From contig NZ_CP071517.1 of the NCBI RefSeq assembly GCF_016613475.2, positions 2,356,001 through 2,420,000 on the forward strand: 64,000 nt of DNA, read 5' to 3'. The notes beneath the pieces were generated by a model. That model did not search any database, was not told the origin of the DNA, and was given only the letters and a program-made list of their open reading frames with translations. Numbering within the stretch: the stretch's first letter is position 1; each line of letters begins with the position of its first letter. This stretch comes from Lysobacter arenosi. GTDB taxonomy: Bacteria; Pseudomonadota; Gammaproteobacteria; Xanthomonadales; Xanthomonadaceae. A program made the translations under genes and the position numbers. Below, piece by piece: positions 1 through 64,000 of this stretch.

Positions 1-477
1 GTACTTGCCGACTTCCTCGCTGGCTTCGCTGATGTCGCGACCATTGGCATGAGCATAGACCAGCGCGCCTTCGCGCGAACGCCCGCCGAGCAGCTGGTAC
101 AGCGGCAGGCCGGCCATCTTGCCGAGGATGTCCCACAACGCGACGTCGACCGCGGCGATCGCGGTCATCGTTACGGGGCCACGGCGCCAGTACGCGCCGC
201 GATAGAAGAACTGCCAGATGTCCTCGATGCGGCCGGCGTCGCGGCCGATCAGGTTCGGCACGAGGTGATCCTGCAGGTAGGACGCCACCGCCAGCTCGCG
301 GCCATTTAGCGTCGCATCGCCGAGGCCGACGACGCCCGATCGGGTTTCGATGCGCAGGGTGACGAAGTTGCGTCCCGGGCAGGTGACGATGACACGCGCA
401 TCGACGATCTCGCGATCGCGCGAGGAACCGTGAGTCGTGGTTTCAGTGTGGGCGTCGGTGTGGGCGTTAGTGCTCAT
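1..477 (-). CDS. manD: D-mannonate dehydratase, ManD/RspA type (enolase superfamily), 3' end cut by window edge
   Basis: The 159 N-terminal residues are present; the family is about 400 residues, so the catalytic barrel lies outside the window. After a 20-residue polar leader, the sequence [18 protein letters not shown] and the later [15 protein letters not shown] and LPLYQLLGG segments match the capping domain of ManD-type mannonate dehydratases. Known members convert D-mannonate to 2-keto-3-deoxygluconate in glucuronate catabolism. The gene starts 23 bases after the esterase stop and is the third gene of the aguA operon, so it fits metabolism of glucuronate released by the GH67 enzyme. The ATG at 477 gives the family-like start; a start nearer EIVDAR is possible. 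Some ManD-family members have low activity or act on D-gluconate, and the residues that decide this are off the edge. Confidence 0.85.
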
Positions 478-500
478 CTCAATCACTCGGCTGGATGCTT

Positions 501-2552
501 TTACTTGATCGGGGTTTCGAACGGACCGGCGGGCAGGCCGGCGCCGTCAAAGAGGGTGCAGACCGGGCCATCGGCCCAGCAATAGCGCACGCGCGTGACA
601 TCCACCGGCGCAGGGGCGCGCAGCGTCACGTTGCTGCCGCTGATGCGGGCATCGGCGTAATGGCAGCTGTCCTTTGCCGCGCCGCACAGCTCGAAGCCGA
701 TCGGGCCGTCGGCGCCGAAGGCGACCAGGCCATCGCTCACATCGGCGAACGAAACCACCACGGCATCGCCTTCGCGCTTCGCCGACGCAGGCACCGGTCC
801 CGACGGCGGCTGCTTGTCGCGGTAGATCACATGCCGCGCGGCGCGAGCGAGGCGGCGTCCGAGTTCCTGCTTGTTCGGCGGGTGGATGTCGTAGCGGTCG
901 CCGATGTCGATCGTTACCGCCAGGCCGCTGTGGGCATCCTCATCGACCACGTGGCGCTGCGCCTCGCGCAGCTCCGCCCAGCCGCTTTCGGCCGGCTGCG
1001 ACTTCGGCATGCCATAGCCGGCGAGCTGGATGATCAGCGCCGGCAGGTCGGCACCGAAGCGCGAACGCCAGTCCTTGCGCCACATCCGCAGCAGGTCGGC
1101 ATAGCGATCGGCTTCGAAGGTGTTCGATTCGCCCTGGTACCAGAGCATGCCGCGGAAGCCGTACTTGCCGATCGGCGCGATCATGCCGTTGTAGAGCGTC
1201 GACAGGCCCGCGGCCGTCTGCCACGGCGCGCGCGGCGGCCAGTCATGACCGGGCGCCGGACGATACTTCCACGCGCCGTCGAGCGGCACCGTGGTGCCGT
1301 CCTTGAAGCGGACCGCATACGCCGAGGCCGGACCGCTCATGCCACCGGCGCGATAGGTGTCGAGCACGTTGATCGTGACCGAGTTGTCGCCTGCCTTCAG
1401 CAGGCCGGCCGGCAACGGATACTCGCGACCGGAGCCCGGCCCGTACGTGCTGCCGACACCATGGCCGTTGACCCAGGTCATGTCGACTTCATCGATCGAG
1501 CCCAGCAGCAACACCGCCTCCTGTGCGGCCTGCTGTTCGGTGAGCTTCACCGAAGTGCGGAACCAGACCATGCCGTCGTACGCAGCCAGGTCTTTCTCGC
1601 CCCACTCCTCCCACGGCCCGAGTGCACGCGGCGCGTCGCGCCAGCCCTCGGTCGCGGCGTAGCCCGCCGTCCACGGTTCATCGCCCGCCTTGAAGTCCTT
1701 GCGACCGCGCCACCACTTGCCCCAGACCTCGCCCCACTGCCCTACCGCGGCGACGGGATCCTTCGCGTACGACGCCAGCACGTCGAGCTCGTCGTCGTAC
1801 TGGCCCGAGGCGCGCAACGCCTCGCCGCTGGTCCAGGCCTGGATGCGCGAGCCGCCCCAGGCCGCGGTGACCAGACCCATCGGCACCTTCACGGTCTTCT
1901 GCAGTTCGCGCGCGTAGTAGAAGCAGGCCGCGGAGAAATCACCCACCGTTTCCGGCGACGCCTTGAGCCACTTCACCTGCGTGGCGAAATGCTCCAGCGG
2001 CGTGACGCTGCCGGTTTCGCCGACGGTGAGCATGCGGATGGAGTCATTGGCGGAACCGGCGATCTCGGCACGCGAGTCCAGCGTGCGATGCACCTGCAGC
2101 ACCATGTTCGACTGGCCCGAGCACAGCCACACCTCGCCGACCATCACGTCGTCGACAGTCTGTTTCATGCCGCCCTGGGCGCTGACGTTGAGCGTGTACG
2201 GACCGCCCGCAGCCATCGGCGGCAGCGTCGCTTGCCAGCGACCGTTCTCGTCGGCGCGCGCACTGGCCTGCTTGCGCGCAAGCGTCACCTTCACCGCCTG
2301 CCCCGGCCCCGCCTGTCCCCAGACGCGGATCGGCGCGTTGCGCTGCAGGACCGCGTGGTCCTGGAACATCTCGTGCAGCAGCGGCGCTGGTCTGCGCTCG
2401 GTCGTTGTCGCGCCGGGCTGGTCCTGCAGCGGCTCGTGCGCGTTGCCGCCGGCGTGAGCGGCTGACGTCGCCAACAACGCCAGCGCAAGCATGCCGGCAC
2501 GCGGGAGACGCAAAGACTTCGATGCGGTGGCTGTCGTCAGAGGGGATGTCAT
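501..2552 (-). CDS. Secreted SGNH-type acetylesterase (sialate O-acetylesterase / acetylxylan esterase family)
   Basis: The protein has 683 residues with a Sec signal peptide (hydrophobic about 17-34, AHA end). SGNH block I is GQSNM with the predicted nucleophile Ser148, block III is LWYQGESN, and the C-terminal DIHPPNK carries the Asp-x-x-His pair. A beta-sandwich-like insert of about 180 residues sits between blocks I and III, as in sialate O-acetylesterase family members. In Xanthomonas, relatives of this family in hemicellulose clusters remove acetyl groups from xylan or xyloglucan. Here it begins 6 bases after the aguA stop and precedes manD, so de-acetylation of acidic xylo-oligosaccharides in the periplasm is the likely job. 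Sialic acid is an unlikely substrate, as no sialate genes are near. Confidence 0.87.
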
Positions 2553-2558
2553 GCTGGC

Positions 2559-4811
2559 TCAGTTGCCCGGCGCGAAAGGAAAGGAAAGTGCTTCGTAGTA
2601 CTCGAGCGAATGCGCGGGCGGCGCCTGGCCTTCCGGCAACGGTCGCTGCGAGAACGTCTGGAAGTAGGCAATGCTGGCGTCGCGCCACCACTGCGCTTCC
2701 TTGTGCTGGATGGCGAGGAACGTGGCGACCTGGGCGTGGCGCTCGGCATCGATGCGGCCGTCCAGCCCGTTCCAGGCCTGCTCCATCTGCTTCACGCTGT
2801 CGACGCCGTGCGTATAGCGGTGGACGAGCTCGTCCCACAGGGTGCGGCCGGACTGCGTGCGGTAATCCCACGGAACATGGTGGAACCAGAGCAGGTACTT
2901 CTCCGGCACGTGCTTGATGTCGCCGAATTCACGCGCCACCGGCGGCGCGTACTGGGCCACGGCATTGCTGCCGCTGGCACTGCGGTCGAAGCCGATGCCG
3001 TCGCGGTTGGCGCGGTGGTAGTAGACCGAGGTCCAGTCGGCACGCGGACCGCCCGACACCCACGGACCCGGGCCGTAGTGGTGACCGTTGCCCATCAGGT
3101 GATGCAGGCCGAGCGGCGTCATGTAGTCCACGACTGCTTCGCGCGAACCCATCATCATCTCGACGATCGGCTTCACCACGTCGGCGTCGTTGGAGAACGT
3201 CATCCGCGTCCATTCCTCGGCGATCGGCCGGGCCTTGAGCGACGGATCCCAGGCCATGCGGCCGAAGACATACCAGTTGGCCTGATCGAACTGCGATCCG
3301 CTCCAGTTGCGGTCCGAACCGATGTTGGCGACGCCGGCCATGCCGGTCAGCGCGTACTTGTGCAGGGAGCCGTCGACCACCTTCGCCACGGTCGAACCCT
3401 TGCCGCGACGATGGGTGTCGGCTTCCAGCGTCTCCTCGTACATCGGTCCCAGGTAGGCCAGGTGCGTGGCGAAGCCCAGGTATTCCTTGGTGATCTGGAA
3501 CTCCATCATCAGCGGCGTCTTCGGCATCGCACCGAACAGCGGATGGAACGGCTCGCGCGGCTGGAAGTCGATGGCGCCGTTCTTGACCTGGACGATGACG
3601 TTGTCGCGGAACTTGCCATCAAGCGGCACGAACTCGCTATAGGCCTGCTTGGCGCGGTCGTCCGGCTCCTCGTGCGAGTAGACGAACGCGCGCCACATCA
3701 CGACGCCGCCGTGCGGCTTGACCGCGTCGGCAAGCATGTTGGCGCCGTCAGCGTGGGTGCGGCCGTAGTCCTGCGGGCCAGGCTGGCCTTCGGAGTTGGC
3801 CTTGACCAGGAAACCGCCGAAATCGGGAATGACCTTGTAGATCTCGTCGGCCTTGTCGCGCCACCAGCGCTGCACCTGCGGATCGAGCGGGTCGGCGGTC
3901 TTGAGGCCACCAACCTCGATCGGCGCGCTGAAGCGCGCACTGAGGTAAACGCGGATGCCGTAAGGCCGGAACACGCCGGCCAGCGCCGCCGCCTTCTCCA
4001 GGTACATCGGCGTCAGGCTCAGCGCATTGGCGTTGACGTTGTTGAGCACCGTGCCGTTGATGCCGAGCGAAGCGTTGGCGCGGGCGTAATCGGTGTAGCG
4101 CGGGTCGAGGTAGTCGGGCAGCTTGTGCCAGTCCCAGATCGATTCGCCGGCATAACCGCGTTCGACGTGGCGATCGAGGTTGTCCCAATGGTTGAGCACG
4201 CGCAGCTGCACATGCGGCGCCTGGCGCAGGTCGAGCGCCGCCAGCGGCTGCGCGGTCTGGACCAGGCGCAGGAAGTGGAACGCGCCGTACAGCGCGCCGA
4301 CGTCTTCATTGGCGGCAATGACCGTGGCGCGGTGGCCACCGACGCTGACGCTGCGGATCAGGTAGCCCTCTCGGCCAAGGCCCTGCAGCTTCAGGCGAAG
4401 ACCGGCGATCAGCGGCGAGGACGCGGGCGTGCCGACGATGACGGCGCCGTCCGCGCTGACCGAAGTCGACACCGAAGGCGTGCTGCCAAGCAGCCCGGAC
4501 AGGCCGCGCAGCAGTTCGGCACGGGTGGCGGCCTGGGTCGGCGTCGCGTCGGGCAAGATCAGCTGCGAGACGTTCGCGCGGTAGGTCGTGGCACTATCGG
4601 CCGGCAATGGCCGGTAGCGCAGCCACAGGTCGTAACCGTCCTCTGCGTGTGCGGCCGGCACGACCGACAGCGTCGCCAACAGGGCAACCATCGCCATCCC
4701 GGCCAGGCCCAGGTGCCGGAATGCTCGGCGCAGCAGGCGCCTTGCCCCGGAGATCGCGGAGGCGCTGTCGCTGCGTGGGACGGTTGTCGGTACCATGTGC
4801 TTCGTTGTCAT
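2559..4811 (-). CDS. aguA: Alpha-glucuronidase, glycoside hydrolase family 67
   Basis: The protein has 750 residues, the normal GH67 length, with an export signal (charged start, hydrophobic 37-53, AHA end near 56). Conserved GH67 segments include the [10 protein letters not shown] loop (predicted general acid Glu341), [12 protein letters not shown] (Asp415) and the [12 protein letters not shown] stretch (Glu443 by spacing from Asp415). The family removes (4-O-methyl)glucuronic acid from the non-reducing end of xylo-oligosaccharides. This is the first gene of a minus-strand operon with the acetylesterase and manD, divergent from the LacI-type regulator with only 71 bases between the two starts. 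No xyl-box was found in that gap. Family assignment is firm; the exact catalytic pair is inferred from spacing. Confidence 0.95.
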
Positions 4812-4882
4812 TCCCTGTCCGATGTCACTTTGGTGTGGATAAGAACGTCTGCGCCGACCTAAGCAGAGCTAAGGAAGGAACG

Positions 4883-5959
4883 TTGGAAAAGCCCAAGAAA
4901 TCGGTTCGCCGCAAGGGTCGTGCAGTCACCATCGACGAGGTGGCGGCGCTCGCCAACGTTTCGCCGATGACCGTGTCGCGCGTCGTCAACGGCTACGGCA
5001 AGGTCCGCGAGTCCACCCGCGAACGCGTCACCCAGGCGGTGCGCGAGCTGGGCTACACGCCCAACCAGGCCGCCAGTTCGCTGGCCGCGGCGCAGGACAC
5101 GCGCATCGCGCTGATCTACACCAACCCCAGCGCGGCCTACCTGCGCGAGTTGCTGGTGGGTGCATTGAACGGTGCCTCGCGGACCGCCGCGCAGCTGGTC
5201 ATCGACACCTGGGAAAACTTCGACGCCGAACAGCAGCGCCATGCCGCGCGCGCACTGGCCAAGACCGTGGCCGGCGCGATCCTGCCGCCGCCGCTGTGCG
5301 AGTCCAAGGCCATCGTGTCGGAACTGGTCAATGCCGGCGTCGCAGTTGTAGCGATCGCGTCGGGTCGCTTCAGCCAGGAAATCTCCAGCGTCCGCATCGA
5401 CGACTTCCACGCCAGTCGCGAGATCACCGCGCACCTGATCTCGCTCGGTCATACCCGCATCGGCTACATCAAGGGCAACCCGAACCAGACTGCCAGCGCG
5501 CGCCGTTACGAGGGTTTCCAGGCCGCGATGAGCGAAGCCGGCCTCACGCTGGATTCGGCGCTCGTGCAGCAGGGTTACTTCACCTATCGCTCCGGTCTGG
5601 ACGCCACCGAAAAGCTGCTCGGGCTGCGCAAGCCACCGACCGCGATCTTCGCCAGCAACGACGACATGGCCTCGGCGGTCATCTCGGTCGCACACCGACG
5701 CGGGCTCGACGTGCCGCGCGACCTGTCGGTCGTTGGCTTCGACGACACCTCGGCCGCGACCACGGTGTGGCCTGAACTGACCACCATCCACCAGCCCATC
5801 GCCTCGATGGCCGATTCGGCGATCGACATCCTGCTGCGCAACATCCGCCGCAAGGATCGCAACACGCGCGTGGTCGTCGACCACGTGCTTCCCCACCAGC
5901 TGGTGTCGCGCGACTCGGTCGCACCGCCGGCCAAACCGGGCGACACGACCGGCCAGTGA
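4883..5959 (+). CDS. xylR: LacI-family transcriptional regulator, probable XylR of the xylan/xylose genes
   Basis: The protein has 358 residues. The N-terminal LacI helix-turn-helix (TIDEVAALANVSPMTVSRVV) is followed by the hinge PNQAASSLA and a periplasmic-binding-protein-like sugar domain ending in SVVGFDDTSAATTVWPELTTIHQP. The TTG start at 4883 is preferred because a good ribosome site (AAGGAAGG) lies 4 bases upstream; there is no ATG between it and the HTH. It sits between the aguA operon and the convergent xylE and is a paralogue of the regulator at 27207-28214. In Xanthomonas, a LacI-type XylR recognises the xyl-box, and two near-exact boxes occur in this window, so this gene is the best local candidate. 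The effector sugar is not visible from sequence. Confidence 0.85.
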   Translation: MEKPKKSVRRKGRAVTIDEVAALANVSPMTVSRVVNGYGKVRESTRERVTQAVRELGYTPNQAASSLAAAQDTRIALIYTNPSAAYLRELLVGALNGASRTAAQLVIDTWENFDAEQQRHAARALAKTVAGAILPPPLCESKAIVSELVNAGVAVVAIASGRFSQEISSVRIDDFHASREITAHLISLGHTRIGYIKGNPNQTASARRYEGFQAAMSEAGLTLDSALVQQGYFTYRSGLDATEKLLGLRKPPTAIFASNDDMASAVISVAHRRGLDVPRDLSVVGFDDTSAATTVWPELTTIHQPIASMADSAIDILLRNIRRKDRNTRVVVDHVLPHQLVSRDSVAPPAKPGDTTGQ

Positions 5960-5979
5960 GGCCCGCATGGCGGGCCTCA
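5957..5979. terminator. Bidirectional hairpin between xylR and xylE
   Basis: TGAGGCCCGC, an ATG loop and GCGGGCCTCA form a perfect 10-bp stem starting on the xylR stop codon. There is no T-run. It lies between two convergent genes, so it can serve either strand. Confidence 0.6.
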
Positions 5980-6024
5980 TGGCAACGCGAAACGGAAAGG
6001 GTGGAACCGGAAGCATCCTCCGGC

Positions 6025-7458
6025 TCAGCCTTCCATCTGTTCCAGTTCCTTGCCCTTGGTCTCGTAGACGTAGCGCAGGACGAAGAACACCGAGATGATC
6101 GCAGCGACCGTGTAGATGCCGTACGCGCCGGCCAGGCCGATGCTGGCCAGCAGCATCGGGAAGGTCACGGTGATGGCGAAGTTCGACGTCCACTGCGCCG
6201 CACCGGCGACCGCCAGGCCCGAACCGCGGATCTGGTTGGGGAACATCTCGCCCAGCATGACCCACATCACCGGGCCCCACGACGCGTTGAAGAAGATCAC
6301 GTAGACGTTGGCGGCGACCAGCGCCAGCGTGCCCATCGAATCCGACAGCGCCAGCTTGTGGTTGGCATCGATCGAGCCGGTGGTGAAGGCCCAGGTCATC
6401 AGCGCCAGCGACACCGCCATGCCGGCCGAGCCGACCCACAGCAGCGGCTTGCGGCCGATGCGGTCGATCAATAGCACCGTCACAAGGCAGGCGCCGATGC
6501 TGAGCGCACCCGACAGCACGTTGATCAGCAGCGCGTCGCTCTCGGAGAAGCCGACCGCCTGCCACAGCACCGCGCCGTAGTAGAAGACGACGTTGATGCC
6601 GACCAGCTGCTGGAACGTGGCCAGGCCGATACCGATCCAGACGATCGGACGGATCTTGCCGGTGGTCTTGTTGATCAGGTCCGACAGCTGCGGGCGGTGA
6701 TGGTCGGCCGACAGCGATGCATCGATCTCGGCCAGCTTGGTCCGCGCCTGGGCGGCGCCGTACAGGCGGGTGAGCACCGCCAGCGCATCGGCCTGGCGCT
6801 TCTTCACGACCAGGTAGCGCGGGCTTTCCGGAATCGTCAGCAGCAACACCAGGAACAGCAGCGACGGAATCGCCTGCACCCAGAACATCCAGCGCCATGC
6901 CGCCTGCCCCAGCCACAGACCCTCGGTGGAAGCGCCGGCGGCCTTGGCCAGCAAGTAGTTGCTGAGGAAGGCGCAGAACAGTCCACCGATGATCGCGATC
7001 TGCTGCACCGTGGCCAGGCGGCCGCGGTAGCGCGCCGATGCGACTTCGGCGATGTAGGCCGGTGACATCACGCTGGCGGCACCGACGGCGAAACCACCGA
7101 GCACGCGCGCGATGACGAACATCGTCGAGGTGGCCGCCGCGCCGGCGCCAATGGCCGACAGCAGGAACAGCACCGCCGAGATGATCAGCACCGAGCGCCG
7201 GCCCCAGCGGTCGGCCAGGCGCCCGGCGAAGAACGCGCCGATCGCGCAACCCAGCAGCATCGAGGCGACCTCGAAGCCGAGGCCGGCCTTGCTCGAACCG
7301 AATGCCTGCTGCAGTCCGTCGACGGTGCCGTTGATCACGCCGCTGTCGAAGCCGAACAGGAAGCCACCGATGGTGGCCACGCAGCTGACCAGGATGATCA
7401 GGCGTGTGTTCTCGGCGTCGTGGTTGGACGTGGCGTTTTCGAGCGTGGCGCTGTTCAT
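6025..7458 (-). CDS. xylE: MFS sugar:proton symporter, XylE-like
   Basis: The protein has 477 residues with about 12 membrane segments. Sugar-porter signatures are present: ADRWGRRSVLI after helix 2, PESPRYLVVKKRQADA in the central loop, and DRIGRKPLLWVG after helix 8. The family brings hexoses or pentoses in with protons. It is the last gene of xylB-xylA-xylE, which makes D-xylose the likely substrate; other sugars cannot be excluded from sequence. It is separated from xylA by about 105 bases containing two strong hairpins. Confidence 0.88.
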   Translation of the reverse strand: MNSATLENATSNHDAENTRLIILVSCVATIGGFLFGFDSGVINGTVDGLQQAFGSSKAGLGFEVASMLLGCAIGAFFAGRLADRWGRRSVLIISAVLFLLSAIGAGAAATSTMFVIARVLGGFAVGAASVMSPAYIAEVASARYRGRLATVQQIAIIGGLFCAFLSNYLLAKAAGASTEGLWLGQAAWRWMFWVQAIPSLLFLVLLLTIPESPRYLVVKKRQADALAVLTRLYGAAQARTKLAEIDASLSADHHRPQLSDLINKTTGKIRPIVWIGIGLATFQQLVGINVVFYYGAVLWQAVGFSESDALLINVLSGALSIGACLVTVLLIDRIGRKPLLWVGSAGMAVSLALMTWAFTTGSIDANHKLALSDSMGTLALVAANVYVIFFNASWGPVMWVMLGEMFPNQIRGSGLAVAGAAQWTSNFAITVTFPMLLASIGLAGAYGIYTVAAIISVFFVLRYVYETKGKELEQMEG

Positions 7459-7489
7459 GGCCTACCCCTCATTGTTGATCCGGCCCCCT

Positions 7490-7553
7490 GTCACCGCGCA
7501 TGGCGCGGTGACCCTCCCGTCTTCCCTTCCCCCGTTGCCGGAACGGGGGAAGG
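7490..7553 (-). other. Two perfect hairpins in the xylA-xylE gap
   Basis: Arms at 7490-7499 and 7503-7512 (GTCACCGCGC, ATG loop) form a 10-bp stem, and arms at 7525-7536 and 7542-7553 (CCTTCCCCCGTT) a 12-bp stem. Neither is followed by a T-run on the minus strand, so they may be RNA-processing or stability elements, or a partial terminator lowering xylE expression relative to xylA. Confidence 0.55.
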
Positions 7554-7563
7554 CTTGTGCCGC

Positions 7564-8898
7564 TCAGCGCATCAGGTACTGGTTGAGCAGGTTCTCGTAG
7601 CGCTCCTGCTTGCCGCTGATCTTCGCAGGCTCGCCCTTGCCCGCAAGTGCGCTGAGCGCGGCGAGGTCCAGCTTGCCGGCGGCGAAGTCGTTGCCGGCGC
7701 CCTTGTCGAAGCTGGCGTAACGCTCGGCGCGCCACTGTTCCCACGGCGACTTGGTCAGCAGCGCGTGCGCCACTTCCAGGCCGCGCGCGAACGCGTCCAT
7801 GCCGCCGATGTGGGCCAGGAACAGGTCGTCGGCATCGGTCGACTCGCGACGCACCTTGGCGTCGAAGTTGAGGCCGCCCGGCTGCAGGCCGCCCTGGCGC
7901 AGCACCACCAGCATCGCGCCGACGGTGTCGTACAGGTCGGTCGGGAACTGGTCGGTGTCCCAGCCGTTCTGGGCGTTGCCGCGGTTGGCGTCGATGCTGC
8001 CGAGCATGCCGGCGTCGGACGCGACCTGCAGGTCATGCTCGAAGGTGTGGCCCGACAGCGTGGCGTGGTTGGCTTCGATGTTGAGTTTGAAGTCCTGGTC
8101 CAGGCCGTGCTCGCGCAGGAAGCCGACGACCGTGGCCGAGTCGAAGTCGTACTGGTGCTTCATCGGCTCCATCGGCTTGGGTTCGATGAGGTAGTTGCCC
8201 TTGAAGCCGATGCTGCGGCCGTAGTCGCGCGCCATCGTCAGGAAGCGGCCGAAGTGCGCCAGCTCGCGCTTCATGTTGGTGTTGTGCAGCGAGGCGTAGC
8301 CTTCGCGGCCGCCCCAGAACACGTAGTTCTCGCCGCCCAGCTCGACCGTCGCCTCGATGGCGGCCTTGACCTGCACGGCAGCGCGCGCAACCACGGCGAA
8401 GTCCGGGTTGGTCGAGGCACCGTTCATGTAGCGCGGGTGGCTGAAGAGGTTGGCGGTGCCCCACAGCAGCTTCATGCCGGTCGCCTGCTGGCGCTCCTTG
8501 GCGATGGCGACCATGTGCTTGACGTTCTTCTCGTACTCGCCGATGTCCTCGGCGTCGGGCGCCAGGTCGATGTCGTGGAAGCAGTAGTACGGCACGCCGA
8601 GCTTGGTGAAGAACTCGAACGAGGCATCAGCCTTGGCCTCGGCACGAGCCAGCGGCGTGGAGGCGGCATCCCACGGATAGACGCGGGTACCCGGGCCGAA
8701 CGGGTCGTGGCCGGCGTTGCAGAAGCTGTGCCAGTAGCACACCGCGAAACGCAGGTGCTCTGCCATCGTCTTGTCGCCGATGCGCTTGTTGGCGTCGTAG
8801 TGCTTGAACGCCAGCGGGTTGTCGGAATCGCGTCCCTCGAACGGGATGCGGCCAATGCCGGGGAAGTATTCGCGGGCGCCGATGAAGGGAGTCGTCAT
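7564..8898 (-). CDS. xylA: Xylose isomerase
   Basis: The protein has 444 residues, close to the roughly 440 typical of proteobacterial XylA. It shows the catalytic FHDID segment (His108, Asp111), [14 protein letters not shown] and [14 protein letters not shown], all characteristic of class II xylose isomerase with its divalent-metal sites. It converts D-xylose to D-xylulose in the cytoplasm. The ATG at 8898 starts directly at the conserved N-terminus; the reading frame is open further upstream but that part looks non-coding. It lies 53 bases after xylB and upstream of xylE, and is probably transcribed from the xyl-box promoter before xylB. Confidence 0.96.
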
Positions 8899-8951
8899 GG
8901 TGGCAGTCACTGTCTGGTGTGTTTGGGTGGCGGGCCGCAGCCCGGCTGGCG

Positions 8952-10463
8952 TCAGGGCTTGGGGGTGTTGGAATTGGCGTGGGATTGCATGGCCGCATCG
9001 AGGTGGCGGCGGAACTGGCGGTAATGCGAGCGATAGGCGGAGGCGGCGTTGCCGTCGGGACGCGCGACCGAAGCCGCGTCGGTACCGACGTGCTCGCGCG
9101 CGATCGTGGCGATGTCGTCGCCGCCGCCGTTGGCGCGGCCGTGCGACCACAGCGCCTGCAGCGCGGCACCGAAGGCGGCGCCCTCGCTCTGTTCCGGCAC
9201 GGCGACCGGCAGCTCGAACACGTCGGCCACCATCTGTCGCCATGCGGCGCTCTGGCTGCCGCCGCCGGTCAGGCGGATGGCGTCGAATTGCAGGCCCGCC
9301 GCGGTCAGCGCGTCGTAGCCGTAGCGAAGGGCGTAGGTCGCGCCCTCCATCGCCGCGCGGTAGACATTGCCGCGGGTGAGGTTGGTCGAGTCCATGCCGT
9401 GCAGCGAACCGCGTGCATGCGGCAGGTCGGGCGTGCGCTCACCGTTGAGGAACGGCAGCATCACCAGCCCGCCCGCGCCGGGCGCCGTGTCGGCCATGAC
9501 CGCATCGCCGTCGCGGCTGCTGAAGCCGAACATGCGCGCGACGCTTTCGGTGGCGACGGTGCAGTTCATAGTGCAGATCAGCGGCAGCCAGCCGCCGGTG
9601 GACGAGCAGAACGCGGCCCAGCCGCCAGCCTCGTCGACGACCGGATGGTCTGCATGCGCGAACAGCGTGCCCGACGTGCCCAGGCTCATGCTCAGCACGC
9701 CGGAGGCGACGTTGCCGGTTCCTACGGCGGCCATCATGTTGTCGCCGCCGCCGGCGGACACGCGCACGCCGTGCGGCAGGCCGAGCGCTTCGGCGATGTT
9801 TGCGGCGATGGTGAAGCTGGCATCGGCCTCGACCAGCGGCGGCAGCAGCGCCGACAGATCGCGCTGCGCATCGGTCGCGGCGAGCATGCGCGACGACCAG
9901 CGGCGCGTGCGCACGTCGAGCCAGCCGGTGCCGGAGGCGTCCCCATACTCCATCCAGCGTTCGCCGGTCAGCCAGAAGTTGACGTAGTCGTGCGGCAGCA
10001 TGATCGCCGCCAGGCGCGAGTAGACCTCGGGCCGGTGCTTGCGCGTCCACGGCAGCTTGGATGCGGTGTAGCCGGCGAGGATCGGATTGCCCGCCAGCGC
10101 GATGCAGCCCTTGGCGCCACCGGCCGCGGCCATGATCTCGTCGCACTCGACCGTGGTGCTGGTGTCGCACCACAGCTTGGCCGGCGCGAGCACGTCGCCG
10201 GCGGCATCGACCGGCACGAAACCGTGCTGCTGCCCGGAGACACCGATCGCGCTGACGCGTGCGCGTTGCGCGGGCTCCATGCGCGCGAAGCAGGCGCGGA
10301 TTGCGTCGATCCACCACCGCGCGTGCTGCTCGCGACTGCCGTCATCGCCGGCGATCAGTTCCAGCACCTGGCCGTGCGTGGCCACGACTTTGCGTGCCTG
10401 CGGATCGTAGGCAATCAGCTTGACGCTCTGGGTACCAACGTCGAGACCGACGAAGAGGCTCAT
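8952..10463 (-). CDS. xylB: Xylulokinase (FGGY family)
   Basis: The protein has 503 residues. The N-terminal phosphate motif is [15 protein letters not shown]. The substrate-binding segments [11 protein letters not shown] and LWCDTST and the catalytic-Asp region [11 protein letters not shown] are present, as is a C-terminal [16 protein letters not shown] site. It phosphorylates D-xylulose to xylulose-5-phosphate. A clear ribosome site (GGAAGG) lies about 6 bases before the ATG at 10463. It is the first gene of xylB-xylA-xylE, with a xyl-box 20-33 bases upstream of its start codon. Confidence 0.95.
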
Positions 10464-10482
10464 GCAGACCTTCCAGAAAAAA

Positions 10483-10496
10483 AGTTAGCGCTACCA
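10483..10496 (-). promoter_or_regulatory. xyl-box (XylR operator) upstream of xylB
   Basis: On the minus strand the site reads TGGTAGCGCTAACT. It differs at one position from the xyl-box TGGTAGCGCTAACA reported for the Xanthomonas xylan-utilisation genes. It lies between A-rich tracts 20 bases upstream of the xylB start, where a bound LacI-type repressor would block the promoter or early elongation. Confidence 0.88.
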
Positions 10497-10747
10497 CTCT
10501 GGACGCATAAAAAAACATCACTGGTGATGCTGGCCAGCCGAGTCATAGGTAAGAGGGGGTCCCGGGACGGATGGTGGAACTCTACCCAGCGTTTCGCCAA
10601 ATGGCTTGCTGCAATGCGGAATGCCTTTGGCGACAGGCACTTACGACGGTCACCAGGGCGCTGGGGGGGCGCCCCGATGGGCCGGCTGGCGGCCGCGGCG
10701 GCGGGGGCGGCCATCAGGCCCTCGGTTCCGGGCGCCAGGCGATCCTG

Positions 10748-11815
10748 TCAGCTCACTACTTTCCGGAGCGCAAACGCACGCGCCGGGTTGTCGACCAGGA
10801 TCGTGCCGATCTGCGCCTCGTCGAAACCGCCCTCGCGCAGCGCCGGGACGAGCGCAGTGAAAAGTGGCAGATAGGGTTTGAACTCGCCGCCTCGCGGCTG
10901 GCCGGCGTTGTACCAGCCTGCGTCCTGGGACACGAGCACGTGGTCGAGCAGGCCTTCGTCGCGCATGCGAGCGATCATCGCCAGATAGGCCACCTCCTGT
11001 CCCGGCCGGAAGCCATCGAACGACACCCAGGCACCGCGGCGCGCTGCCTCGACATGCTGGCTGCCCTGCACTTCGTTTTGCGCATGCACCCAGATCCAGG
11101 CCGAAGGCGCGACGCCTGCCGCCTGCAACAGGTCGAGTTGCGCGAAGGCGCATCTCGCATTGCGGCCTGGCTCGACATCCGCCCACGGCCCGGTGTGCGA
11201 GGCAATGACGAGTCCGGATTCGAGATGCGTCATTGCCGCGGCGCGAAGCACCTTGCGTTCGATGTCACTGGGCGGATCGCCCTCGATCCCGAGCTTGATC
11301 AGGCCCGGGCGAATGCCGGTATCGCCAATGCCGTCGCGCCACTCTGCGCTCCAGCGATGTGCAAGCTGTTTGTCCGTTTCCGCCACCACGTACGGCGGCA
11401 CGAAACGACCGCCAGCGGCGACATAGGCGCCGGTGACGGTCAGCATCTGCAGCCCGCTGGCTTGCGATAGCCGCCGTGTCAGAACCGGATTGCGCCCGAG
11501 CGTCGTGGCGGTGCAGTCGACCAGCGTGCGGCAGCCCGCGCGGTATATCTCGCGGAGGTAGGGGAGCACCACCTCCACCACTTCATCCATGTCAGGCGCG
11601 ATCGGCTTCGCCATCTGCTCCGCGTAAGGACGCACGTCGGCGAACAGGTGCTCATGCGCCAGCGTCATGCCCAAGTCCGCGGCCGGGACGGGACCGCTCA
11701 CCGTCATCGCGGATGCGCCTGCCTTGCCGGCGGCGCCGTCGATACCGGCGCAGCCGGGCAGGCCCCATGCGAGCGACGACGCCGCCAAGGCGCCGAGAAA
11801 TTCCCTGCGTTGCAT
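10748..11815 (-). CDS. Tat-exported lipoprotein of the phosphotriesterase family (amidohydrolase fold)
   Basis: The protein has 355 residues. The N-terminus combines a twin-arginine motif (QRREFLGAL) with a lipobox LPGC at Cys22, predicting a folded, lipid-anchored periplasmic protein. The TIM-barrel metal site is visible: AHEHLF (His54, His56), LIKLGIEGD, IASHTGPW, WVHAQNE and SQDAGWYN (Asp). Phosphotriesterase-family members include lactonases, phosphotriesterases and other hydrolases; the substrate cannot be told here. It lies upstream of xylB on the same strand with a gap of about 280 bases that contains the xyl-box, so it is probably a separate transcript. A role on sugar lactones would fit the location but is conjecture. 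Confidence 0.82.
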   Translation of the reverse strand: MQRREFLGALAASSLAWGLPGCAGIDGAAGKAGASAMTVSGPVPAADLGMTLAHEHLFADVRPYAEQMAKPIAPDMDEVVEVVLPYLREIYRAGCRTLVDCTATTLGRNPVLTRRLSQASGLQMLTVTGAYVAAGGRFVPPYVVAETDKQLAHRWSAEWRDGIGDTGIRPGLIKLGIEGDPPSDIERKVLRAAAMTHLESGLVIASHTGPWADVEPGRNARCAFAQLDLLQAAGVAPSAWIWVHAQNEVQGSQHVEAARRGAWVSFDGFRPGQEVAYLAMIARMRDEGLLDHVLVSQDAGWYNAGQPRGGEFKPYLPLFTALVPALREGGFDEAQIGTILVDNPARAFALRKVVS

Positions 11816-11950
11816 TGCGCGGCATCCCGTCAGGACTGAGGCATCGCGATCTTATCGCCATCGTTGCCGCCCCGGCCCGCACGCGGCCGTCACGGACGCC
11901 GCGGTGGTGTTGCCTACAATGGATCCGCCGTCCGCCTAGGGAGCCGCTGC

Positions 11951-12658
11951 ATGCGCAATCTGGATTTCAGTTCCTGGCAGACCGTGCTGTCGACACTGGT
12001 CGGGCTGGCGGTGATCACGCTGATCGGCGTCGGCATCCGCCTCCTGGTAATGCAGGTGGTGCAGCAGCGCCGTGAGCGCGAGAACCGGCAGATCAACGAG
12101 CGGCTGCGTACCTTGATCGCGGCCTACAAGACGCTGGGCGGTTCCTTCACCGGCGATCTCGCGGTGGATCCGACCCACCTGCGCGAGCTGCGGCTGCGCG
12201 AAGCGCGGCGCGCCGAGCAAGGCGAAGCCGCAGGTGAAACGGTACTGGCCACCGGTAGCGACCGCTCGCGCCGCGTGCGTGATGCGGTCGAAGCCGCGCT
12301 GTCCGACATCATCCTGCTCGGCACCGAGGAACAGGTGCGGCTGGCCGCGCGCGCCGCCGGCGAGCTGGTCGCCGGCCGTCCGATCCATACCGGCGAGCTG
12401 GTGGTGTCGCTGCGCGACTTCATCCGTGGCGTGCTCGACCTGGAACCGGTGCCGCGTGGCCTGGAAATTCCACGCCAGGGACCGGCGCGCCCGTCGTCTT
12501 CCGCTGCCAAGGGCAAGGCGGATGCAGGCGGCAAGGAGGACGGCCGTGGCGGCAACAAGGGCATGGGCGGCGGCGCCGGCATGGGCGCCGGCATGGGCAT
12601 GGGTGTTGGCCTGGGCGGAACGCTGGTCGCCGAAGACGACGCCGATACGCATCGCTAG
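11951..12658 (+). CDS. Membrane-anchored protein of unknown function
   Basis: The protein has 235 residues. A hydrophobic helix at about 14-35 anchors the N-terminus, followed by a basic, helical region (QQRRERENRQINERL) that could form a coiled coil. The C-terminus is a glycine/methionine-rich low-complexity tail (GMGAGMGMGVG). The start is supported by AGGGAG 7 bases before the ATG. I recognise no catalytic motif. It stands alone between two minus-strand genes. Confidence 0.7.
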   Translation: MRNLDFSSWQTVLSTLVGLAVITLIGVGIRLLVMQVVQQRRERENRQINERLRTLIAAYKTLGGSFTGDLAVDPTHLRELRLREARRAEQGEAAGETVLATGSDRSRRVRDAVEAALSDIILLGTEEQVRLAARAAGELVAGRPIHTGELVVSLRDFIRGVLDLEPVPRGLEIPRQGPARPSSSAAKGKADAGGKEDGRGGNKGMGGGAGMGAGMGMGVGLGGTLVAEDDADTHR

Positions 12659-12760
12659 GTTCGCGGTCGTCGCCGCTTCGCGCTGACCGCTGCTTTTCCA
12701 GGCTTGATGACGGACTGGGCAGTCACCGGCTTCCTGCTCGGCGACTGAGAGCAGGGGCTT

Positions 12761-15700
12761 CTACAGCCCCATGCTCCATTCCACCATGGCCGTGCCCCAG
12801 CGCTCCTGTGAAGACTCGCGCGCCCCCAGACTGACGCGCATCTGCGCGTCCGATCCGAACCCGCGCTGCAGCCCGAACTCGAGCAAGCCTGCATCTTCGG
12901 CGAGGCCACGATCCGCCAGTGGCGTCCAGGAATCGATTCCGGTGAAGCGTGCCCGCATGCCGCCCGATTGCGCGAACACGTGTTGCCATTCGACTCGTCC
13001 ATGCAGGTCCCAGCGCGAACGACCGGTCCGCAGCGCGTGACTCCAGCGGGCGCCGGCCACACCCAGCGCGGCGGTGGTTTCGGAGTCCGCCGCAGTCAGG
13101 CCGAAGCCTGCAGCGCCATCCTCCTGGAACCCGTCGCGCTGCAAGTGCAGGGCCTGCACACCGACATATGGCACCAGTCGCGAATGTGCCCACGCCAGGT
13201 GTTTGCCGGCCTGCAGGGTCAACGTTCCGTATTGCTGCTCGTTCGCGGAAGACAGCTGATGGCGCTCGCCGCCCAGGTCGATCTCGCGGCGCAGCCAGCG
13301 CTGGCCGTGACCGAATCCGACGCTGCCCAGCAGGTAGGCCCCTGCGCCGAGATCCCGGTTGGCGTACCACTGGCCGTCAACAAGCCGGCTCTGCTCACGA
13401 TCGTTGCGGAATCCGTTCCACACGGTCGCCTGCGTCGATGTCATCGACACACCCATCGTTGTCGTTGCCGTGCGCAACAGGTCCGTGCCGATGATCCAGC
13501 CGCTGGACCGGACGTCGAACGAGGTTCCTCCGCGCTGCTGGTCGAATGTGTCGGTCCAGGCCCGCGGCGATGCCGCGTCGCGCCTGCCGTCCACGCGCGA
13601 CTCGAGTGCGCGGCGCGCGTCGTCGGCGGACATCAGCGTGAAGGTCGTATCCATGCGATGAAGCTCGCCGGACAGGCTGCGCAGCGAACGATCAAGCTGC
13701 TCGGCCGAGGCGGTTGCCTGCAGTGCCGCGGCGCCGGCAACGAAGCTGGCATCGGCCAGATCCGGGGACTGGTCCAGATCGGTGAACGCCTCCTCCACCA
13801 GCTGCGCACCGGCAATCGCTTCCGCAGACAGTCCCATGCTCATGGCCGTGGCGGTGACACTGTTGCGCGCCAGCTCAAGCCATACCTGACCAGGTTCGTA
13901 ATGCGGGGTCACGCTGACCAGGTACGACGGACCGGTCCAAGTCACCGTATCGAACTGCCCGACCACCTGCGAGGCGTCGAGCACGTCGGCACGCGTGTTG
14001 AATATGTATCCGTTGACCGCGCCAACGATGACCAGTTCGCCGGCCAGACTGGCGACGCCTCCGACATGAACTGGCTTGGCACCCAGGTACATCTTGCTCG
14101 AAGCGCCTGCCGACTGCGTGTAGTTGCCGCCGATGGTGACCGAGAGGTCGCTCTTCGATGGCATCCACATTGCCGACTGGTTGACGACGTCGCCATCGAT
14201 CTGGAGCGTGGTCTTGTTGGCCGCCGCCGACCAGCTCGGGTCAGACCCCAGGAGCAGGGAGCCGCCTTCGACGCGGATGTCGCCGCCGAAATGCGAACCG
14301 TTGGCGGCGGTCAGGAAGGCGTTGCTCCGCACAACGAAGTCCCCTGCCTGGTAGCCGAACACACCCAGGGTGAAATCGTTGCCGATGGTCGTCGCACCGG
14401 TATAGGTGTTGTTGCCTTGCAGCCACATCAGTGCCCCGTGGCCGTCACCATTGATGGTCAGGCCGCCCGTGCCGCTGATGTCGTTGGTCCAGTTGCCGGC
14501 CCAGCCACCGCTGGTCATGCGGCTCAGGTCGATCACCATGTCCTGCGAGCCCAGCCGCTCGGGGCCGTTGAGGGCCTTGGCGACGTTCAGGAGGCCGTGG
14601 CCATAGACGTCGTCGACGCCCGCAGCGCCCAGGTCGGTGGCGGTGCCCAGCAGCACCTGCTGCACGGTCTTCGCATCCATGTAGGTGTAGCGGTCGCGAA
14701 CCAGTGCGACCGCGGCGGACACCTGCGCCGCCGCGAAGCCGGTGCTGTGGCCGTCGACGAGACCTGTAGCGTTGGGATCCACGGTCTTCACGTCGCCCGG
14801 CGCCATCAGGCAGACGTCCTTGGCCACCCCGCAGGCATTGGAGTACGCCGAAATCAGCGATGTCACTTCGCTGGAGACGGCGCCGGCCACCAGCCAGCGG
14901 TCGCGAAGGCGCGAGGGGTCATCGCCCGACCAGGGCAGTTGCGCCAGCTGCGATGGTTCGCGGCCAACCGCGTCGCCTGCAGCGACCACCACCATTGCAT
15001 CGGTCGCGCTCAAACTGGCGAATCCGGAATACAGCGCGGCGCGTCCCGCCTCGTTCTCCCAGCGCAACGAATCGGTGGACACGTTCACCACGTCCACGTC
15101 GTTCGTGTTGAACACGTCCATGGCGATGCCGAAACGTGAGCCGGGGGCGACGTATTGCTCTGCCGGGTAGTCGTCGCCGAGATAGCGCACCGACACCAGT
15201 TTCGACCTCTGCGCAACGCCGCCCGGATGGCCGCCTGCAAAGCCTGCACTGAAGCCCAGCATGATCCGCGCGACCTGCGTGCCATGACCGGACTTGTCGG
15301 GCACGGACATGTCCTTGCTCGACGAATCGACCGTGGTGTGGGAGCCGAAAACCATGCCGGTCTGCGTGAGTTTCCGCGTGTCGACTCCCGTATCGAGGAT
15401 GCCGATGGTCGCGCGCTCACCGGAATACGTCAGACCCGTTGCGCCGATGCCCGACACGTGCGCGTCGATCGCCGGGTTGGCCACCGGCGCGGCACGCTCG
15501 ATGGGCGGCGGAGGCGGCGGCGGTGGCGGCGGAGGCGGCGGCGGTGGCGGCGGCGGCGGCGGCTCCGGAGGTGCGGGCGGTACCGGCGGCGGGGGTTCCG
15601 GTGGCGCCGGCGGAGGCGGGCTCGGAGGTGACGGTGGCGTGCCGCCCCCTGTTGCGGGCGGAGGGTCGCTGCGAACGTTGCCGCCACCACCGCCGCCACC

Positions 15701-15781
15701 GCACGAGGCAAGGACCATCGTGAAAAGTCCCACGGCAACAGCACGCGCAAGCGGCGCGTAGCCTCCCGTTCCCAGATCCAT
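12761..15781 (-). CDS. Lipoprotein subtilisin-like serine protease autotransporter (NalP-like layout)
   Basis: The protein has 1006 residues from the ATG at 15781, which has GGGGAC 6 bases upstream; a TTG start 27 codons earlier is possible. A lipobox LASC (Cys27) follows the signal, then a Gly run and a linker about 60 residues long made almost only of proline. The S8 peptidase domain has a complete predicted triad: Asp130 in GILDTGVD, His166 in SGHGTQVA and Ser346 in GHSTGFAAAQ, where the usual GTS is GHS. An autotransporter-associated repeat region (TGATTIGNDFTLG) is followed by a C-terminal outer-membrane beta-barrel. Lipidated S8 autotransporters such as Neisseria NalP process other surface proteins. 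The barrel ends in MGL rather than an aromatic residue, which is unusual. Confidence 0.85.
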   Translation of the reverse strand: MDLGTGGYAPLARAVAVGLFTMVLASCGGGGGGGNVRSDPPPATGGGTPPSPPSPPPPAPPEPPPPVPPAPPEPPPPPPPPPPPPPPPPPPPPIERAAPVANPAIDAHVSGIGATGLTYSGERATIGILDTGVDTRKLTQTGMVFGSHTTVDSSSKDMSVPDKSGHGTQVARIMLGFSAGFAGGHPGGVAQRSKLVSVRYLGDDYPAEQYVAPGSRFGIAMDVFNTNDVDVVNVSTDSLRWENEAGRAALYSGFASLSATDAMVVVAAGDAVGREPSQLAQLPWSGDDPSRLRDRWLVAGAVSSEVTSLISAYSNACGVAKDVCLMAPGDVKTVDPNATGLVDGHSTGFAAAQVSAAVALVRDRYTYMDAKTVQQVLLGTATDLGAAGVDDVYGHGLLNVAKALNGPERLGSQDMVIDLSRMTSGGWAGNWTNDISGTGGLTINGDGHGALMWLQGNNTYTGATTIGNDFTLGVFGYQAGDFVVRSNAFLTAANGSHFGGDIRVEGGSLLLGSDPSWSAAANKTTLQIDGDVVNQSAMWMPSKSDLSVTIGGNYTQSAGASSKMYLGAKPVHVGGVASLAGELVIVGAVNGYIFNTRADVLDASQVVGQFDTVTWTGPSYLVSVTPHYEPGQVWLELARNSVTATAMSMGLSAEAIAGAQLVEEAFTDLDQSPDLADASFVAGAAALQATASAEQLDRSLRSLSGELHRMDTTFTLMSADDARRALESRVDGRRDAASPRAWTDTFDQQRGGTSFDVRSSGWIIGTDLLRTATTTMGVSMTSTQATVWNGFRNDREQSRLVDGQWYANRDLGAGAYLLGSVGFGHGQRWLRREIDLGGERHQLSSANEQQYGTLTLQAGKHLAWAHSRLVPYVGVQALHLQRDGFQEDGAAGFGLTAADSETTAALGVAGARWSHALRTGRSRWDLHGRVEWQHVFAQSGGMRARFTGIDSWTPLADRGLAEDAGLLEFGLQRGFGSDAQMRVSLGARESSQERWGTAMVEWSMGL
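15502..15630. repeat. GGN trinucleotide tract encoding the polyproline linker
   Basis: The plus strand is an almost uninterrupted GGC/GGT/GGA array, read as proline codons on the minus strand. Slippage by whole triplets would change linker length without a frameshift. Confidence 0.8.
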
Positions 15782-15876
15782 TGGCTGTCCCCATTTGCTT
15801 CCGCCGACCGGCACGGTCGACGCCCCTTGCCGAAGACTAGGCAATCGAGTGAGCAGGCTCAAGTCGGGCTGCCAAC

Positions 15877-15895
15877 CCGGTCACACTTTGACCGG
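15877..15895. terminator. Hairpin downstream of glk
   Basis: CCGGTCA and TGACCGG form a 7-bp stem around a 5-base loop, about 30 bases after the glucokinase stop. No T-run follows; weak terminator candidate for the long minus-strand operon. Confidence 0.35.
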
Positions 15896-15925
15896 CATGC
15901 CGGCAAAACCGGGCGTCACCGACGC

Positions 15926-16975
15926 TCAAGCATTGGACGCGTGCAGCAACTCCGCCGCGTGCGCCGCCGCACCCAGCAACCCGGAGCTGGGATGCACGAT
16001 GGCCAGCGAAGGCACTTCGGCCAGCGCCGAGGAGAAGCGGCCCTTGCTTTCGAACCTTTCGCGGAACGACGACGCCTGCAGCGCGGGCAGCAGCTTCGGC
16101 ACCAGACCGCCCGCGAGGAATACGCCATCCCATGCGCCGTGCGTGAGCACGAGGTCGCCGGCCATCGAGCCGAACGCGGCGCAGAACACTTCGATGGCCC
16201 GCTGGCAGTTCGCGTCGCCGGCCGCTGCCCTGGCCGTGATCGCCGATGGCTCCGTCGTCTCCTGCGTTTGCCCATGAATCTCGCACACGGCGCTGTACAG
16301 GTTCACCAGGCCTGGCCCGGATACCAGGCGCTCGCACGAGACGCGACCGAACCGGCCGATGAGGCATTCCAGCAGGCGCAGGTCCGCCACCGTCACCGGC
16401 GCGAATCCGGCGTGACCGCCTTCGGTCTCCAATGGGTAGCACCTGCCGTTGCGAACCAGCAGTCCGCCCACGCCCAGTCCGGTGCCCGGACCGATCACGG
16501 CATAGGTGCGCGGCACGCGCGCATCGAACGGGCGCCAGGCCTGCGGCCCGATCGCAACGACGTCATCGCGCTGCAGGCAGGTGATCGCCATCGCCTGCGC
16601 GGCGAAATCGTTGATCAGTGCTACATGGCTGATGCCCAGCGCGCGCTCGGTCTGCTCGCGCGAGATCACCCACGGGTGGTTGGTGATGCGGACTTCGTCG
16701 TCGACGATGCGCCCCGCCACGGCGAAGACCGCCAGGTCGACATGCTCGCCCTGCATCTGCAGGTAACTGCCGGCCGCTTCGCTCAGCGAAGCAAACCCGG
16801 CCACCGGGAACTCGCGGACACTGCCCGCGACCAGCACGCCGCGACTGCCGGCCTCGGCCAGGCCGAAGCGCGCGTTGGTGCCGCCGACGTCGCTGACCAG
16901 CACGCGCGTCCCTGCCCGTCTTGCGAAATGTCGAGCGCTTCCGCTATCACGGAAGCGACCCGCGGCGTTGTTCAT
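15926..16975 (-). CDS. glk: Glucokinase
   Basis: The protein has 349 residues. The phosphate-1 motif VSDVGGTNARFGL and GPGTGLGVGGLLV place it in the Glk family (not ROK), which phosphorylates cytoplasmic glucose with ATP. Its ATG overlaps the TGA of the GH5 gene by four bases (ATGA), implying translational coupling. It is the last gene of the operon that begins with the TonB receptor, a position that fits phosphorylation of glucose liberated from imported glucosides. About 20 extra N-terminal residues precede the conserved core, so a later start is possible. Confidence 0.93.
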   Translation of the reverse strand: MNNAAGRFRDSGSARHFARRAGTRVLVSDVGGTNARFGLAEAGSRGVLVAGSVREFPVAGFASLSEAAGSYLQMQGEHVDLAVFAVAGRIVDDEVRITNHPWVISREQTERALGISHVALINDFAAQAMAITCLQRDDVVAIGPQAWRPFDARVPRTYAVIGPGTGLGVGGLLVRNGRCYPLETEGGHAGFAPVTVADLRLLECLIGRFGRVSCERLVSGPGLVNLYSAVCEIHGQTQETTEPSAITARAAAGDANCQRAIEVFCAAFGSMAGDLVLTHGAWDGVFLAGGLVPKLLPALQASSFRERFESKGRFSSALAEVPSLAIVHPSSGLLGAAAHAAELLHASNA

Positions 16976-18756
16976 CTGCGCTCCGATGCCGCGGTCGGCG
17001 GCGTGAACTGGACGGACTGCAGGTCGGTGCCGGCGCTTATGGCCTCGATGACCAGCGTGTTACGCCCTTCGAGCAGCGCCACCTCGCGCGGTCGTCCGGT
17101 CGTGGCCTTCCCGACCACGACACCGTTGAGGGTGACGCGGGCATCGCCGCGGCTGCCCTGCAGTTGCAATCCATAGCGGCCCGCATTGGCGGCCGTGAAG
17201 GTGTACTTCAACCACTCGCCCGGCTGCATGTCGGCGACGTGCAGGCCGTCCGCGCCGTCAGCCAGGTCGACGCCGTCGTTGCGGTAGGTCTTCGAAGGAT
17301 TCCAGCCGGTGTCGGGCTTGCCGCTTTCGTTCGCGGACGTGAGGTCGTGGTAGGCGACGCCATTGCGGCCCATGTCGAAGTCGACGGCCGCTATCGTGTC
17401 CATGCCTGTGCCGCCGCCTGCGCCGATGCGATGGTCCTTGAACGGCACGCTGCGGTCGTCGCCCGGCGCGCGCAGCAGGGCGTCGACGACGTCGGGGTGG
17501 AAGGTGTTGTTCTCGTAGCGGATGTCGTGCGTGGCCAGCGTCATCAGCGCCGCTTCCGCCTCGGCCGGTGCCGGCCTGGCACTTTCGCCGCGCCAGTACG
17601 CCAGCACCTTGGCGTAACCGGGATTAGGCTGGATCTGCAGCGGATTGTTGTAGCGGATCTTCTTCAGCGGCCAGATCGCCCAGCCGATGCCCTCGGCCTC
17701 GACCGTCGCCACGGTGCGGGTGAACCAGTCGTTGGAGTTCTCACCGGTCTCGCCCAGCCACAACGGCAGGTTCCAGCGTTCGCGCAGCGCCAGCGGGTCC
17801 TCGAGGGTGTCGCGACGGGTGCCGTTCCAGTACTTGTGGAAGCTGACCACCAGGTTGTCGTCCCAAAGCCCCTGGTCGAGCACGCCGCGGTAGTTGTTGC
17901 CCCAGCAGTTGCCCTCGATCACGACGATGTGGCGGCGGTCGACTTCTCGGATGGCCTGCGTGGTGCGCACCAGCAGGTCGCGCAGGGGCGCGTTGCCGTT
18001 CTCGCTGCAGCCGTGCTTGTCGCCGGCATCGGCGAAGCCCCAGTTGGGCTCGTTGATGATGTCGTAGGCGGCGATCGCCGGCTCGTCCTTGTAGCGATCT
18101 GCCAGCTTTCGCCACAACGCGACCATCTTGTCGCGGTTGGCCTCGTCATCCCACAGCGACGGCGTCGCCGGGTCGCGGTCGGAAATGTTGAGGTCGTTGC
18201 CCTGCCCGCCCGGCGCCGCGTGCAAGTCGAGCACCAGGTACATGCCGTTGGCCTTCACCCACGACAGCAGCTCGTCGGTGCGGCGGAAACCTTCCTCGCG
18301 CCAGGTCTGCTGGCCGCGCACGGGCTCGTCCGACACCGGCGGCGTGTAGAGCTCGTAATGCATCGGCAGCCGCACGGAGTTGAAACCCCATGCCGCCAGC
18401 GCGTCGATGTCGGCCTTGGTGACATGGTTGTCGCGCCACGCCTGGTAGAACGCTTCGGCCTTCTCAGGGCCGATCAGTTCGCTGATGCGGGCGCGGATCG
18501 AACGCTGGGTGCCATTGCCCTGCACTTCCAGCATGTAGCCTTCCTGCAGCATCCAGCCGCCCAGGCCGATGCCGCGCAGCAGCACCACGTTGCCCTGCTC
18601 GTCGACGATGTGCCTGCCCTGCGCGCGAAGGAATCCGCCGGCATGGGCGGGCAGCGCCGCCAGCAGGCAGCTGGCCACGAGCGCACTGGCCGCAACGCGG
18701 CCCGCTCCCAGCCCGACCCGGCGGCAGATGCCGCCGACGTTCTCCGGCGAGCGCAT
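16972..18756 (-). CDS. Exported GH5 endoglucanase-like hydrolase with C-terminal carbohydrate-binding module
   Basis: The protein has 594 residues from the ATG at 18756, with a signal peptide ending in PAHA near residue 39. The GH5 barrel spans roughly 45-430: acid/base Glu236 in DIINEPNW, nucleophile Glu336 in WLGETGEN, and HAAPGGQGND in the cleft. The C-terminal 150 residues (MDTIAAVDFDMG to AGTDLQSVQF) look like a CBM6-type beta-sandwich. Family members cut beta-1,4 glucans, mannans or related polymers; the exact bond cannot be read off. It begins 10 bases after the halogenase stop and overlaps glk, so it belongs to the TonB-receptor operon. Confidence 0.88.
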   Translation of the reverse strand: MRSPENVGGICRRVGLGAGRVAASALVASCLLAALPAHAGGFLRAQGRHIVDEQGNVVLLRGIGLGGWMLQEGYMLEVQGNGTQRSIRARISELIGPEKAEAFYQAWRDNHVTKADIDALAAWGFNSVRLPMHYELYTPPVSDEPVRGQQTWREEGFRRTDELLSWVKANGMYLVLDLHAAPGGQGNDLNISDRDPATPSLWDDEANRDKMVALWRKLADRYKDEPAIAAYDIINEPNWGFADAGDKHGCSENGNAPLRDLLVRTTQAIREVDRRHIVVIEGNCWGNNYRGVLDQGLWDDNLVVSFHKYWNGTRRDTLEDPLALRERWNLPLWLGETGENSNDWFTRTVATVEAEGIGWAIWPLKKIRYNNPLQIQPNPGYAKVLAYWRGESARPAPAEAEAALMTLATHDIRYENNTFHPDVVDALLRAPGDDRSVPFKDHRIGAGGGTGMDTIAAVDFDMGRNGVAYHDLTSANESGKPDTGWNPSKTYRNDGVDLADGADGLHVADMQPGEWLKYTFTAANAGRYGLQLQGSRGDARVTLNGVVVGKATTGRPREVALLEGRNTLVIEAISAGTDLQSVQFTPPTAASERR

Positions 18757-18766
18757 CCGCGCCGAC

Positions 18767-20296
18767 TCAGGTCGCGCCGACCGGCGCCGGCTCGCGCGGG
18801 CCCGGGCAGTACTGGTCGATGTAGGCCTGATGCTGCGGCAGCGCCCTGACGGTGCTGTCGACATTGCGACGGATGTCGTCGAGGAACCGCTTCAGGTCCG
18901 GCTCGCTCATCACGTCGGCGGTCGGGTGGTACTGCCTGGGCATGACGCCCTGCCCCATCATCACCTGGATCCACGAGTTCTCGGCGAACAGCTCCTCGGC
19001 CTGGCGGAACACCTTGCCGGTCTCGCGGAACAGGTCGATGCGATGCTTCAGCGTCGCCGGGATCTCCATCGCCTGGATGTCGCGCCAGTACTGCGAGTCG
19101 CGACGGTTGGTCAGGTGGTAGTGCATCACGACGAAGTCGCGCACATGCTGCAGCTCGGAATCGAGCGTGGCGTTGTACTGGTCGATGTCGGGCTGGGTGA
19201 CCACCTGCGGGAACATCCGCAGCAGGTGAACGATGCCGCGCTGGATCAGGTGGATCGTGGTCGATTCCAGCGGCTCGATGAAGCTGCCGGCCAGGCCGAG
19301 CGCGATGCAGTTCTTCTCCCAGCTTTTCTTGCGCTGGCCCGGCTTGAAGCGGATCGGCCACGGGTCCTTGATGATCTCGCCTTCCACGCTCGACAGGAAC
19401 TCGTGCTTGGCCTCGTCGTCGCTCATGTGCTTGCTGGAGTAGACGATGCCGTTGCCGACGCGGTGCTGCAGCGGGATGCGCCATTGCCAGCCGGACTTGC
19501 CGGCGATGGCGCGCGTATAGGGCACCGCGTCGCGCACGGCCAGCGTCTGCGTGGCCAGGGCGCTGTCGTTGAACAACCAGTGCGACCAGTCCTCGAAGCC
19601 GACGCCGAGCGCCTTGCCGATCAGCAGCGCACGGAAGCCGGTGCAGTCGATGAACAGATCGCCCTCGACGGTCGAACCGTCAGCAAGCTTGAGCGCGGTT
19701 ATGAAGCCCGAGGCCTCGTCGGTCTCGACTTCGACGATCTTGCCTTCGATGCGGCGCGCGCCATGGTCCTGGCTGAGCTTGCGCAGGAAGCGCGCATACA
19801 GGCTCGCATCCATGTGGTAGGCGTAGTTGATGCCGCCGCGCGGCAGGTGCGCGAACTTGTCCTCGAGCGCGGCCTTGAGCTCGACGCAGTAGTCCTCGTA
19901 ACCGCTGGCGATGCCGAGCTTCTGGCCGCGCATCCAGAAGTGCTGGAAGCCGGCGGACCAGTGGTCCTTGCCGCTGATGCCGAAGGAGTGGATGTAGCGG
20001 TGGCCTTCGTCGAGCCAGTTCTCGAACGAGATGCCGAGCTTGATCGTGCCCTTCACCGCCGACATGTACTCCTGCTCCTTGATGTCGAGCAGGCGGTGGA
20101 ACGTCACCAGGGTCGGGATGGTGGCTTCGCCGACGCCGACCGTGCCGATCTCCTCGGACTCGATCAGGGTGATGTCGAGCACCTTGCCCAGCGTCTTCGA
20201 GAGCGCCGCGGCCGCCATCCAGCCGGCGGTGCCACCACCGGCGATGACCACGCGGCGGATCGGCTTGTTTCGGAGGTCGGGGCGGTCGGTCGTCAT
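18767..20296 (-). CDS. Flavin-dependent tryptophan-halogenase-family protein (copy nearest GH5)
   Basis: The protein has 509 residues from the ATG at 20296. The FAD motif GGGTAGW is at 20-26, the predicted catalytic Lys86 is in GTIKLGISFENW, the halogenase signature WQWRIP is intact (Trp270, Trp272) and SFIEPLESTTI marks the active-site Glu/Ser strand. All features of an active FADH2-dependent halogenase are therefore present. Related Xanthomonas enzymes from receptor-linked clusters are reported to halogenate free indoles in vitro, but a biological role is not established. It begins 10 bases after the cupin gene and ends 10 bases before GH5, so it is cotranscribed. No flavin reductase gene is adjacent. 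Confidence 0.9.
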   Translation of the reverse strand: MTTDRPDLRNKPIRRVVIAGGGTAGWMAAAALSKTLGKVLDITLIESEEIGTVGVGEATIPTLVTFHRLLDIKEQEYMSAVKGTIKLGISFENWLDEGHRYIHSFGISGKDHWSAGFQHFWMRGQKLGIASGYEDYCVELKAALEDKFAHLPRGGINYAYHMDASLYARFLRKLSQDHGARRIEGKIVEVETDEASGFITALKLADGSTVEGDLFIDCTGFRALLIGKALGVGFEDWSHWLFNDSALATQTLAVRDAVPYTRAIAGKSGWQWRIPLQHRVGNGIVYSSKHMSDDEAKHEFLSSVEGEIIKDPWPIRFKPGQRKKSWEKNCIALGLAGSFIEPLESTTIHLIQRGIVHLLRMFPQVVTQPDIDQYNATLDSELQHVRDFVVMHYHLTNRRDSQYWRDIQAMEIPATLKHRIDLFRETGKVFRQAEELFAENSWIQVMMGQGVMPRQYHPTADVMSEPDLKRFLDDIRRNVDSTVRALPQHQAYIDQYCPGPREPAPVGAT

Positions 20297-20306
20297 ACGG
20301 TATGCC

Positions 20307-21326
20307 TCAGCGGTTGAGTCGTTGCAGCAGGCGCGCGCGCAAGCTGCGCGCCTGGGTTTCATCGAGGGGCGAGAGCACGCGGCGCGCCCCCTCGGGGATG
20401 TGGTCGGCGGTCGCCTCGCCGGGCTGGAACACGTAGTGGCGGAACACGTCTTCCCAGTTGGCGCGCTGCTCCGGCGGCAGGTCGCGCACGGTCATGATCG
20501 CCAGCATCAGCGCGTTCATCGGCGTGTCCATCCACGCCGGCGTCTGCCGCCACCAGTAGTTGACCAGCACGTTGAAGTCTTCCAGCGCCTCCATGTGGTG
20601 CCACCACAGGCTCGGGATCAGCACCGCGTCGCCGGGTTCGAGCACCGCCGTCAGCGCATGCGCCTGCGCCTCGCGGAAGCGCGGGAAGCGCTCGTAATCC
20701 GGCGCGGCGAAATCGACCAGGCTGATCGGCTGGCCGGCCGGCGTGTGGTCGAGCGGACCGATGTAGAGGTTGCGCAGCTGGTCGGGCGGGAACAGCGTCA
20801 CCCGGCGCCGGCCGGCAACCACGCAGGCCAGGTTGTCCGGCACGTCCTGGTGCGCGGCGATGCGGGTGCGGTTGCCGATCCAGATGCTGGCCAGCGGCTC
20901 GGCGCCCGGGATCGTCAGGTCGTTGCGTTCGCGGAAGCCCGGCAGCCAGGTGTCGATCGTGGTCGAGCCGATGTAGATCGCCGGGGACGTATCCTGCTGC
21001 GCGTACTTCAGCAGCGTCTTCAAGGCGACGCCGAGCGGCACGTGCTCCTGGCGGAAATTGAAGCCGCTCAGATCGTCGTTGTAGAAGAAGCGCCCGCCGA
21101 TCTCCGGCGGCCCGACGGTGGCGACCACCGGCGGCGCATCGGCGCGCTCAAAACCGCGCAGGTAGGCCACCGACGCTTCTGCCGGGCCGCGGCTTGCCTG
21201 CACCATCGGCCAGTTCGCCACCAGACCGCGCAGCACCACCGGCTTGCCCGATTGCAGCAGGTCGGACGGGATTGCACGCGGATCGACGTCCGCGAGCTCG
21301 CCGATGGGGCTAGTGCCCGGCAGCAT
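20307..21326 (-). CDS. Cupin-8/JmjC-like 2-oxoglutarate/Fe(II) dioxygenase-type protein
   Basis: The protein has 339 residues. The double-stranded beta-helix metal triad is visible as AAHQDVPDN (His-x-Asp) and, about 85 residues later, PSLWWHHMEAL (His). PVVLRGLVANWP near the N-terminus is typical of the cupin_8 group related to factor-inhibiting-HIF hydroxylases. It probably hydroxylates a protein or small molecule; the substrate is unknown. Its start overlaps the end of sapC by 17 bases and the halogenase follows after 10, so the three are tightly coupled. The same trio occurs beside TonB receptors in other Xanthomonas/Caulobacter-type bacteria. Confidence 0.85.
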   Translation of the reverse strand: MLPGTSPIGELADVDPRAIPSDLLQSGKPVVLRGLVANWPMVQASRGPAEASVAYLRGFERADAPPVVATVGPPEIGGRFFYNDDLSGFNFRQEHVPLGVALKTLLKYAQQDTSPAIYIGSTTIDTWLPGFRERNDLTIPGAEPLASIWIGNRTRIAAHQDVPDNLACVVAGRRRVTLFPPDQLRNLYIGPLDHTPAGQPISLVDFAAPDYERFPRFREAQAHALTAVLEPGDAVLIPSLWWHHMEALEDFNVLVNYWWRQTPAWMDTPMNALMLAIMTVRDLPPEQRANWEDVFRHYVFQPGEATADHIPEGARRVLSPLDETQARSLRARLLQRLNR

Positions 21327-22032
21327 GGCGGCGGTTCATCCGCGCGATGAGGTCGCGGAAGCGCGAGACCGACGCGACCACCATGTACACCGGCTCCAGA
21401 TGACCAGCACGGTGCAGCTCGTCCAGCGCGGCGGCATCGAGCGCGCGCAGCCGCTCCTCGTTGATCGTGTAGAAGCCGACCAGGCGATTGAGCGAACCGT
21501 CGTCGAGTTCGACATCGAGGGTGAACGACTCGATCAGGTCGTGGCGCAGCATCGCCGCCATGAAGGCCGGAGTGCCCTCCAGGCCATCGTGCAGCGTCAT
21601 CAGCACCGAGGTGATGCGGTCGAGGTAATCGGTGGTGCCGCCCTGGTCGCGGAACAGCATCTCGCCGCGGTCGCTGCGCACGCGCGGATGGTCGAGGTCG
21701 ATGTGCACCATCAGCTGCTCGCCGTCGCGACCGATGAGGAACGGCTGCCGCTCGATTGCCAGCGGTACGTAGGTCGCGTCCCAGCGTCCTTCATCGAGGA
21801 AGAGGTTGCTGCCCTGCCTGTCCTTGCCCTGGTAGAAGCCGAACATCGCCACCGGCTGCAGTTCACCCTGGGCGTCCTTGTGGAACACGATCGGGTAATG
21901 CGCCTGGACGCTGCGGAACTCCGCCGGGAAGGTCACCGTGAACATGACATCGTCGCCCAGCGCGGCGTCGTGGCCGGTGTCGACGCGCAGCGCCTTGTGG
22001 TCGATGTTGTTGAGCAGTACGTGGTTCGGCAT
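21310..22032 (-). CDS. SapC-family protein
   Basis: The protein has 240 residues from the ATG at 22032 (MPNHVLLNNIDHKALRV). The motif set VMFTVTFPAEFRSVQAHYP, FGFYQGKDRQGSNLFLDE and the C-terminal GFYTINEERL matches the SapC family, first named in Campylobacter S-layer loci. Its biochemical role is unknown. No signal peptide or membrane segment is visible. It is placed 75 bases after the upstream halogenase and overlaps the cupin gene. In this type of locus it constantly accompanies the halogenases, which suggests a shared pathway rather than S-layer work. Confidence 0.85.
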   Translation of the reverse strand: MPNHVLLNNIDHKALRVDTGHDAALGDDVMFTVTFPAEFRSVQAHYPIVFHKDAQGELQPVAMFGFYQGKDRQGSNLFLDEGRWDATYVPLAIERQPFLIGRDGEQLMVHIDLDHPRVRSDRGEMLFRDQGGTTDYLDRITSVLMTLHDGLEGTPAFMAAMLRHDLIESFTLDVELDDGSLNRLVGFYTINEERLRALDAAALDELHRAGHLEPVYMVVASVSRFRDLIARMNRRHAAGH

Positions 22033-22107
22033 GGCCCTGGTGTGTCCTGGCAAACGCGTGAGTTCGTATCCTATGCCGCCACCGCGGCCCTTTGCCGCGA
22101 CTGGCAA

Positions 22108-23691
22108 CTAGATCTTCGACATCCCCCGCGTCATCACGTGGTCGAGCATTTCGCGATGTCCGGGCAGCGCGGCCAGCATCTTGCGGGTCAGCTCGGCCGC
22201 TTCGCGGAAGTAGCCCTCGGCCTGCGCGGGATCGTCCATGCGCCGGGTGGTCGGTCGCTGCTCGGGATGGAAGCCCATGCCGTAGAGGATGTACTGGTAG
22301 CTGGCCGAGGGGAACACCTCCTCGATCCTGTACAGGTCATGGCGCGACGGTGGCTGGTGACGCCACAGCTGCAGCAGTTGCTTGAGGCGATCGGGGATCG
22401 ACTCGGGCCGGCAGTTGTCGCGCCAGTAGTCGCTGTCGGTGCGCCCGGTCAGCACGTAATGCAGCTTGAGGAAATCGACCACCCGTTCCCAGCGGTACTG
22501 GAACGAGTCGTTGTAGCGCGCGGCGACGATGTCCATGTCGCTGCGCGTGGCCGGCAGCTGGTCGCTGAGCATGCCGGCCGCCAGTTCCACCAGCACCAGC
22601 GAGGACGCTTCCAGCGGTTCCATGAACCCGCTCGACAGGCCGATCGCGACGCAGTTGCGGTGCCACGACTTGGGCCGGTAGCCGGGGCGGATGGTGATCT
22701 TCGGCAGCGTGTAGATGTCCTGCTCGCGCCCGCCGGTGGCCTTGACGTACTTCAGCAGTTCGTCGGCAGCCGCCTCGTCCGTCGTGTGCGTGCTCGAGTA
22801 CACATGGCCGACGCCGCGCCGCGTCTGCAGGCCGATGTCCCAGACCCAGCCGCTGCTCTGCGCGGTCGAGATGGTCTGGCAGGCGATCTCCTGGCGCGGG
22901 TCCGCATACGGCACCTGCAGGGCGATCGCGCGGTCGTTGAACAGCACGTGCTTCTGCGACTGGATCTCGATGCCGTAATGCTGGCCGATCAGCAGCGCGC
23001 GCATGCCCGTGCAGTCGATGAACAGGTCGCCCTCGATGGCGCCGTGATCGCGCGTCTGCAGCGAGGCGATATCGCCGTTGTCGTGGGCGTTGACCCCGGT
23101 CATGTGGTCGCTGACGTGGCGAACGCCGAGCCGCTCGACGCAGTGCTTGCGCATGAACACACCGAGCTTGCCGGCGTCGAGGTGGTAGGCGTAGTTGGCC
23201 ACGGCCGCCCACTCGGGCGTGGAGAACTGCTTGGGTGCCTTGCCGGCCTCGCACAGGTGCGGCTGGAAGCTGACCAGCTTGCCGAACGGCACCTGCGAAT
23301 GCTTCATCCACCCGGCGACCACATTGGTCTCCAGGTAGCCCTGCGGCAGCACGAACGGATGGTAGTAGTAGTCGTCGTCGCGATCGACGCGCCAGCGGGC
23401 GAACTTGGAGCCCTGCTTGAAGGCGCCATCGCACTCGCGGATGAAATCGGTCTCGGTCACGCCGGTCCTGCGCAGGGTATCGCGCATGGTCGGCCAGGTA
23501 CCTTCGCCGACACCGATCGTGGCCACGTCGGGCGATTCGATCAGGGTTACTTTCAGGCCGCCAGCGCTGGACGCCTGGTGGTCAGCGGCCAGCACCGCCG
23601 CCGTCAACCAGCCCGCCGAGCCGCCGCCAAGGATCACAACGTGCTTTACACCTTGACTCAAACCAGCCTTTCCCAGATCAGCCTGACTCAA
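22108..23691 (-). CDS. Flavin-dependent tryptophan-halogenase-family protein (copy nearest the receptor)
   Basis: The protein has 527 residues from a TTG at 23691, chosen because AGGGGG lies 5 bases upstream; a second TTG at 23661 is an alternative. FAD motif LGGGSAGWL near 21-29, predicted catalytic Lys96 in KQGSKFARW, and SGFMEPLEASSLVL at the active site are present. The signature segment reads GWVWDIGL: both tryptophans are kept (282, 284) but the usual final proline is glycine. Length and order otherwise agree with the family. It follows the receptor gene by 95 bases and is only distantly similar to the other halogenase here, so the two may take different substrates or sites. Confidence 0.88.
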   Translation of the reverse strand: MSQADLGKAGLSQGVKHVVILGGGSAGWLTAAVLAADHQASSAGGLKVTLIESPDVATIGVGEGTWPTMRDTLRRTGVTETDFIRECDGAFKQGSKFARWRVDRDDDYYYHPFVLPQGYLETNVVAGWMKHSQVPFGKLVSFQPHLCEAGKAPKQFSTPEWAAVANYAYHLDAGKLGVFMRKHCVERLGVRHVSDHMTGVNAHDNGDIASLQTRDHGAIEGDLFIDCTGMRALLIGQHYGIEIQSQKHVLFNDRAIALQVPYADPRQEIACQTISTAQSSGWVWDIGLQTRRGVGHVYSSTHTTDEAAADELLKYVKATGGREQDIYTLPKITIRPGYRPKSWHRNCVAIGLSSGFMEPLEASSLVLVELAAGMLSDQLPATRSDMDIVAARYNDSFQYRWERVVDFLKLHYVLTGRTDSDYWRDNCRPESIPDRLKQLLQLWRHQPPSRHDLYRIEEVFPSASYQYILYGMGFHPEQRPTTRRMDDPAQAEGYFREAAELTRKMLAALPGHREMLDHVMTRGMSKI

Positions 23692-23703
23692 ATCGTCCCC
23701 CTG

Positions 23704-23723
23704 GCCACGCCGGCTAGCGTGGC
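23704..23723. other. Hairpin between receptor gene and first halogenase
   Basis: GCCACGC and GCGTGGC form a 7-bp stem around a 6-base loop within the 95-base gap. No T-run follows, so it is more likely an RNA stabilising or processing stem that lowers expression of downstream genes relative to the receptor. Confidence 0.4.
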
Positions 23724-23786
23724 ACTACTCCCCGGACAGCGAACGGGAGCCACCGGCGTACCGGCGGCCCCCGCGACTTTCGCACA

Positions 23787-26700
23787 TCAGAACTGGTAGC
23801 GGAATCCGAGCATGTAGCGCGGACCGTTCTGCGTGGCGAACAGCGTCTGCCGCTCATTCCGGCCGAACACCCGCACCGTCTCGTCGGTGATGTTGATGCC
23901 TTCGAACTGCACCGACATCTGGTCGTTGATCTGGTAGCCGATGCTGATGTCGAGCTGGCCGTAGTCATCGACGTAGTTCGGGTTCGGAATGCCCGAGCCG
24001 TCGAACACCGCCGACAGGAACTGGTCGCGCCAGTTGTAGGCCGTGCGGACCGACCAGTCGTACTTCTCGTAGAACAGCACCAGGTTGGCCGAATCGCTGA
24101 GGCCGACCAGGGCGAACTGCCCGCCGAGCACTGCGTTGTCGTAGTTCAGGTCCGGACTGTCGACGATGGTGTAGTTGGCGGCGACGCCGAAGCCGGTCTC
24201 GCCGAACACGTGCTGGACGTTGAATTCCCAGCCGTCGAGCGTGGAGTCCTGCTTGTTGGCCGGCGTGGTGATCCTGAAGCTCGCCAGCGGATCGCTGGAC
24301 AGGCCGTTGATCGTGCCGGTGGCGTTGCCGTTGGCATCCGTGCCCGTCCTGGTCACGCCCGGCTGGCCGTTGAAGTTGCCCAGGATGTAGTTGCGGATGC
24401 AGACCACGTCGGCCTGCGGGCAACCGTTGGCCAGTGCCGCGTTCCAGTAGCCGCCGCCGACCGGCGTGTGCAGGTTGAACGGCGTCTCGCCGTCGCTGCC
24501 GCCCACGTCGATGATCTGCGAGGTGCCGATGTAATTCTCGATGTCCTTGCGGAAGTAGCCCACCGAGACGTAGCTGGATTCGGCGAAGTACCACTCGAAC
24601 GACAGGTCGAAGTTGTCCGACACCAGCGGCTTGAGCGACGGATCGCCCTGGGTGCCGGTGCCGCCGTCGACGCGCACGATCTGGTCGAGCGTGCGCCCGC
24701 CCTGGATGTCCGCCCAGCCCGGCCGGCCGATGGTCTGGCTGTAGCTGCCGCGCAGGATGATGCTGTCGGTGATGTCCAGGCTGGCGTCGAGGTTGGGCAG
24801 CCAGTAGTCGTACTCGCCACGCAGCGTCGCGAAGCCCGGCTCGCCGAAGTTCAGGTTCAGCTCGTTGGCCGCGCTCCAGGAGATGCCGGTGGCGGTCGGC
24901 ACGAGTGCCGAGGACGTCACCTCGGTCTTCTCGTAGCGCACGCCGGCCGCCAGGTTCAGCGGCATCGACCAGTTGAACGTGGTCGTGTACTGCATGTAGC
25001 CGCCGGTGGACTTCTCTTCCGTGCGCAGGTCGCGGGTGAACGCCTCCGGTGCCCGGTACCACTCGGGGTGGCCGGTCAGCTCGGCCGCCCGCGCGCGCAG
25101 TCGATCGAAATCGAACAGCAGGAAGCGGTCGGTGAAGGCCGGGGCGTTATGCCCGGAGAAGCTCTCGAAGTATTCACCCATGTTGTCCGGGGTGAAGATG
25201 CTGTCGTCGTAGTCCGCCGCGGTGCCGACGCCGCCCCAGGTATCGCGCTGCATGAAGCCGAACGCGGTCCGGTTCTCGACGTCGGTGTAGGAGGCGCCGA
25301 AGTCCAGTCCGGAGTACTCACCGAACTCGAAGCGGCCCTTGACCTGGGTCTGCTCGATCTCGGACTTGTTGTAGGCGTTGTTGAACACCGAGCCCGATAC
25401 CAGCGCCTGCGACGGTTCCACCTGCGACACGCCCGGCGGAAGCGCGATGGTCACCACCGGGAAGTCGCGGGTGAAGTCCGCCGTGGTGTCGCCACGCACG
25501 AACGCCGACATGCCCAGCACGCCAGCCGAGCCCCACGGGCTGTCCGGACGCGTTTCGGCCGAAGAGTTGTGGTAGTCCAGCGACAGGTCGAGGGCGTCGC
25601 TGATTTCCCAGTCGACGTTGAAGCCGAGCGACTTGTTCTCGTTGACGTTGGCCAGGCGCATGCCGCCCATCGAGACGTCGCTGTTGGCCGGGTTGATGAT
25701 TTCCTTGTAGATCAGCGGCGCGGCCACCGGGCCATCGGTCCAGGAGGAGACCGACGGGCCGAAGTTGAACCACACCGACAGCTCGTTGCGCTGCTGCTGG
25801 ATCTTGTTCTCGGAGTAGGTGTAGTCCAGCGTCGTCGTGACGTTGTCGGCCGGCGCCCACTGCAGGGTCAGCTGGCCGTTGGTGCGCTGGCGCTGCACGC
25901 CGTTGACGCTGTAGTTGAGGTTCTGCGGAACCGAGTAGATGTCGGTCGGACCGGGGCGGTTGGTGATGTTCTCCGAACCCGGCGTGCCCGGCTGCGGAAT
26001 CGTGCCCCAGTTGTTCTCGTCGCCGCGGAACGGACGCCAGCCGTTGGGCACGCCGACCTGGCTGAAGCCGAAGTCGCGTTCCTGGTAGCTGCCGGTCAGG
26101 GCCACGCCGAACGTACCGTCGAAGTAGCGCTGGCTGAAGATGCCCGAGATTTCCGGGGTGATGTCGTGGCCCTGCAGCGAATCGGGCAGGTTGCCGTTGG
26201 ACGTGTCGTGCACGGCCTTCATGCCGACATTGATGACCGGCTCGGACTCCAGCGGCCTGGCGGTGCGGATGTTGATCGTCGCGCCGATGCCGCCGGGCGG
26301 GATGCTGGCCCGGCTGGTCTTGTAGACCTCGACGCTGGAGATCGCTTCCGACGCCAGGTTGGCGAAGTCGAATGCGCGCGAGTTGGAGACGCCGGCGCCG
26401 TTGCCGTTGCTCGAGGCCGGCATCTGCCGTCCGTTGAGCATGACCATGTTGTAGTCCGGGCCAATGCCGCGCACGGTGACCCGCGCGCCCTCGCCGAGCG
26501 AGCGGTCGATCGACACGCCGCTGATTCGCTGCAGCGACTCGGCCAGGTTGGTGTCCGGGAACTTGCCGATGTCCTCGGCGACGATGCCGTCGACGACACC
26601 CTGCGAGTCGCGCTTGAGGTTCATCGACGAGGTCAGGCTTCCGCGGATGCCCTGCACCACGACGGTGTCCAGCGTCCGCGCGTCCTCATCGACCGTTGCC

Positions 26701-26828
26701 GAGCGCTGCCCGGCTTCGGACGTGTTGGTGGTGTTGGTTGTTTGTTGTGCATACAGCGGCTGGCTCAGCGCCAGCAGCAATGCGGACGTAAGAAGTGTGC
26801 GCTTGGGGGCGACACGCGACTGCTTCAT
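23787..26828 (-). CDS. TonB-dependent receptor, Xanthomonas/Caulobacter type, likely for an oligosaccharide
   Basis: The protein has 1013 residues with a signal peptide of about 27 residues (QPLYA end). A TonB-box-like LDTVVVQG is followed by the plug domain (GVVDGIVAEDIGKFPDTNLAESLQ is split here only for description; ARVTVRGIGPDYN and ISSVEVYK follow). The beta-barrel ends YMLGFRYQF with the terminal Phe needed for outer-membrane insertion. The receptor family with this plug is found in Xanthomonas and Caulobacter relatives, where many members import plant oligosaccharides. A strong ribosome site (GGGGAGGAG) precedes the ATG. Upstream lie a promoter overlapped by a LacI palindrome and, farther out, a xyl-box. 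It heads the operon of halogenases, sapC, cupin, GH5 and glk. The ligand is probably a beta-glucan or xylan fragment. Confidence 0.92.
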   Translation of the reverse strand: MKQSRVAPKRTLLTSALLLALSQPLYAQQTTNTTNTSEAGQRSATVDEDARTLDTVVVQGIRGSLTSSMNLKRDSQGVVDGIVAEDIGKFPDTNLAESLQRISGVSIDRSLGEGARVTVRGIGPDYNMVMLNGRQMPASSNGNGAGVSNSRAFDFANLASEAISSVEVYKTSRASIPPGGIGATINIRTARPLESEPVINVGMKAVHDTSNGNLPDSLQGHDITPEISGIFSQRYFDGTFGVALTGSYQERDFGFSQVGVPNGWRPFRGDENNWGTIPQPGTPGSENITNRPGPTDIYSVPQNLNYSVNGVQRQRTNGQLTLQWAPADNVTTTLDYTYSENKIQQQRNELSVWFNFGPSVSSWTDGPVAAPLIYKEIINPANSDVSMGGMRLANVNENKSLGFNVDWEISDALDLSLDYHNSSAETRPDSPWGSAGVLGMSAFVRGDTTADFTRDFPVVTIALPPGVSQVEPSQALVSGSVFNNAYNKSEIEQTQVKGRFEFGEYSGLDFGASYTDVENRTAFGFMQRDTWGGVGTAADYDDSIFTPDNMGEYFESFSGHNAPAFTDRFLLFDFDRLRARAAELTGHPEWYRAPEAFTRDLRTEEKSTGGYMQYTTTFNWSMPLNLAAGVRYEKTEVTSSALVPTATGISWSAANELNLNFGEPGFATLRGEYDYWLPNLDASLDITDSIILRGSYSQTIGRPGWADIQGGRTLDQIVRVDGGTGTQGDPSLKPLVSDNFDLSFEWYFAESSYVSVGYFRKDIENYIGTSQIIDVGGSDGETPFNLHTPVGGGYWNAALANGCPQADVVCIRNYILGNFNGQPGVTRTGTDANGNATGTINGLSSDPLASFRITTPANKQDSTLDGWEFNVQHVFGETGFGVAANYTIVDSPDLNYDNAVLGGQFALVGLSDSANLVLFYEKYDWSVRTAYNWRDQFLSAVFDGSGIPNPNYVDDYGQLDISIGYQINDQMSVQFEGINITDETVRVFGRNERQTLFATQNGPRYMLGFRYQF

Positions 26829-26901
26829 CGAAACTCCTCCCCAGAATTCACGATCGAGATTGCAGGCGTCGCCACGCTGCCCGCATGTTCAGTGCGGAGG
26901 G

Positions 26902-26930
26902 ATTTGACGTCGGATTGACAGCGCTGTCAA
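26902..26930 (-). promoter_or_regulatory. Predicted sigma-70 promoter of the receptor operon
   Basis: On the minus strand a perfect -35 TTGACA (26930-26925) is followed after 17 bases by TCAAAT (26907-26902) as the -10. Transcription would start about 65 bases before the receptor ATG. The -35 is part of the LacI-type palindrome. Confidence 0.65.
26915..26930. promoter_or_regulatory. LacI-type operator, perfect 16-bp palindrome, before the receptor
   Basis: TTGACAGCGCTGTCAA is fully self-complementary with the central CG typical of LacI-family sites. The same 16 bases recur at 28442-28457 before the GH3 gene; the LacI gene at 27207-28214 lies between the two copies. Confidence 0.85.
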
Positions 26931-27048
26931 CACACCCCTGTCCGGAGACTCTTTTTGATCGAATACCGCTGTTTTTCAGTTGTTTTTTCGTTGTGCAGTG
27001 CAGCGATTCAGGCCGACTTGCCCGCGAATCGAAGCATTGTCGCGTCAG

Positions 27049-27062
27049 TGTTAGCGCTAGCA
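27049..27062 (-). promoter_or_regulatory. xyl-box in the receptor upstream region
   Basis: The minus strand reads TGCTAGCGCTAACA, one base from the reported Xanthomonas xyl-box TGGTAGCGCTAACA. It lies about 220 bases upstream of the receptor ATG and about 120 bases upstream of the predicted -35, between the lacI-type gene and the receptor. Confidence 0.78.
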
Positions 27063-27083
27063 TTTGTGCACTTCGTGCGCGCT

Positions 27084-27115
27084 CGCACATACGCGCGCAC
27101 ACGCATGCACGCGCG
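27084..27115. other. 32-bp perfect alternating purine-pyrimidine tract
   Basis: The stretch alternates pyrimidine and purine without a break (CG, CA and TA steps), a sequence type that can adopt left-handed Z-DNA under negative supercoiling. It lies 22 bases from the xyl-box, in the intergenic region upstream of the receptor. Confidence 0.7.
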
Positions 27116-27206
27116 AGCAGTCATGCGCAGCAGTTGACGGGAGTGGTGTTCGAACGGTCGCGCGTCGATCGAGTGGCCGATCGCGTCTTTAACCACGCGA
27201 CATCCG

Positions 27207-28214
27207 TCAGCGGCGCGACGGCGCCTGCGTCGATTCGCGCATGACCAGTGCATGGTCGACGCGCAACATGCGCCCTGCTTCGGGCGACTTGATCCTGGCC
27301 AGCAGTTCCAGCGTGGCCAGTCGCCCCATCTCGGACGTGGGCTGGCGGATGGTGGTCAGCGACGGATAGATGTGCCGCGAAATAGGCGTGTCATCGAAGC
27401 CGCACACCGACAGGTCGCCCGGCACGTTCAAGCCGCGCTCGCGGGCGACGCGTATCACGCCTGCCGCCATGTCGTCGTTGGCGGCGAAGATCGCGGTCGG
27501 CGGCTTGCGCAGGTCGAGCAGTTCCTGCGCTCCAGCGCAACCGGACTCGAACGAGAACGCGCCCTGCACCACAAGCTCCGGATCGAATTCGATCCCGGCG
27601 TTCTGCAGCCCCTTGCGATAGCCGTCGAATCGCCAGCGGCAGGCACCGTGCGCGGCGGCGCCTTTGATGTGACCGATCCGGGTGTGGCCGAGTTCGACCA
27701 GCTTGGCCATCAGTTCCAGCACCGCGGTCGTCTCGTCCATCGCCACGCCGATCCGGCCGGCGGCGTTCTTGGGCGCGATGCAGGCGAACGGCACGCCCAT
27801 CTTCTCCAGCTCGTCGATGATCAACTTGTCGTCGGTCAGCGGCGGGATCAGCAGCACGCCGTCCGGGCCGAAGTTGCGGAACAGGCCCTGGATGTCGGCG
27901 ACCCGCTCGCGGCCGAGGCTGACCGCGGCCAGGAAAAGGTTGTAGTTGCTGGCATGGCAGGCCTCGAGCATGCCGTTCTGCACTTCCATCATGTAGTTGC
28001 GCGACGGGTTGTTGTAGGCCAGTGCCACGCTGTAAGAGCGCTGCCCGGCGAGGCTGCGCGCGGATGGATTGGGTTTGTACTGCAGCTCGGTCACGGCCTG
28101 CATGACGCGCTCGCGCATCTCTTCGCGCACGTTGGGCTCGTTGTTGAGCACGCGCGAGACAGTCTTCATCGACACGCCGGCAGCGGCGGCGACATCCTCG
28201 ATTCGAATACGCAT
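27207..28214 (-). CDS. LacI-family transcriptional regulator of the receptor/beta-glucosidase genes
   Basis: The protein has 335 residues from the ATG at 28214 (MRIRIEDVAAAAGVSMKTVSRV), which places the HTH at the N-terminus as in all LacI proteins. The hinge PNPSARSLA and the sugar-binding domain ending VCGFDDTPISRHIYPSLTT follow. It is a clear paralogue of the regulator at 4883-5959. It is divergent from the GH3 gene and lies upstream of the receptor. Perfect palindromes flank it at 26915-26930 and 28441-28458, which are the natural candidates for its operators and would also allow autoregulation. The inducer is probably a product of GH3 or an imported glucoside; this is inferred from neighbours. 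Confidence 0.9.
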   Translation of the reverse strand: MRIRIEDVAAAAGVSMKTVSRVLNNEPNVREEMRERVMQAVTELQYKPNPSARSLAGQRSYSVALAYNNPSRNYMMEVQNGMLEACHASNYNLFLAAVSLGRERVADIQGLFRNFGPDGVLLIPPLTDDKLIIDELEKMGVPFACIAPKNAAGRIGVAMDETTAVLELMAKLVELGHTRIGHIKGAAAHGACRWRFDGYRKGLQNAGIEFDPELVVQGAFSFESGCAGAQELLDLRKPPTAIFAANDDMAAGVIRVARERGLNVPGDLSVCGFDDTPISRHIYPSLTTIRQPTSEMGRLATLELLARIKSPEAGRMLRVDHALVMRESTQAPSRR

Positions 28215-28415
28215 TGAGCGGCGGATGCTCCAGGGGGCGGAACGCGGCAGATGGTGCCAGAACCATGGCTGTCCGCGATGACAGGACCGGACATGGGCTC
28301 CGAGCGGCCAGAGTATGCATCGCAAAGGCTTGCTGCGGCGCAGCAGCCAGGACCGGGCCGCCGGGGGCTATTTCGCGACGGCTTTGCATATCCATGCGAT
28401 GGCTGGTCGCGAACA

Positions 28416-28445
28416 TTGACAAGGGGCATTGCCGGCTTGTATTGA
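28416..28445 (+). promoter_or_regulatory. Possible promoter of the GH3 gene
   Basis: TTGACA at 28416-28421 and, after 18 bases, TATTGA at 28440-28445 form a weak -35/-10 pair whose -10 runs into the palindrome. The start codon is about 85 bases downstream. Confidence 0.4.
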
Positions 28446-28458
28446 CAGCGCTGTCAAT
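28441..28458. promoter_or_regulatory. LacI-type operator, perfect 18-bp palindrome, between the lacI-type gene and GH3
   Basis: ATTGACAGCGCTGTCAAT is fully self-complementary and contains the exact 16-bp palindrome found before the TonB receptor. It lies 74 bases upstream of the GH3 start and 227 bases from the regulator start, suited to control of both divergent genes. Confidence 0.87.
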
Positions 28459-28531
28459 CGCTGGCGCGGCGGCTGCCGGACATGGTCCCGGCCAGCCTTG
28501 CGCTGCCAGAATCGTCCATGGGGAGCAGAAC

Positions 28532-31078
28532 GTGCAGGCGAGAGTTTTCGTTGGAGCAAGTCTTTTGGCGATCGGTGCGGCACTGTTCCTGTATGGCGGC
28601 AATGGAGTTGCGGCCGACCAGTCCTCCGGGCAGGCGACGGCCCTGCAGGACTGGCCACGTGTCGACAGCGCCATCGCCCGTGACGCGGCCATCGAGGCGC
28701 GCGCCCGGCAGATCCTCGCCGGCATGACCCTGGCCGAGAAGGTCGGCCAGATGACGCAGCCCGAGATCAAGGCGATCACGCCCGATGAGGTGCGCAGCTA
28801 CCACATCGGCTCGGTCCTCAACGGCGGCGGTTCCTGGCCGGCCATGAACAAGCACGCGACCGTCGCCGACTGGCTGGCCCTGGCGGACAGCTACCACCAG
28901 GCGTCGATGAGCGCGCAGGTCAAGACGCCCATCCCGGTGATCTGGGGTACCGACGCGGTGCACGGCCACAACAACGTGGTCGGTGCGACGCTGTTCCCGC
29001 ACAACATTGGCCTGGGCGCGGCACACGACCCGGAGCTGGTCGAGAAGATCGGCCACGCCACCGCACAGGCAACCCGCGCCACCGGCATCGACTGGGCCTT
29101 CGCGCCGACCCTGGCCGTCGCCCAGAACATGCGCTGGGGCCGCAGCTACGAAAGCTTCTCGTCCGACCCGGCGGTCGTGCACGCCTATGCCGCGTCCTAC
29201 ATCCGCGGCCTGCAGGGCGACCTGCGCGGTGACGGCACCGTGGTGGCAACGGCCAAGCATTTCATCGGCGACGGCGCCACCGACATGGGCCGCGACCAGG
29301 GCAACGCGCTGATCCCGCGCAGCGAGATGATCAACGTCCACGGCCAGGGTTACTACGGCGCGATCGGCGCCGGCGTGCAGACGGTGATGGCCTCGTTCAA
29401 CAGCTGGGACGACGTCGACGGCGGCGTTGACTACGGCAAGATGCACGGCGCGCAGGCGCTGCTGACCGGCGCGCTCAAGGACAAGATCGGCTTCGACGGC
29501 TTCATCGTCTCCGACTGGAACGGCATCGCCCAGGTGCCCGGCTGCAGCAATGCCAGCTGCCCGCAGGCGATCATCGCCGGCATTGACATGGTGATGGTGC
29601 CCGAGGACTGGAAGGCGTTCATCGCCAACACCATCGCCCAGGTCGAGGACGGCTCGATCCCGATGTCGCGCATCGACGATGCCGTCACCCGGATCCTGCG
29701 CGTGAAACTGCGTGCCGGTTTGTTTGACCGCAAGCCGTCCGACGGGCGTTACGCCGGCAAGGCCGACGCGCTGGTGCATCGCGAGCTCGCCCGCGAGGCG
29801 GTGCGCGAATCGCTGGTGCTGCTCAAGAACGAACGCAAGGCGCTGCCGCTCAAGGCCGGCCAGCGCGTGCTGGTGGTCGGCAAGAGCGCCGACAGGTACA
29901 CCAACCAGACCGGTGGCTGGACACTGACCTGGCAGGGCACCGACAACACCAGCGCCGACTACCTCAACGCCGAGACCGTGCTGGCCGGCCTGCGCGAGGC
30001 GCTCGGCGCGGACCGCGTGACCTTCGACCCGACCGGCACGGCCGCCGATCCGGGCAAGTTCGACGTCGTCGTCGCGGTGATCGGCGAAACGCCGTATGCC
30101 GAGACCAACGGCGACATCATCGGCTCGGACACGATGGCGCACAGCCGCCGCCACCCCGAGGACCTGGCGGTGCTGAAGGCGGCCGCCGCGCACGGCAAGC
30201 CGGTGGTGACCGTCTTCATGTCCGGCCGCCCGCTCTACAGCAACGACCTGATCAATCTGTCCGATGCCTTCGTCGCCGCGTGGCTGCCGGGCTCTGAAGG
30301 CGGCGGTGTCGCCGACGCACTGGTGGCGTCGAAGCGTTTCGACTTCCGTGGTCGCCTGTCGTTCTCGTGGCCAGGCGTCGCCTGCCCTGCGCCGGAGAAC
30401 CGCCCAGATCCCAAGCGCCCGCCGCTGTTCGCGCGTGGCTACGGCCTCACCTATGCCAAGCCGGCTTCGGTGCCGAAGCTGGATGAGTCCGACGTCGATG
30501 CCTGCGGCCCGGCGACGTCGCTGCCGATCTTCAACACCAACGACGCCGCGCCGTTCCAGCTGCAGGTCGAAGCCGGCGGCGCCACGCAAGTGGTCGGTGC
30601 CTCGCTCAACGACACGCTGGAGTGGCCGAAGGCCAGGCCGGCGATCCGCGTCGCCACCACGCAAGTCAACACGCAGCAGGACGCCAAGTCGGTGACCTGG
30701 CTGGCACCGGCACGCCTGCTGGCGCGCAGCACCGGCGCCAACAACCTCAACGCACTCGCCTTCGCCGGCGGCGGCTTGCAGTTCGACGTCGTCGTGCAGA
30801 AGGCACCGACCTCGCCGGTGCTGGTGGGCATGACTTCGGGCAAGGTCTCGGGCAGCGTCGACATCGCGCCGCAACTGATCGCGGCCGGCATCGGCAAGAA
30901 GGTGACGATCAACGTGCCGCTGAAATGCTTCGCTGACCAGAAGGTCGACGTCGGTGCCGTCGACGTGCCCTTCAGCGTCTCAGCAAAGGCGCCGTTCGCG
31001 GCTGCGTTCACCCGCGTGGCGGTGGTCGCCGGCGCGGCGAAGCAAGCCAATGCGATCGACTGTGGCCCGGCACCGTAA
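28532..31078 (+). CDS. Exported GH3 exo-beta-glucosidase / glucan 1,4-beta-glucosidase
   Basis: The protein has 848 residues from a GTG start; GGGGAG lies 6 bases upstream and a signal peptide follows immediately, so the longer open frame upstream is not used. The (beta/alpha)8 domain contains KHFIGDGATDMGRDQG and the nucleophile Asp328 in GFIVSDWNG. The C-terminal alpha/beta domain is followed by about 200 residues resembling the ExoP galactose-binding-like domain of marine and Xanthomonas GH3 exoglucanases. It releases glucose from beta-glucans or cello-oligosaccharides in the periplasm or outside. It overlaps the deacetylase gene by 29 bases and has the LacI palindrome upstream. Confidence 0.92.
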   Translation: MQARVFVGASLLAIGAALFLYGGNGVAADQSSGQATALQDWPRVDSAIARDAAIEARARQILAGMTLAEKVGQMTQPEIKAITPDEVRSYHIGSVLNGGGSWPAMNKHATVADWLALADSYHQASMSAQVKTPIPVIWGTDAVHGHNNVVGATLFPHNIGLGAAHDPELVEKIGHATAQATRATGIDWAFAPTLAVAQNMRWGRSYESFSSDPAVVHAYAASYIRGLQGDLRGDGTVVATAKHFIGDGATDMGRDQGNALIPRSEMINVHGQGYYGAIGAGVQTVMASFNSWDDVDGGVDYGKMHGAQALLTGALKDKIGFDGFIVSDWNGIAQVPGCSNASCPQAIIAGIDMVMVPEDWKAFIANTIAQVEDGSIPMSRIDDAVTRILRVKLRAGLFDRKPSDGRYAGKADALVHRELAREAVRESLVLLKNERKALPLKAGQRVLVVGKSADRYTNQTGGWTLTWQGTDNTSADYLNAETVLAGLREALGADRVTFDPTGTAADPGKFDVVVAVIGETPYAETNGDIIGSDTMAHSRRHPEDLAVLKAAAAHGKPVVTVFMSGRPLYSNDLINLSDAFVAAWLPGSEGGGVADALVASKRFDFRGRLSFSWPGVACPAPENRPDPKRPPLFARGYGLTYAKPASVPKLDESDVDACGPATSLPIFNTNDAAPFQLQVEAGGATQVVGASLNDTLEWPKARPAIRVATTQVNTQQDAKSVTWLAPARLLARSTGANNLNALAFAGGGLQFDVVVQKAPTSPVLVGMTSGKVSGSVDIAPQLIAAGIGKKVTINVPLKCFADQKVDVGAVDVPFSVSAKAPFAAAFTRVAVVAGAAKQANAIDCGPAP

Positions 31079-31916
31079 CCGGCCGCAGGTCCGCGCCGCT
31101 GCGGCGGCGCTGGCCCTGCTGGCGATACTGGGCGGCTCGCAGGCCGCCATCGCCGCCGAACCGTTCGCCTGGCCGCAGGGACGGCAGGCCGCAGTCAGCC
31201 TGGGCTATGACGACGCGCTCGATTCGCAGCTCAACATCGCCATCCCGGCGTTGGACAGGCACGGTTTCAAGGCGACGTTCTTCCTGGTGATGGCCAACAA
31301 GCCGGTCGCCGCGCGCCTGGCCGACTGGCGCGCGGCCGCGGCCAACGGCCATGAGCTGGGCAACCACACGTTGTTCCACCAGTGCTCGCGCTCGGCCCCA
31401 GGCCACGAGTGGGTCGAGCCGCAGCGCGACCTCGACACGACCACGGCGCAGCAGATGAAGGACCAGGTGCTGCTGGCAAACACCATGCTCAACGCCATCG
31501 ACGGCAGGACAGTCCGCACCATGGCGCTGCCCTGCAACGAGTCCGTCGCCCAGGGCCAGAACTACCTGGCGCTGGTCGCCGATGCCTTCGTCGGCGTTCG
31601 CGTCGGCGGCCATGCCGTCACCGCCGACGTCGCCGGAATGGACCCCGCCGCCGTCACGGTAATCTCCACCGAAGGCATGAGCGGCAAGGACATGATCGCG
31701 CTGGTGAAGGAGGCAAGGCGCAGGCAAGGCCTGGTGAGCTTCACCTTCCACGGCGTCGGCGGCGACTACCTCACCACCTCGGCCGAAGCACACCAGGAGC
31801 TGCTCGATTACCTGGCCAGGCACCGCGATGTGTACTGGGTCGATACTTTCGCCAACATCATGACCCACGTCAGGCAGCAGCAGGCGGCGGTCAGCAACGC
31901 ACCGGGCGCCCCTTAG
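31050..31916 (+). CDS. Exported polysaccharide deacetylase (NodB/CE4-like)
   Basis: The protein has 288 residues with a signal peptide (ALALLAILGGSQAAIAA). NodB-type motifs are LGYDDALDSQ (motif 1 Asp pair), HELGNHTLFHQC (His-x3-His metal motif) and a late FTFHGVGGDY. The family removes acetyl groups from polysaccharides such as xylan, chitin or peptidoglycan. The start at 31050 overlaps the GH3 stop by 29 bases and lacks a strong ribosome site, so translation may be coupled. Context favours a plant polysaccharide or oligosaccharide substrate, but this is inference. Confidence 0.82.
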   Translation: MRSTVARHRNRPQVRAAAAALALLAILGGSQAAIAAEPFAWPQGRQAAVSLGYDDALDSQLNIAIPALDRHGFKATFFLVMANKPVAARLADWRAAAANGHELGNHTLFHQCSRSAPGHEWVEPQRDLDTTTAQQMKDQVLLANTMLNAIDGRTVRTMALPCNESVAQGQNYLALVADAFVGVRVGGHAVTADVAGMDPAAVTVISTEGMSGKDMIALVKEARRRQGLVSFTFHGVGGDYLTTSAEAHQELLDYLARHRDVYWVDTFANIMTHVRQQQAAVSNAPGAP

Positions 31917-31943
31917 GCCCATCCTTTCGTCAGCGGAGCCCAC

Positions 31944-33245
31944 ATGAACCAACGCCAGCTGTCCACCCCCGTCACCATCGCGATGATCAGCCTGATCTTC
32001 TTCGCATGGGGCGGCATGACCAGCCTCAACGATGTGCTGATCCCGCATCTGAAAGCCGTGTTCGCGATGAACTACGCGCAAACGATGCTTATCCAGTTCA
32101 CCTTCTTCGGCGCCTACTTCCTGATGTCGTTGCCGTCGGGCGCGATCGTCTCGCGCATCGGCTACAAGTCGAGCATCGTCGTTGGCCTGCTGACGGCGGC
32201 GGTGGGCGCGGCCATGTTCTATCCGGCGGCCCGACTGCCTTCGTATGCAGTCTTCCTGGCGGCGCTGTTCGTGCTGGCCAGCGGCATCACCTTGTTGCAG
32301 GTCGCCGCCAATCCCTACATCAGCCTGCTCGGCAACCCGGCCACTTCGGCCAGCCGCCTCAACCTGGCGCAGGCACTGAATTCGCTGGGCACGACGGTCT
32401 TTCCGTTCTTCATTGGCCCGTTGATCCTGTCCGGCGCGGTGCTCGGCGCGGACCAGCTGGCGGCGATGGCGCCGGAAGCGGTGGCCGCGTACAAGACCAC
32501 GCAGGCGCAGTCGGTGCAGGTGCCGTACCTGCTGCTGGCGGGCGGCCTGCTCGCGATGGCGGCCCTGGTGCTGCTGCTGCGCATCCCGTCGTTGCGCGAG
32601 GCCACCGACGCCGGCGACAAGCTGCACCACCACACGTATCGCGAGACGCTGCAGCATCCGCACCTTCGCTGGGGCGTGCTGGCGATCTTCCTGTATGTCG
32701 GCGCCGAGGTCTCGATCGGCAGCTTCCTGATCAACTACATGGCCCAGCCCGACATCGGCGGCTTGAGTGAAGCCACCGCCAGCCGCTATCTCGTCTATTA
32801 CTGGGGCGGGGCCATGGTCGGCCGCTTCATCGGCGCGGCACTGATGACCGTGGTCGACGCGCGCAAGCTGCTGGCGCTGTTCGCTGTCGTCGCCGCGGTG
32901 CTGCTGGCGACCACGATGGGCACCAAGGGCAACATCGCGATGTGGAGCGTGCTGGCGATCGGCCTGTTCAACTCGATCATGTTCCCGACCATCTTCGCTT
33001 CGGCCATCGAGGGCATGGGCCCGCTGACCGGCAAGGCCTCGAGCCTGCTGGTGATGGCAATCGTCGGCGGTGCGCTGGTGCCGATGCTGCAGGGCGGGCT
33101 GGCCGACAGCATCGGCATCCAGGCGGCATTCGCCGTGCCGCTGGTCTGCTATGCGTATATCGCGTGGTATGGCATGCGCGGGTCGCGGGTGGTCGAGAAC
33201 CTGGGCCAGGCGGAAGGTGCTGCGATGGCGCATCCGCGGCATTGA
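31944..33245 (+). CDS. MFS permease of the FucP/glucose-galactose family
   Basis: The protein has 433 residues with about 12 membrane segments. FAWGGMTSLNDVLIPHLK in helix 1, the FGAYFLMSLPSG motif and NPYISLLG with SASRLNLAQALNSLGT are signatures of the FucP/GluP sugar:proton symporters. It follows the deacetylase by 27 bases and is the last gene of the GH3 transcript, so it probably imports glucose or a related monosaccharide made by GH3, feeding the glucokinase encoded in the neighbouring operon. A strong terminator hairpin follows. Confidence 0.88.
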   Translation: MNQRQLSTPVTIAMISLIFFAWGGMTSLNDVLIPHLKAVFAMNYAQTMLIQFTFFGAYFLMSLPSGAIVSRIGYKSSIVVGLLTAAVGAAMFYPAARLPSYAVFLAALFVLASGITLLQVAANPYISLLGNPATSASRLNLAQALNSLGTTVFPFFIGPLILSGAVLGADQLAAMAPEAVAAYKTTQAQSVQVPYLLLAGGLLAMAALVLLLRIPSLREATDAGDKLHHHTYRETLQHPHLRWGVLAIFLYVGAEVSIGSFLINYMAQPDIGGLSEATASRYLVYYWGGAMVGRFIGAALMTVVDARKLLALFAVVAAVLLATTMGTKGNIAMWSVLAIGLFNSIMFPTIFASAIEGMGPLTGKASSLLVMAIVGGALVPMLQGGLADSIGIQAAFAVPLVCYAYIAWYGMRGSRVVENLGQAEGAAMAHPRH

Positions 33246-33268
33246 GGCGTTGCCGTTGCGCCGATAAC

Positions 33269-33296
33269 GACAAAGGCTCCGCGAGGGGCCTTTGTC
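33269..33296 (+). terminator. Rho-independent-like terminator after the FucP-like gene
   Basis: GACAAAGGC and GCCTTTGTC form a perfect 9-bp stem around a 10-base loop, followed by TTTGTTGGG, 23 bases after the stop codon. Confidence 0.75.
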
Positions 33297-33341
33297 TTTG
33301 TTGGGCTTGTTCTTTGCGTGGTTGGTTTGTGGGGGGAGGAG

Positions 33342-33402
33342 GTGGGGTGTATTCCGCGAACCTCCGCTTCGCTCCGTTTACTGTTCGCGAAATACACCCC
33401 AC
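33342..33402. repeat. Long inverted repeat (20-bp arms, 21-base loop)
   Basis: Arms at 33342-33361 and 33383-33402 are complementary at 19 of 20 positions (GTGGGGTGTATTYCGCGAAC). G-rich flanks extend the pairing imperfectly. The loop contains CTCCGCTTCGCTCCG. The position between genes and the symmetry resemble repetitive extragenic palindromes of xanthomonads. Confidence 0.7.
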
Positions 33403-33623
33403 CCCCTCCTTCCGAAAGCTTCTACTGTTTTATTGACTTCGACTGGTGGCGAGAGCGCAGTGCCCGCGTGATGCATCTGCGCCGGGCGGACTCGCGCCGT
33501 GCCGGCCCCTGGACGGTGTCCGTGCCCTCGATCATTCGCACGTCTGCTCGGTGATCTGGGTCCCGGACGCCCGCGAAAGGCTCACGTGGCTTTGAAAACC
33601 AAGCGGGGAGCAACGTCCCTGGG

Positions 33624-33641
33624 TTCCCGCCTTCGCGGGAA
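33624..33641. repeat. Short palindromic repeat with TTCCCGC stem
   Basis: TTCCCGC and GCGGGAA pair around CTTC, followed by TGACGG. This unit looks like the dispersed intergenic repeat common in Xanthomonadaceae genomes. Confidence 0.55.
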
Positions 33642-33681
33642 TGACGGCCTTCGGACGAAGACAGTGCAGTGAATTGCCGAA

Positions 33682-33796
33682 GCGTCGTCCGCCGGGCCGG
33701 GGATTGCGCAGCAGCGGGACATGGATGTCCCGCGCCCCGCATCAGACAGGATGTCTGACTAAGGGGCGGAGCAATCCCCGGGTCGGCGGACGACGC
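33682..33796. repeat. 115-bp cruciform element with 26-bp inverted ends and two internal hairpins
   Basis: The ends (33682-33707 and 33771-33796) are complementary at 24 of 26 positions. Inside are a 9-bp stem with a GG loop (33714-33733, GCGGGACAT) and a second hairpin (CAGACA/TGTCTG at 33743-33757) enclosed by GCCCC/GGGGC (734-738 and 763-767 past 33000). There is no open reading frame of note within it. The folding would be a three-way or cloverleaf shape. It ends 27 bases before the antiporter stop codon. Confidence 0.7.
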
Positions 33797-33823
33797 CACT
33801 CCGCAGAATCAACCGCAAGCCCC

Positions 33824-35083
33824 TCAAGCCATCTCGCGGCTCGGAGATTCCACCATCCGTGGCCTTACCAGCCAGCGGAATGCGGGGCCGGTGAGGAGCG
33901 TCGACAGCACGGCCAGTGTCACCAGCGCCGCGAACGCATGCTCCGACAACAGGCCTTTGTCGCGCAGGATGGTGGCCGCGACGATTTCCATCAGGCCCTT
34001 GCACTGCAGCAGCGCGCCAACTGCCAGGGCCTCACGTCGCGGCAACTGCGGCGCAGGCGGACAGATCAGCACCGCTGCGAGCTTGGCGGTCACCGCCAGC
34101 ACCAGCAGCACGACCGATGCCTGTAGCGATGCCCAGCCGAGCACGTCGCCGTCGATCTTCATGCCGCTATGGCCGAAGAACAGCGGCGCCAGCGCGAGCA
34201 GTGCGAACTGGCCTATGCGCTCGACCGGCACCTGCTTCGACCACGCCTGCGGCACCATCGCGCCGGCGAAATAGGCGCCGAGCAGCTCATGCAGACCAAG
34301 CTGCGACGTCGACCAGGAACCCGCGAACAACAGCACCGGCAACGCCGCCCACACCAGCCAGCGCGGCGGCGACAGGCCCAGGCGCTTTACTGTCGAGCCG
34401 ATCAGCGCCAGCGCCACGAGCAGCAGCAGCGCGAGCACCTGCGTGCCCGAAACACCGTCCAGCAGCGAGCCGCCGTTGGCAGCCAGCAATACCGCTGCCA
34501 GACCGATCCACAGCACGGCGTCATCGATCACCGCGATGCTCAATGCCAGCTGCGAGAGACGACGATGCAAGGGACCCAGTTCGCGAACGATGCCGATCAG
34601 CACCGGTAGCGCGCTGACCGCCACGCACAGCCCGATCGCGATCGAACCCAGCCACTCACCACCATTCGGCGCGGCCCAGCCGGGTAAGCGGGTGAAGTAG
34701 AAATGGGCGGCAACGGTACCGACGCAGAATGGCAGCAGCAACGCGACCGCCGCGCTGGCAAGGAAGCGCCGCTTGCGCGGACGCGCCTGCGAGGCTGCAC
34801 CCGGGTTGGCCGGGAGGTGTGCCTCCTGCCGGGTCTCCAGTCCCGCCGCGAAGGCCAGCAGCAGCACGCCGAGCCAACCGATGTCCTCGCCGATCGCGGA
34901 GGGCAGCCCCCAGGAGGCAGGTATCACTCCGGTTCCCGCCAGCACCAACCCGATGATGATCGGGATCACCGCGATGGGAATGGATCGGCCCAGCGCACGC
35001 CACACGCACCAGGCGAGGACGACGAATACCAGCGAATCCAGAACGGCTGCGAGCAGTGACGGCATGAGGCCGATCATAGCCAT
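33824..35083 (-). CDS. Cation:proton antiporter, CPA2/KefB-like family
   Basis: The protein has 419 residues with about 12 membrane helices and no cytosolic nucleotide-binding (TrkA-N) domain. The LSIAVIDDAVLWIGL segment holds the paired acidic residues of the ion path, and GAYFAGAMVP and LALAPLFFGHSGMKID follow in family order. It would exchange Na+ or K+ for protons at the inner membrane. It begins 30 bases after the aminotransferase stop and is the last gene of a four-gene operon. As it is otherwise out of place among small-molecule enzymes, it may move an organic or ionic product of that pathway. Start at 35083 or at the Met six codons later. Confidence 0.85.
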   Translation of the reverse strand: MAMIGLMPSLLAAVLDSLVFVVLAWCVWRALGRSIPIAVIPIIIGLVLAGTGVIPASWGLPSAIGEDIGWLGVLLLAFAAGLETRQEAHLPANPGAASQARPRKRRFLASAAVALLLPFCVGTVAAHFYFTRLPGWAAPNGGEWLGSIAIGLCVAVSALPVLIGIVRELGPLHRRLSQLALSIAVIDDAVLWIGLAAVLLAANGGSLLDGVSGTQVLALLLLVALALIGSTVKRLGLSPPRWLVWAALPVLLFAGSWSTSQLGLHELLGAYFAGAMVPQAWSKQVPVERIGQFALLALAPLFFGHSGMKIDGDVLGWASLQASVVLLVLAVTAKLAAVLICPPAPQLPRREALAVGALLQCKGLMEIVAATILRDKGLLSEHAFAALVTLAVLSTLLTGPAFRWLVRPRMVESPSREMA

Positions 35084-35113
35084 CCGGGGCGGCGATGGGC
35101 CACCACTTTCACC

Positions 35114-36505
35114 TCATCCGACGCAGTAGCGATCGGCCGTGGCCAGCGCCTCGTCGATGATGGCCAGGCCTTCGCGCATGGTCTGCTCGTCGATGATCAG
35201 CGGCGGCGCGATGTGCAGGCGGTTGCCGACCACGAACGGCCACAGGCCCTGCTGCTTGCAGGCGGCCGCGAACATGGTCATCGGCGCGTTGTCGGCGCCG
35301 GAGGCATTGAACGGCACCAGCGGTTCCCGCGTATTGCGGTCGCGTACCAGCTCGATCGCCCAGAACACACCCAGCCCGCGAACGTCGCCGACGCTGGGGT
35401 GTCGCTTCTGGATCGCCTGCAACGCCGGATCGATCACCTCGTCGCCCAGACGCCGGGCGTGATCGATGATGCCCTCGTCCTTGTAGATCCCGATGCACGC
35501 CACGGCCGCGGCGCACGCCAGCGGATGGCCGGAGTACGTCAGCCCGCCGGGATAGGCGCGCGATTCGAAGCTGGCGGCGATGGCGTCGCTCATGATTACG
35601 CCACCGAGTGGCACGTAGCCGGAGTTGACGCCCTTGGCGAAGGTGATCAGGTCCGGCACCACCTTCCAGCGATCCACCGCGAACCATTCGCCGCAGCGGC
35701 CGAAACCGACCATGACTTCGTCGGCGATCAGCATGATGCCGTGCTTGTCGCACAGCGCGCGCACGCCCTGCAGGTAGCCATCGGGCGGCACCAGGACGCC
35801 GCTGGAACCGATCACCGGTTCGAGCACGATCGCGGCGATGCCCTGCCCGCCTTCGACCATGATCGTGTCGGCCAGGTGCGCCAGTGCGCGTTCGCATTCC
35901 TCATGCGCGGTGGCTGCATGGAATGCGGAGCGATACGGATACGGTCCCCAGAAGCGGGCGAAGCCGGGCGCGCCGGGCTCGGATGCCCAGCGCCGCGGAT
36001 CGCCGGTGGCGGTGATCGCACCGGCGGTGGCGCCGTGGTAGCTGCGGTAGGCGGTCAGCACCTTGTGGCGGCCGGTATGCAGGCGCGCCATGCGGATCGC
36101 GTTCTCGATCGCTTCGGCGCCGCCGTTGGTGAAAAAGACCCGGTTCAAGTCGCCCGGTGCCACCTCGGCGATCAGCCGCGCCGCTTCGCTGGTGGCGGGG
36201 TTGGCGTGGTACGGCGCGACCGTGCACAGCACCTCGGCCTGCGCCTTGATCGCCGCAATGAGCTTCGGGTGCTGGTGGCCGACGTTGACGTTGACCAGCT
36301 GGCTGGAGAAGTCGAGCCAGCGTCGCCCGCTCTCGTCGTGGAAGTGGACACCGGACGCGCCGGTGACGACGAGCGGATCGAGCGCGCCATGGGCCGACCA
36401 GGAATGCAGTACATGCAGGCGGTCATCGCGGGCAGCGGCGGATTTCGCAGCTACAGGTGGCGCCGCGCCCGCACTGGGCACGGCATCAGGGGAGACGTCA
36501 CGCAT
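35114..36505 (-). CDS. Class III PLP-dependent aminotransferase
   Basis: The protein has 463 residues. The class III fold is shown by FTNGGAEAIENAIRMAR, the PLP-contact YRSYHGATAGA, the Asp-containing IADEVMVGFGR and the Schiff-base lysine in ITFAKGVNSGYVPLGG. Members move omega-amino groups of compounds such as taurine, beta-alanine, ornithine or diamines to pyruvate or 2-oxoglutarate. The substrate is not evident. It starts 13 bases after the VOC gene and shares its operon with a haem-oxygenase-like metalloenzyme, which suggests a dedicated small-molecule pathway. Confidence 0.88.
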   Translation of the reverse strand: MRDVSPDAVPSAGAAPPVAAKSAAARDDRLHVLHSWSAHGALDPLVVTGASGVHFHDESGRRWLDFSSQLVNVNVGHQHPKLIAAIKAQAEVLCTVAPYHANPATSEAARLIAEVAPGDLNRVFFTNGGAEAIENAIRMARLHTGRHKVLTAYRSYHGATAGAITATGDPRRWASEPGAPGFARFWGPYPYRSAFHAATAHEECERALAHLADTIMVEGGQGIAAIVLEPVIGSSGVLVPPDGYLQGVRALCDKHGIMLIADEVMVGFGRCGEWFAVDRWKVVPDLITFAKGVNSGYVPLGGVIMSDAIAASFESRAYPGGLTYSGHPLACAAAVACIGIYKDEGIIDHARRLGDEVIDPALQAIQKRHPSVGDVRGLGVFWAIELVRDRNTREPLVPFNASGADNAPMTMFAAACKQQGLWPFVVGNRLHIAPPLIIDEQTMREGLAIIDEALATADRYCVG

Positions 36506-36518
36506 TGGCTTTGCGCCC

Positions 36519-36962
36519 TCAGGGGATGAAGGTCTGTTCCGGGTCGTCGAACGACTTGAACTCTAGCGCATTGCCCGAAGGGTCGAAGAGAAACATCGTC
36601 ACGTGCTGGCCTGGCTTGCCCTTCAGCCGCAGGTGCGGCTCCTCGGCAAAGGCGATGCCAGCTGCCCGGAGACGCTTGGCCAGCGTCTCCCACGCCTCAC
36701 GGTCCAGGTTCATGCCGAAGTGCGGAACCGGCACCGCTTCGCCGTCGAACCGGCTGTCCAGCACGGGCTGGCTGTCGCCGCCGAGGTGGGCGACCAGGTG
36801 GTGGCCGAAGAAATCGAAGTCCTGGTAGTTGACGTCACTCCTGCCCTGCGGGCAGCCGATCACGCCACCATAGAAACCGCGCGCCTCATCCAGGTCGCGG
36901 ACCGGGAACGCCAGGTGGAACTGCGTGATTGTGGACGGCACCCTCGGCCTCGCCTGGTTCAT
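36519..36962 (-). CDS. VOC (glyoxalase/dioxygenase superfamily) protein
   Basis: The protein has 147 residues forming two beta-alpha-beta3 units. Metal ligands are probably His in QFHLAFPV, His in PHFGMN and Glu in GNALEFKSF. VOC proteins include glyoxalases, extradiol dioxygenases and resistance proteins; nothing here picks one. Its ATG overlaps the stop of the preceding metalloenzyme gene by four bases (ATGA), so both are made together and may act on consecutive steps. Confidence 0.83.
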   Translation of the reverse strand: MNQARPRVPSTITQFHLAFPVRDLDEARGFYGGVIGCPQGRSDVNYQDFDFFGHHLVAHLGGDSQPVLDSRFDGEAVPVPHFGMNLDREAWETLAKRLRAAGIAFAEEPHLRLKGKPGQHVTMFLFDPSGNALEFKSFDDPEQTFIP

Positions 36963-37741
36963 GACACCGCGCCTGGCCGGATCGTGCACGTTGCAAAGAT
37001 GTTCTGCCAGAACAGGTTCCATGCGGTGATGCTGCATTCGTAACCGTCGGCCAACTCGGACAGCGCCTCGGGTTCGTGCCGGATGTAATCGTCGATGGCT
37101 TGTCGCGTCAGCTCGCCGTGGATGATGTCCTGCTCCCCCGTATGGATGGTCCAGAACTCCCAGTCGATGCGTTCGGCGTTCTCGACCATGTAGGGATGTG
37201 TCTTGAGGTGTTCGAACAGCACCGACAGATAGGTCTGGCAAAGGCACTCGCCGCCCATCCCGCGCAAGCCAACGCCAAACGCGGAGCTGCGCGCGCCCAG
37301 CTGCCGCGTCAGGCTGTCGAGGTTCCTGCGATTGGCGGGAATGCATCGCTCCAGCTGCGCCGGCCCGACACCTATGGTCGTCAGGAAGCGGTCGTAGATC
37401 GCCGGATGCGCCTTGTCCGGATCGCCTTCGCCCAGTTCCTCGGCAAGGATCTCGCTGAGCAGGCTGCGCAGGCCACCGAACGGCAACTTCGCCAGCAACA
37501 GGGCCAGGTCGCTGATGTAGTCGATGGTGAAGAACCGGTACTGCACGCAAACCTGGCGCAGATCCTCGATCGATAGCTGCGGCAATACTTTCATCTTCTG
37601 CGCCGCCAGTGCTTCCGTCGCTTCCTTGGCCGCGTCGGCAAACTGCCAGAAGCTCTGCCGATCCCACGCGCCGGAAGGCATCGATACGGATTCGATGGAT
37701 GATGGTGTCGTCTGCGCGTCTTGGCTCTTCAGCAATGTCAT
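36959..37741 (-). CDS. Haem-oxygenase-like (TenA/HDO-type) iron-containing redox enzyme
   Basis: The protein has 260 residues, all helical in appearance, from the ATG at 37741. Candidate metal ligands follow the haem-oxygenase-like diiron pattern: Glu101 or Glu102 and His112 in AEELGEGDPDKAH, Glu165 in GMGGECLC, and His200, Glu203 or Asp205, and His208 in TIHTGEQDIIHGE. Known enzymes of this fold make or break C-C and N-O bonds with oxygen (for example UndA, BesC and SznF). No biosynthetic family can be assigned. It is the first gene of the operon and overlaps the VOC gene by four bases. The open frame extends upstream but without conserved features. Confidence 0.78.
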   Translation of the reverse strand: MTLLKSQDAQTTPSSIESVSMPSGAWDRQSFWQFADAAKEATEALAAQKMKVLPQLSIEDLRQVCVQYRFFTIDYISDLALLLAKLPFGGLRSLLSEILAEELGEGDPDKAHPAIYDRFLTTIGVGPAQLERCIPANRRNLDSLTRQLGARSSAFGVGLRGMGGECLCQTYLSVLFEHLKTHPYMVENAERIDWEFWTIHTGEQDIIHGELTRQAIDDYIRHEPEALSELADGYECSITAWNLFWQNIFATCTIRPGAVS

Positions 37742-37990
37742 TCGTCCAACCCTGGAGAGTTCTGGCCGAGCATAGCCTCGGAAAGCGGTGCCGCATTTCA
37801 CGTTGCGTAGACCATCACGTCGCAATTTCGAGCGATGGTTCACTGAATGTTTGATCTGCGTTCGCTGCACGCAATCTCAGGCGTATTCATCATCAGGATT
37901 CGATGCTCCGCGATTCACGATCCGTTTTGAATGAGCGAAACGCGCCGTGCAGCTTTTGTTCACGGCCTGACGTGCCATATAGGCCTTCGT

Positions 37991-38839
37991 ATGGATGGAC
38001 GCACGATGCAAGCCACGCGTGATGACAAACGCGGATCCACCGTGAACCTGCTCTGGACGGGCGGGTGGGACTCGACGTTCCGCTTGTTGCAGCTGTTGTT
38101 GAAGCATCGCGTTCCGGTGGTTCCTTACTACCTGGAAGATCCGACCCGGGCCTCGACGCAGATCGAGCTGCAGACCATGGTCCGCATCGGCGACCACCTG
38201 CGCGCGACCTATCCGCGTACCCGTGAGCTGCTTCAGCCTATCCGGATCGCCTCGGTCTGCGACGTCGTCGAAGACGACGAGATCAATGCCGCGCTGCGGG
38301 AGATCCGCCGGCGCATGTTCATCGGCAGCCAGTACGCGTGGCTGCCATCGTTCTGCAAGCACAACGCAATCGGCGAGATGGAACTGGGCGTGCACGTGGA
38401 CGACAAGGTGCAGGCGCTGGTACGGCCCTATGCGCTGGAGTTCGATCACCCGGACGGCTACCGCAACGTCCGCGTCGACCCCCGCCATGCCCACACGGCC
38501 GAGTTCCGCCTGTTCCGCTACTTCAGCTTTCCGCTGTTCCACATCGACAAGGTGGGCATCGACCGGCAAGCAGCGGCCGAAGGCTGGAGCGAGATCATGG
38601 ACATGACCTGGTTCTGCCACACGCCCGTGCATGGCAGGCCCTGCGGCATCTGCGCGCCGTGCCTCTACACGATCGAGGAAGGACTGGCGCGCCGCGTCCC
38701 GGCATCGCGACGGATCGTGTCGTTCTTCTATCGGCACCTCGCACTGCCGCTGAAGGCACCGCTGCGGCGCGTGCGGATGTCACTGCGCGCGGGACGAGCG
38801 GGCGGGCGCCCTCCCGCGCCGGGCGTGGGCCGCCCGTGA
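37991..38839 (+). CDS. QueC-like PP-loop ATPase (7-cyano-7-deazaguanine synthase superfamily), orphan
   Basis: The protein has 282 residues from the ATG at 37991; later ATG 38006 or GTG 38042 are possible. The PP-loop LLWTGGWDSTFRLLQ (23-29) binds ATP, and the zinc tetrad Cys209-x8-Cys218-x2-Cys221-x2-Cys224 (PCGICAPC) parallels that of QueC, which turns a carboxylate into a nitrile on 7-deazaguanine. No queD, queE or queF is nearby, so it may modify another acid or serve a different system. It is divergent from the metalloenzyme operon with a gap of about 250 bases. The C-terminal basic tail is poorly conserved-looking. Confidence 0.72.
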   Translation: MDGRTMQATRDDKRGSTVNLLWTGGWDSTFRLLQLLLKHRVPVVPYYLEDPTRASTQIELQTMVRIGDHLRATYPRTRELLQPIRIASVCDVVEDDEINAALREIRRRMFIGSQYAWLPSFCKHNAIGEMELGVHVDDKVQALVRPYALEFDHPDGYRNVRVDPRHAHTAEFRLFRYFSFPLFHIDKVGIDRQAAAEGWSEIMDMTWFCHTPVHGRPCGICAPCLYTIEEGLARRVPASRRIVSFFYRHLALPLKAPLRRVRMSLRAGRAGGRPPAPGVGRP

Positions 38840-38843
38840 AGCC

Positions 38844-39476
38844 TCAGGGCGAGGTCGTGCTCGCCTTAGGCAGCTGCGCCAGGGTCTTCGTGGCCACCGT
38901 GTCGAGATTGACCGACGGCCCCTTGCTGGCGCGCACGGAACCGCGATAGAGCGCGCGCCACAGCACGCGGATGTCAGCTGGCTGCAGCACTTCCACCAGC
39001 AGCCCGCCTTCGACCATCGACTTGGTATCCAGCTTCACCGCCGGCACGCCGTTGACGCCCTGGGTGACGATCTGCGAACAGCCACCGGCCTTGCACTCGA
39101 CACCGGCCTCATTGGCGCTGGCCAGTCCGGTGTCGCGGACCAGCGTTTCCTCGCTGTCGCGCACGCCGACGCGGTAGGCCACGGCAATGTCGGCCTGGCG
39201 CAGGTCGTTGGTACGCCGGTAACCCTTGGCCGCGAGCGCCTTGTCCAAAGCCGCCTGCAGCCTCGCGCGCAGCTTCGGGTCCTGCACGCGCTTGTCGAAT
39301 TCCGCCGCCAGCTGGGGCGGCATGTCGACCCAGGCGTAGCGATTGCCCGGCATCGAGGTCGCCGGCTTGGACACCTGCACCTGGGCATCGGGTTGGCTCG
39401 CATGCACCGCCGGTGCAGCCGGTGCGAGGAAGGCCACCAGAGCACAGCAAAGCAGGCACGACTGCAGACGATTCAT
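38844..39476 (-). CDS. Exported DUF4136-type protein
   Basis: The protein has 210 residues with a signal peptide (LLCCALVAFLAPAAPAVHA). The body contains LQAALDKALAAKGYRRTNDLRQADI, read here as helix then strand (only part of the domain is quoted), matching the DUF4136 envelope family of unknown role. Two cysteines (ECKAGGC) may form a disulphide. It is convergent with the QueC-like gene, 4 bases between stops. Confidence 0.72.
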   Translation of the reverse strand: MNRLQSCLLCCALVAFLAPAAPAVHASQPDAQVQVSKPATSMPGNRYAWVDMPPQLAAEFDKRVQDPKLRARLQAALDKALAAKGYRRTNDLRQADIAVAYRVGVRDSEETLVRDTGLASANEAGVECKAGGCSQIVTQGVNGVPAVKLDTKSMVEGGLLVEVLQPADIRVLWRALYRGSVRASKGPSVNLDTVATKTLAQLPKASTTSP

Positions 39477-39668
39477 GGGCGGCGCTCCGACTCTAGGGAT
39501 GTGAACCAGGGATGTGACCTTCGACCCAATCGTCGTGTCAGCGCATGTGAAACAGACGTGATGGCAAATGCGCGCTCTGCCCCGTTCACGACACCATCAC
39601 CGGCGCGGGCGACGCTACTCGCCGGGGACGAATAGCGTCGTTGCATCCACCGCAGAGGCCGGCATCGC

Positions 39669-40028
39669 ATGAACCTTTCACCGAGAAGCCTGTTCCTTGC
39701 CATGCTGGCCATCGCCGTCAGTGGTTGCGGCGACCAGTGCAGGAACGAGCCGGTCACCATCGTGCCATCGCCTTCCGGTGCGAGCCGCGCCGTCGTGTTC
39801 CATCGCAACTGCGGGGCGACAACGGAAATCAACACGCAGGTCGCCGTATTGCCGCGTAGTGCGCAGCAACCCAACATCCCCGGCAACGCCCTGATCCTCA
39901 GTGGTGACGTGCCGTTGAAGGTGCGATGGGATTCGGAGACGGCGCTGACCGTGTCCGGACTGGGTAGTGCGCGGGTGTTCAAACAAAGCCCGGCGGCGGC
40001 GGATGTAGCGATCACCTACGAGAAGTAG
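39669..40028 (+). CDS. Small putative lipoprotein
   Basis: The protein has 119 residues with a lipobox VSGC (Cys20). The mature part includes [22 protein letters not shown] and a C-terminal beta-rich half; Cys25-Cys48 spacing suits a disulphide. This pattern is seen in uncharacterised envelope proteins. It lies 13 bases before mntP and may be cotranscribed. Confidence 0.65.
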
Positions 40029-40041
40029 GACTGCCCCGTCG

Positions 40042-40623
40042 ATGAACCCGATATCCATCGTCCTGCTCGGCCTGGCCATGTCCACCGATGCCTTCGCCGC
40101 AGCCCTTGGTAAAGGCGCCGGCATGCTCAGGCCGCAATGGCCGGAAGCGCTGCGGATCGGACTGATATTCGGCGTGGTGGAAGGCCTCACGCCCATCGTT
40201 GGCTGGTTGCTGGGCTCGGCAGCCTCTCGCCATATCGAGCAGTGGGACCACTGGATCGCCTTCGGAATGCTCGGAGCGCTGGGTCTGCACATGATCTACA
40301 AGGCCGTCACCGACGATGGCGACGCCGAAGGATCAGTCGCCGGACAAGGCAGGGCCGGGATGTGGTCGCTGGCCCTCACCGGCCTGGCGACCAGCATCGA
40401 TGCGATGGCCGTCGGCGTCGGCCTGGCTTTCGTCGACGTGAACATCCTGGTCGTCGCCGTCGTGATCGCGCTGTGCACGTTCACCATGGTCACGCTGGGG
40501 ATCATGGCGGGACGGGCGCTGGGCACGTTGATCGGAAAGCGCGCCGAGATGGTCGGTGGCGTGATCCTGATCCTGGTGGGCGCGACGATCCTCTACGAGC
40601 ACCTGCATGCGGCTCCCGCCTGA
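40042..40623 (+). CDS. mntP: Manganese efflux pump MntP
   Basis: The protein has 193 residues and six membrane helices in two halves. The repeated acidic motifs [15 protein letters not shown] and [15 protein letters not shown] are the hallmark of MntP and supply its metal-binding Asp residues. It exports Mn2+ from the cytoplasm. No yybP-ykoY riboswitch was found directly upstream, unlike the TerC gene at 51.7 kb. The start is 13 bases after the lipoprotein stop. Confidence 0.93.
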
Positions 40624-40648
40624 TCGCGCTCCTGCACGCGACGTTTGA

Positions 40649-41104
40649 TCAGGGACGGACGCGAACGCCGTAACCGGATTTCATTTCCTCGAGGTCGAGG
40701 TTGCCGTCGCTGTTGCGGTCGAGCCAGCCGAAGCGCATTTCCAGGGCGCGACGAAGTTCGTTGTCGTTGAGTTCGCCGTCGCTGTCGAGATCGGCAATGA
40801 TGAGCCGGTCGGCGATCGGCACGCCGGGCGCCTGCGGTCCCAGGATCGCCTCCAGCTCACTGGGGGAGATCAGTGAGTTGTGGTCGCGGTCGGCGGTTTC
40901 GAAGGCGATGTCACTGTCGTACTCGTACTTGCTCAGGACACCGTCGCGATTGACGTCAAGGTACTCGAAGCGGGCCTCCGCGCCCTGCGGGAGCGCCTGC
41001 GTTGCAGTCCCGGGCGCGTCGCACAGGCCCGGACCTGCGATTCCCAGGCCGAGCGTGAGTACGGACAAGCGCAGCAGGCAGGCGGCGGTCGTGGCGGCGG
41101 TCAT
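40649..41104 (-). CDS. Exported EF-hand calcium-binding protein
   Basis: The protein has 151 residues from the ATG at 41104 (GGGGGA 7 bases upstream) with a signal peptide. Four EF-hand loops can be read: DVNRDGVLSKYE, DRDHNSLISPSE, DLDSDGELNDNE and DRNSDGNLDLEE. The second has Asn-Ser in place of Asp-Gly and may bind weakly. Such small periplasmic EF-hand proteins are common in xanthomonads; partner unknown. It is convergent with mntP. Confidence 0.85.
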   Translation of the reverse strand: MTAATTAACLLRLSVLTLGLGIAGPGLCDAPGTATQALPQGAEARFEYLDVNRDGVLSKYEYDSDIAFETADRDHNSLISPSELEAILGPQAPGVPIADRLIIADLDSDGELNDNELRRALEMRFGWLDRNSDGNLDLEEMKSGYGVRVRP

Positions 41105-41326
41105 GGTGGAGTCCCCCGGAGTGATGAGCACAAGCTCATGCAACGGTGGCGAGACCCGGAAGCGGACAGCCGGCCGGCGCATTGTTGCGCCCGGGGCAAC
41201 ACCGGGTGGAGGCGGCCGGGCCTACCGCTGCAACTGGACCGGCCCTACCGTGTCCCCGGGAGGAGGCGCATTTCCGTGCCTTGTTGGCCGGCGCCGGCAC
41301 GATCGCCGGCGTGCGCGATTCGGGAT

Positions 41327-42943
41327 ATGAGCTCGTCGCAGTCGACTGCCGGATCATCGTGCGACAGTGCCGGCACGCCGGCGCCTGCGTCCCTGGACGC
41401 GTGTGCCGCCAACGCGCTCGAATCGGCACGCCACTGGGCCAGTCGAGCCGGGCAAGCAGGTCACCGTGCGTTGCCGGCGTGGCTGCAGTGCGCCACCGAC
41501 GCTTACCGCGCGCTGCACACCGACGACCCCTCGCGCGCCGATGCAGCGGCGACATTGGCGACACAGGCGACCGCCGAACTGCTGTCGCGCTTGCTGCAAC
41601 AGCATCCGCACGGCTGGTCGCCCGGCCTGCTGCAGGTGGACGGCATCCGTCTGCAGGTCGAGTTTCGCCAGGTATCGCCCTGGCTTGTGCCGCCAGTGCG
41701 GATCAGGCTCGCCCGCGACGTGCCGATGGATGCTTTCGGTGGTGAACGCTTCGCTCGCCCGGGGTTCGGTGTGCCCGTGGCGGCGCTGTCCCGTCGCCAT
41801 GACGACGAGCCATACGGCCGGCTGCAACCTCTCTTCGGCGCATTCCGGAACCTCACGGCCTGGATCGAACCGGACCCCGCGCAGAGCGATGCGCCGCCGA
41901 TCCTGGTGTTCGCCGACCCGCAGAAGATCGGCGCCATTGCCATTGGTCCTCATCGGCGCCAGCTCGCCAGCGACACCTCGGCCGCCTATGCCTGGGCCAT
42001 GCGAATCTCGAAGCTGGCGCGCACCGGGCTGTGGGGCCTGCTCGGTGGAGAGGCGATCGAGCATCGCGCAGGCTTGTACCTGCTCGAGGACTACGATCCG
42101 GACAAGCGGCCGCTGGTGATGATCCATGGACTGGGCAGCATTCCCCTGATCTGGGCGCATCTGTCCAACGCCGTGTGGGGCATGGACGAGCTTCGTGCCC
42201 GATACCAGATCTGGCAGGTGATCTACCCGACCGACGAGCCGCTGTTGGTGACCCGCTCACGGATACAGGGTTACCTGGACGCCGCCTGGCAAATGCTCGA
42301 TCCGGACGGCGATGCCCCTGCCCGCTCGGGTGCGGTGCTGGTCGGCCACAGCCTCGGTGGCGTGATTGCACGACTGCTGTGCGTGGATAGCGGCGATGCG
42401 CTGTGGAACGCCGCCTTCCTGGTTCCGCCCGGGTCGCTCGATGCCAGCGTCGAAGATCTGCAAGTCATACGGCGGCTCTTCTCCTTCCATTCCTATCCCG
42501 GCATCGCGCGCGCGGTGTTCCTGGCCGCGCCGCATCGCGGCAGCCCCAGCGCCGCAACGCCACTGGGACAGGTCACGCGCGCCCTGGTCGGTCGACGCAC
42601 GGCCGAAGTGCATGCCCTGCAGCGCATTGCCATGGCCAACCCGGAAGCGATCCGGCCGGAGTTGCTGCACACCTTCCAGCAGGGCTGGATCAACAGCATC
42701 GCCACGCTGCAGTCCGAGCAACCGGTCCGGCGGGCAACCGAATCGCTGCTGCCACCCGCGGGCATCAGCTTCCACACCATTGCCGGCGTGCAGCCGGGCC
42801 GCCGGCAGCAGACCGACGGCGTCGTGCCGCTCGACAGCGCGCAGATTCCCGGCGCCGCCTCGTGCCTGGTGGTCGAAGACGGACATCGCCTGCATGACAA
42901 CCCGCAGGTGGTTGCAGAAGTCCTGCGAATCCTTCGCCTGTGA
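41327..42943 (+). CDS. Alpha/beta hydrolase (lipase-like)
   Basis: The protein has about 538 residues. The C-terminal hydrolase core has the oxyanion segment PLVMIHGLGS, nucleophile elbow VLVGHSLGGV, Asp in QTDGVVPLDS and His in EDGHRLHDN, a full Ser-Asp-His triad. The first 250 residues show no recognised domain. The start is uncertain: ATG 41327 lacks a good ribosome site and codon use suggests coding may begin elsewhere. The stop overlaps the possible first start of the phospholipase D gene, so the pair probably acts on lipids together. Confidence 0.75.
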   Translation: MSSSQSTAGSSCDSAGTPAPASLDACAANALESARHWASRAGQAGHRALPAWLQCATDAYRALHTDDPSRADAAATLATQATAELLSRLLQQHPHGWSPGLLQVDGIRLQVEFRQVSPWLVPPVRIRLARDVPMDAFGGERFARPGFGVPVAALSRRHDDEPYGRLQPLFGAFRNLTAWIEPDPAQSDAPPILVFADPQKIGAIAIGPHRRQLASDTSAAYAWAMRISKLARTGLWGLLGGEAIEHRAGLYLLEDYDPDKRPLVMIHGLGSIPLIWAHLSNAVWGMDELRARYQIWQVIYPTDEPLLVTRSRIQGYLDAAWQMLDPDGDAPARSGAVLVGHSLGGVIARLLCVDSGDALWNAAFLVPPGSLDASVEDLQVIRRLFSFHSYPGIARAVFLAAPHRGSPSAATPLGQVTRALVGRRTAEVHALQRIAMANPEAIRPELLHTFQQGWINSIATLQSEQPVRRATESLLPPAGISFHTIAGVQPGRRQQTDGVVPLDSAQIPGAASCLVVEDGHRLHDNPQVVAEVLRILRL

Positions 42944-43014
42944 TGGGCCAACGGACGCCTGCTGGCCAGGCTCGCCCTCACATGCCGCCCACTGCCAACG
43001 CCCCGGAGAAACCG

Positions 43015-44562
43015 ATGTGGCCCTGGTTTGCCGTTGCATTCTTGCTGCTGCTCGCGCTCATCGGCGCCAGCCTGCTGCTCGTCAACCACCTCGCCCCACC
43101 GGCAACCGGCAGGCCCAGCCATACCCTGCCCCTGCAGGCGGCGCAGACCGACATCGACCGCGAGCTGTCGCCGCTGCTGGCTGCCCATCCCGGCAAGACC
43201 GGCACGGTCGTGCTGACCGATGGCGTCGACGCCTACGCCGCGCGCGCGGTGTCGGCGCGCAAGGCCGGTCGCAGCCTCGACCTGCAGTACTTCATCTGGC
43301 ACAACGACCTGTCCGGGCGAATGCTCGCCAGCGAAGTCCACGCTGCCGCCGAGCGCGGTGTGCGCGTGCGCATCCTGCTCGACGACATGAATGCCGCAGG
43401 CCTCGATCCGCACTTGCTGGCCATGGACGCCCATCCCGGCATCGAGTTGCGGGTCTATAACCCGTTCCGCAACCGCGCCGGTCCCGGCCGCGCCTTCGAA
43501 CTGCTGCGGCGACTGTTCAGCATGAACCACCGCATGCACAACAAGGCCTGGATCGCAGACGGCCGCGTTGCCGTCATCGGCGGTCGCAACATCGGCGAGC
43601 GCTACTTCGGCGCCGCGACCGAGGTCAACTTCCGCGATCTCGACCTGCTGCTGCTCGGACCGGCCTCCGGGCAGGCGAGCGCGCTCTTCGACCGCTATTG
43701 GAACAGTGCAGCCGCGGTGCCGATCGCCACCCTTGGCGCACAGGCGCCGGAGGCATTGCGCAACCTGCTGGACGAAGTCCATCGCGATGCGCGCAGCGAA
43801 CGCGCCAGGCGATACCTCGATCGCGTCGCCGACTCGCAGCTGGTGCGCGACTACTACCAGCATGCGCTCAGTCCGCACTGGAGCGTCGGGATTGAAGTCT
43901 TTGCCGACCCACCGATCAAATGGAGAAGCGACGACCGCGAACAGTGGCTGGTGGGGCACCTGGTGCCAATGATCTCCGCGGCACGCAGCAAGGTGATGGT
44001 GATTTCGCCGTACTTCGTTCCGGGCAATGATGGCGCGGCCATGCTCGCCGCCCTGACTGGACGCGGAGTCAGAGTCGGCGTCGTCACCAACTCGCTGGCG
44101 GCCACCGATGTCTACCCCGTGCACAGCGGCTACGCCGGTTACAGGGAACGACTGCTCCTGCATGGGGTCGACCTCTACGAACTGCGCTCGCAAGTGCATG
44201 CGAAAGAGATGCCGCGCGTGGTTCGCCAGGGCGTCAGCCTGCACACCAAGGCGCTGGTGCTCGACGATGCGCGCGGCTTCGTCGGATCGTTCAACGTCGA
44301 CCCGCGCTCGAAGAACCTCAATACCGAGATGGGCGTGCTGTTCGACGACCCGGTCATCGCCACACAGGTTCGCGACGAGTACCTGCGCCTGACTTCTCCC
44401 GCCATGAGCTACTGGGTGTATCGAAACCGGCAGGGGGAGCTTCGCTGGCTCGATCGCACACAGCCCGAACCGGTGGAGATCGAGCACGAGCCCGACGCGG
44501 ACTGGTGGATGCGGGCCGTCGCGTGGGCCTCGGGCTGGTTGCCGATCGAGTCGCAGCTTTAG
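43015..44562 (+). CDS. Phospholipase D / cardiolipin synthase family protein (ClsC-like)
   Basis: The protein has 515 residues from the ATG at 43015, which has GGAG 6 bases upstream; in-frame starts at 42940-42982 also exist and would overlap the upstream gene. One N-terminal membrane helix (FAVAFLLLLALIGASLLL) is followed by two HKD motifs, HNKAWIADGRVAVIGG and HTKALVLDDARGFVGS. Each contributes the His-Lys-Asp of the phosphatidyltransferase site. The separation and tail (GVLFDDPVIATQV) match ClsC-type cardiolipin synthases, although a phospholipase role is possible. Confidence 0.85.
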   Translation: MWPWFAVAFLLLLALIGASLLLVNHLAPPATGRPSHTLPLQAAQTDIDRELSPLLAAHPGKTGTVVLTDGVDAYAARAVSARKAGRSLDLQYFIWHNDLSGRMLASEVHAAAERGVRVRILLDDMNAAGLDPHLLAMDAHPGIELRVYNPFRNRAGPGRAFELLRRLFSMNHRMHNKAWIADGRVAVIGGRNIGERYFGAATEVNFRDLDLLLLGPASGQASALFDRYWNSAAAVPIATLGAQAPEALRNLLDEVHRDARSERARRYLDRVADSQLVRDYYQHALSPHWSVGIEVFADPPIKWRSDDREQWLVGHLVPMISAARSKVMVISPYFVPGNDGAAMLAALTGRGVRVGVVTNSLAATDVYPVHSGYAGYRERLLLHGVDLYELRSQVHAKEMPRVVRQGVSLHTKALVLDDARGFVGSFNVDPRSKNLNTEMGVLFDDPVIATQVRDEYLRLTSPAMSYWVYRNRQGELRWLDRTQPEPVEIEHEPDADWWMRAVAWASGWLPIESQL

Positions 44563-44643
44563 GTTGGGCTTGTCGAATCCGGGTCCGGTCGTTCGTCTGT
44601 ATCGTGAAGCCGGACGACCGGCATTCCACACCGGAGCGATTCA

Positions 44644-45288
44644 ATGATCCCGACCATTACCGCCTTTGATCGCTCGCCTGACGGCGGCAAGGGGCTGGCG
44701 CGAGATACGCGCGTGCGCTGGGCGTTCGAGGAAGTCGGCCAGCCCTATGAGGTCCGCCCTGTTTCCATGCAGGCGATGAAGGAGCCGGCGCACCTGGCGC
44801 TTCATCCTTTCGGCCAGATTCCGACCTACGAGGAAGGCGACCTGGTGCTGTTCGAGACCGGATCGATCGTGCTCCACATCGCGCAGCGCCATAAGGGCCT
44901 GCTGCCGGACGATGGCGATGCCCGGGCGCGCGCGATCACGTGGATGTTCGCCGCGGTCAATACCGTCGAGCCGCCAATCCTCGAACTGACCAACGCCAGG
45001 CTGCTGGAACGCGACAAGCCGTGGAACAAGGAGCGCCTGCCGCTGGTCGAGGACCGTGTACGCGAACGGCTGGGACCGCTTTCCGATCGCCTCGGCAATG
45101 CCGACTGGCTCGATGGCGCTTTCAGCGCGGGCGATCTGATGATGGTGTCCGTGCTGATCCGACTGAAGCGATCGGGCATCGTCGACGAGTACCCGAACCT
45201 GTCCGCCTACGTCGCTCGTGGCGAAGCGCGACCGGCGTACAAGCGCGCATATGCCGCACAGGCTGCGGCTTTCAAGGGTGATGCGTGA
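44644..45288 (+). CDS. Glutathione S-transferase family protein
   Basis: The protein has 214 residues. The thioredoxin-like half contains HPFGQIPTYEEGDLVLFETGSI with the conserved cis-Pro and Glu-Thr/Ser glutathione contacts, and the helical half ends near FSAGDLMMVSV, the usual N-capping-box region. GGAG lies 7 bases before the ATG. The substrate is unknown. The gene stands alone. Confidence 0.87.
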   Translation: MIPTITAFDRSPDGGKGLARDTRVRWAFEEVGQPYEVRPVSMQAMKEPAHLALHPFGQIPTYEEGDLVLFETGSIVLHIAQRHKGLLPDDGDARARAITWMFAAVNTVEPPILELTNARLLERDKPWNKERLPLVEDRVRERLGPLSDRLGNADWLDGAFSAGDLMMVSVLIRLKRSGIVDEYPNLSAYVARGEARPAYKRAYAAQAAAFKGDA

Positions 45289-45336
45289 TCGAGAACCCGG
45301 CCGCTGCTTCGGCCAGGTCCTTCAATGGCAGCAGGA

Positions 45337-45831
45337 TCAATGCGGGCCGAGTCGCGGCCCCTCCGGCTGTGGCGGCGGCGAAGTCGTGCGCAGCAGGCTT
45401 TCAAGATTGCGTACGCCGCGCATCGACGAGACCTCGCGCAGCAGGTCCTCGAACTCCTCCTCGGCCACCGCGCCCTTGAGCTGCACCCATCCGTCGTGCA
45501 CATGCACTTCAACATCGTGCGGGTGACCCACCACGCGCCCGAGCCGGGCGCGGATGCGGTCGTGCAGCCTGTCGTCGTCGAGCAGCTCGGTGGACAGGCT
45601 GGCGCGTCCGCGCGCGGCGACGCCCTTGAGGCGATGCGCCGCGCGTTTGGCCTTGCCGCGCACGTAGTGCCCGGCGTCGTTGCCCAGCGACGCCCCGCGG
45701 TCGCGAATCAGCGCGCGACGCCTGCGCCCGGTGTTGGGGTCCATCAGGTACATCGCCAGCGCACCGGCGGCAAAAGCCAGGGCGACGCCGTACAGCGTCT
45801 TCAGGGTGCTATGCGCGGTTGATTCATGCAT
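45337..45831 (-). CDS. Membrane-anchored BON-domain protein
   Basis: The protein has 164 residues from the ATG at 45831. A membrane helix (TLYGVALAFAAGALAMYLM) precedes DPNTGRRRRALIRD, then a BON domain at about 85-150 (VEVHVHDGWVQLKGAV). BON domains bind phospholipid or other envelope ligands and occur in osmotic-stress proteins. Convergent with the GST gene. Confidence 0.8.
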   Translation of the reverse strand: MHESTAHSTLKTLYGVALAFAAGALAMYLMDPNTGRRRRALIRDRGASLGNDAGHYVRGKAKRAAHRLKGVAARGRASLSTELLDDDRLHDRIRARLGRVVGHPHDVEVHVHDGWVQLKGAVAEEEFEDLLREVSSMRGVRNLESLLRTTSPPPQPEGPRLGPH

Positions 45832-45926
45832 GGGGCATCTCCACTCGACTTCGCGTGAACAGTGATGCTGCCAAACCTGTTGCAAACGAAGCGCGAAGAA
45901 ATGGCCATGGTTGGCTTAACCGGCGA

Positions 45927-47543
45927 TCAGGGCGCTCCTTGTCGACGGCACTGGCGACCCGTGCACGCTGGCTCCTGATCTGCAACGCCGGAGGCCGGCG
46001 CCGATGCAGGGCGGGCGCCGGAAGCGCCGTACGAGATCGAGAGGCCGACGCTGTTGGCGCGGGTGGAGTTGCCGCCCTGCTCGTGACCGACCAGCAGCGT
46101 GAACAGCCAGCCGGCGCGCAGGCGTACATCCATGCCCGCGCCGATCGCGAACAGATCGTCGTAGTAGCTGCGCAGGCGCAGGCCGTAGTCGCTCGATACC
46201 GGCTGCTGCGAATAGTTGATGCGCGCCAGCCCCTGGTTCTCCAGCGCCTGGGTGTACTCCACGGTCCAGAAGGGACGGTAGCGTGCATTCAAACCGGCGA
46301 ACTCGTAGCTGCCTTCCATGCCCACGGCCAGCGAGGTGTTCTGCACCGTCTGCTCGCGGTAGCTGAGGTCATAGATGCCCAGTCCGCCTTCCTGGTACGG
46401 GTCGAGCGTCGTCCGGCTGCCGTCGAGGCGACCGTAGCCTGTCAACGCGAGTCCGCGGGTGTTGCGGTGCTCGTAGCCGAAGCTCACCGATCCGAAGAAC
46501 TGATCACCGTCGCGTCGTGCATTGGCAGCGCGTCCGGCCGCCTCGCTCCAGCGAACCAGGTCGAAGTCGAGCTGGCCGTAGGCCAGCATGCCGTCGACGA
46601 AGAGGTGTTCGCCGGCGCCCCACAAACCGTACACGCTGAGCGAACGCTGGTCGGCGTTCACGCTCGATGCGGAACCGACGGCATCGCTGTCGTGCGTGGC
46701 CATGCTGCCTGCGAGGCCGATCAACGCATGATCGCCCAGCGCCCGATCGGCGCCGAAGCTGACACCGTCGGTCTGGAAGTCGTAACGACGCCCTTCACCG
46801 CTCTTGCCGAAGTTGACGGTGCCCGCCATCCACATGCCCCAGCCATTGCCCAGCATCGGCCAACGGCCACCGACTGCCTGGCCAACGGGCAGCGCCATGC
46901 CTGGCGAACCGGTTTGGCCGGCATAGGCCAACGACAGCGATGTGCTGGAGGCGTTGTCACCGTTGCGCACCTGGCGCAGGCGTCCGCGGATGTTGCCCTG
47001 CTGTACGGCGGCGAAGCGAACGCTGGCATCCACCTGCGCCTGCAGTCCGCCGACCACGTCCGCGTCCCGCGTCGGATCGGGGCGATCGACGACCTGCAGG
47101 CGCATCTGCACCGAGCCCGCGGTGAAGTTGCCCGCGGCGGCCTGGGTGGCGGTCAGCACCGCAACACCGGCACCGACCACGGTCACGGTGCGGCCATTGA
47201 CTGTGGCCACCTGCGTGTTGTCGCTGCTGTAGGTGAAGGCGCCGCTGCTGTCGCTCTGCGGTTCGGGCAGGTCGAAACTCGGCTCGCCGTACACCTTGTG
47301 CAGCTCGTCGACCCACTGCAGCGTCGGCACGGCGGCGGCGATGGTCACCTCCAGGGTGACTTGCGCAGCCGCCTGGTAGTTGCCATCGCCGGCCTGGTTC
47401 GCGGTCAGCGCGCACAGGCCCGACGACAGCATCGCCACGCTCGCGCCGGTGACCTGGCAGACCGCAGGCGTCGTGGTGGCAAACACCACGGCGTTGCCGG
47501 AAGCACCGCCCGTCGCCGACAGCGCGAAGTGGCCATTGCGCAC
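45927..47543 (-). CDS. C-terminal half of the split autotransporter: Ig-like repeat and outer-membrane barrel
   Basis: This 538-residue stretch is in the same frame as the gene at 47619-51242 and separated from it only by one TAG. It holds the rest of the Ig-like repeats (GDGNYQAAAQVTLEVTIAA, QAAAGNFTAGSVQMRLQV) and a C-terminal autotransporter beta-barrel. The open frame can be read from 47618 down; as a separate gene it has only a GTG at 47543 and no signal peptide, so it could not reach the outer membrane alone. It is best seen as the barrel portion of an interrupted protein. Confidence 0.75.
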   Translation of the reverse strand: MRNGHFALSATGGASGNAVVFATTTPAVCQVTGASVAMLSSGLCALTANQAGDGNYQAAAQVTLEVTIAAAVPTLQWVDELHKVYGEPSFDLPEPQSDSSGAFTYSSDNTQVATVNGRTVTVVGAGVAVLTATQAAAGNFTAGSVQMRLQVVDRPDPTRDADVVGGLQAQVDASVRFAAVQQGNIRGRLRQVRNGDNASSTSLSLAYAGQTGSPGMALPVGQAVGGRWPMLGNGWGMWMAGTVNFGKSGEGRRYDFQTDGVSFGADRALGDHALIGLAGSMATHDSDAVGSASSVNADQRSLSVYGLWGAGEHLFVDGMLAYGQLDFDLVRWSEAAGRAANARRDGDQFFGSVSFGYEHRNTRGLALTGYGRLDGSRTTLDPYQEGGLGIYDLSYREQTVQNTSLAVGMEGSYEFAGLNARYRPFWTVEYTQALENQGLARINYSQQPVSSDYGLRLRSYYDDLFAIGAGMDVRLRAGWLFTLLVGHEQGGNSTRANSVGLSISYGASGARPASAPASGVADQEPACTGRQCRRQGAP

Positions 47544-47618
47544 ATAGACCGGCGCCTCCGGATTGGCGGCAAAACCGCTGATGACCTGCGTGGCCTGGGC
47601 TATCTGCAGGTCGAATGC

Positions 47619-47621
47619 CTA
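47619..47621 (-). other. In-frame TAG that splits the large autotransporter
   Basis: The minus strand reads ...GCC GCC ACC TAG GCA TTC GAC CTG..., so GFAAT-stop-AFDLQIAQ. The frame stays open on both sides for more than a thousand codons in total, and CAG (Gln) in place of TAG would give an ordinary Ig-domain strand. Confidence 0.9.
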
Positions 47622-50600
47622 GGTGGCGGCAAAGCCGTTGGCATCGTGTGCTTCAACGGTGAACGCGTATTGCCCCGCTTGCTCGGGCACACCGGACACA
47701 CGGCCCGCGGCATCCAGGCTCAGCCCGGCAGGAAGCGCGCCTGCAATCACGGCGAAGGTGTACGGCGCCGTTCCGCCGGAGACGTCGAGCGCCTGGTCGT
47801 AGGCGGCCCGGTGGGTGGCATCAGGCATGGCGCTGAGCGCGAACACCAGTTGCGGCGCGGCGATCACCAGCGTGTAGACACGTTGATCCGAGAACGGCCC
47901 GGTGCCCGTGCTGCTGTCGCTAACTTGTACCGTCAGGTCGAAACTGCCGGCCACCGTCGGTGTGCCCGACAGCTCACCGTTGCCGGCGAGCACCAGTCCA
48001 GCCGGCAGGTTCGCCGACACCACCTGGAAGCTATACGGCGCCGAACCACCGCTGGCATGGAGCTGATGGTGGTACGCGGAGCCGCCCGTCGCACCCGGCA
48101 TCGCGGACGCATCCAATGCCACCGCCGCATTGGCCACGGTGATGCTGACGGAGGCCGGCGCAGTCGTGCTGTAGGCGTCGGTGGCGGTGTAGCTGAAGCT
48201 GTCCGGGCCCGCATAACCGGGATTGGGCCGGTACGTGATCGAGGTGCCGCTGGCAACGGCGGTGCCGTGTGCGGGCGCACCGGCAACAGCCACCGCGTTC
48301 GCATTGCCGACGATGTTCAACGTGATTGCGGTGGCGTTGGCCGCGTACGGAATGTTCGCGCTGACTGGCGACGCCACCAGTGCCGGCACGGGCGTGACCG
48401 CGTTGGACGGGGCCGAGGGCACACCGGTACCGGCCGCATTGGTGGCCGTCACGGTGAAGGTATAGGTCACTCCGTTGACCAGGTTCGTCATCGTGAGCGG
48501 CGAAGCGGCACCCGTGGCGGTGACCCCGCCCGGACTGGAGGTCACCGTGTAGCCGGTGATCGCGGCGCCGCCGACAAAGGCCGGTGCGGTGAAGGCAATG
48601 TTCGCCTGGGCATTGCCGGCGCTTGCGCTGACCGCGGTCGGCGCCCCGGGCGCCACTGCGCTGACGGTGAACGATCGCGACACTTGCGGCGCCGGCAGGT
48701 AGCTGCTGTTGCCACCCTGATCAGCGTTGATCGTGCACCTACCCGCCGTCACGAAGGTGAGCACACCGACGGGAGTGATGGTGCACACGCCGGTCGTCGA
48801 AGAGCTGAGGGTCGGCGTCAGCCCCGACGTTGCGGTGGCCGTCACCACGGGTGACGTACCGAAGTTATGCGGGCCCGGATTGTTGAACGTGATGAGCTGC
48901 GGCGCTGCCGGCATCACCGAATTGCTGGCCGCCGATGCGCTGCCGGTACCGGCCATGTTGGTCGCGGTGACGGTGAAGGTGTAAGCCTCGCCATTGGTCA
49001 GCCCGGTCACGGTGATCGGGGAGGCGGCACCTGTAGCGGTGGCCCCGCCGGGGCTGGCCGTCGCCGTGTACTGGGTGATCGCAGCGCCACCCGTCGATGC
49101 GGGCGCGGTGAACGTCACCGTGGCCTGGGTGTCGCCGGCCGTCGCGGTGCCGATGGTCGGCGCCGACGGAACCACACTGTTGACGGTGAAGGAACGCGTG
49201 ATCGTCGACGCCGCATCGACCGTGCTGTTGCCTGCCTGGTCGGCGTCGATGGTGCACGTGCCGGCCGTGACGAAAGTCAGCACGCCATTGGAAGTAACCG
49301 TGCAGACACCGGTCGTCGAGGAGCTGAAGGTCGGCGCAAGGCCGGACGTTGCCGAGGCCGTCAAGGTGGGCGACGTGCCGAAGTTCTGCGCACCGGGGTT
49401 GGCGAAGGTGATCGACTGGCTCGCCTTTGGCGTGACCGGGTTGGACGCCGCCGAGGACACACTGGTGCCGATGGCATTAGTCGCCGTGACGGTAAAGGTG
49501 TAAGCCGTGCCGTTGCTCAGGCCCGTCACCGTGGCAGTGCAGGCCGCAGGCCCTGCGCAGGTTCCGAATGCGCCACCGGGACTGGCCGTCGCGGTGTAGG
49601 TGGTGATCGCGGACCCGCCATTGCTGGCAGGCGCGGTGAACGTGATGGACGCCTGCGCGTCGCCTGTCGTCGCGGTACCGATCGTCGGCGCGCCTGGCGC
49701 AACGGGAATCACCACGGTATGGACCGAACCGCCGTTGAAGCCGGCCTGGGCATTGCCCGCGTCGTCGGTGATGTCGGTGGCGGCATTGAGGTCCAGCCTG
49801 AGCGAGCCGTTACCGGTGATGCCGACGATGTTGACGTTGACGCTGGCACCGCCGGCGGCGGAAACGCTGTCGATGCTGGCCGACGCAGTGCCGGTGCCCA
49901 CCAGGGTGAAATCATCGGTGGAGACATTGCCGACCGGCTCGCTGAAGGCAACGGTGAACGCAATGCTCGTGGCGCCCGCAGTCGGCGTGCCGTTCACCGC
50001 GATGCTGCTTGCGGTGGGACGAATGTTGTCCACCGTGGCATTGCTGGAATCGGACGTCGTGGTCGCATTGCCGGCGTTGTCGGTCGCGGTGACCGATACA
50101 TTGCGGCTGGCGTTGTCGATTGACCCGGCAGTGATGGTGTAGGTGGCGGTCCAGGTGCCGCTGCTGTTGGTCGCCGCAACCGCCGCGCCGCCGCCGAACT
50201 GCGCGAAGTTGACCGTTACCGAACTGATCGAGTCGCTATTGTTGTCGCCACCGGCCGTGTTGTTCCAGGTAGCGGTGACCGTGTCGCCGATCTTGTAGGC
50301 GCCTGCGGTACCGGAGGCACCGGAGACGGTGATGCGTCCGTCGCTGACCGTCGGCGCCACGCTGTCGACGGTGGCATTGGAGCTGTCGGCCCGGGTGGTC
50401 GATCCGGCCACGTTGGTCGCCGTCACGCTGACGTTGCGGTTCGCCGCATCGATGGCGCTCGCAGTGATCGTGTAGGTCGCGGTCCATGTCCCGGAACTCT
50501 CCGTCGCGGTCACTGCCGAACCACCGCCGAACTGGCTGAAGTCGACGGTGACGCCGGTCACGCCACCGTTGTTGTCGCCGCCGGCCGTGTTGTTCCAGGT

Positions 50601-51242
50601 GGCAGTGACGGTGTCGCCAATCTTGTACGCCCCGCCTGTTCCGCTCGCACCCGAGACGCTGATCCGACTGTCGCTGACCACCGGCGGTACCGGCGCTTCG
50701 CTGTCGCCGCTGATGTTGTCGAAGTTGGTCAGGAAGAAGTCGCTCGAGGTCAGCCGCACCTCGTCGACCAGCAGTCGGCCGAAGCTCAGGCTGACCGACG
50801 TTCCCGGGGCCACTGTCCGCGGCGTGCCCGTGGGGACGCCGTCACGGTAGGCCTGGACGGTCACCGACTCGCCCATCAGGACATCAACGAGGAGGCCTTG
50901 GAAAATGAAGTCGGCGCCATCGCTGCGGGCGATGGTGACCCTTTCGATACTGGCGTCGGGCGGCGCGGAGGAATTTGCCGACAGCATCGGGTTGCCGAGG
51001 TAGGTCGTGTCGTCCCACGCGAGGTCGCCGCTACCCGTGAAGGTGTATCGGAAGGAGGTTCCTCCCAGCACGCGGGTGACCGCGGTGGTTGGAGAGTCGA
51101 AGAACGGCGAGGTGAAGTCGTCGTTGAACGGGGCCGCTTGCGCCAATGGCGCGGCCGCGCACAGCAGCATGACCATCGACTGCGCAAAACGACGCCACGC
51201 GCGATGCGTGCTCAACGAAATTCCCACGATGTCCCCTTTCAT
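47619..51242 (-). CDS. Giant exported Ig/fibronectin-III repeat protein (N-terminal part of a split autotransporter)
   Basis: The segment has about 1207 residues with a signal peptide ending APLAQA. A beta-rich N-terminal domain (lectin-like) is followed by two tandem repeats of about 110 residues starting GRITVSGASGTAGAYKIGD and by three FN3-like units (ITFTAPASNGGSAITTYTAT type) alternating with Ig-like units (LTASATSGLAPTFSSSTTG type). Two putative Ig domains (SYTATDAYSTTAPASVSI; AMPDATHRAAYDQALDVSG) follow. It stops at the TAG at 47619, inside the last Ig domain. Such proteins are adhesins or surface-layer matrix proteins. Start: ATG 51242, or GTG 51227 behind AAAGGGGA. If the TAG is real the product lacks its membrane anchor. 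Confidence 0.8.
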   Translation of the reverse strand: MKGDIVGISLSTHRAWRRFAQSMVMLLCAAAPLAQAAPFNDDFTSPFFDSPTTAVTRVLGGTSFRYTFTGSGDLAWDDTTYLGNPMLSANSSAPPDASIERVTIARSDGADFIFQGLLVDVLMGESVTVQAYRDGVPTGTPRTVAPGTSVSLSFGRLLVDEVRLTSSDFFLTNFDNISGDSEAPVPPVVSDSRISVSGASGTGGAYKIGDTVTATWNNTAGGDNNGGVTGVTVDFSQFGGGSAVTATESSGTWTATYTITASAIDAANRNVSVTATNVAGSTTRADSSNATVDSVAPTVSDGRITVSGASGTAGAYKIGDTVTATWNNTAGGDNNSDSISSVTVNFAQFGGGAAVAATNSSGTWTATYTITAGSIDNASRNVSVTATDNAGNATTTSDSSNATVDNIRPTASSIAVNGTPTAGATSIAFTVAFSEPVGNVSTDDFTLVGTGTASASIDSVSAAGGASVNVNIVGITGNGSLRLDLNAATDITDDAGNAQAGFNGGSVHTVVIPVAPGAPTIGTATTGDAQASITFTAPASNGGSAITTYTATASPGGAFGTCAGPAACTATVTGLSNGTAYTFTVTATNAIGTSVSSAASNPVTPKASQSITFANPGAQNFGTSPTLTASATSGLAPTFSSSTTGVCTVTSNGVLTFVTAGTCTIDADQAGNSTVDAASTITRSFTVNSVVPSAPTIGTATAGDTQATVTFTAPASTGGAAITQYTATASPGGATATGAASPITVTGLTNGEAYTFTVTATNMAGTGSASAASNSVMPAAPQLITFNNPGPHNFGTSPVVTATATSGLTPTLSSSTTGVCTITPVGVLTFVTAGRCTINADQGGNSSYLPAPQVSRSFTVSAVAPGAPTAVSASAGNAQANIAFTAPAFVGGAAITGYTVTSSPGGVTATGAASPLTMTNLVNGVTYTFTVTATNAAGTGVPSAPSNAVTPVPALVASPVSANIPYAANATAITLNIVGNANAVAVAGAPAHGTAVASGTSITYRPNPGYAGPDSFSYTATDAYSTTAPASVSITVANAAVALDASAMPGATGGSAYHHQLHASGGSAPYSFQVVSANLPAGLVLAGNGELSGTPTVAGSFDLTVQVSDSSTGTGPFSDQRVYTLVIAAPQLVFALSAMPDATHRAAYDQALDVSGGTAPYTFAVIAGALPAGLSLDAAGRVSGVPEQAGQYAFTVEAHDANGFAAT

Positions 51243-51521
51243 CCTGATGGTCGCGGGGGCATGCAGAGTGCTCGCCACGCGCACGAAAACGACGTCGCCG
51301 CTTCACTGCGGCAACGCAACCTGCAATACGTCGGAAATCCCCTGTCGCCCCCCGCCGTCAGAAGTGGGGAGGGCCTTCGCAAACGGTCCCTGCCAATAGC
51401 CGGGCCTGATGCGAGTCGCGGGAGTCTATCACTGTTATCTCGTGATGAACGTCTCGTTCAGCACTGGACACGAATGGCACAGCCGAGGGTTCCCGGGCCG
51501 GCAATATGCATTACCATCGCG

Positions 51522-51650
51522 GTCACGAAGGGGAGTAGCTCCCAATGCTGTCACCGTCATTACGGGATTCGTCCCCGGTGCAGCAGCAGGTCGCCTGAGG
51601 CGGCCTGCGAGCAAGACCTTCGCCGTTCCACGGCGAAGGTGCGTCCATCG
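51522..51650 (+). ncRNA. yybP-ykoY manganese riboswitch ahead of the TerC gene
   Basis: The leader contains the conserved GGGGAGTAGCTCCC segment (51530-51543) and, about 80 bases later, GAGCAAGACCTTCGCC with a CGGCGAAGGTGCGT partner, the two halves of the Mn2+-binding core of this riboswitch class. Its position 45-170 bases before a TerC/Alx-family gene is exactly that of the alx riboswitch in enterobacteria. Mn2+ binding would be expected to raise expression of the exporter. Confidence 0.87.
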
Positions 51651-51695
51651 GATACGCAGTCGTCGTGGCACCCCTGCCCTTCCGACGAGCTCCCA

Positions 51696-52463
51696 ATGGA
51701 CGTACTGCTGAACCCCGAAATCTGGATTGCACTGGCGACGCTGACCGCGCTCGAGCTCGTGCTCGGCATCGACAACATCATCTTCATCTCGATCCTGGCC
51801 GGCAAACTGCCGCCGGAGCAGCGCAACAAGGCCCGCCGACTGGGCATCACCCTGGCTGCGGTGACACGACTGGGCCTGCTGCTGGCCATTGCCTGGATCG
51901 TCAGCCTGACCGCACCGCTGTTCTCGGTGCTGGGCAATGAGTTCTCCTGGCGCGACCTCATCCTCATCGGCGGCGGCCTGTTCCTGATCGGCAAGGCCAC
52001 CCATGAGATCCACCAGAAACTGGAAGGCGCCAGCGAGCATGTCAGCGTCGGCGCGGCGACGGCGACTTTCGCCAGCATCATCGCCCAGATCATGGTGCTC
52101 GACATCGTGTTCTCGCTGGACTCGATCATCACCGCCGTGGGCATGGTCGACGAGCGCTGGGTGATGGTCACCGCGATCCTGATCTCGATCGTCTTCATGC
52201 TGATGTTCGCCCGACCGATCGGCGATTTCGTCGAGCGCCACCCGACCGTGAAGATCCTGGCGCTGAGCTTCCTGATCATGATCGGCCTGGTGCTGATCGC
52301 CGATGGCTTCGGCCAGCACATCTCGAAGGGCTACATCTACGCGGCGATGGCTTTCTCGGTGTTCGTCGAGATGATCAACCTTTGGATCCGCAAGCGCGAA
52401 CAATCCAAGGTCGCGCCGGTGAAGCTGCACGAGCGGTTCACGGACGACGCACCGTCGGCGTGA
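51696..52463 (+). CDS. TerC/Alx-family integral membrane protein, predicted Mn2+ exporter
   Basis: The protein has 255 residues and about seven membrane helices. The family signature ELVLGIDNIIFISIL is in helix 1 and its inverted counterpart IVFSLDSIITAVGM in helix 5; both hold the conserved Asp in the membrane. TerC/Alx proteins export manganese. The ATG at 51696 follows the riboswitch. The frame is open upstream to 50.9 kb but that part has the riboswitch and the promoter of the divergent autotransporter, so it is not coding. Confidence 0.92.
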   Translation: MDVLLNPEIWIALATLTALELVLGIDNIIFISILAGKLPPEQRNKARRLGITLAAVTRLGLLLAIAWIVSLTAPLFSVLGNEFSWRDLILIGGGLFLIGKATHEIHQKLEGASEHVSVGAATATFASIIAQIMVLDIVFSLDSIITAVGMVDERWVMVTAILISIVFMLMFARPIGDFVERHPTVKILALSFLIMIGLVLIADGFGQHISKGYIYAAMAFSVFVEMINLWIRKREQSKVAPVKLHERFTDDAPSA

Positions 52464-52475
52464 TGTCCTGATGCG

Positions 52476-52505
52476 GAAGCGGCCGGCCTTCGGGTCGGCC
52501 GCTTC
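52476..52505. terminator. Bidirectional terminator hairpin between terC-like gene and MFS gene
   Basis: GAAGCGGCCGGCC and GGTCGGCCGCTTC pair over 13 bp (one G-T wobble) around a TTCG tetraloop. It is 12 bases after the TerC stop and touches the stop of the convergent MFS gene. Confidence 0.75.
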
Positions 52506-53661
52506 AAACGTTCGGCTCGGCAGCGCGCGGCGACATCATCAGTCCCAGCGCGAACAGCGCACAGCAAACCGCAGCGAACCACGGCAAACCGTGCGCGGAG
52601 ATTTCCAGCGCCAGGCCCGCGCCCAGCGGCCCCAGCAGCGCGCCTGCACCCCAGGCCACCGACATGGCGCCATACACGGCAACCAGTTCGCTGCCATGGA
52701 ACTGCGTGCCGACCTCGGTGACGATCAGGGTGTAGATGCCGACGAATGCGCCACCCCAGACGAACAGCAATCCGTAGGCGAGCGGCGCGCTGGCCATCAC
52801 CCATGGCCACAAGCAGGCGCCTGCGGCCGACAGCACGCTGAGCAGCAGGATCAGCGGCCGCCGCGGGAAGCGGTCGCCGAGCCAGCCGATCGGTAGCTGC
52901 AGCACGATCGCGCCGAGCATCAACGTCGAGATCAGCAAACTGGCCGATGCCGGCGACCAGCCCTGTTGCACGGCATAGATCGGCAGCATCGACAGGCCGG
53001 CAGCCTCCAGCGCGGCATTGAGCGCGGTGCCGGCCATCGCCAGCGGCGCGGCGGCGGCCAGTGCCAGCAGACCGCGGGAATCGCCACTTCCGGTGACAGC
53101 GCGCGGTCGTGCGCGTCCGGCGGCGAGCACGCCCAACGCGATCAGCGGCAGGACACCGCCGACCGCATACGTCACCCAGCTGTGCGTGCCCAGCACGCTG
53201 AGGATCGCCGGACCGATCGCGAATCCCGCCGACAGGCTGGCGGTGTAGACGGCGATGTTGGTCGAGCGTCGGGCTTCCTCGCTGGAGTTGCTGACCCAGG
53301 TTTCGGTCAGCACCATCACCGTCTCGGAGCCGACGCCGAGCAGGAACCTCAGCACGAACCACACGCCGATCCACGGCAGCAGCCAGAACAACGGCAGCGT
53401 CAGCGCCACAACGAGCAGGCCGAACACCAGCAACGGCCAGCTGCCCCAGCGGGTGATCGACCCGGGCAAGCGCGGCGCCATGGCGAGAACGCCCAGCGCA
53501 TACATCGCCGCGTTGGCGCCGATCACCGACTCGGTGATGCCGCGCTCATGCAATGCCAGCGAGATCAGCGGCGCACTCAGGCCATACGCGAGGCCGAACA
53601 CCGCAGCGGCGGCGTGCACGGGCAGCAGGGCCGTGACGCTGCCGCGGGTCGTGGCTGACAT
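52504..53661 (-). CDS. MFS transporter, YcaD/UMF-like
   Basis: The protein has 385 residues with 12 membrane helices. It has the MFS loop-2/3 pattern only weakly (RLPGSITRWGSW) but a clear second-half motif IGWLGDRFPRRPLILLLS. Single-domain proteins of this type (E. coli YcaD-like) have unknown substrates. The ATG at 53661 shares its A with the TGA of the upstream gene, so the two are translationally coupled. Confidence 0.78.
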   Translation of the reverse strand: MSATTRGSVTALLPVHAAAAVFGLAYGLSAPLISLALHERGITESVIGANAAMYALGVLAMAPRLPGSITRWGSWPLLVFGLLVVALTLPLFWLLPWIGVWFVLRFLLGVGSETVMVLTETWVSNSSEEARRSTNIAVYTASLSAGFAIGPAILSVLGTHSWVTYAVGGVLPLIALGVLAAGRARPRAVTGSGDSRGLLALAAAAPLAMAGTALNAALEAAGLSMLPIYAVQQGWSPASASLLISTLMLGAIVLQLPIGWLGDRFPRRPLILLLSVLSAAGACLWPWVMASAPLAYGLLFVWGGAFVGIYTLIVTEVGTQFHGSELVAVYGAMSVAWGAGALLGPLGAGLALEISAHGLPWFAAVCCALFALGLMMSPRAAEPNV

Positions 53662-54965
53662 CAGGCCGTTTCCCGGTTGGCGGCGATGCCGTGGTTGGCG
53701 CGCTGGCGCGAATACCCCTCGCCAACGATCACCCGCAGCAATCGCGCATAGTCCAGCACCAGGCCCGGCGTCCATGCCATCGTCGCGCCGCGCCGGCGCA
53801 GGATGGCTGCCGTCCATACATTGGCATCGCACAGCAGGCGAAGGAGCGTCAGCATCGGCCGGGAACTGGCCAGCGTGCCTTCCAGTGCCGACTCGATCGC
53901 CAACGCAGTCACCGTCGAGCAGCTGCGGCTGGTGAGGTTGTAGGTGGCGTCGACGCGGTAGTTCGCCCAGAACTGCTCCAGCGCGCCGGCGTTGTAGTAC
54001 TTGAAGTGGACCTGCTGGTCGGCCTCGCACCATTGGCCGACCTCGAAGGCATGGTCGGGCTGCCAGCGGCCCGCGATGTCGTTCTCCGGACCGGCGCGCA
54101 GCAACGCGGCGAAATCATCGGGGGCATGGTCGATCTCCACTGCCGGGTAGTGGCTGATATAGAGGTCGGGCAATCGCTCCAGCGCCGAGTGGCCCGTGGA
54201 GATCACGCCGTTCGCATCGACCGCGGCGATGTAGCGGTCGACCAGTAGTCGTCTTTGCGGATGTTCGGCCGATCCCACCGGCGTCCACACGTACAGCGTC
54301 ATCGGCGCATCATGCACGGCCGGCCGGCTGTCGATCACCACCGGCGTGGCGGTGGCGTTGTACCAGCTGCGTGCCGAGAAGATCGGCAGCGAGGTGATCG
54401 ACCGGCCTTGCGGCAAGCTGCGGATCTGCAACGCCAGGATGATCGCGCTCCAGCCCGACACCGCCAGGATCACGGCGAACACCATCGGCACGGTGTAGTG
54501 GTGATGCAGCGGCCAGTTGCTGCCGATGGCGACGGCGGCGAACAGTTCGACCAGACCGGCGACCATGGCGATGCGCCAGTGCGGGAAGCGCACGACCCAG
54601 GCCGAAGCGACGCGCAGCGCGCCATCGGCGAGGAAGGCGGTGGCGAACAGAACGCGATCGGGCAGGCCATTGTCCAGGCTCAGCGGCAGCGCGATCATCA
54701 CCCCGAGCAGCAGCAGTATCAGCCCGCGCACGTAGAGCAGCTGCCGCACCCGCGGTGGTTTGCCCGTGGCCCGCAGCAACGCCGTCAGGCCCTGCAACAC
54801 CAGCAACAGACCGAGCGCATCGACGGTGTAGAACAGCTCGCCGTCGGTGGCATCGAGCACCAGCCACAAGGCCAATGCGATCCCCAGCAGGCCGTACAGG
54901 CACAGCAGCCACCAGCGATGGCGTATCGAATCGGCTCCCAGCAACAGCATCGCCAAACGCACCAT
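53661..54965 (-). CDS. HdeD/DUF308 membrane domain fused to a permuted papain-like cysteine peptidase domain
   Basis: The protein has 434 residues. Residues 18-185 form six or more membrane helices like HdeD. The C-terminal half (about 220-434) has His259 in STGHSALERL and, 90 residues later, Cys349 in SRSCSTVTALAIES; His before Cys is the order of circularly permuted NlpC/P60-type enzymes. It may cut amide or ester bonds in the periplasm. The assignment of the second domain is by motif only. It overlaps the MFS gene by one base. Confidence 0.68.
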   Translation of the reverse strand: MVRLAMLLLGADSIRHRWWLLCLYGLLGIALALWLVLDATDGELFYTVDALGLLLVLQGLTALLRATGKPPRVRQLLYVRGLILLLLGVMIALPLSLDNGLPDRVLFATAFLADGALRVASAWVVRFPHWRIAMVAGLVELFAAVAIGSNWPLHHHYTVPMVFAVILAVSGWSAIILALQIRSLPQGRSITSLPIFSARSWYNATATPVVIDSRPAVHDAPMTLYVWTPVGSAEHPQRRLLVDRYIAAVDANGVISTGHSALERLPDLYISHYPAVEIDHAPDDFAALLRAGPENDIAGRWQPDHAFEVGQWCEADQQVHFKYYNAGALEQFWANYRVDATYNLTSRSCSTVTALAIESALEGTLASSRPMLTLLRLLCDANVWTAAILRRRGATMAWTPGLVLDYARLLRVIVGEGYSRQRANHGIAANRETA

Positions 54966-55054
54966 GGGTTACCGCGCCTCGGGTATCGCCTCCAGCGAAT
55001 GGAACTACCGCTGGCGTTGGCATGCCGTGAGGGCTGGTGCGCGCCACGGCCACG

Positions 55055-55735
55055 CTACGAAACCGCAGCGGAAACCTTTTCCGTCGGCGCCTCCAGGCGC
55101 AGCACCAGGTAGCGCATGAAGAACTGCGTGATCGGCCCGACACACAGTGCGAACACGATGGTGCCGACGCCGGCGGTGCCGCCCAGCACCATGCCCATCG
55201 CGAGCACGACGATCTCGATGCTGGTGCGCACGCGCTGTATCGACCCACCCGTGCGGCGCGCGAATCCGGTCATCAGGCCGTCGCGCGGTCCGGGACCGAG
55301 CTGCGCACCCACGTAGAGCGCCGTGGCGATCGCACACACCACCACGCCACCGACCAGGCAGAGCCAACGCAGCGGCAACGACTCGGGCGTATCGAGCATC
55401 CAAAGATTGGCGTCGGTGAACGGCCCCAGCAGCAGCGTGTTGGCGAGGGTGCCCAGCCCGGGCATCTGCCGCAGCGGGATCCACAACAGCAACACCGCCA
55501 CCGCGACCAGGATCATGATCACGCCGAGCGACAGCGGCAGGTGCAACGACGCGCCCTGGTGGAATACCACCCATGGCGAGCCGCCGAGCCCGCTTTCCAT
55601 CAACAGCGCGTTGGAGACGCCGTACAGCCACAGGCCGGCCAGCAGGCGCACGAGCCGTTCGGGCAGGCGGCCGGCCCGGAGCTGGGCGAGCGGGCCGAGA
55701 TTGGCCAGTCCAAGGGGGGAGGTGTCGGGATTCAT
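55055..55735 (-). CDS. YczE/YitT-family membrane protein
   Basis: The protein has 226 residues and five or six membrane helices. LYVGAQLGPGPRDGLMTGFARRTG is the recognisable family core (quoted in part) with its Gly-Pro-Arg-Asp-Gly loop. The function is unknown. It is divergent from a MocR-type regulator with 60 bases between the starts, the classic yczE/yczR arrangement. Confidence 0.83.
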   Translation of the reverse strand: MNPDTSPLGLANLGPLAQLRAGRLPERLVRLLAGLWLYGVSNALLMESGLGGSPWVVFHQGASLHLPLSLGVIMILVAVAVLLLWIPLRQMPGLGTLANTLLLGPFTDANLWMLDTPESLPLRWLCLVGGVVVCAIATALYVGAQLGPGPRDGLMTGFARRTGGSIQRVRTSIEIVVLAMGMVLGGTAGVGTIVFALCVGPITQFFMRYLVLRLEAPTEKVSAAVS

Positions 55736-55795
55736 GGGGCCAGTATCTGGACGATTGGCACTTCCACGTAGAGCCACTTTCGCCATAGTGGCCTC

Positions 55796-57247
55796 ATGAA
55801 CCGGTCCCTGACCCCCGAGCACCTGGCCACTTTGATCGGCCAGTTCCCGCGCAAGCCGGCCTACCGCGGGCTGCGCCAGGTCCTGCAGGAACTCATCGGC
55901 GACGGCCGCATTCCCCTCGGCACCCGCCTGCCCAGCGAGCGGGCGGTGTCGCAGGCGCTCGCGGTCTCGCGCAATACGGTCACCCGCGCCTATGTGGACC
56001 TGGTCGCCGCCGGTTTCGCGACCACGCGCCAGGGTGCGGGCACGTTCGCCGCCGTTCCCGACGACCGTCGCCGCGCGCACGAACACTCGCTGCGCTCGCT
56101 CGCCAGCGCGCAGGCACTGGAAGGCGCCATCGATCTCAACTGCGCCGCCACGGCCGCGATTGCGGGCATTTCCTCCGCCTACGAACGCGCCCTCGAAAGG
56201 TTGCCCAGTCACCTTGGAAGCGACGGCCACCGCCCCACCGGCCTGCCGATGCTGCGCGCCCTGATCGCGCAGATGTACGCGCGGCGTGGATTGCCGACCG
56301 AGCCCGAACAGATCATGGTCACCTCCGGCGCGCTGGCAGGCACGGCCGTCGTCGCGCGCGCACTGTCGCGGCCCGGTGACCGGGTGATGATCGAATCGCC
56401 GGTCTACCCGAACGTCATCGAAGCACTGCGCCTGGGAGGCGCGCGCCTGGTTGCGTCACCCATGGGCGATGCGCTGGGCGAGGAAGGCTGGGACCTGGAG
56501 GGCATCGAGGCCACGCTGCGGCAGACGCGGCCGCTCCTGGCGTACACGATCCCCGACTTCCAGAATCCCACCGGCTTCCTGATGCGCGACGACCAGCGCG
56601 CGCGTTACGCCGCCGCGCTGCATGCCACGCGCACGACCGCGGTTGTCGACGAATCGCTGCAGGCCATCGCACTGGGCGACGTCCGCATGCCCCTGCCCTT
56701 CGCCGCGCACGCGCCGGGCGCCATCACCATCGGCAGTGTGTCGAAACTGCTCTGGAGCGGATTGCGCGTCGGATGGATCCGCGCGCCGCACGACCTGATC
56801 GATCGGCTCATCAAGGCCCGCTTGCAGTTCGACCTGGGCACGGCGCTGTTCGACCAGCTGGTGGTTACCGAACTGCTCGAAGACGATGACGTCATCGCAA
56901 CGCGGCGCGCGCAACTGCGCCAGCGTCGCGATGCCCTCGCCCACGCCATCGGCGAACGACTGCCGGACTGGCGTTTCCGGCTGCCCGAAGGCGGCATGAC
57001 GCTCTGGCTGCAGTTGCCCCATGGCAGCGCCACGCAACTGGCAGCGAACCTGGAGACCGTCGGCGTGCATGTCCCGCCCGGCCCGATGTTCAGCGTCGAA
57101 GGCGGCGCGGACCAATGGCTGCGCATCCCCTACGTGCGGCCGGAAGATGAATTGATCGAAGCCGTCCGGCGCATCGCCGATGTCTGGTCGCGGGCCCCGA
57201 GCCGGGCCTCGGGTCGTCGCGAAGGCTCGCGGGTGGTCATACTCTAG
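55796..57247 (+). CDS. MocR-type GntR/aminotransferase regulator (YczR-like)
   Basis: The protein has 483 residues. The GntR winged helix at about 20-85 (LPSERAVSQALAVSRNTVTRAY) is joined to a fold-type-I aminotransferase domain with the PLP lysine in SVSKLLWSGLRVGW and YTIPDFQNPTG. MocR proteins sense PLP or amino compounds. The divergent YczE gene is its likely target, as in Bacillus YczR. The 60-base gap should contain its operator but no clear direct repeats were picked out. Confidence 0.88.
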   Translation: MNRSLTPEHLATLIGQFPRKPAYRGLRQVLQELIGDGRIPLGTRLPSERAVSQALAVSRNTVTRAYVDLVAAGFATTRQGAGTFAAVPDDRRRAHEHSLRSLASAQALEGAIDLNCAATAAIAGISSAYERALERLPSHLGSDGHRPTGLPMLRALIAQMYARRGLPTEPEQIMVTSGALAGTAVVARALSRPGDRVMIESPVYPNVIEALRLGGARLVASPMGDALGEEGWDLEGIEATLRQTRPLLAYTIPDFQNPTGFLMRDDQRARYAAALHATRTTAVVDESLQAIALGDVRMPLPFAAHAPGAITIGSVSKLLWSGLRVGWIRAPHDLIDRLIKARLQFDLGTALFDQLVVTELLEDDDVIATRRAQLRQRRDALAHAIGERLPDWRFRLPEGGMTLWLQLPHGSATQLAANLETVGVHVPPGPMFSVEGGADQWLRIPYVRPEDELIEAVRRIADVWSRAPSRASGRREGSRVVIL

Positions 57248-57297
57248 AACGTGCTTCGCGGGACCTTTGCCATGAATCCGCAACCAGGCCATCCGGC

Positions 57298-58329
57298 ATG
57301 AGCAGCCCTTCGAGTCCAGCGCGCGTCGCCCTTATCGGTTACGGCTATGCCGCGCGAACCTTCCACGCGCCGCTGATCCAGGCCGTACCGGGCCTGTCAT
57401 TGGCGCTGATTGCCTCGAGCCGGCCCGATCAGGTGCGGGCCGATCTCCCCGGCATCGCGGTTGAGGGCGATCCGATGCAGGCGGTCGTCGACCCGGGCGT
57501 GGACCTGGTCGTGATCGCCACGCCCAATGACACGCACTTCCCGCTTGCCCAGGCCACGCTTCGCGCAGGCAAGCATGTCGTGGTCGACAAGCCGATGACA
57601 CCCAGCCTGTCGGAAGCGCGCGAGCTGAGCGCGACCGCGCAGGCACACGACCGACTCCTTTCGGTGTTCCACAATCGCCGCTGGGACAGCGACTTTCTGT
57701 CGGTGCGGCAGGCGCTGGGCGAAGGGCTCATCGGTGAAGTGCGCCATTTCGAATCACGCATCGAACGCTTCCGTCCGCAGGTGCGCGATCGTTGGCGCGA
57801 GCGTCCGGGACCCGCGACGGGGTTGTGGTGGGATCTTGGCCCGCACCTGGTGGACCAGGCGCTGACCCTGTTCGGATCACCCGACAGCGTGCAGGCAAAC
57901 TTTGCGATGCAACGCAGCGGTGCGACCACCGACGATTGGGCGCACGTCGTGCTGGGGTTCGGCCCGATCAGAGCGATCCTCCACGTGGGGATGCTTGCTG
58001 CGATCCTCGGACCGCGCTTCGTCGTGCATGGCACAGGCGGATCCATGATCAAGGCACGCCCCGATCGCCAGGAGCAGCAGCTGCTGGCGGGCCTGCGACC
58101 AGGCGATTCGCAGTGGGGAACCGATCCGGACCCGCTGCAATGGCAAAGCGATGACGGGCCGGCCCAGACACGGCCAGCCCTGTCGGGCGACCAGTCCAGG
58201 TTCTATGCGGAACTCGCGGACGCCATCGCAGGTAAAGGCCCCAATCCTGTCCCGCCGGATGAGGCCATCCGGGTCATGGCCGTCATGCAGGCGGCGATCG
58301 ACTCGGCATCGAGCGGGCGCACACCATAG
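57298..58329 (+). CDS. Gfo/Idh/MocA-family oxidoreductase (YdgJ-like)
   Basis: The protein has 343 residues. The N-terminal Rossmann motif VALIGYGYAARTFH binds NAD(P), VVDKPMT carries the catalytic Lys, and WWDLGPHLVDQAL the catalytic Asp/His of the family. It oxidises or reduces a polyol, sugar or inositol-like compound. The gene follows the MocR gene by 50 bases and precedes a cysteine hydrolase by 24, so the last two are likely cotranscribed. Confidence 0.85.
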   Translation: MSSPSSPARVALIGYGYAARTFHAPLIQAVPGLSLALIASSRPDQVRADLPGIAVEGDPMQAVVDPGVDLVVIATPNDTHFPLAQATLRAGKHVVVDKPMTPSLSEARELSATAQAHDRLLSVFHNRRWDSDFLSVRQALGEGLIGEVRHFESRIERFRPQVRDRWRERPGPATGLWWDLGPHLVDQALTLFGSPDSVQANFAMQRSGATTDDWAHVVLGFGPIRAILHVGMLAAILGPRFVVHGTGGSMIKARPDRQEQQLLAGLRPGDSQWGTDPDPLQWQSDDGPAQTRPALSGDQSRFYAELADAIAGKGPNPVPPDEAIRVMAVMQAAIDSASSGRTP

Positions 58330-58353
58330 CCAACGTCCCTGAAGGAGTCTGCA

Positions 58354-58977
58354 ATGACTGCGTACCCTGCCAGCGAGACTGGCCTGCTGGTCATCGATCC
58401 CTACAACGACTTCATGAGCGAAGGCGGCAAGCTCTATGAGGCGACGAAGGAAACCGCGATGGCGTCGGGGTTCTACGAGAATCTGCCGCGCGTCATTGCC
58501 GCCATCCGCTCAGCGTCGATCCGGGTCTTCATCGTCCCCCACCGCCGCTGGCGTCCGGGCGACTACGACAGCTGGTTGCAGATCAACCATTCCCAGGAAG
58601 GTGTCCGCAAGACGCAGCTGTTCGCCGAAGGCAGCTGGGGTGGCGAGTTCCATCCGCAGTTCGGTCCCAAGCCTGGCGACATCGTCGTCCACCAGCATTG
58701 GGGCCAAAGCGGCTTTGCCAACACTGATCTCGATGCCCAGCTCAAGCTGCACGGGATACGCAAGATCATCCTGGTCGGCATGGTCGCAAATACCTGCGTC
58801 GAGTCCACGGCCAGGTTCGGGATGGAGCTGGGCTACCACGTGACGCTGGTGAAGGACGCGACCGCGGCGTTCAGCGCAGCCGGGATGGACGCTGCCCATG
58901 CGGTGAATGCACCGACATTCGCCCATGCCATCGTCACCACCGATCAGCTGCTCGAAGCCCTGCCCAGCTCCGGTTGA
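58354..58977 (+). CDS. Isochorismatase-like cysteine hydrolase
   Basis: The protein has 207 residues. Asp15 in LVIDPYNDF and Cys148 in VANTCVESTAR are two of the three catalytic residues. The usual Lys lies in a segment that here reads VVHQHWGQSGFANTDL; His113 or His115 takes its place. The fold is otherwise intact. It begins 24 bases after the oxidoreductase. Substrates of this family are amides such as nicotinamide or N-carbamoyl compounds; none can be named. Confidence 0.82.
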   Translation: MTAYPASETGLLVIDPYNDFMSEGGKLYEATKETAMASGFYENLPRVIAAIRSASIRVFIVPHRRWRPGDYDSWLQINHSQEGVRKTQLFAEGSWGGEFHPQFGPKPGDIVVHQHWGQSGFANTDLDAQLKLHGIRKIILVGMVANTCVESTARFGMELGYHVTLVKDATAAFSAAGMDAAHAVNAPTFAHAIVTTDQLLEALPSSG

Positions 58978-58980
58978 TGC
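58950..58980. repeat. Direct repeat, left copy (end of cysteine hydrolase gene)
   Basis: These 31 bases, encoding the last residues LEALPSSG and stop, recur at 59679-59709 with about 75% identity (identical outer blocks of 15 and 9 bases). Confidence 0.6.
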
Positions 58981-59157
58981 CGACCTTGCCGCCCTCGGCG
59001 CGTACATCCTGAACAGGGAATACGCGTCCTGGTTCGACACCATTGCAGCAAAAATTCCCACCTCCGTGACGAGCGTCCGCCTGGCATTGCCGCTTGCGTT
59101 GGCAACTGAGGAGCCACGCTCCAGGCATACCGTTGAAGCCACAAGGAGGAACGGACC

Positions 59158-59664
59158 ATGGCGTTTCATCACAGCAAGCGCGGTCGCAGGCTGGCACTGG
59201 TGGCGGGATTGGGCATCGCCACGATGGCCTACGCGTCACCACCCCCGACCCAGGCAAAGATCGACTTCGCCGTACGCACCAGCGACCTGATGCTGGCGAC
59301 GATGTTCGCCGCACTCACGCAGGAGTTCGATGAAACCACGCCGCAGAACGTCGAGGAAGGCAAGAAATCCATCTCGCTGATCTTCAACGACCAGAACCGC
59401 GACATGCGCCTGGTTGGCATCGACCAGCCCTTGCAGGCCAACGACATGCCCCTCGACGACTTCGAGGAGGACGCGCTTGCCGCCGCACTTGAAACGGGCA
59501 CGGCGCTGACGCGGGTGGAGAAGGTCAAGGGCAAGTGGTACTACCGGCGATCGATCCCGCTGAGCAACTTCCGCGCAGAGTGCGCCATGTGCCACAGCAA
59601 CTTCCCGGCTGGCCCCACGCCGGACCGCGTCGGCGCACTGATGCTTCGCGTACCGACCGACTGA
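59158..59664 (+). CDS. Exported c-type haem protein, DUF3365/Tll0287-like
   Basis: The protein has 168 residues with a signal peptide (ALVAGLGIATMAYA). A PAS-like Tll0287 domain spans the rest: KSISLIFNDQNRDMRLVG, VEKVKGKWYYRRSIPL and the haem motif CAMCHSNF (CxxCH) near residue 142. GGAGG lies 9 bases before the ATG. It could sense redox state or a ligand in the periplasm. It lies just downstream of the two-component genes on the other strand, convergent with them. Confidence 0.85.
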   Translation: MAFHHSKRGRRLALVAGLGIATMAYASPPPTQAKIDFAVRTSDLMLATMFAALTQEFDETTPQNVEEGKKSISLIFNDQNRDMRLVGIDQPLQANDMPLDDFEEDALAAALETGTALTRVEKVKGKWYYRRSIPLSNFRAECAMCHSNFPAGPTPDRVGALMLRVPTD

Positions 59665-59678
59665 GAGCTACGGTCGTC

Positions 59679-59709
59679 GCTCGAAGCCCTGCCAAATCCT
59701 GGTTGATGC
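59679..59709. repeat. Direct repeat, right copy (non-coding relic)
   Basis: Matches the 3' end of the cysteine hydrolase gene but here follows no open frame. It suggests loss of a second hydrolase copy or a duplication. Confidence 0.55.
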
Positions 59710-59727
59710 AGGGGAATCCCCACTGCA

Positions 59728-60423
59728 TCAATCCAGTTTCAGCATCATCACTGATTTTGGCGGCAGCTCGACCTGCAGGGTGCCTTCGCCCGGACCCTGC
59801 GAGTGCGGGCGGCCCGTGCGTTCGAGAAAGCGGAGCAGCTCCACTGGCGAGCGAATGCCAAGTTTGTGCATCACGCGGGAACGATGGATCTTGATGGTCT
59901 TCTCGACGACGCCAAGATCAGCCGCGATCTGCTTGTTGAGTCGGCCAGTGAGCAAGTAGGGCACGAGCTCGCGCTCGCGTGGTGTCAGCGTGTCGAGCAA
60001 GGCGCCTGCGTCCCTCCGTTCCAGCGCGGCCCGGCGTATCTCCGTGTCCCGTGCCACGGCGCGACTCACCGCCTCGATCAGCGCGTCGGCGTCGACCGGC
60101 TTGGTGAGGAAGTCGACGGCACCGGCCTTCATCGCACGGACACTGCTGGGGATGTCGCCGCTTCCAGTCAGGAAGACCACAGGGCAGTCCAAACCCAGTG
60201 CCGGCATCTGCATTTGCAACTCCAGCCCGCTCGTTCCCGGCATGGCGACATCGAGCACCATGCAGCCGGGCACGGTGCGATCGTATGTCTCCAGGAACGC
60301 CTGGGGCGATGGGCTCAGCGAGGTCCGGAACCCTTCACTTTCCAGCAGGCGCGCCAGCGCCTTGCGAACACCGGGGTCGTCGTCCACGACGTACACGATC
60401 GGTTCCTGCATGACCTCAGCCAT
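59728..60423 (-). CDS. FixJ/NarL-type response regulator
   Basis: The protein has 231 residues. The receiver has the acidic pair in YVVDDDPGV, phospho-acceptor Asp in CMVLDVAMPG and Lys in DFLTKPVDAD. A LuxR-type HTH follows (LTPRERELVPYLLTGRLNKQIAADL is its family core, quoted in part). It overlaps the kinase gene by 8 bases, so the two form one system. The C-terminal 30 residues after the HTH are extra. Confidence 0.92.
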   Translation of the reverse strand: MAEVMQEPIVYVVDDDPGVRKALARLLESEGFRTSLSPSPQAFLETYDRTVPGCMVLDVAMPGTSGLELQMQMPALGLDCPVVFLTGSGDIPSSVRAMKAGAVDFLTKPVDADALIEAVSRAVARDTEIRRAALERRDAGALLDTLTPRERELVPYLLTGRLNKQIAADLGVVEKTIKIHRSRVMHKLGIRSPVELLRFLERTGRPHSQGPGEGTLQVELPPKSVMMLKLD

Positions 60424-61891
60424 AACGGGGAAGCTCGAAGCAGAGACAAGCACCAACCGGCATGTTGCGCTCGGCCCAGATGCGGCCGTTGTGCGCCTGG
60501 ATGATCGTCCTGCACACCGAGAGGCCAAGACCCATGCCCGTGGCCTTGGTGGTTTCAAACGGCTCGAAGATCTGATCGACGATTGCCTCGGCAACCCCGG
60601 TGCCCGTGTCAGCGACCTCGGCAAGCACGCTGCGTTCATTGGAAGACGTGCGGACCCGGACGGTGCGCTCGCCGGGGACAGCGTGCATCGCGTCGCAGGC
60701 GTTCACGATCAGGTTGACCAGCACCTGTTGCAGCTGCACCCGGTCGCCCAGGCACGCGGGCAATCCCGGCGCGAGGTCGAGGTGGAGCGCCACGCCACGG
60801 TCCTGCAGCTCTCGGCGCATCATCCGGGCGCAGTCCTGGACCACCTCATTGGCCGACAGTGGCGCGAACTCATGCGTCTCCTTCCTCAGGAAGCCGCGCA
60901 CCCGCCCGATCACCTGGCCCGCGCGGCGATCGTCCGCAATGATGTCGGACAGGATCTCCTGAACCTCGGCGACCCCGGTCGGTTCCCGGCGCAGGATCCG
61001 CTGCGCAGCCTGCGCGTTGCTCAGAATGGCCGTCAGCGGCTGGTTCAGCTCATGGGCCAAGGACCCGGAGAGCTCTCCGAGCACGGCGACGCGCGACAGG
61101 TGGGCAAGGCTTGCGCGCTCGGCTTCCACCTCCTGCTCCGAACGCAGTCGGCGCAGTTCACTCTCCTGCAACTGCATCGCCAGGCGATCGGAACGGAACA
61201 GTTCGCTGACCAGCCGGTAGCTCGTGGTGACCACCACGATGGCAAAACCCGGGGCGGCGATCATCGGTGGACGCGGCAACCCGAACGCCATCAGGGTCGC
61301 GTCCGCCACCATGACGCCTACCAGCAGGAACCAGCTTCCGCCCACGATCCATGCCGCGTTGCGTGCCGAGGCCGGCTCGTTCCGGGCCCGCCAGATCGTC
61401 TGGCCGATGTAGGCCAGGGCCAATGCATTGCTCGCCTGCCCCACGATTACCCAGGGATTGGCCATGCCGATTGGATGCGAAACCGGTACGCCCCACCAGA
61501 TCGAGCGACCAACCTGCTCCACGACGAGGAACGTGAGGTTGTCGCCCACGGTGAAGTCGATCACGAGCGCGATCACGCGCAAGACTGCCGCGGCGATCGC
61601 GATGCGCACCGACCCATACCCGAACCAGTGGTGCAGCACGTATATCAGCGACAACACCATTGCAGTGATCGCCACGTGCATCCAGCGGATGAGGACCGCC
61701 ATGGTCTCGGGCGACTGGGTGCGATAGGTCACCAGCTCCAGCAGCGCCAGGACACCAATGGATGCGGCCGCCAAGGCGAAGGCGAGATGGACGCGATGCA
61801 GCGGTCGTGCGAAATGGACCAGGGCGTGTGCAAGCGCGACGATCAGACTTGCGCTCGCGAGCATTGGCCACGCCAGCTCAATCCAATTCAT
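60416..61891 (-). CDS. Membrane histidine kinase, FixL-like class
   Basis: The protein has 491 residues. Seven to eight N-terminal membrane helices (to about 235) form an integral sensor without a periplasmic domain. The H-box GSLAHELNQPLTAI, N-box NLIVNACDAM, G1 DTGTGV and G2 GMGLGLS show a complete kinase. It is first in the minus-strand operon with the FixJ-like regulator. The signal is unknown; membrane-embedded sensors of this kind often sense lipid, redox or small hydrophobic ligands. Confidence 0.9.
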   Translation of the reverse strand: MNWIELAWPMLASASLIVALAHALVHFARPLHRVHLAFALAAASIGVLALLELVTYRTQSPETMAVLIRWMHVAITAMVLSLIYVLHHWFGYGSVRIAIAAAVLRVIALVIDFTVGDNLTFLVVEQVGRSIWWGVPVSHPIGMANPWVIVGQASNALALAYIGQTIWRARNEPASARNAAWIVGGSWFLLVGVMVADATLMAFGLPRPPMIAAPGFAIVVVTTSYRLVSELFRSDRLAMQLQESELRRLRSEQEVEAERASLAHLSRVAVLGELSGSLAHELNQPLTAILSNAQAAQRILRREPTGVAEVQEILSDIIADDRRAGQVIGRVRGFLRKETHEFAPLSANEVVQDCARMMRRELQDRGVALHLDLAPGLPACLGDRVQLQQVLVNLIVNACDAMHAVPGERTVRVRTSSNERSVLAEVADTGTGVAEAIVDQIFEPFETTKATGMGLGLSVCRTIIQAHNGRIWAERNMPVGACLCFELPRYG

Positions 61892-62077
61892 CAGGGTTCT
61901 TGTCGAGTTCTAGTTCGGGGCGAAGTTTTTAGCACGTAAGTTCACCGCGCACGGGAATGCTCCGTGAATGCGTGGTGAAACACTTCGTTCCGAGTGATTA
62001 CTTCAAACGCTGGTGCTGGCGACGTAGGCCCAAAGGCCAATTCCGCCTCGCAGGAATCGCCATTACCTTGGCCGCCG

Positions 62078-62464
62078 ATGCAGATGAAGCCGCCAATCAT
62101 TGCTGTCGTGGATGACGAAGAAAGCGTCAGGCGCGCCCTGTACCGACTGCTCGCTTCATCAGGATTTGACGTGCTGGTTTACGCGTCTGGACGCGACTTT
62201 CTGCGCCATGCCCCGAGCATCCCTGTGGACTGCGTCGTGCTCGATCTGAACCTGGGCGACCACAGCGGACTCGACGTCCTGCTTGCGCTTTCCGCCGTGC
62301 TCCTACTCATTCCGGTTGTTGTTCTGACCGGAAACGACACGAGCACCAACCGAGCACGTGCGCTGACCACTGGCGCGCACGCGTACCTCACCAAGCCAAT
62401 AGAAGACGAGTTGCTGATTGATGCCATTGTTTCCGCCATCCGCTCAAGGTCGCCAGGTGCATAG
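62078..62464 (+). CDS. Single-domain response regulator (receiver only)
   Basis: The protein has 128 residues: VVDDEESVRR, phospho-acceptor Asp in CVVLDLNLGD, Thr in VVLTGND and Lys in AYLTKPIED. There is no output domain. It is divergent from the histidine kinase (gap about 185 bases) and may be a phosphate sink or a partner of that kinase. Its 3' end overlaps the next gene by 44 bases. Confidence 0.88.
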   Translation: MQMKPPIIAVVDDEESVRRALYRLLASSGFDVLVYASGRDFLRHAPSIPVDCVVLDLNLGDHSGLDVLLALSAVLLLIPVVVLTGNDTSTNRARALTTGAHAYLTKPIEDELLIDAIVSAIRSRSPGA

Positions 62465-62954
62465 GCGCGGCCACACCCCACGGTTGTGGGCGATCCCTCT
62501 GCTCGCCGGCGCTGCAATGCTGCCCCGTCCGGCAAGCGCATCTCTGCTCAGCGGCGAGACGCTGGATGCCGCAGCCAATGTCGTTTCCTGGATAGCGCTG
62601 GTGGTCGTGCCGGTTGCGCTGATCACCGTGTTCTGGCTGGTCCACATCCTGCCCGAGAAGATCGCCGAGCAACGCCGGCATCCGCAGCTGGCGGCGATCA
62701 AGACGCTATGCCTGCTGTCATTGGTCTTCGGCGGCTTGCTCTGGCCGCTGGCCTGGCTGTGGGCGTACACCAAGCCGGTGTTTCACAAGCTCGCCTACGG
62801 CACCGATGTCTCCGACCATCCCGAGCACGGCGAGCCGCTTACGCCATTTCACGATGCGGGCATCGAGCGCCATCACAAGGAGCACGGGACTGCAGTGCTG
62901 GCTGGGCTCGCCGATACGGATGTCGGTGACAAGTCCGTTGGCACGGCGGGTTGA
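62421..62954 (+). CDS. DUF3302 membrane protein, YiaW-like
   Basis: The protein has 177 residues. A cleavable-looking signal (LWAIPLLAGAAMLPRPASA) precedes two membrane helices and the DUF3302 core (IAEQRRHPQLAAIKTLCLLSL, quoted in part; GLLWPLAWLWAY). In E. coli the homologous yiaW lies beside yiaV, an HlyD-type protein, as here. A start inside the previous gene is needed for the full signal. Confidence 0.82.
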   Translation: MPLFPPSAQGRQVHRRGHTPRLWAIPLLAGAAMLPRPASASLLSGETLDAAANVVSWIALVVVPVALITVFWLVHILPEKIAEQRRHPQLAAIKTLCLLSLVFGGLLWPLAWLWAYTKPVFHKLAYGTDVSDHPEHGEPLTPFHDAGIERHHKEHGTAVLAGLADTDVGDKSVGTAG

Positions 62955-62956
62955 TC

Positions 62957-64000
62957 ATGGAGATCATCCTCCTACTCATCTATTCGTTCTTCGTCTGGCT
63001 GGTCTTCTTCAAGTTCAAGTGGCTGCCATGGACCTTCGTATCGCAGGTCATCGTGGTGTCGCTGCCGATCTTCGCCCTGAGCGCGACGATCCTGGTCCTC
63101 AACGTGGTCGCCCCTTCGTCGGCCGACGTGCGCGTCGTCAACTACGTCGTGCAGGTGGTTCCGCGCGTCCCGGGCCGCGTCATCGAGGTCCCGGTCGAAG
63201 CCAATCGCCCGGTGAAGAAGGGCGACGTGCTGTTCCGCATCGACCCGGTGCCCTTCCAGCAGGAGCTCATGGCCCTCGAGGCGAAGGCGCCGGAGCTGTC
63301 CGCCAAGCTCGACAGTGCCCTCGCCTACCAGCGCGAACTCAACGAGCAGTTGAACTCTTCCCGCTCGGCCAGCGACGCAGTGGCCGCCCGCCTCGCCCTG
63401 GCCGAACGGCGCGAGCGCCAGACGGCCGAGCTTGCGCAGAGCGGTGCCGGGCCGGCGTTTGACCACGAGCAGGCGCAGACCGAAGCAGCGAGCCTCCGCT
63501 CGGAACTGGCGTCGACCACTGCGCAGATGGCTCAGGTGCGGCAGAAGCTGTCGGCGAAGACGCGCGATGGACAGCTGTCCGAAGTCGCCCAGGCCCGCTC
63601 GGCGATGGAGCAGCTCAAGGCGCAGATCGTCCAGGCCAGGTGGCAGCTCGACCAGGCAACCGTGCGCGCCCCCTCCGACGGCACCGTCATCAACCTGCAG
63701 CTGCGCGAGGGTTCCTATGCCGCGAACCTGCCGCTGACGCCGGTGATGAGCTTCGTCGAGCACGAGCAATGGGTGCTGGCGCTGTACTCCCAGAACGAGC
63801 TCGGCAATGTCGAGCCCGGCAACGACGCCGAGATCGCGCTGAAGACCCACCCCAACACGATCATCAAGAGCAAGGTCGATTCGATCATCTGGGCTACCGG
63901 CACGGGCCAGATGCCGATGGGCGGCATGGTTCCGCAGTCTGGATCGCAGCCGATCCCGCCGGGCCGCATCGCGGTGCGCCTGCGCCCGACCGGCAAGCAC
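62957..64000 (+). CDS. HlyD-family membrane fusion protein, YiaV-like, cut by window edge
   Basis: The first 348 residues are present with no stop. Two N-terminal membrane helices (LLLIYSFFVWLVFF; IVVSLPIFALSATILVL) precede the lipoyl half VPGRVIEVPVEANRPVKKGDVLF (quoted in part), a long coiled-coil hairpin at about 100-235 and the returning half ATVRAPSDGTVINLQLREG. The gene starts 2 bases after the DUF3302 stop. It probably joins an inner-membrane exporter to the periplasm; the exporter would lie to the right. Confidence 0.9.
   Translation, partial: MEIILLLIYSFFVWLVFFKFKWLPWTFVSQVIVVSLPIFALSATILVLNVVAPSSADVRVVNYVVQVVPRVPGRVIEVPVEANRPVKKGDVLFRIDPVPFQQELMALEAKAPELSAKLDSALAYQRELNEQLNSSRSASDAVAARLALAERRERQTAELAQSGAGPAFDHEQAQTEAASLRSELASTTAQMAQVRQKLSAKTRDGQLSEVAQARSAMEQLKAQIVQARWQLDQATVRAPSDGTVINLQLREGSYAANLPLTPVMSFVEHEQWVLALYSQNELGNVEPGNDAEIALKTHPNTIIKSKVDSIIWATGTGQMPMGGMVPQSGSQPIPPGRIAVRLRPTGKH

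Follow-up and report, generated by a model that had tools for sequence, protein, structure and literature searches.

The locus studied here lies in a window of 64,000 nucleotides, the whole stretch of DNA analysed, from Lysobacter arenosi (NZ_CP071517.1). Counted from the first base of the window, its features are as follows.

15926..16975, minus strand: glucokinase (PF02685 and TIGR00749, both above cut-off)
16972..18756, minus strand: secreted GH5 glycoside hydrolase (PF00150; ATG at 18756 preceding a signal-peptide-like stretch)
18767..20296, minus strand: halogenase 2 (H2), PF04820, close to Xcc4156 (6y1w); Lys86, Glu344, WQWRIP; ATG at 20296
20307..21326, minus strand: Cupin_8 protein, FIH-like 2-oxoglutarate/Fe oxygenase; H159, D161, H243
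21310..22032, minus strand: SapC family protein (PF07277), 240 aa; 230.1 bits against a cut-off of 28.9; ATG at 22032
22108..23691, minus strand: halogenase 1 (H1), PF04820; active-site Lys92 and Glu361; WVWDIG in place of the usual WxWxIP
23787..26828, minus strand: TonB-dependent receptor of the TIGR01782 (TonB-Xanth-Caul) type, 1013 aa (PF00593/PF07715; 662.8 bits to TIGR01782 against a cut-off of 310)
26915..26930, no strand: perfect palindrome TTGACAGCGCTGTCAA, a predicted LacI operator, upstream of the receptor
27207..28214, minus strand: LacI-family regulator (PF00356/PF13377; ATG start)
28214..31078, plus strand: GH3-family ORF (PF00933/PF01915/PF18559), its true start probably near 28.53 kb, past the operator
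28442..28457, no strand: the same palindrome a second time, in front of the divergently oriented GH3 gene
31944..33245, plus strand: MFS transporter (PF07690)

The genes from receptor to glucokinase had been read from the DNA as one seven-gene operon, and their order and junctions (95 and 75 bases, an overlap of 17, 10 and 10 bases, and an overlap of 4) match that description base for base. The spacing bears out a single operon whose genes would be transcribed together, and a consensus scan of positions 15500-28700 found two terminator-like sites, against a mean of 5.9 in shuffled sequences, with none inside the junctions. Because the identical and rare palindrome (just two sites in the 3.95-Mb genome at up to one mismatch) stands before both the receptor and the GH3 gene, the local LacI gene probably controls the receptor operon and the GH3 gene together. 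Judging by its GH5, GH3 and glucokinase genes, the locus probably serves beta-glucan uptake; the closest structural relative of the GH5 protein in the PDB is 9ku5, followed by a glucan 1,3-beta-glucosidase and CelC. The receptor, above the curated TIGR01782 cut-off, and the local LacI gene with its shared predicted operator are features of the CUT type, and the CUT loci of Xanthomonas likewise combine a receptor, a LacI-type repressor, an inner-membrane transporter and a hydrolase for each glycan (excerpts of PMC1790865). Here, in contrast, four extra genes stand between receptor and hydrolase, and the main text of PMC1790865 contains no halogenase, SapC or cupin.

These four middle proteins (H1, SapC, cupin and H2) have no evident export signals, SapC having no evident signal peptide, and they look cytoplasmic. 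Both halogenases and their relatives carry GxGxxG and the catalytic lysine and glutamate, each residue being present in 96/96 relatives of H1 and in 78/81 relatives of H2. The glycine that replaces proline in the WxWxIP motif of H1 recurs in 93/96 of its relatives. The nearest solved relative of H1 is 2pyx (545.6 bits), an unnamed halogenase from a structural genomics centre, unpublished according to excerpts of PMC7336383; we came across no reported function for it. H2 aligns with Xcc4156 along some 500 residues, scoring 727.6 bits, and with BrvH (6frl) at 444.7 bits, sharing GxGxxG, the lysine and WxWxIP with both. These two enzymes have been studied singly in vitro, and native substrates "remain unknown" (excerpts of PMC7336383).

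The cupin's best PDB match is FIH, the asparaginyl hydroxylase of HIF (3kcx, 1h2k; E 6.5e-23), with HxD and His aligned, and the HxD...H iron ligands are present in 70/70 cupin sequences. FIH differs in having a lysine, which we take to be Lys214, where the bacterial cupin has Arg174. We read the cupin as an FIH/JmjC-type 2-oxoglutarate oxygenase and a putative protein hydroxylase. The SapC fold retrieved no matches in the PDB.

We compared the set with its relatives in other genomes. In eight genomes, with up to 27 receptor candidates scored in each, 30/33 halogenases have a TIGR01782 receptor no more than 5 kb away, where 1.1 would be expected if genes were uniformly placed. Over 299 Pseudomonadota genomes, scoring the best three receptor and best five halogenase candidates of each, PF04820-type halogenases occur in 55 genomes and SapC in 111, and halogenase and TIGR01782 receptor co-occur (46/55 and 46/69, odds ratio 49, p 9e-28). 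A TIGR01782 match is absent from 9/55 halogenase-bearing genomes; since the number of candidates per genome was limited (three for receptors), the receptor lists are possibly incomplete. Among the 80 loci retrieved with H1, the best 80 of 578 relatives and therefore biased to close kin, 76 contain the receptor, 75 SapC, 61 the cupin and 55 a second halogenase, and the order receptor-H1-SapC-cupin-H2 is found in 42/80, or 44/80 with two that have a further halogenase. By the cut-offs used four of the 80 are receptor-free: L147, L162 and L176, on contigs of 4.0 to 6.7 kb, and L204 of Cellvibrio. On plasmids (20 loci opened among 30 listed of 91 records), the receptor is adjacent to the halogenase or one gene off in 17/19 proteobacterial loci, the glycan genes vary, and 15/17 of the receptors are strong matches to a receptor model built here while two are not. 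The sequence-only reading had named, as one ground for its refutation, that the set might not tend to neighbour TonB receptors in other genomes; that tendency is clearly present. Nor is the set a peculiarity of this stretch, given SapC in 111 of the 299 genomes and a second set of these genes elsewhere in the same genome.

Exceptions were also found. The adjacent receptors of Hirschia (L038) and Sphingobium (L208) are not of TIGR01782 type, 8/10 of the receptors scanned exceeding its cut-off. Three halogenases are distant from the nearest receptor match (96 kb in G182, 15 kb in G240 and 7.2 kb in G196), and those of L204, L121 and L122, the plasmid matches H19 and H20, and 4/6 halogenase-bearing genomes of family f52 (L101-L104) do not fit the pattern either. 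At some loci a halogenase alone adjoins the receptor, with no SapC or cupin, two of those receptors being of other than TIGR01782 type. Such loci, together with the glycine in the WxWxIP motif of H1, would suit a repurposed halogenase fold acting as a flavin monooxygenase, in redox control or in hypohalous acid release, with SapC and the cupin forming a separate chaperone pair. The active-site Lys and Glu, invariant in the 96 H1 sequences, argue against this reading, which we regard as improbable.

The glycan genes beside the set or its halogenase are diverse, comprising agarase, alpha- and beta-galactosidase, fucosidase, GH95 and beta-glucosidase, with xylan loci as well, while the receptor type is nearly constant. 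This pattern argues against ferulate or indoles as substrates. Xylan can carry ferulate, and the xylan loci would suit enzymes that process aromatics arriving with plant polysaccharide, as had been suggested from the sequence. The same set is nevertheless found at agar, fucoside, galactoside and beta-glucan loci, and we rate this suggestion as very improbable. GH5 and glucokinase are absent from the commonest gene strings, although only receptor, halogenases, SapC and cupin went into building these strings, and the hydrolases are not the same from one locus to the next. Both observations weigh against a protein target other than the receptor, such as TonB/ExbB, a periplasmic partner or a secreted hydrolase. 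Nevertheless, GH5 is encoded within the operon and the SapC contexts described below apply equally to such a target, which we rate as quite unlikely.

Away from receptor sets, surface proteins or export genes adjoin SapC in 16/31 loci opened, made up of 6/10 loci hand-chosen from 32 records, away from halogenase loci, and 10/21 further loci; only chosen neighbours were scanned, with no random-gene control. That SapC often lies beside such genes hints at a protein target. Among the ten, a surface or export context is lacking in Thiodictyon, Aureimonas and Mitsuaria and is present in part in Rhodospirillum, and no surface or export gene was found among the scanned neighbours at L107, L108, L110, L114, L116, L119, L123, L124 and L126. 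Giant ORFs with no Pfam match lie near SapC at L121 and L122. The genome of another of the 21 loci (L106, genome G187) has one TIGR01782 receptor elsewhere. The receptor-linked SapC proteins form nearly one branch; Cupin_8 occurs in 1/20 genomes of the non-receptor branch and is not part of that branch. In the SapC of the Campylobacter S-layer locus and the HlyC-type activators of secreted proteins, too, a small gene neighbours those for a large secreted protein and the exporter that serves it. The placement is similar; as SapC has no PDB fold match, no mechanism in common is shown.

In vitro activities point in two directions. BrvH converts free indole to 3-bromoindole, at an activity low enough for its authors to doubt indole as the natural substrate, and they liken its open active site to that of MibH, which chlorinates tryptophan only within a peptide (excerpts of PMC5945002). 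MibH is, as described there, a flavin halogenase acting on peptide tryptophan, although its substrate, deschloro NAI-107, is a small peptide and not an outer-membrane receptor. Xanthomonas relatives act on indole derivatives (excerpts of PMC7336383). These indole activities, and the cytoplasmic appearance of the enzymes, would agree with a set that halogenates and hydroxylates a small aromatic of intracellular origin (a signal of indole or phenol type, a siderophore-like carrier or an inhibitor), used with the receptor or exported past it. On the other side, besides the doubt of the BrvH authors and the surface proteins beside SapC away from receptor loci, no flavin reductase or biosynthetic gene was found among the neighbouring ORFs scanned around the operon, in contrast to the Streptomyces cluster L217, which has both. 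We consider a small-molecule substrate unlikely, while taking it seriously.

Our preferred reading, to which we assign a probability of roughly 40%, takes H1, SapC, cupin and H2 together as a protein-modifying cassette that works in the cytoplasm and is dedicated to the receptor, within a LacI-controlled, probably beta-glucan, uptake locus. SapC, as adaptor or chaperone, would bind freshly synthesised receptor ahead of its export or in the course of it; H1 and H2 would halogenate, perhaps brominate, its aromatic side chains; the FIH-like oxygenase would hydroxylate it; and the modified receptor would then be exported. Sugar selectivity, stability, or escape from phage or protease are candidate effects. 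Modification of the receptor had also been proposed from the sequence, and we likewise rank it first, with the SapC contexts and the open site of BrvH (excerpts of PMC5945002) as new grounds. We further count in its favor the proximity in eight genomes, the co-occurrence in 299, the plasmid loci, the conserved active sites, the nearly single branch of receptor-linked SapC proteins and the operon's lack of a flavin reductase. Receptor distances also track those of SapC (r 0.93) and H1 (0.86) better than those of GH3 (0.76), all as raw correlations over the same 22 related loci, and this too is counted in favor.

Against the receptor-dedicated cassette we count the halogenase-only receptors, the free-indole activity of relatives in vitro, the nine genomes lacking TIGR01782, the roughly half of non-receptor SapC loci that lack a surface or export gene, and two results from the receptors themselves. 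First, no residue clearly tracks the set once kinship is allowed for: none was significant in 365 residue tests over 10 independent pairs, on a tree of 148 receptors of which 12 were left unlabelled (set genes near, not adjacent). The best residue accompanies the set in about four pairs and runs counter to it in no pair, numbers that are too small to reach significance, and the top-scoring residues 756, 765 and 786 cluster closely, a weak lead. Second, of 23 conserved positions with an aromatic residue or histidine, three main-clade receptors with no nearby set retain 18 to 21; the two genomes concerned carry other halogenases. Two tryptophans were rejected as candidates. Trp651 is present in 76% of receptors with the set and 5% of those without, and was dropped since set receptors are mostly one clade, and Trp353, present in 82/82 main-clade receptors, is also found in all nine exceptions inspected.

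More broadly, and tentatively, with the balance somewhat against it, Gram-negative bacteria may halogenate and hydroxylate glycan receptors post-translationally by a SapC-guided set, the other SapC branch serving giant adhesins and RTX proteins; the whole would be a general system of pre-export modification or handling, partly read as secondary-metabolite halogenases. Should the set indeed act on the receptor, an outer-membrane transporter would be modified by halogenation, and SapC would gain a function. The components of the cassette and the in vitro activities of their relatives are already known. In the open literature, subscription journals lying outside our search, we found no description of the cassette as such and no paper that brings together tryptophan halogenase, SapC and TonB-dependent; four combine tryptophan halogenase with TonB. 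Papers on GlcNAc and xylan uptake in Xanthomonas reportedly list such genes. What these halogenases act on in nature is a question left open in print (excerpts of PMC7336383 and PMC5945002). PF04820 halogenases are common in Pseudomonadota and easily mistaken for antibiotic enzymes; one paper takes Colwellia halogenase transcripts as such. For each of the five Colwellia loci in our collection (L154, L156, L157, L188 and L206), a receptor is at most about 5 kb away.

The spacing of the genes on the minus strand was re-read at each junction (95, 75, -17, 10, 10 and -4 bases), and the gene order and spacing proposed in the sequence-only reading were borne out. The genes in that order, and two palindromes, are as follows.

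23787-26828, minus strand, TonB receptor (TIGR01782)
22108-23691, minus strand, halogenase 1 (PF04820)
next, minus strand, SapC (PF07277)
next, minus strand, Cupin_8 FIH-like oxygenase (cupin)
18767-20296, minus strand, halogenase 2 (PF04820)
next, minus strand, GH5
next, minus strand, glucokinase
26915-26930, perfect palindrome TTGACAGCGCTGTCAA, in front of the receptor
28442-28457, perfect palindrome TTGACAGCGCTGTCAA, in front of GH3

On the 5' side of the receptor operon lies a LacI-family gene, with GH3 and MFS genes divergent from it. With up to one mismatch allowed, TTGACAGCGCTGTCAA has two sites in the whole 3.95-Mb genome, both in this locus, and the pattern read backwards as a control retrieved no sites in the same genome. 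In the best 80 of 578 halogenase 1 relatives, a sample hence biased to close kin, a LacI-type palindrome (cores picked by us) precedes the receptor in 41 of the 63 loci with enough upstream sequence, versus 0.05 expected per equal-sized stretch. Because these palindromes, predicted operators, precede the receptors, the cassette (halogenase 1, SapC, cupin and halogenase 2) would very probably be induced together with the glycan locus. Genes for GH3, GH1, GH30, GH94 and MFS proteins recur among relatives of the window locus. A Subtilase-autotransporter serine protease gene (12761-15862) follows glucokinase directly on the minus strand, and a GH67 alpha-glucuronidase gene and a sialate-O-acetylesterase-type gene (2559-4811 and 501-2552) probably form a glucuronoxylan locus near the receptor operon.

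The cassette is no artefact: it is widespread and goes with the receptor. The commonest string in the 80-locus sample is receptor-halogenase 1-SapC-cupin-halogenase 2 (42 loci, plus two with an extra halogenase), followed by the same string ending at the cupin (12 loci), and these occur in Lysobacteraceae, Steroidobacter, Burkholderiales, Alteromonadaceae, Colwellia and others. Two modules are discernible (halogenase 1 with SapC; SapC with cupin and halogenase 2, e.g., L040, L049 and L053), and some receptors have a halogenase alone beside them. Among 299 Pseudomonadota genomes, with only the best few candidates scored in each, SapC was found in 111, a PF04820 halogenase in 55 (E up to 1e-40), a TIGR01782 receptor in 69 (E up to 1e-60), and the latter two together in 46. 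When 20 genomes picked for having SapC were searched with the receptor and halogenase, 10 had the receptor, and 8 of these the halogenase as well. Of the 33 halogenases in the eight genomes, 30 lie at most 5 kb from a receptor, where uniform placement would give 1.1; conversely, a halogenase is that close to 22 of the 61 receptors. The L. arenosi genome itself has six TIGR01782 receptors over cut-off and two SapC genes, the other SapC belonging to a second set (receptor-SapC-cupin-halogenase, ~1.113-1.119 Mb). The cupin of this second set (L040, ~1.1147-1.1155 Mb) appears split into overlapping pieces in different frames, one with an in-frame TGA; either the gene is broken or the sequence contains an error.

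On a tree with 136 labelled receptors, the set requires 10 gains or losses, versus 34 in shuffles. The set is almost constant in one large clade (83 of 86 labelled), and it recurs in other branches. When distances were compared within a common group of 22 loci, those of the receptor agreed better with those of SapC (r 0.93) and halogenase 1 (0.86) than with those of GH3 (0.76). A search across receptors for a residue tracking the set, the direct sequence test of receptor modification, gave nothing firm; in a comparison of 10 independent pairs, the best agreement with the set was at residues 756, 765 and 786 of the window receptor, which are clustered, and it was non-significant.

Twenty plasmid loci with halogenase matches were opened, 19 proteobacterial and one from Streptomyces. 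The receptor directly adjoins the halogenase in 16 of the 19; in H19 no receptor adjoins it, one being ~4 kb off, and in H20 there is none within 6 kb. In one more, a Sphingomonas sanguinis plasmid (L219), a DUF6445 gene separates the receptor from the halogenase, at a place where SapC or cupin might have been anticipated. Against our receptor model, 15 of these 17 receptors scored 462 to 991 bits, the exceptions being Hirschia (31 bits) and Sphingobium L208 (no match), and an NCBIfam scan of 10 of the 17 placed eight in TIGR01782 over cut-off, again without these two. Hirschia baltica (L038) and Sphingobium yanoikuyae (L208) have a non-TIGR01782 TonB receptor and a halogenase without SapC or cupin. 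The TIGR01782-like receptors are accompanied by genes for xylanase, GH43, GH115, agarase, GH95 and fucosidase, and likewise for alpha- and beta-galactosidase, alpha-N-acetylglucosaminidase and beta-glucosidase; a GH68 (fructan) gene stands with the other receptor type, in Hirschia. Receptor type is nearly constant, and the glycan varies. The sequence-only reading had offered aromatics arriving with plant polysaccharide as a substrate, and a near-constant receptor beside differing xylan, agar, fucoside and galactoside genes argues against this, leaving it very improbable.

The context, in several independent strands, hints at a protein target, most likely the receptor, and we put the probability that the cassette modifies the receptor at roughly 0.4. 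The active-site Lys and Glu are kept in 96 of 96 relatives of halogenase 1 and each in 78 of 81 of halogenase 2, the role of the Glu being known from work on PrnA/RebH. The cupin aligns to FIH across the iron ligands, and 70 of 70 sequences keep these ligands. A non-halogenating role of the cassette appears quite improbable. By a crude test, the cassette proteins seldom look exported: 18 of 96 halogenase 1, 3 of 86 halogenase 2, 1 of 73 cupin and 6 of 111 SapC proteins do so, compared to 121 of 152 receptors; several of the 18 are probably false calls, caused by the hydrophobic N terminus of the FAD fold. Halogenase 2 is near Xcc4156 and BrvH; for the latter, the motifs GxGxxG, Lys and WxWxIP are named in print. 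For BrvH, weak bromination of free indole is also reported, as is a solvent-open site that its authors compare to MibH, which acts on peptide-embedded Trp (PMC5945002). Action of the cassette on a small aromatic substrate is fairly unlikely. The Streptomyces match is part of a biosynthetic cluster that contains a flavin reductase but no receptor. A halogenase 1 relative in Cellvibrio mixtus (L204), with no receptor within 10 kb, has genes for ATP-grasp/alpha-E, DUF2126 amidoligase and transglutaminase proteins close by.

Outside receptor sets, SapC neighbours large surface proteins or components of export machinery in 16 of 31 loci opened, roughly half by this uncontrolled count. Of 10 plasmid loci, two encode a giant LEPR-XLL protein together with periplasmic adaptors; other neighbours are a filamentous haemagglutinin, an LktA-type adhesin with ShlB, VCBS/nidogen-like proteins and a DUF4214 protein, while three have no surface or export fit and one more fits in part. 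Such neighbours were found in 10 of 21 further loci.

Neighbours of SapC by locus
L106, L113: TpsB
L109: TPS exoprotein
L111, L112, L118: outer-membrane efflux or HlyD/M50 parts
L115, L117: giant RTX proteins
L120, L125: PPIC-type isomerase

Receptor-linked and other SapCs are split by 3 changes on the tree, versus 21 in shuffles, and probably two of the three are due to L147 and L162, short contigs of receptor sets scored as other. A confident SapC model retrieved no matches among solved folds. The common SapC partner is a protein bound for the cell surface; in the cassette, this is the receptor. That the cassette acts on some other protein is distinctly unlikely. Close to SapC in L121 and L122 (genomes G221 and G137) are halogenase-like ORFs (794 and 940 aa) and a giant ORF of ~3,000 aa to which no Pfam family matched; L121 also has a radical SAM gene. 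These may be a further cluster for the modification of surface proteins.
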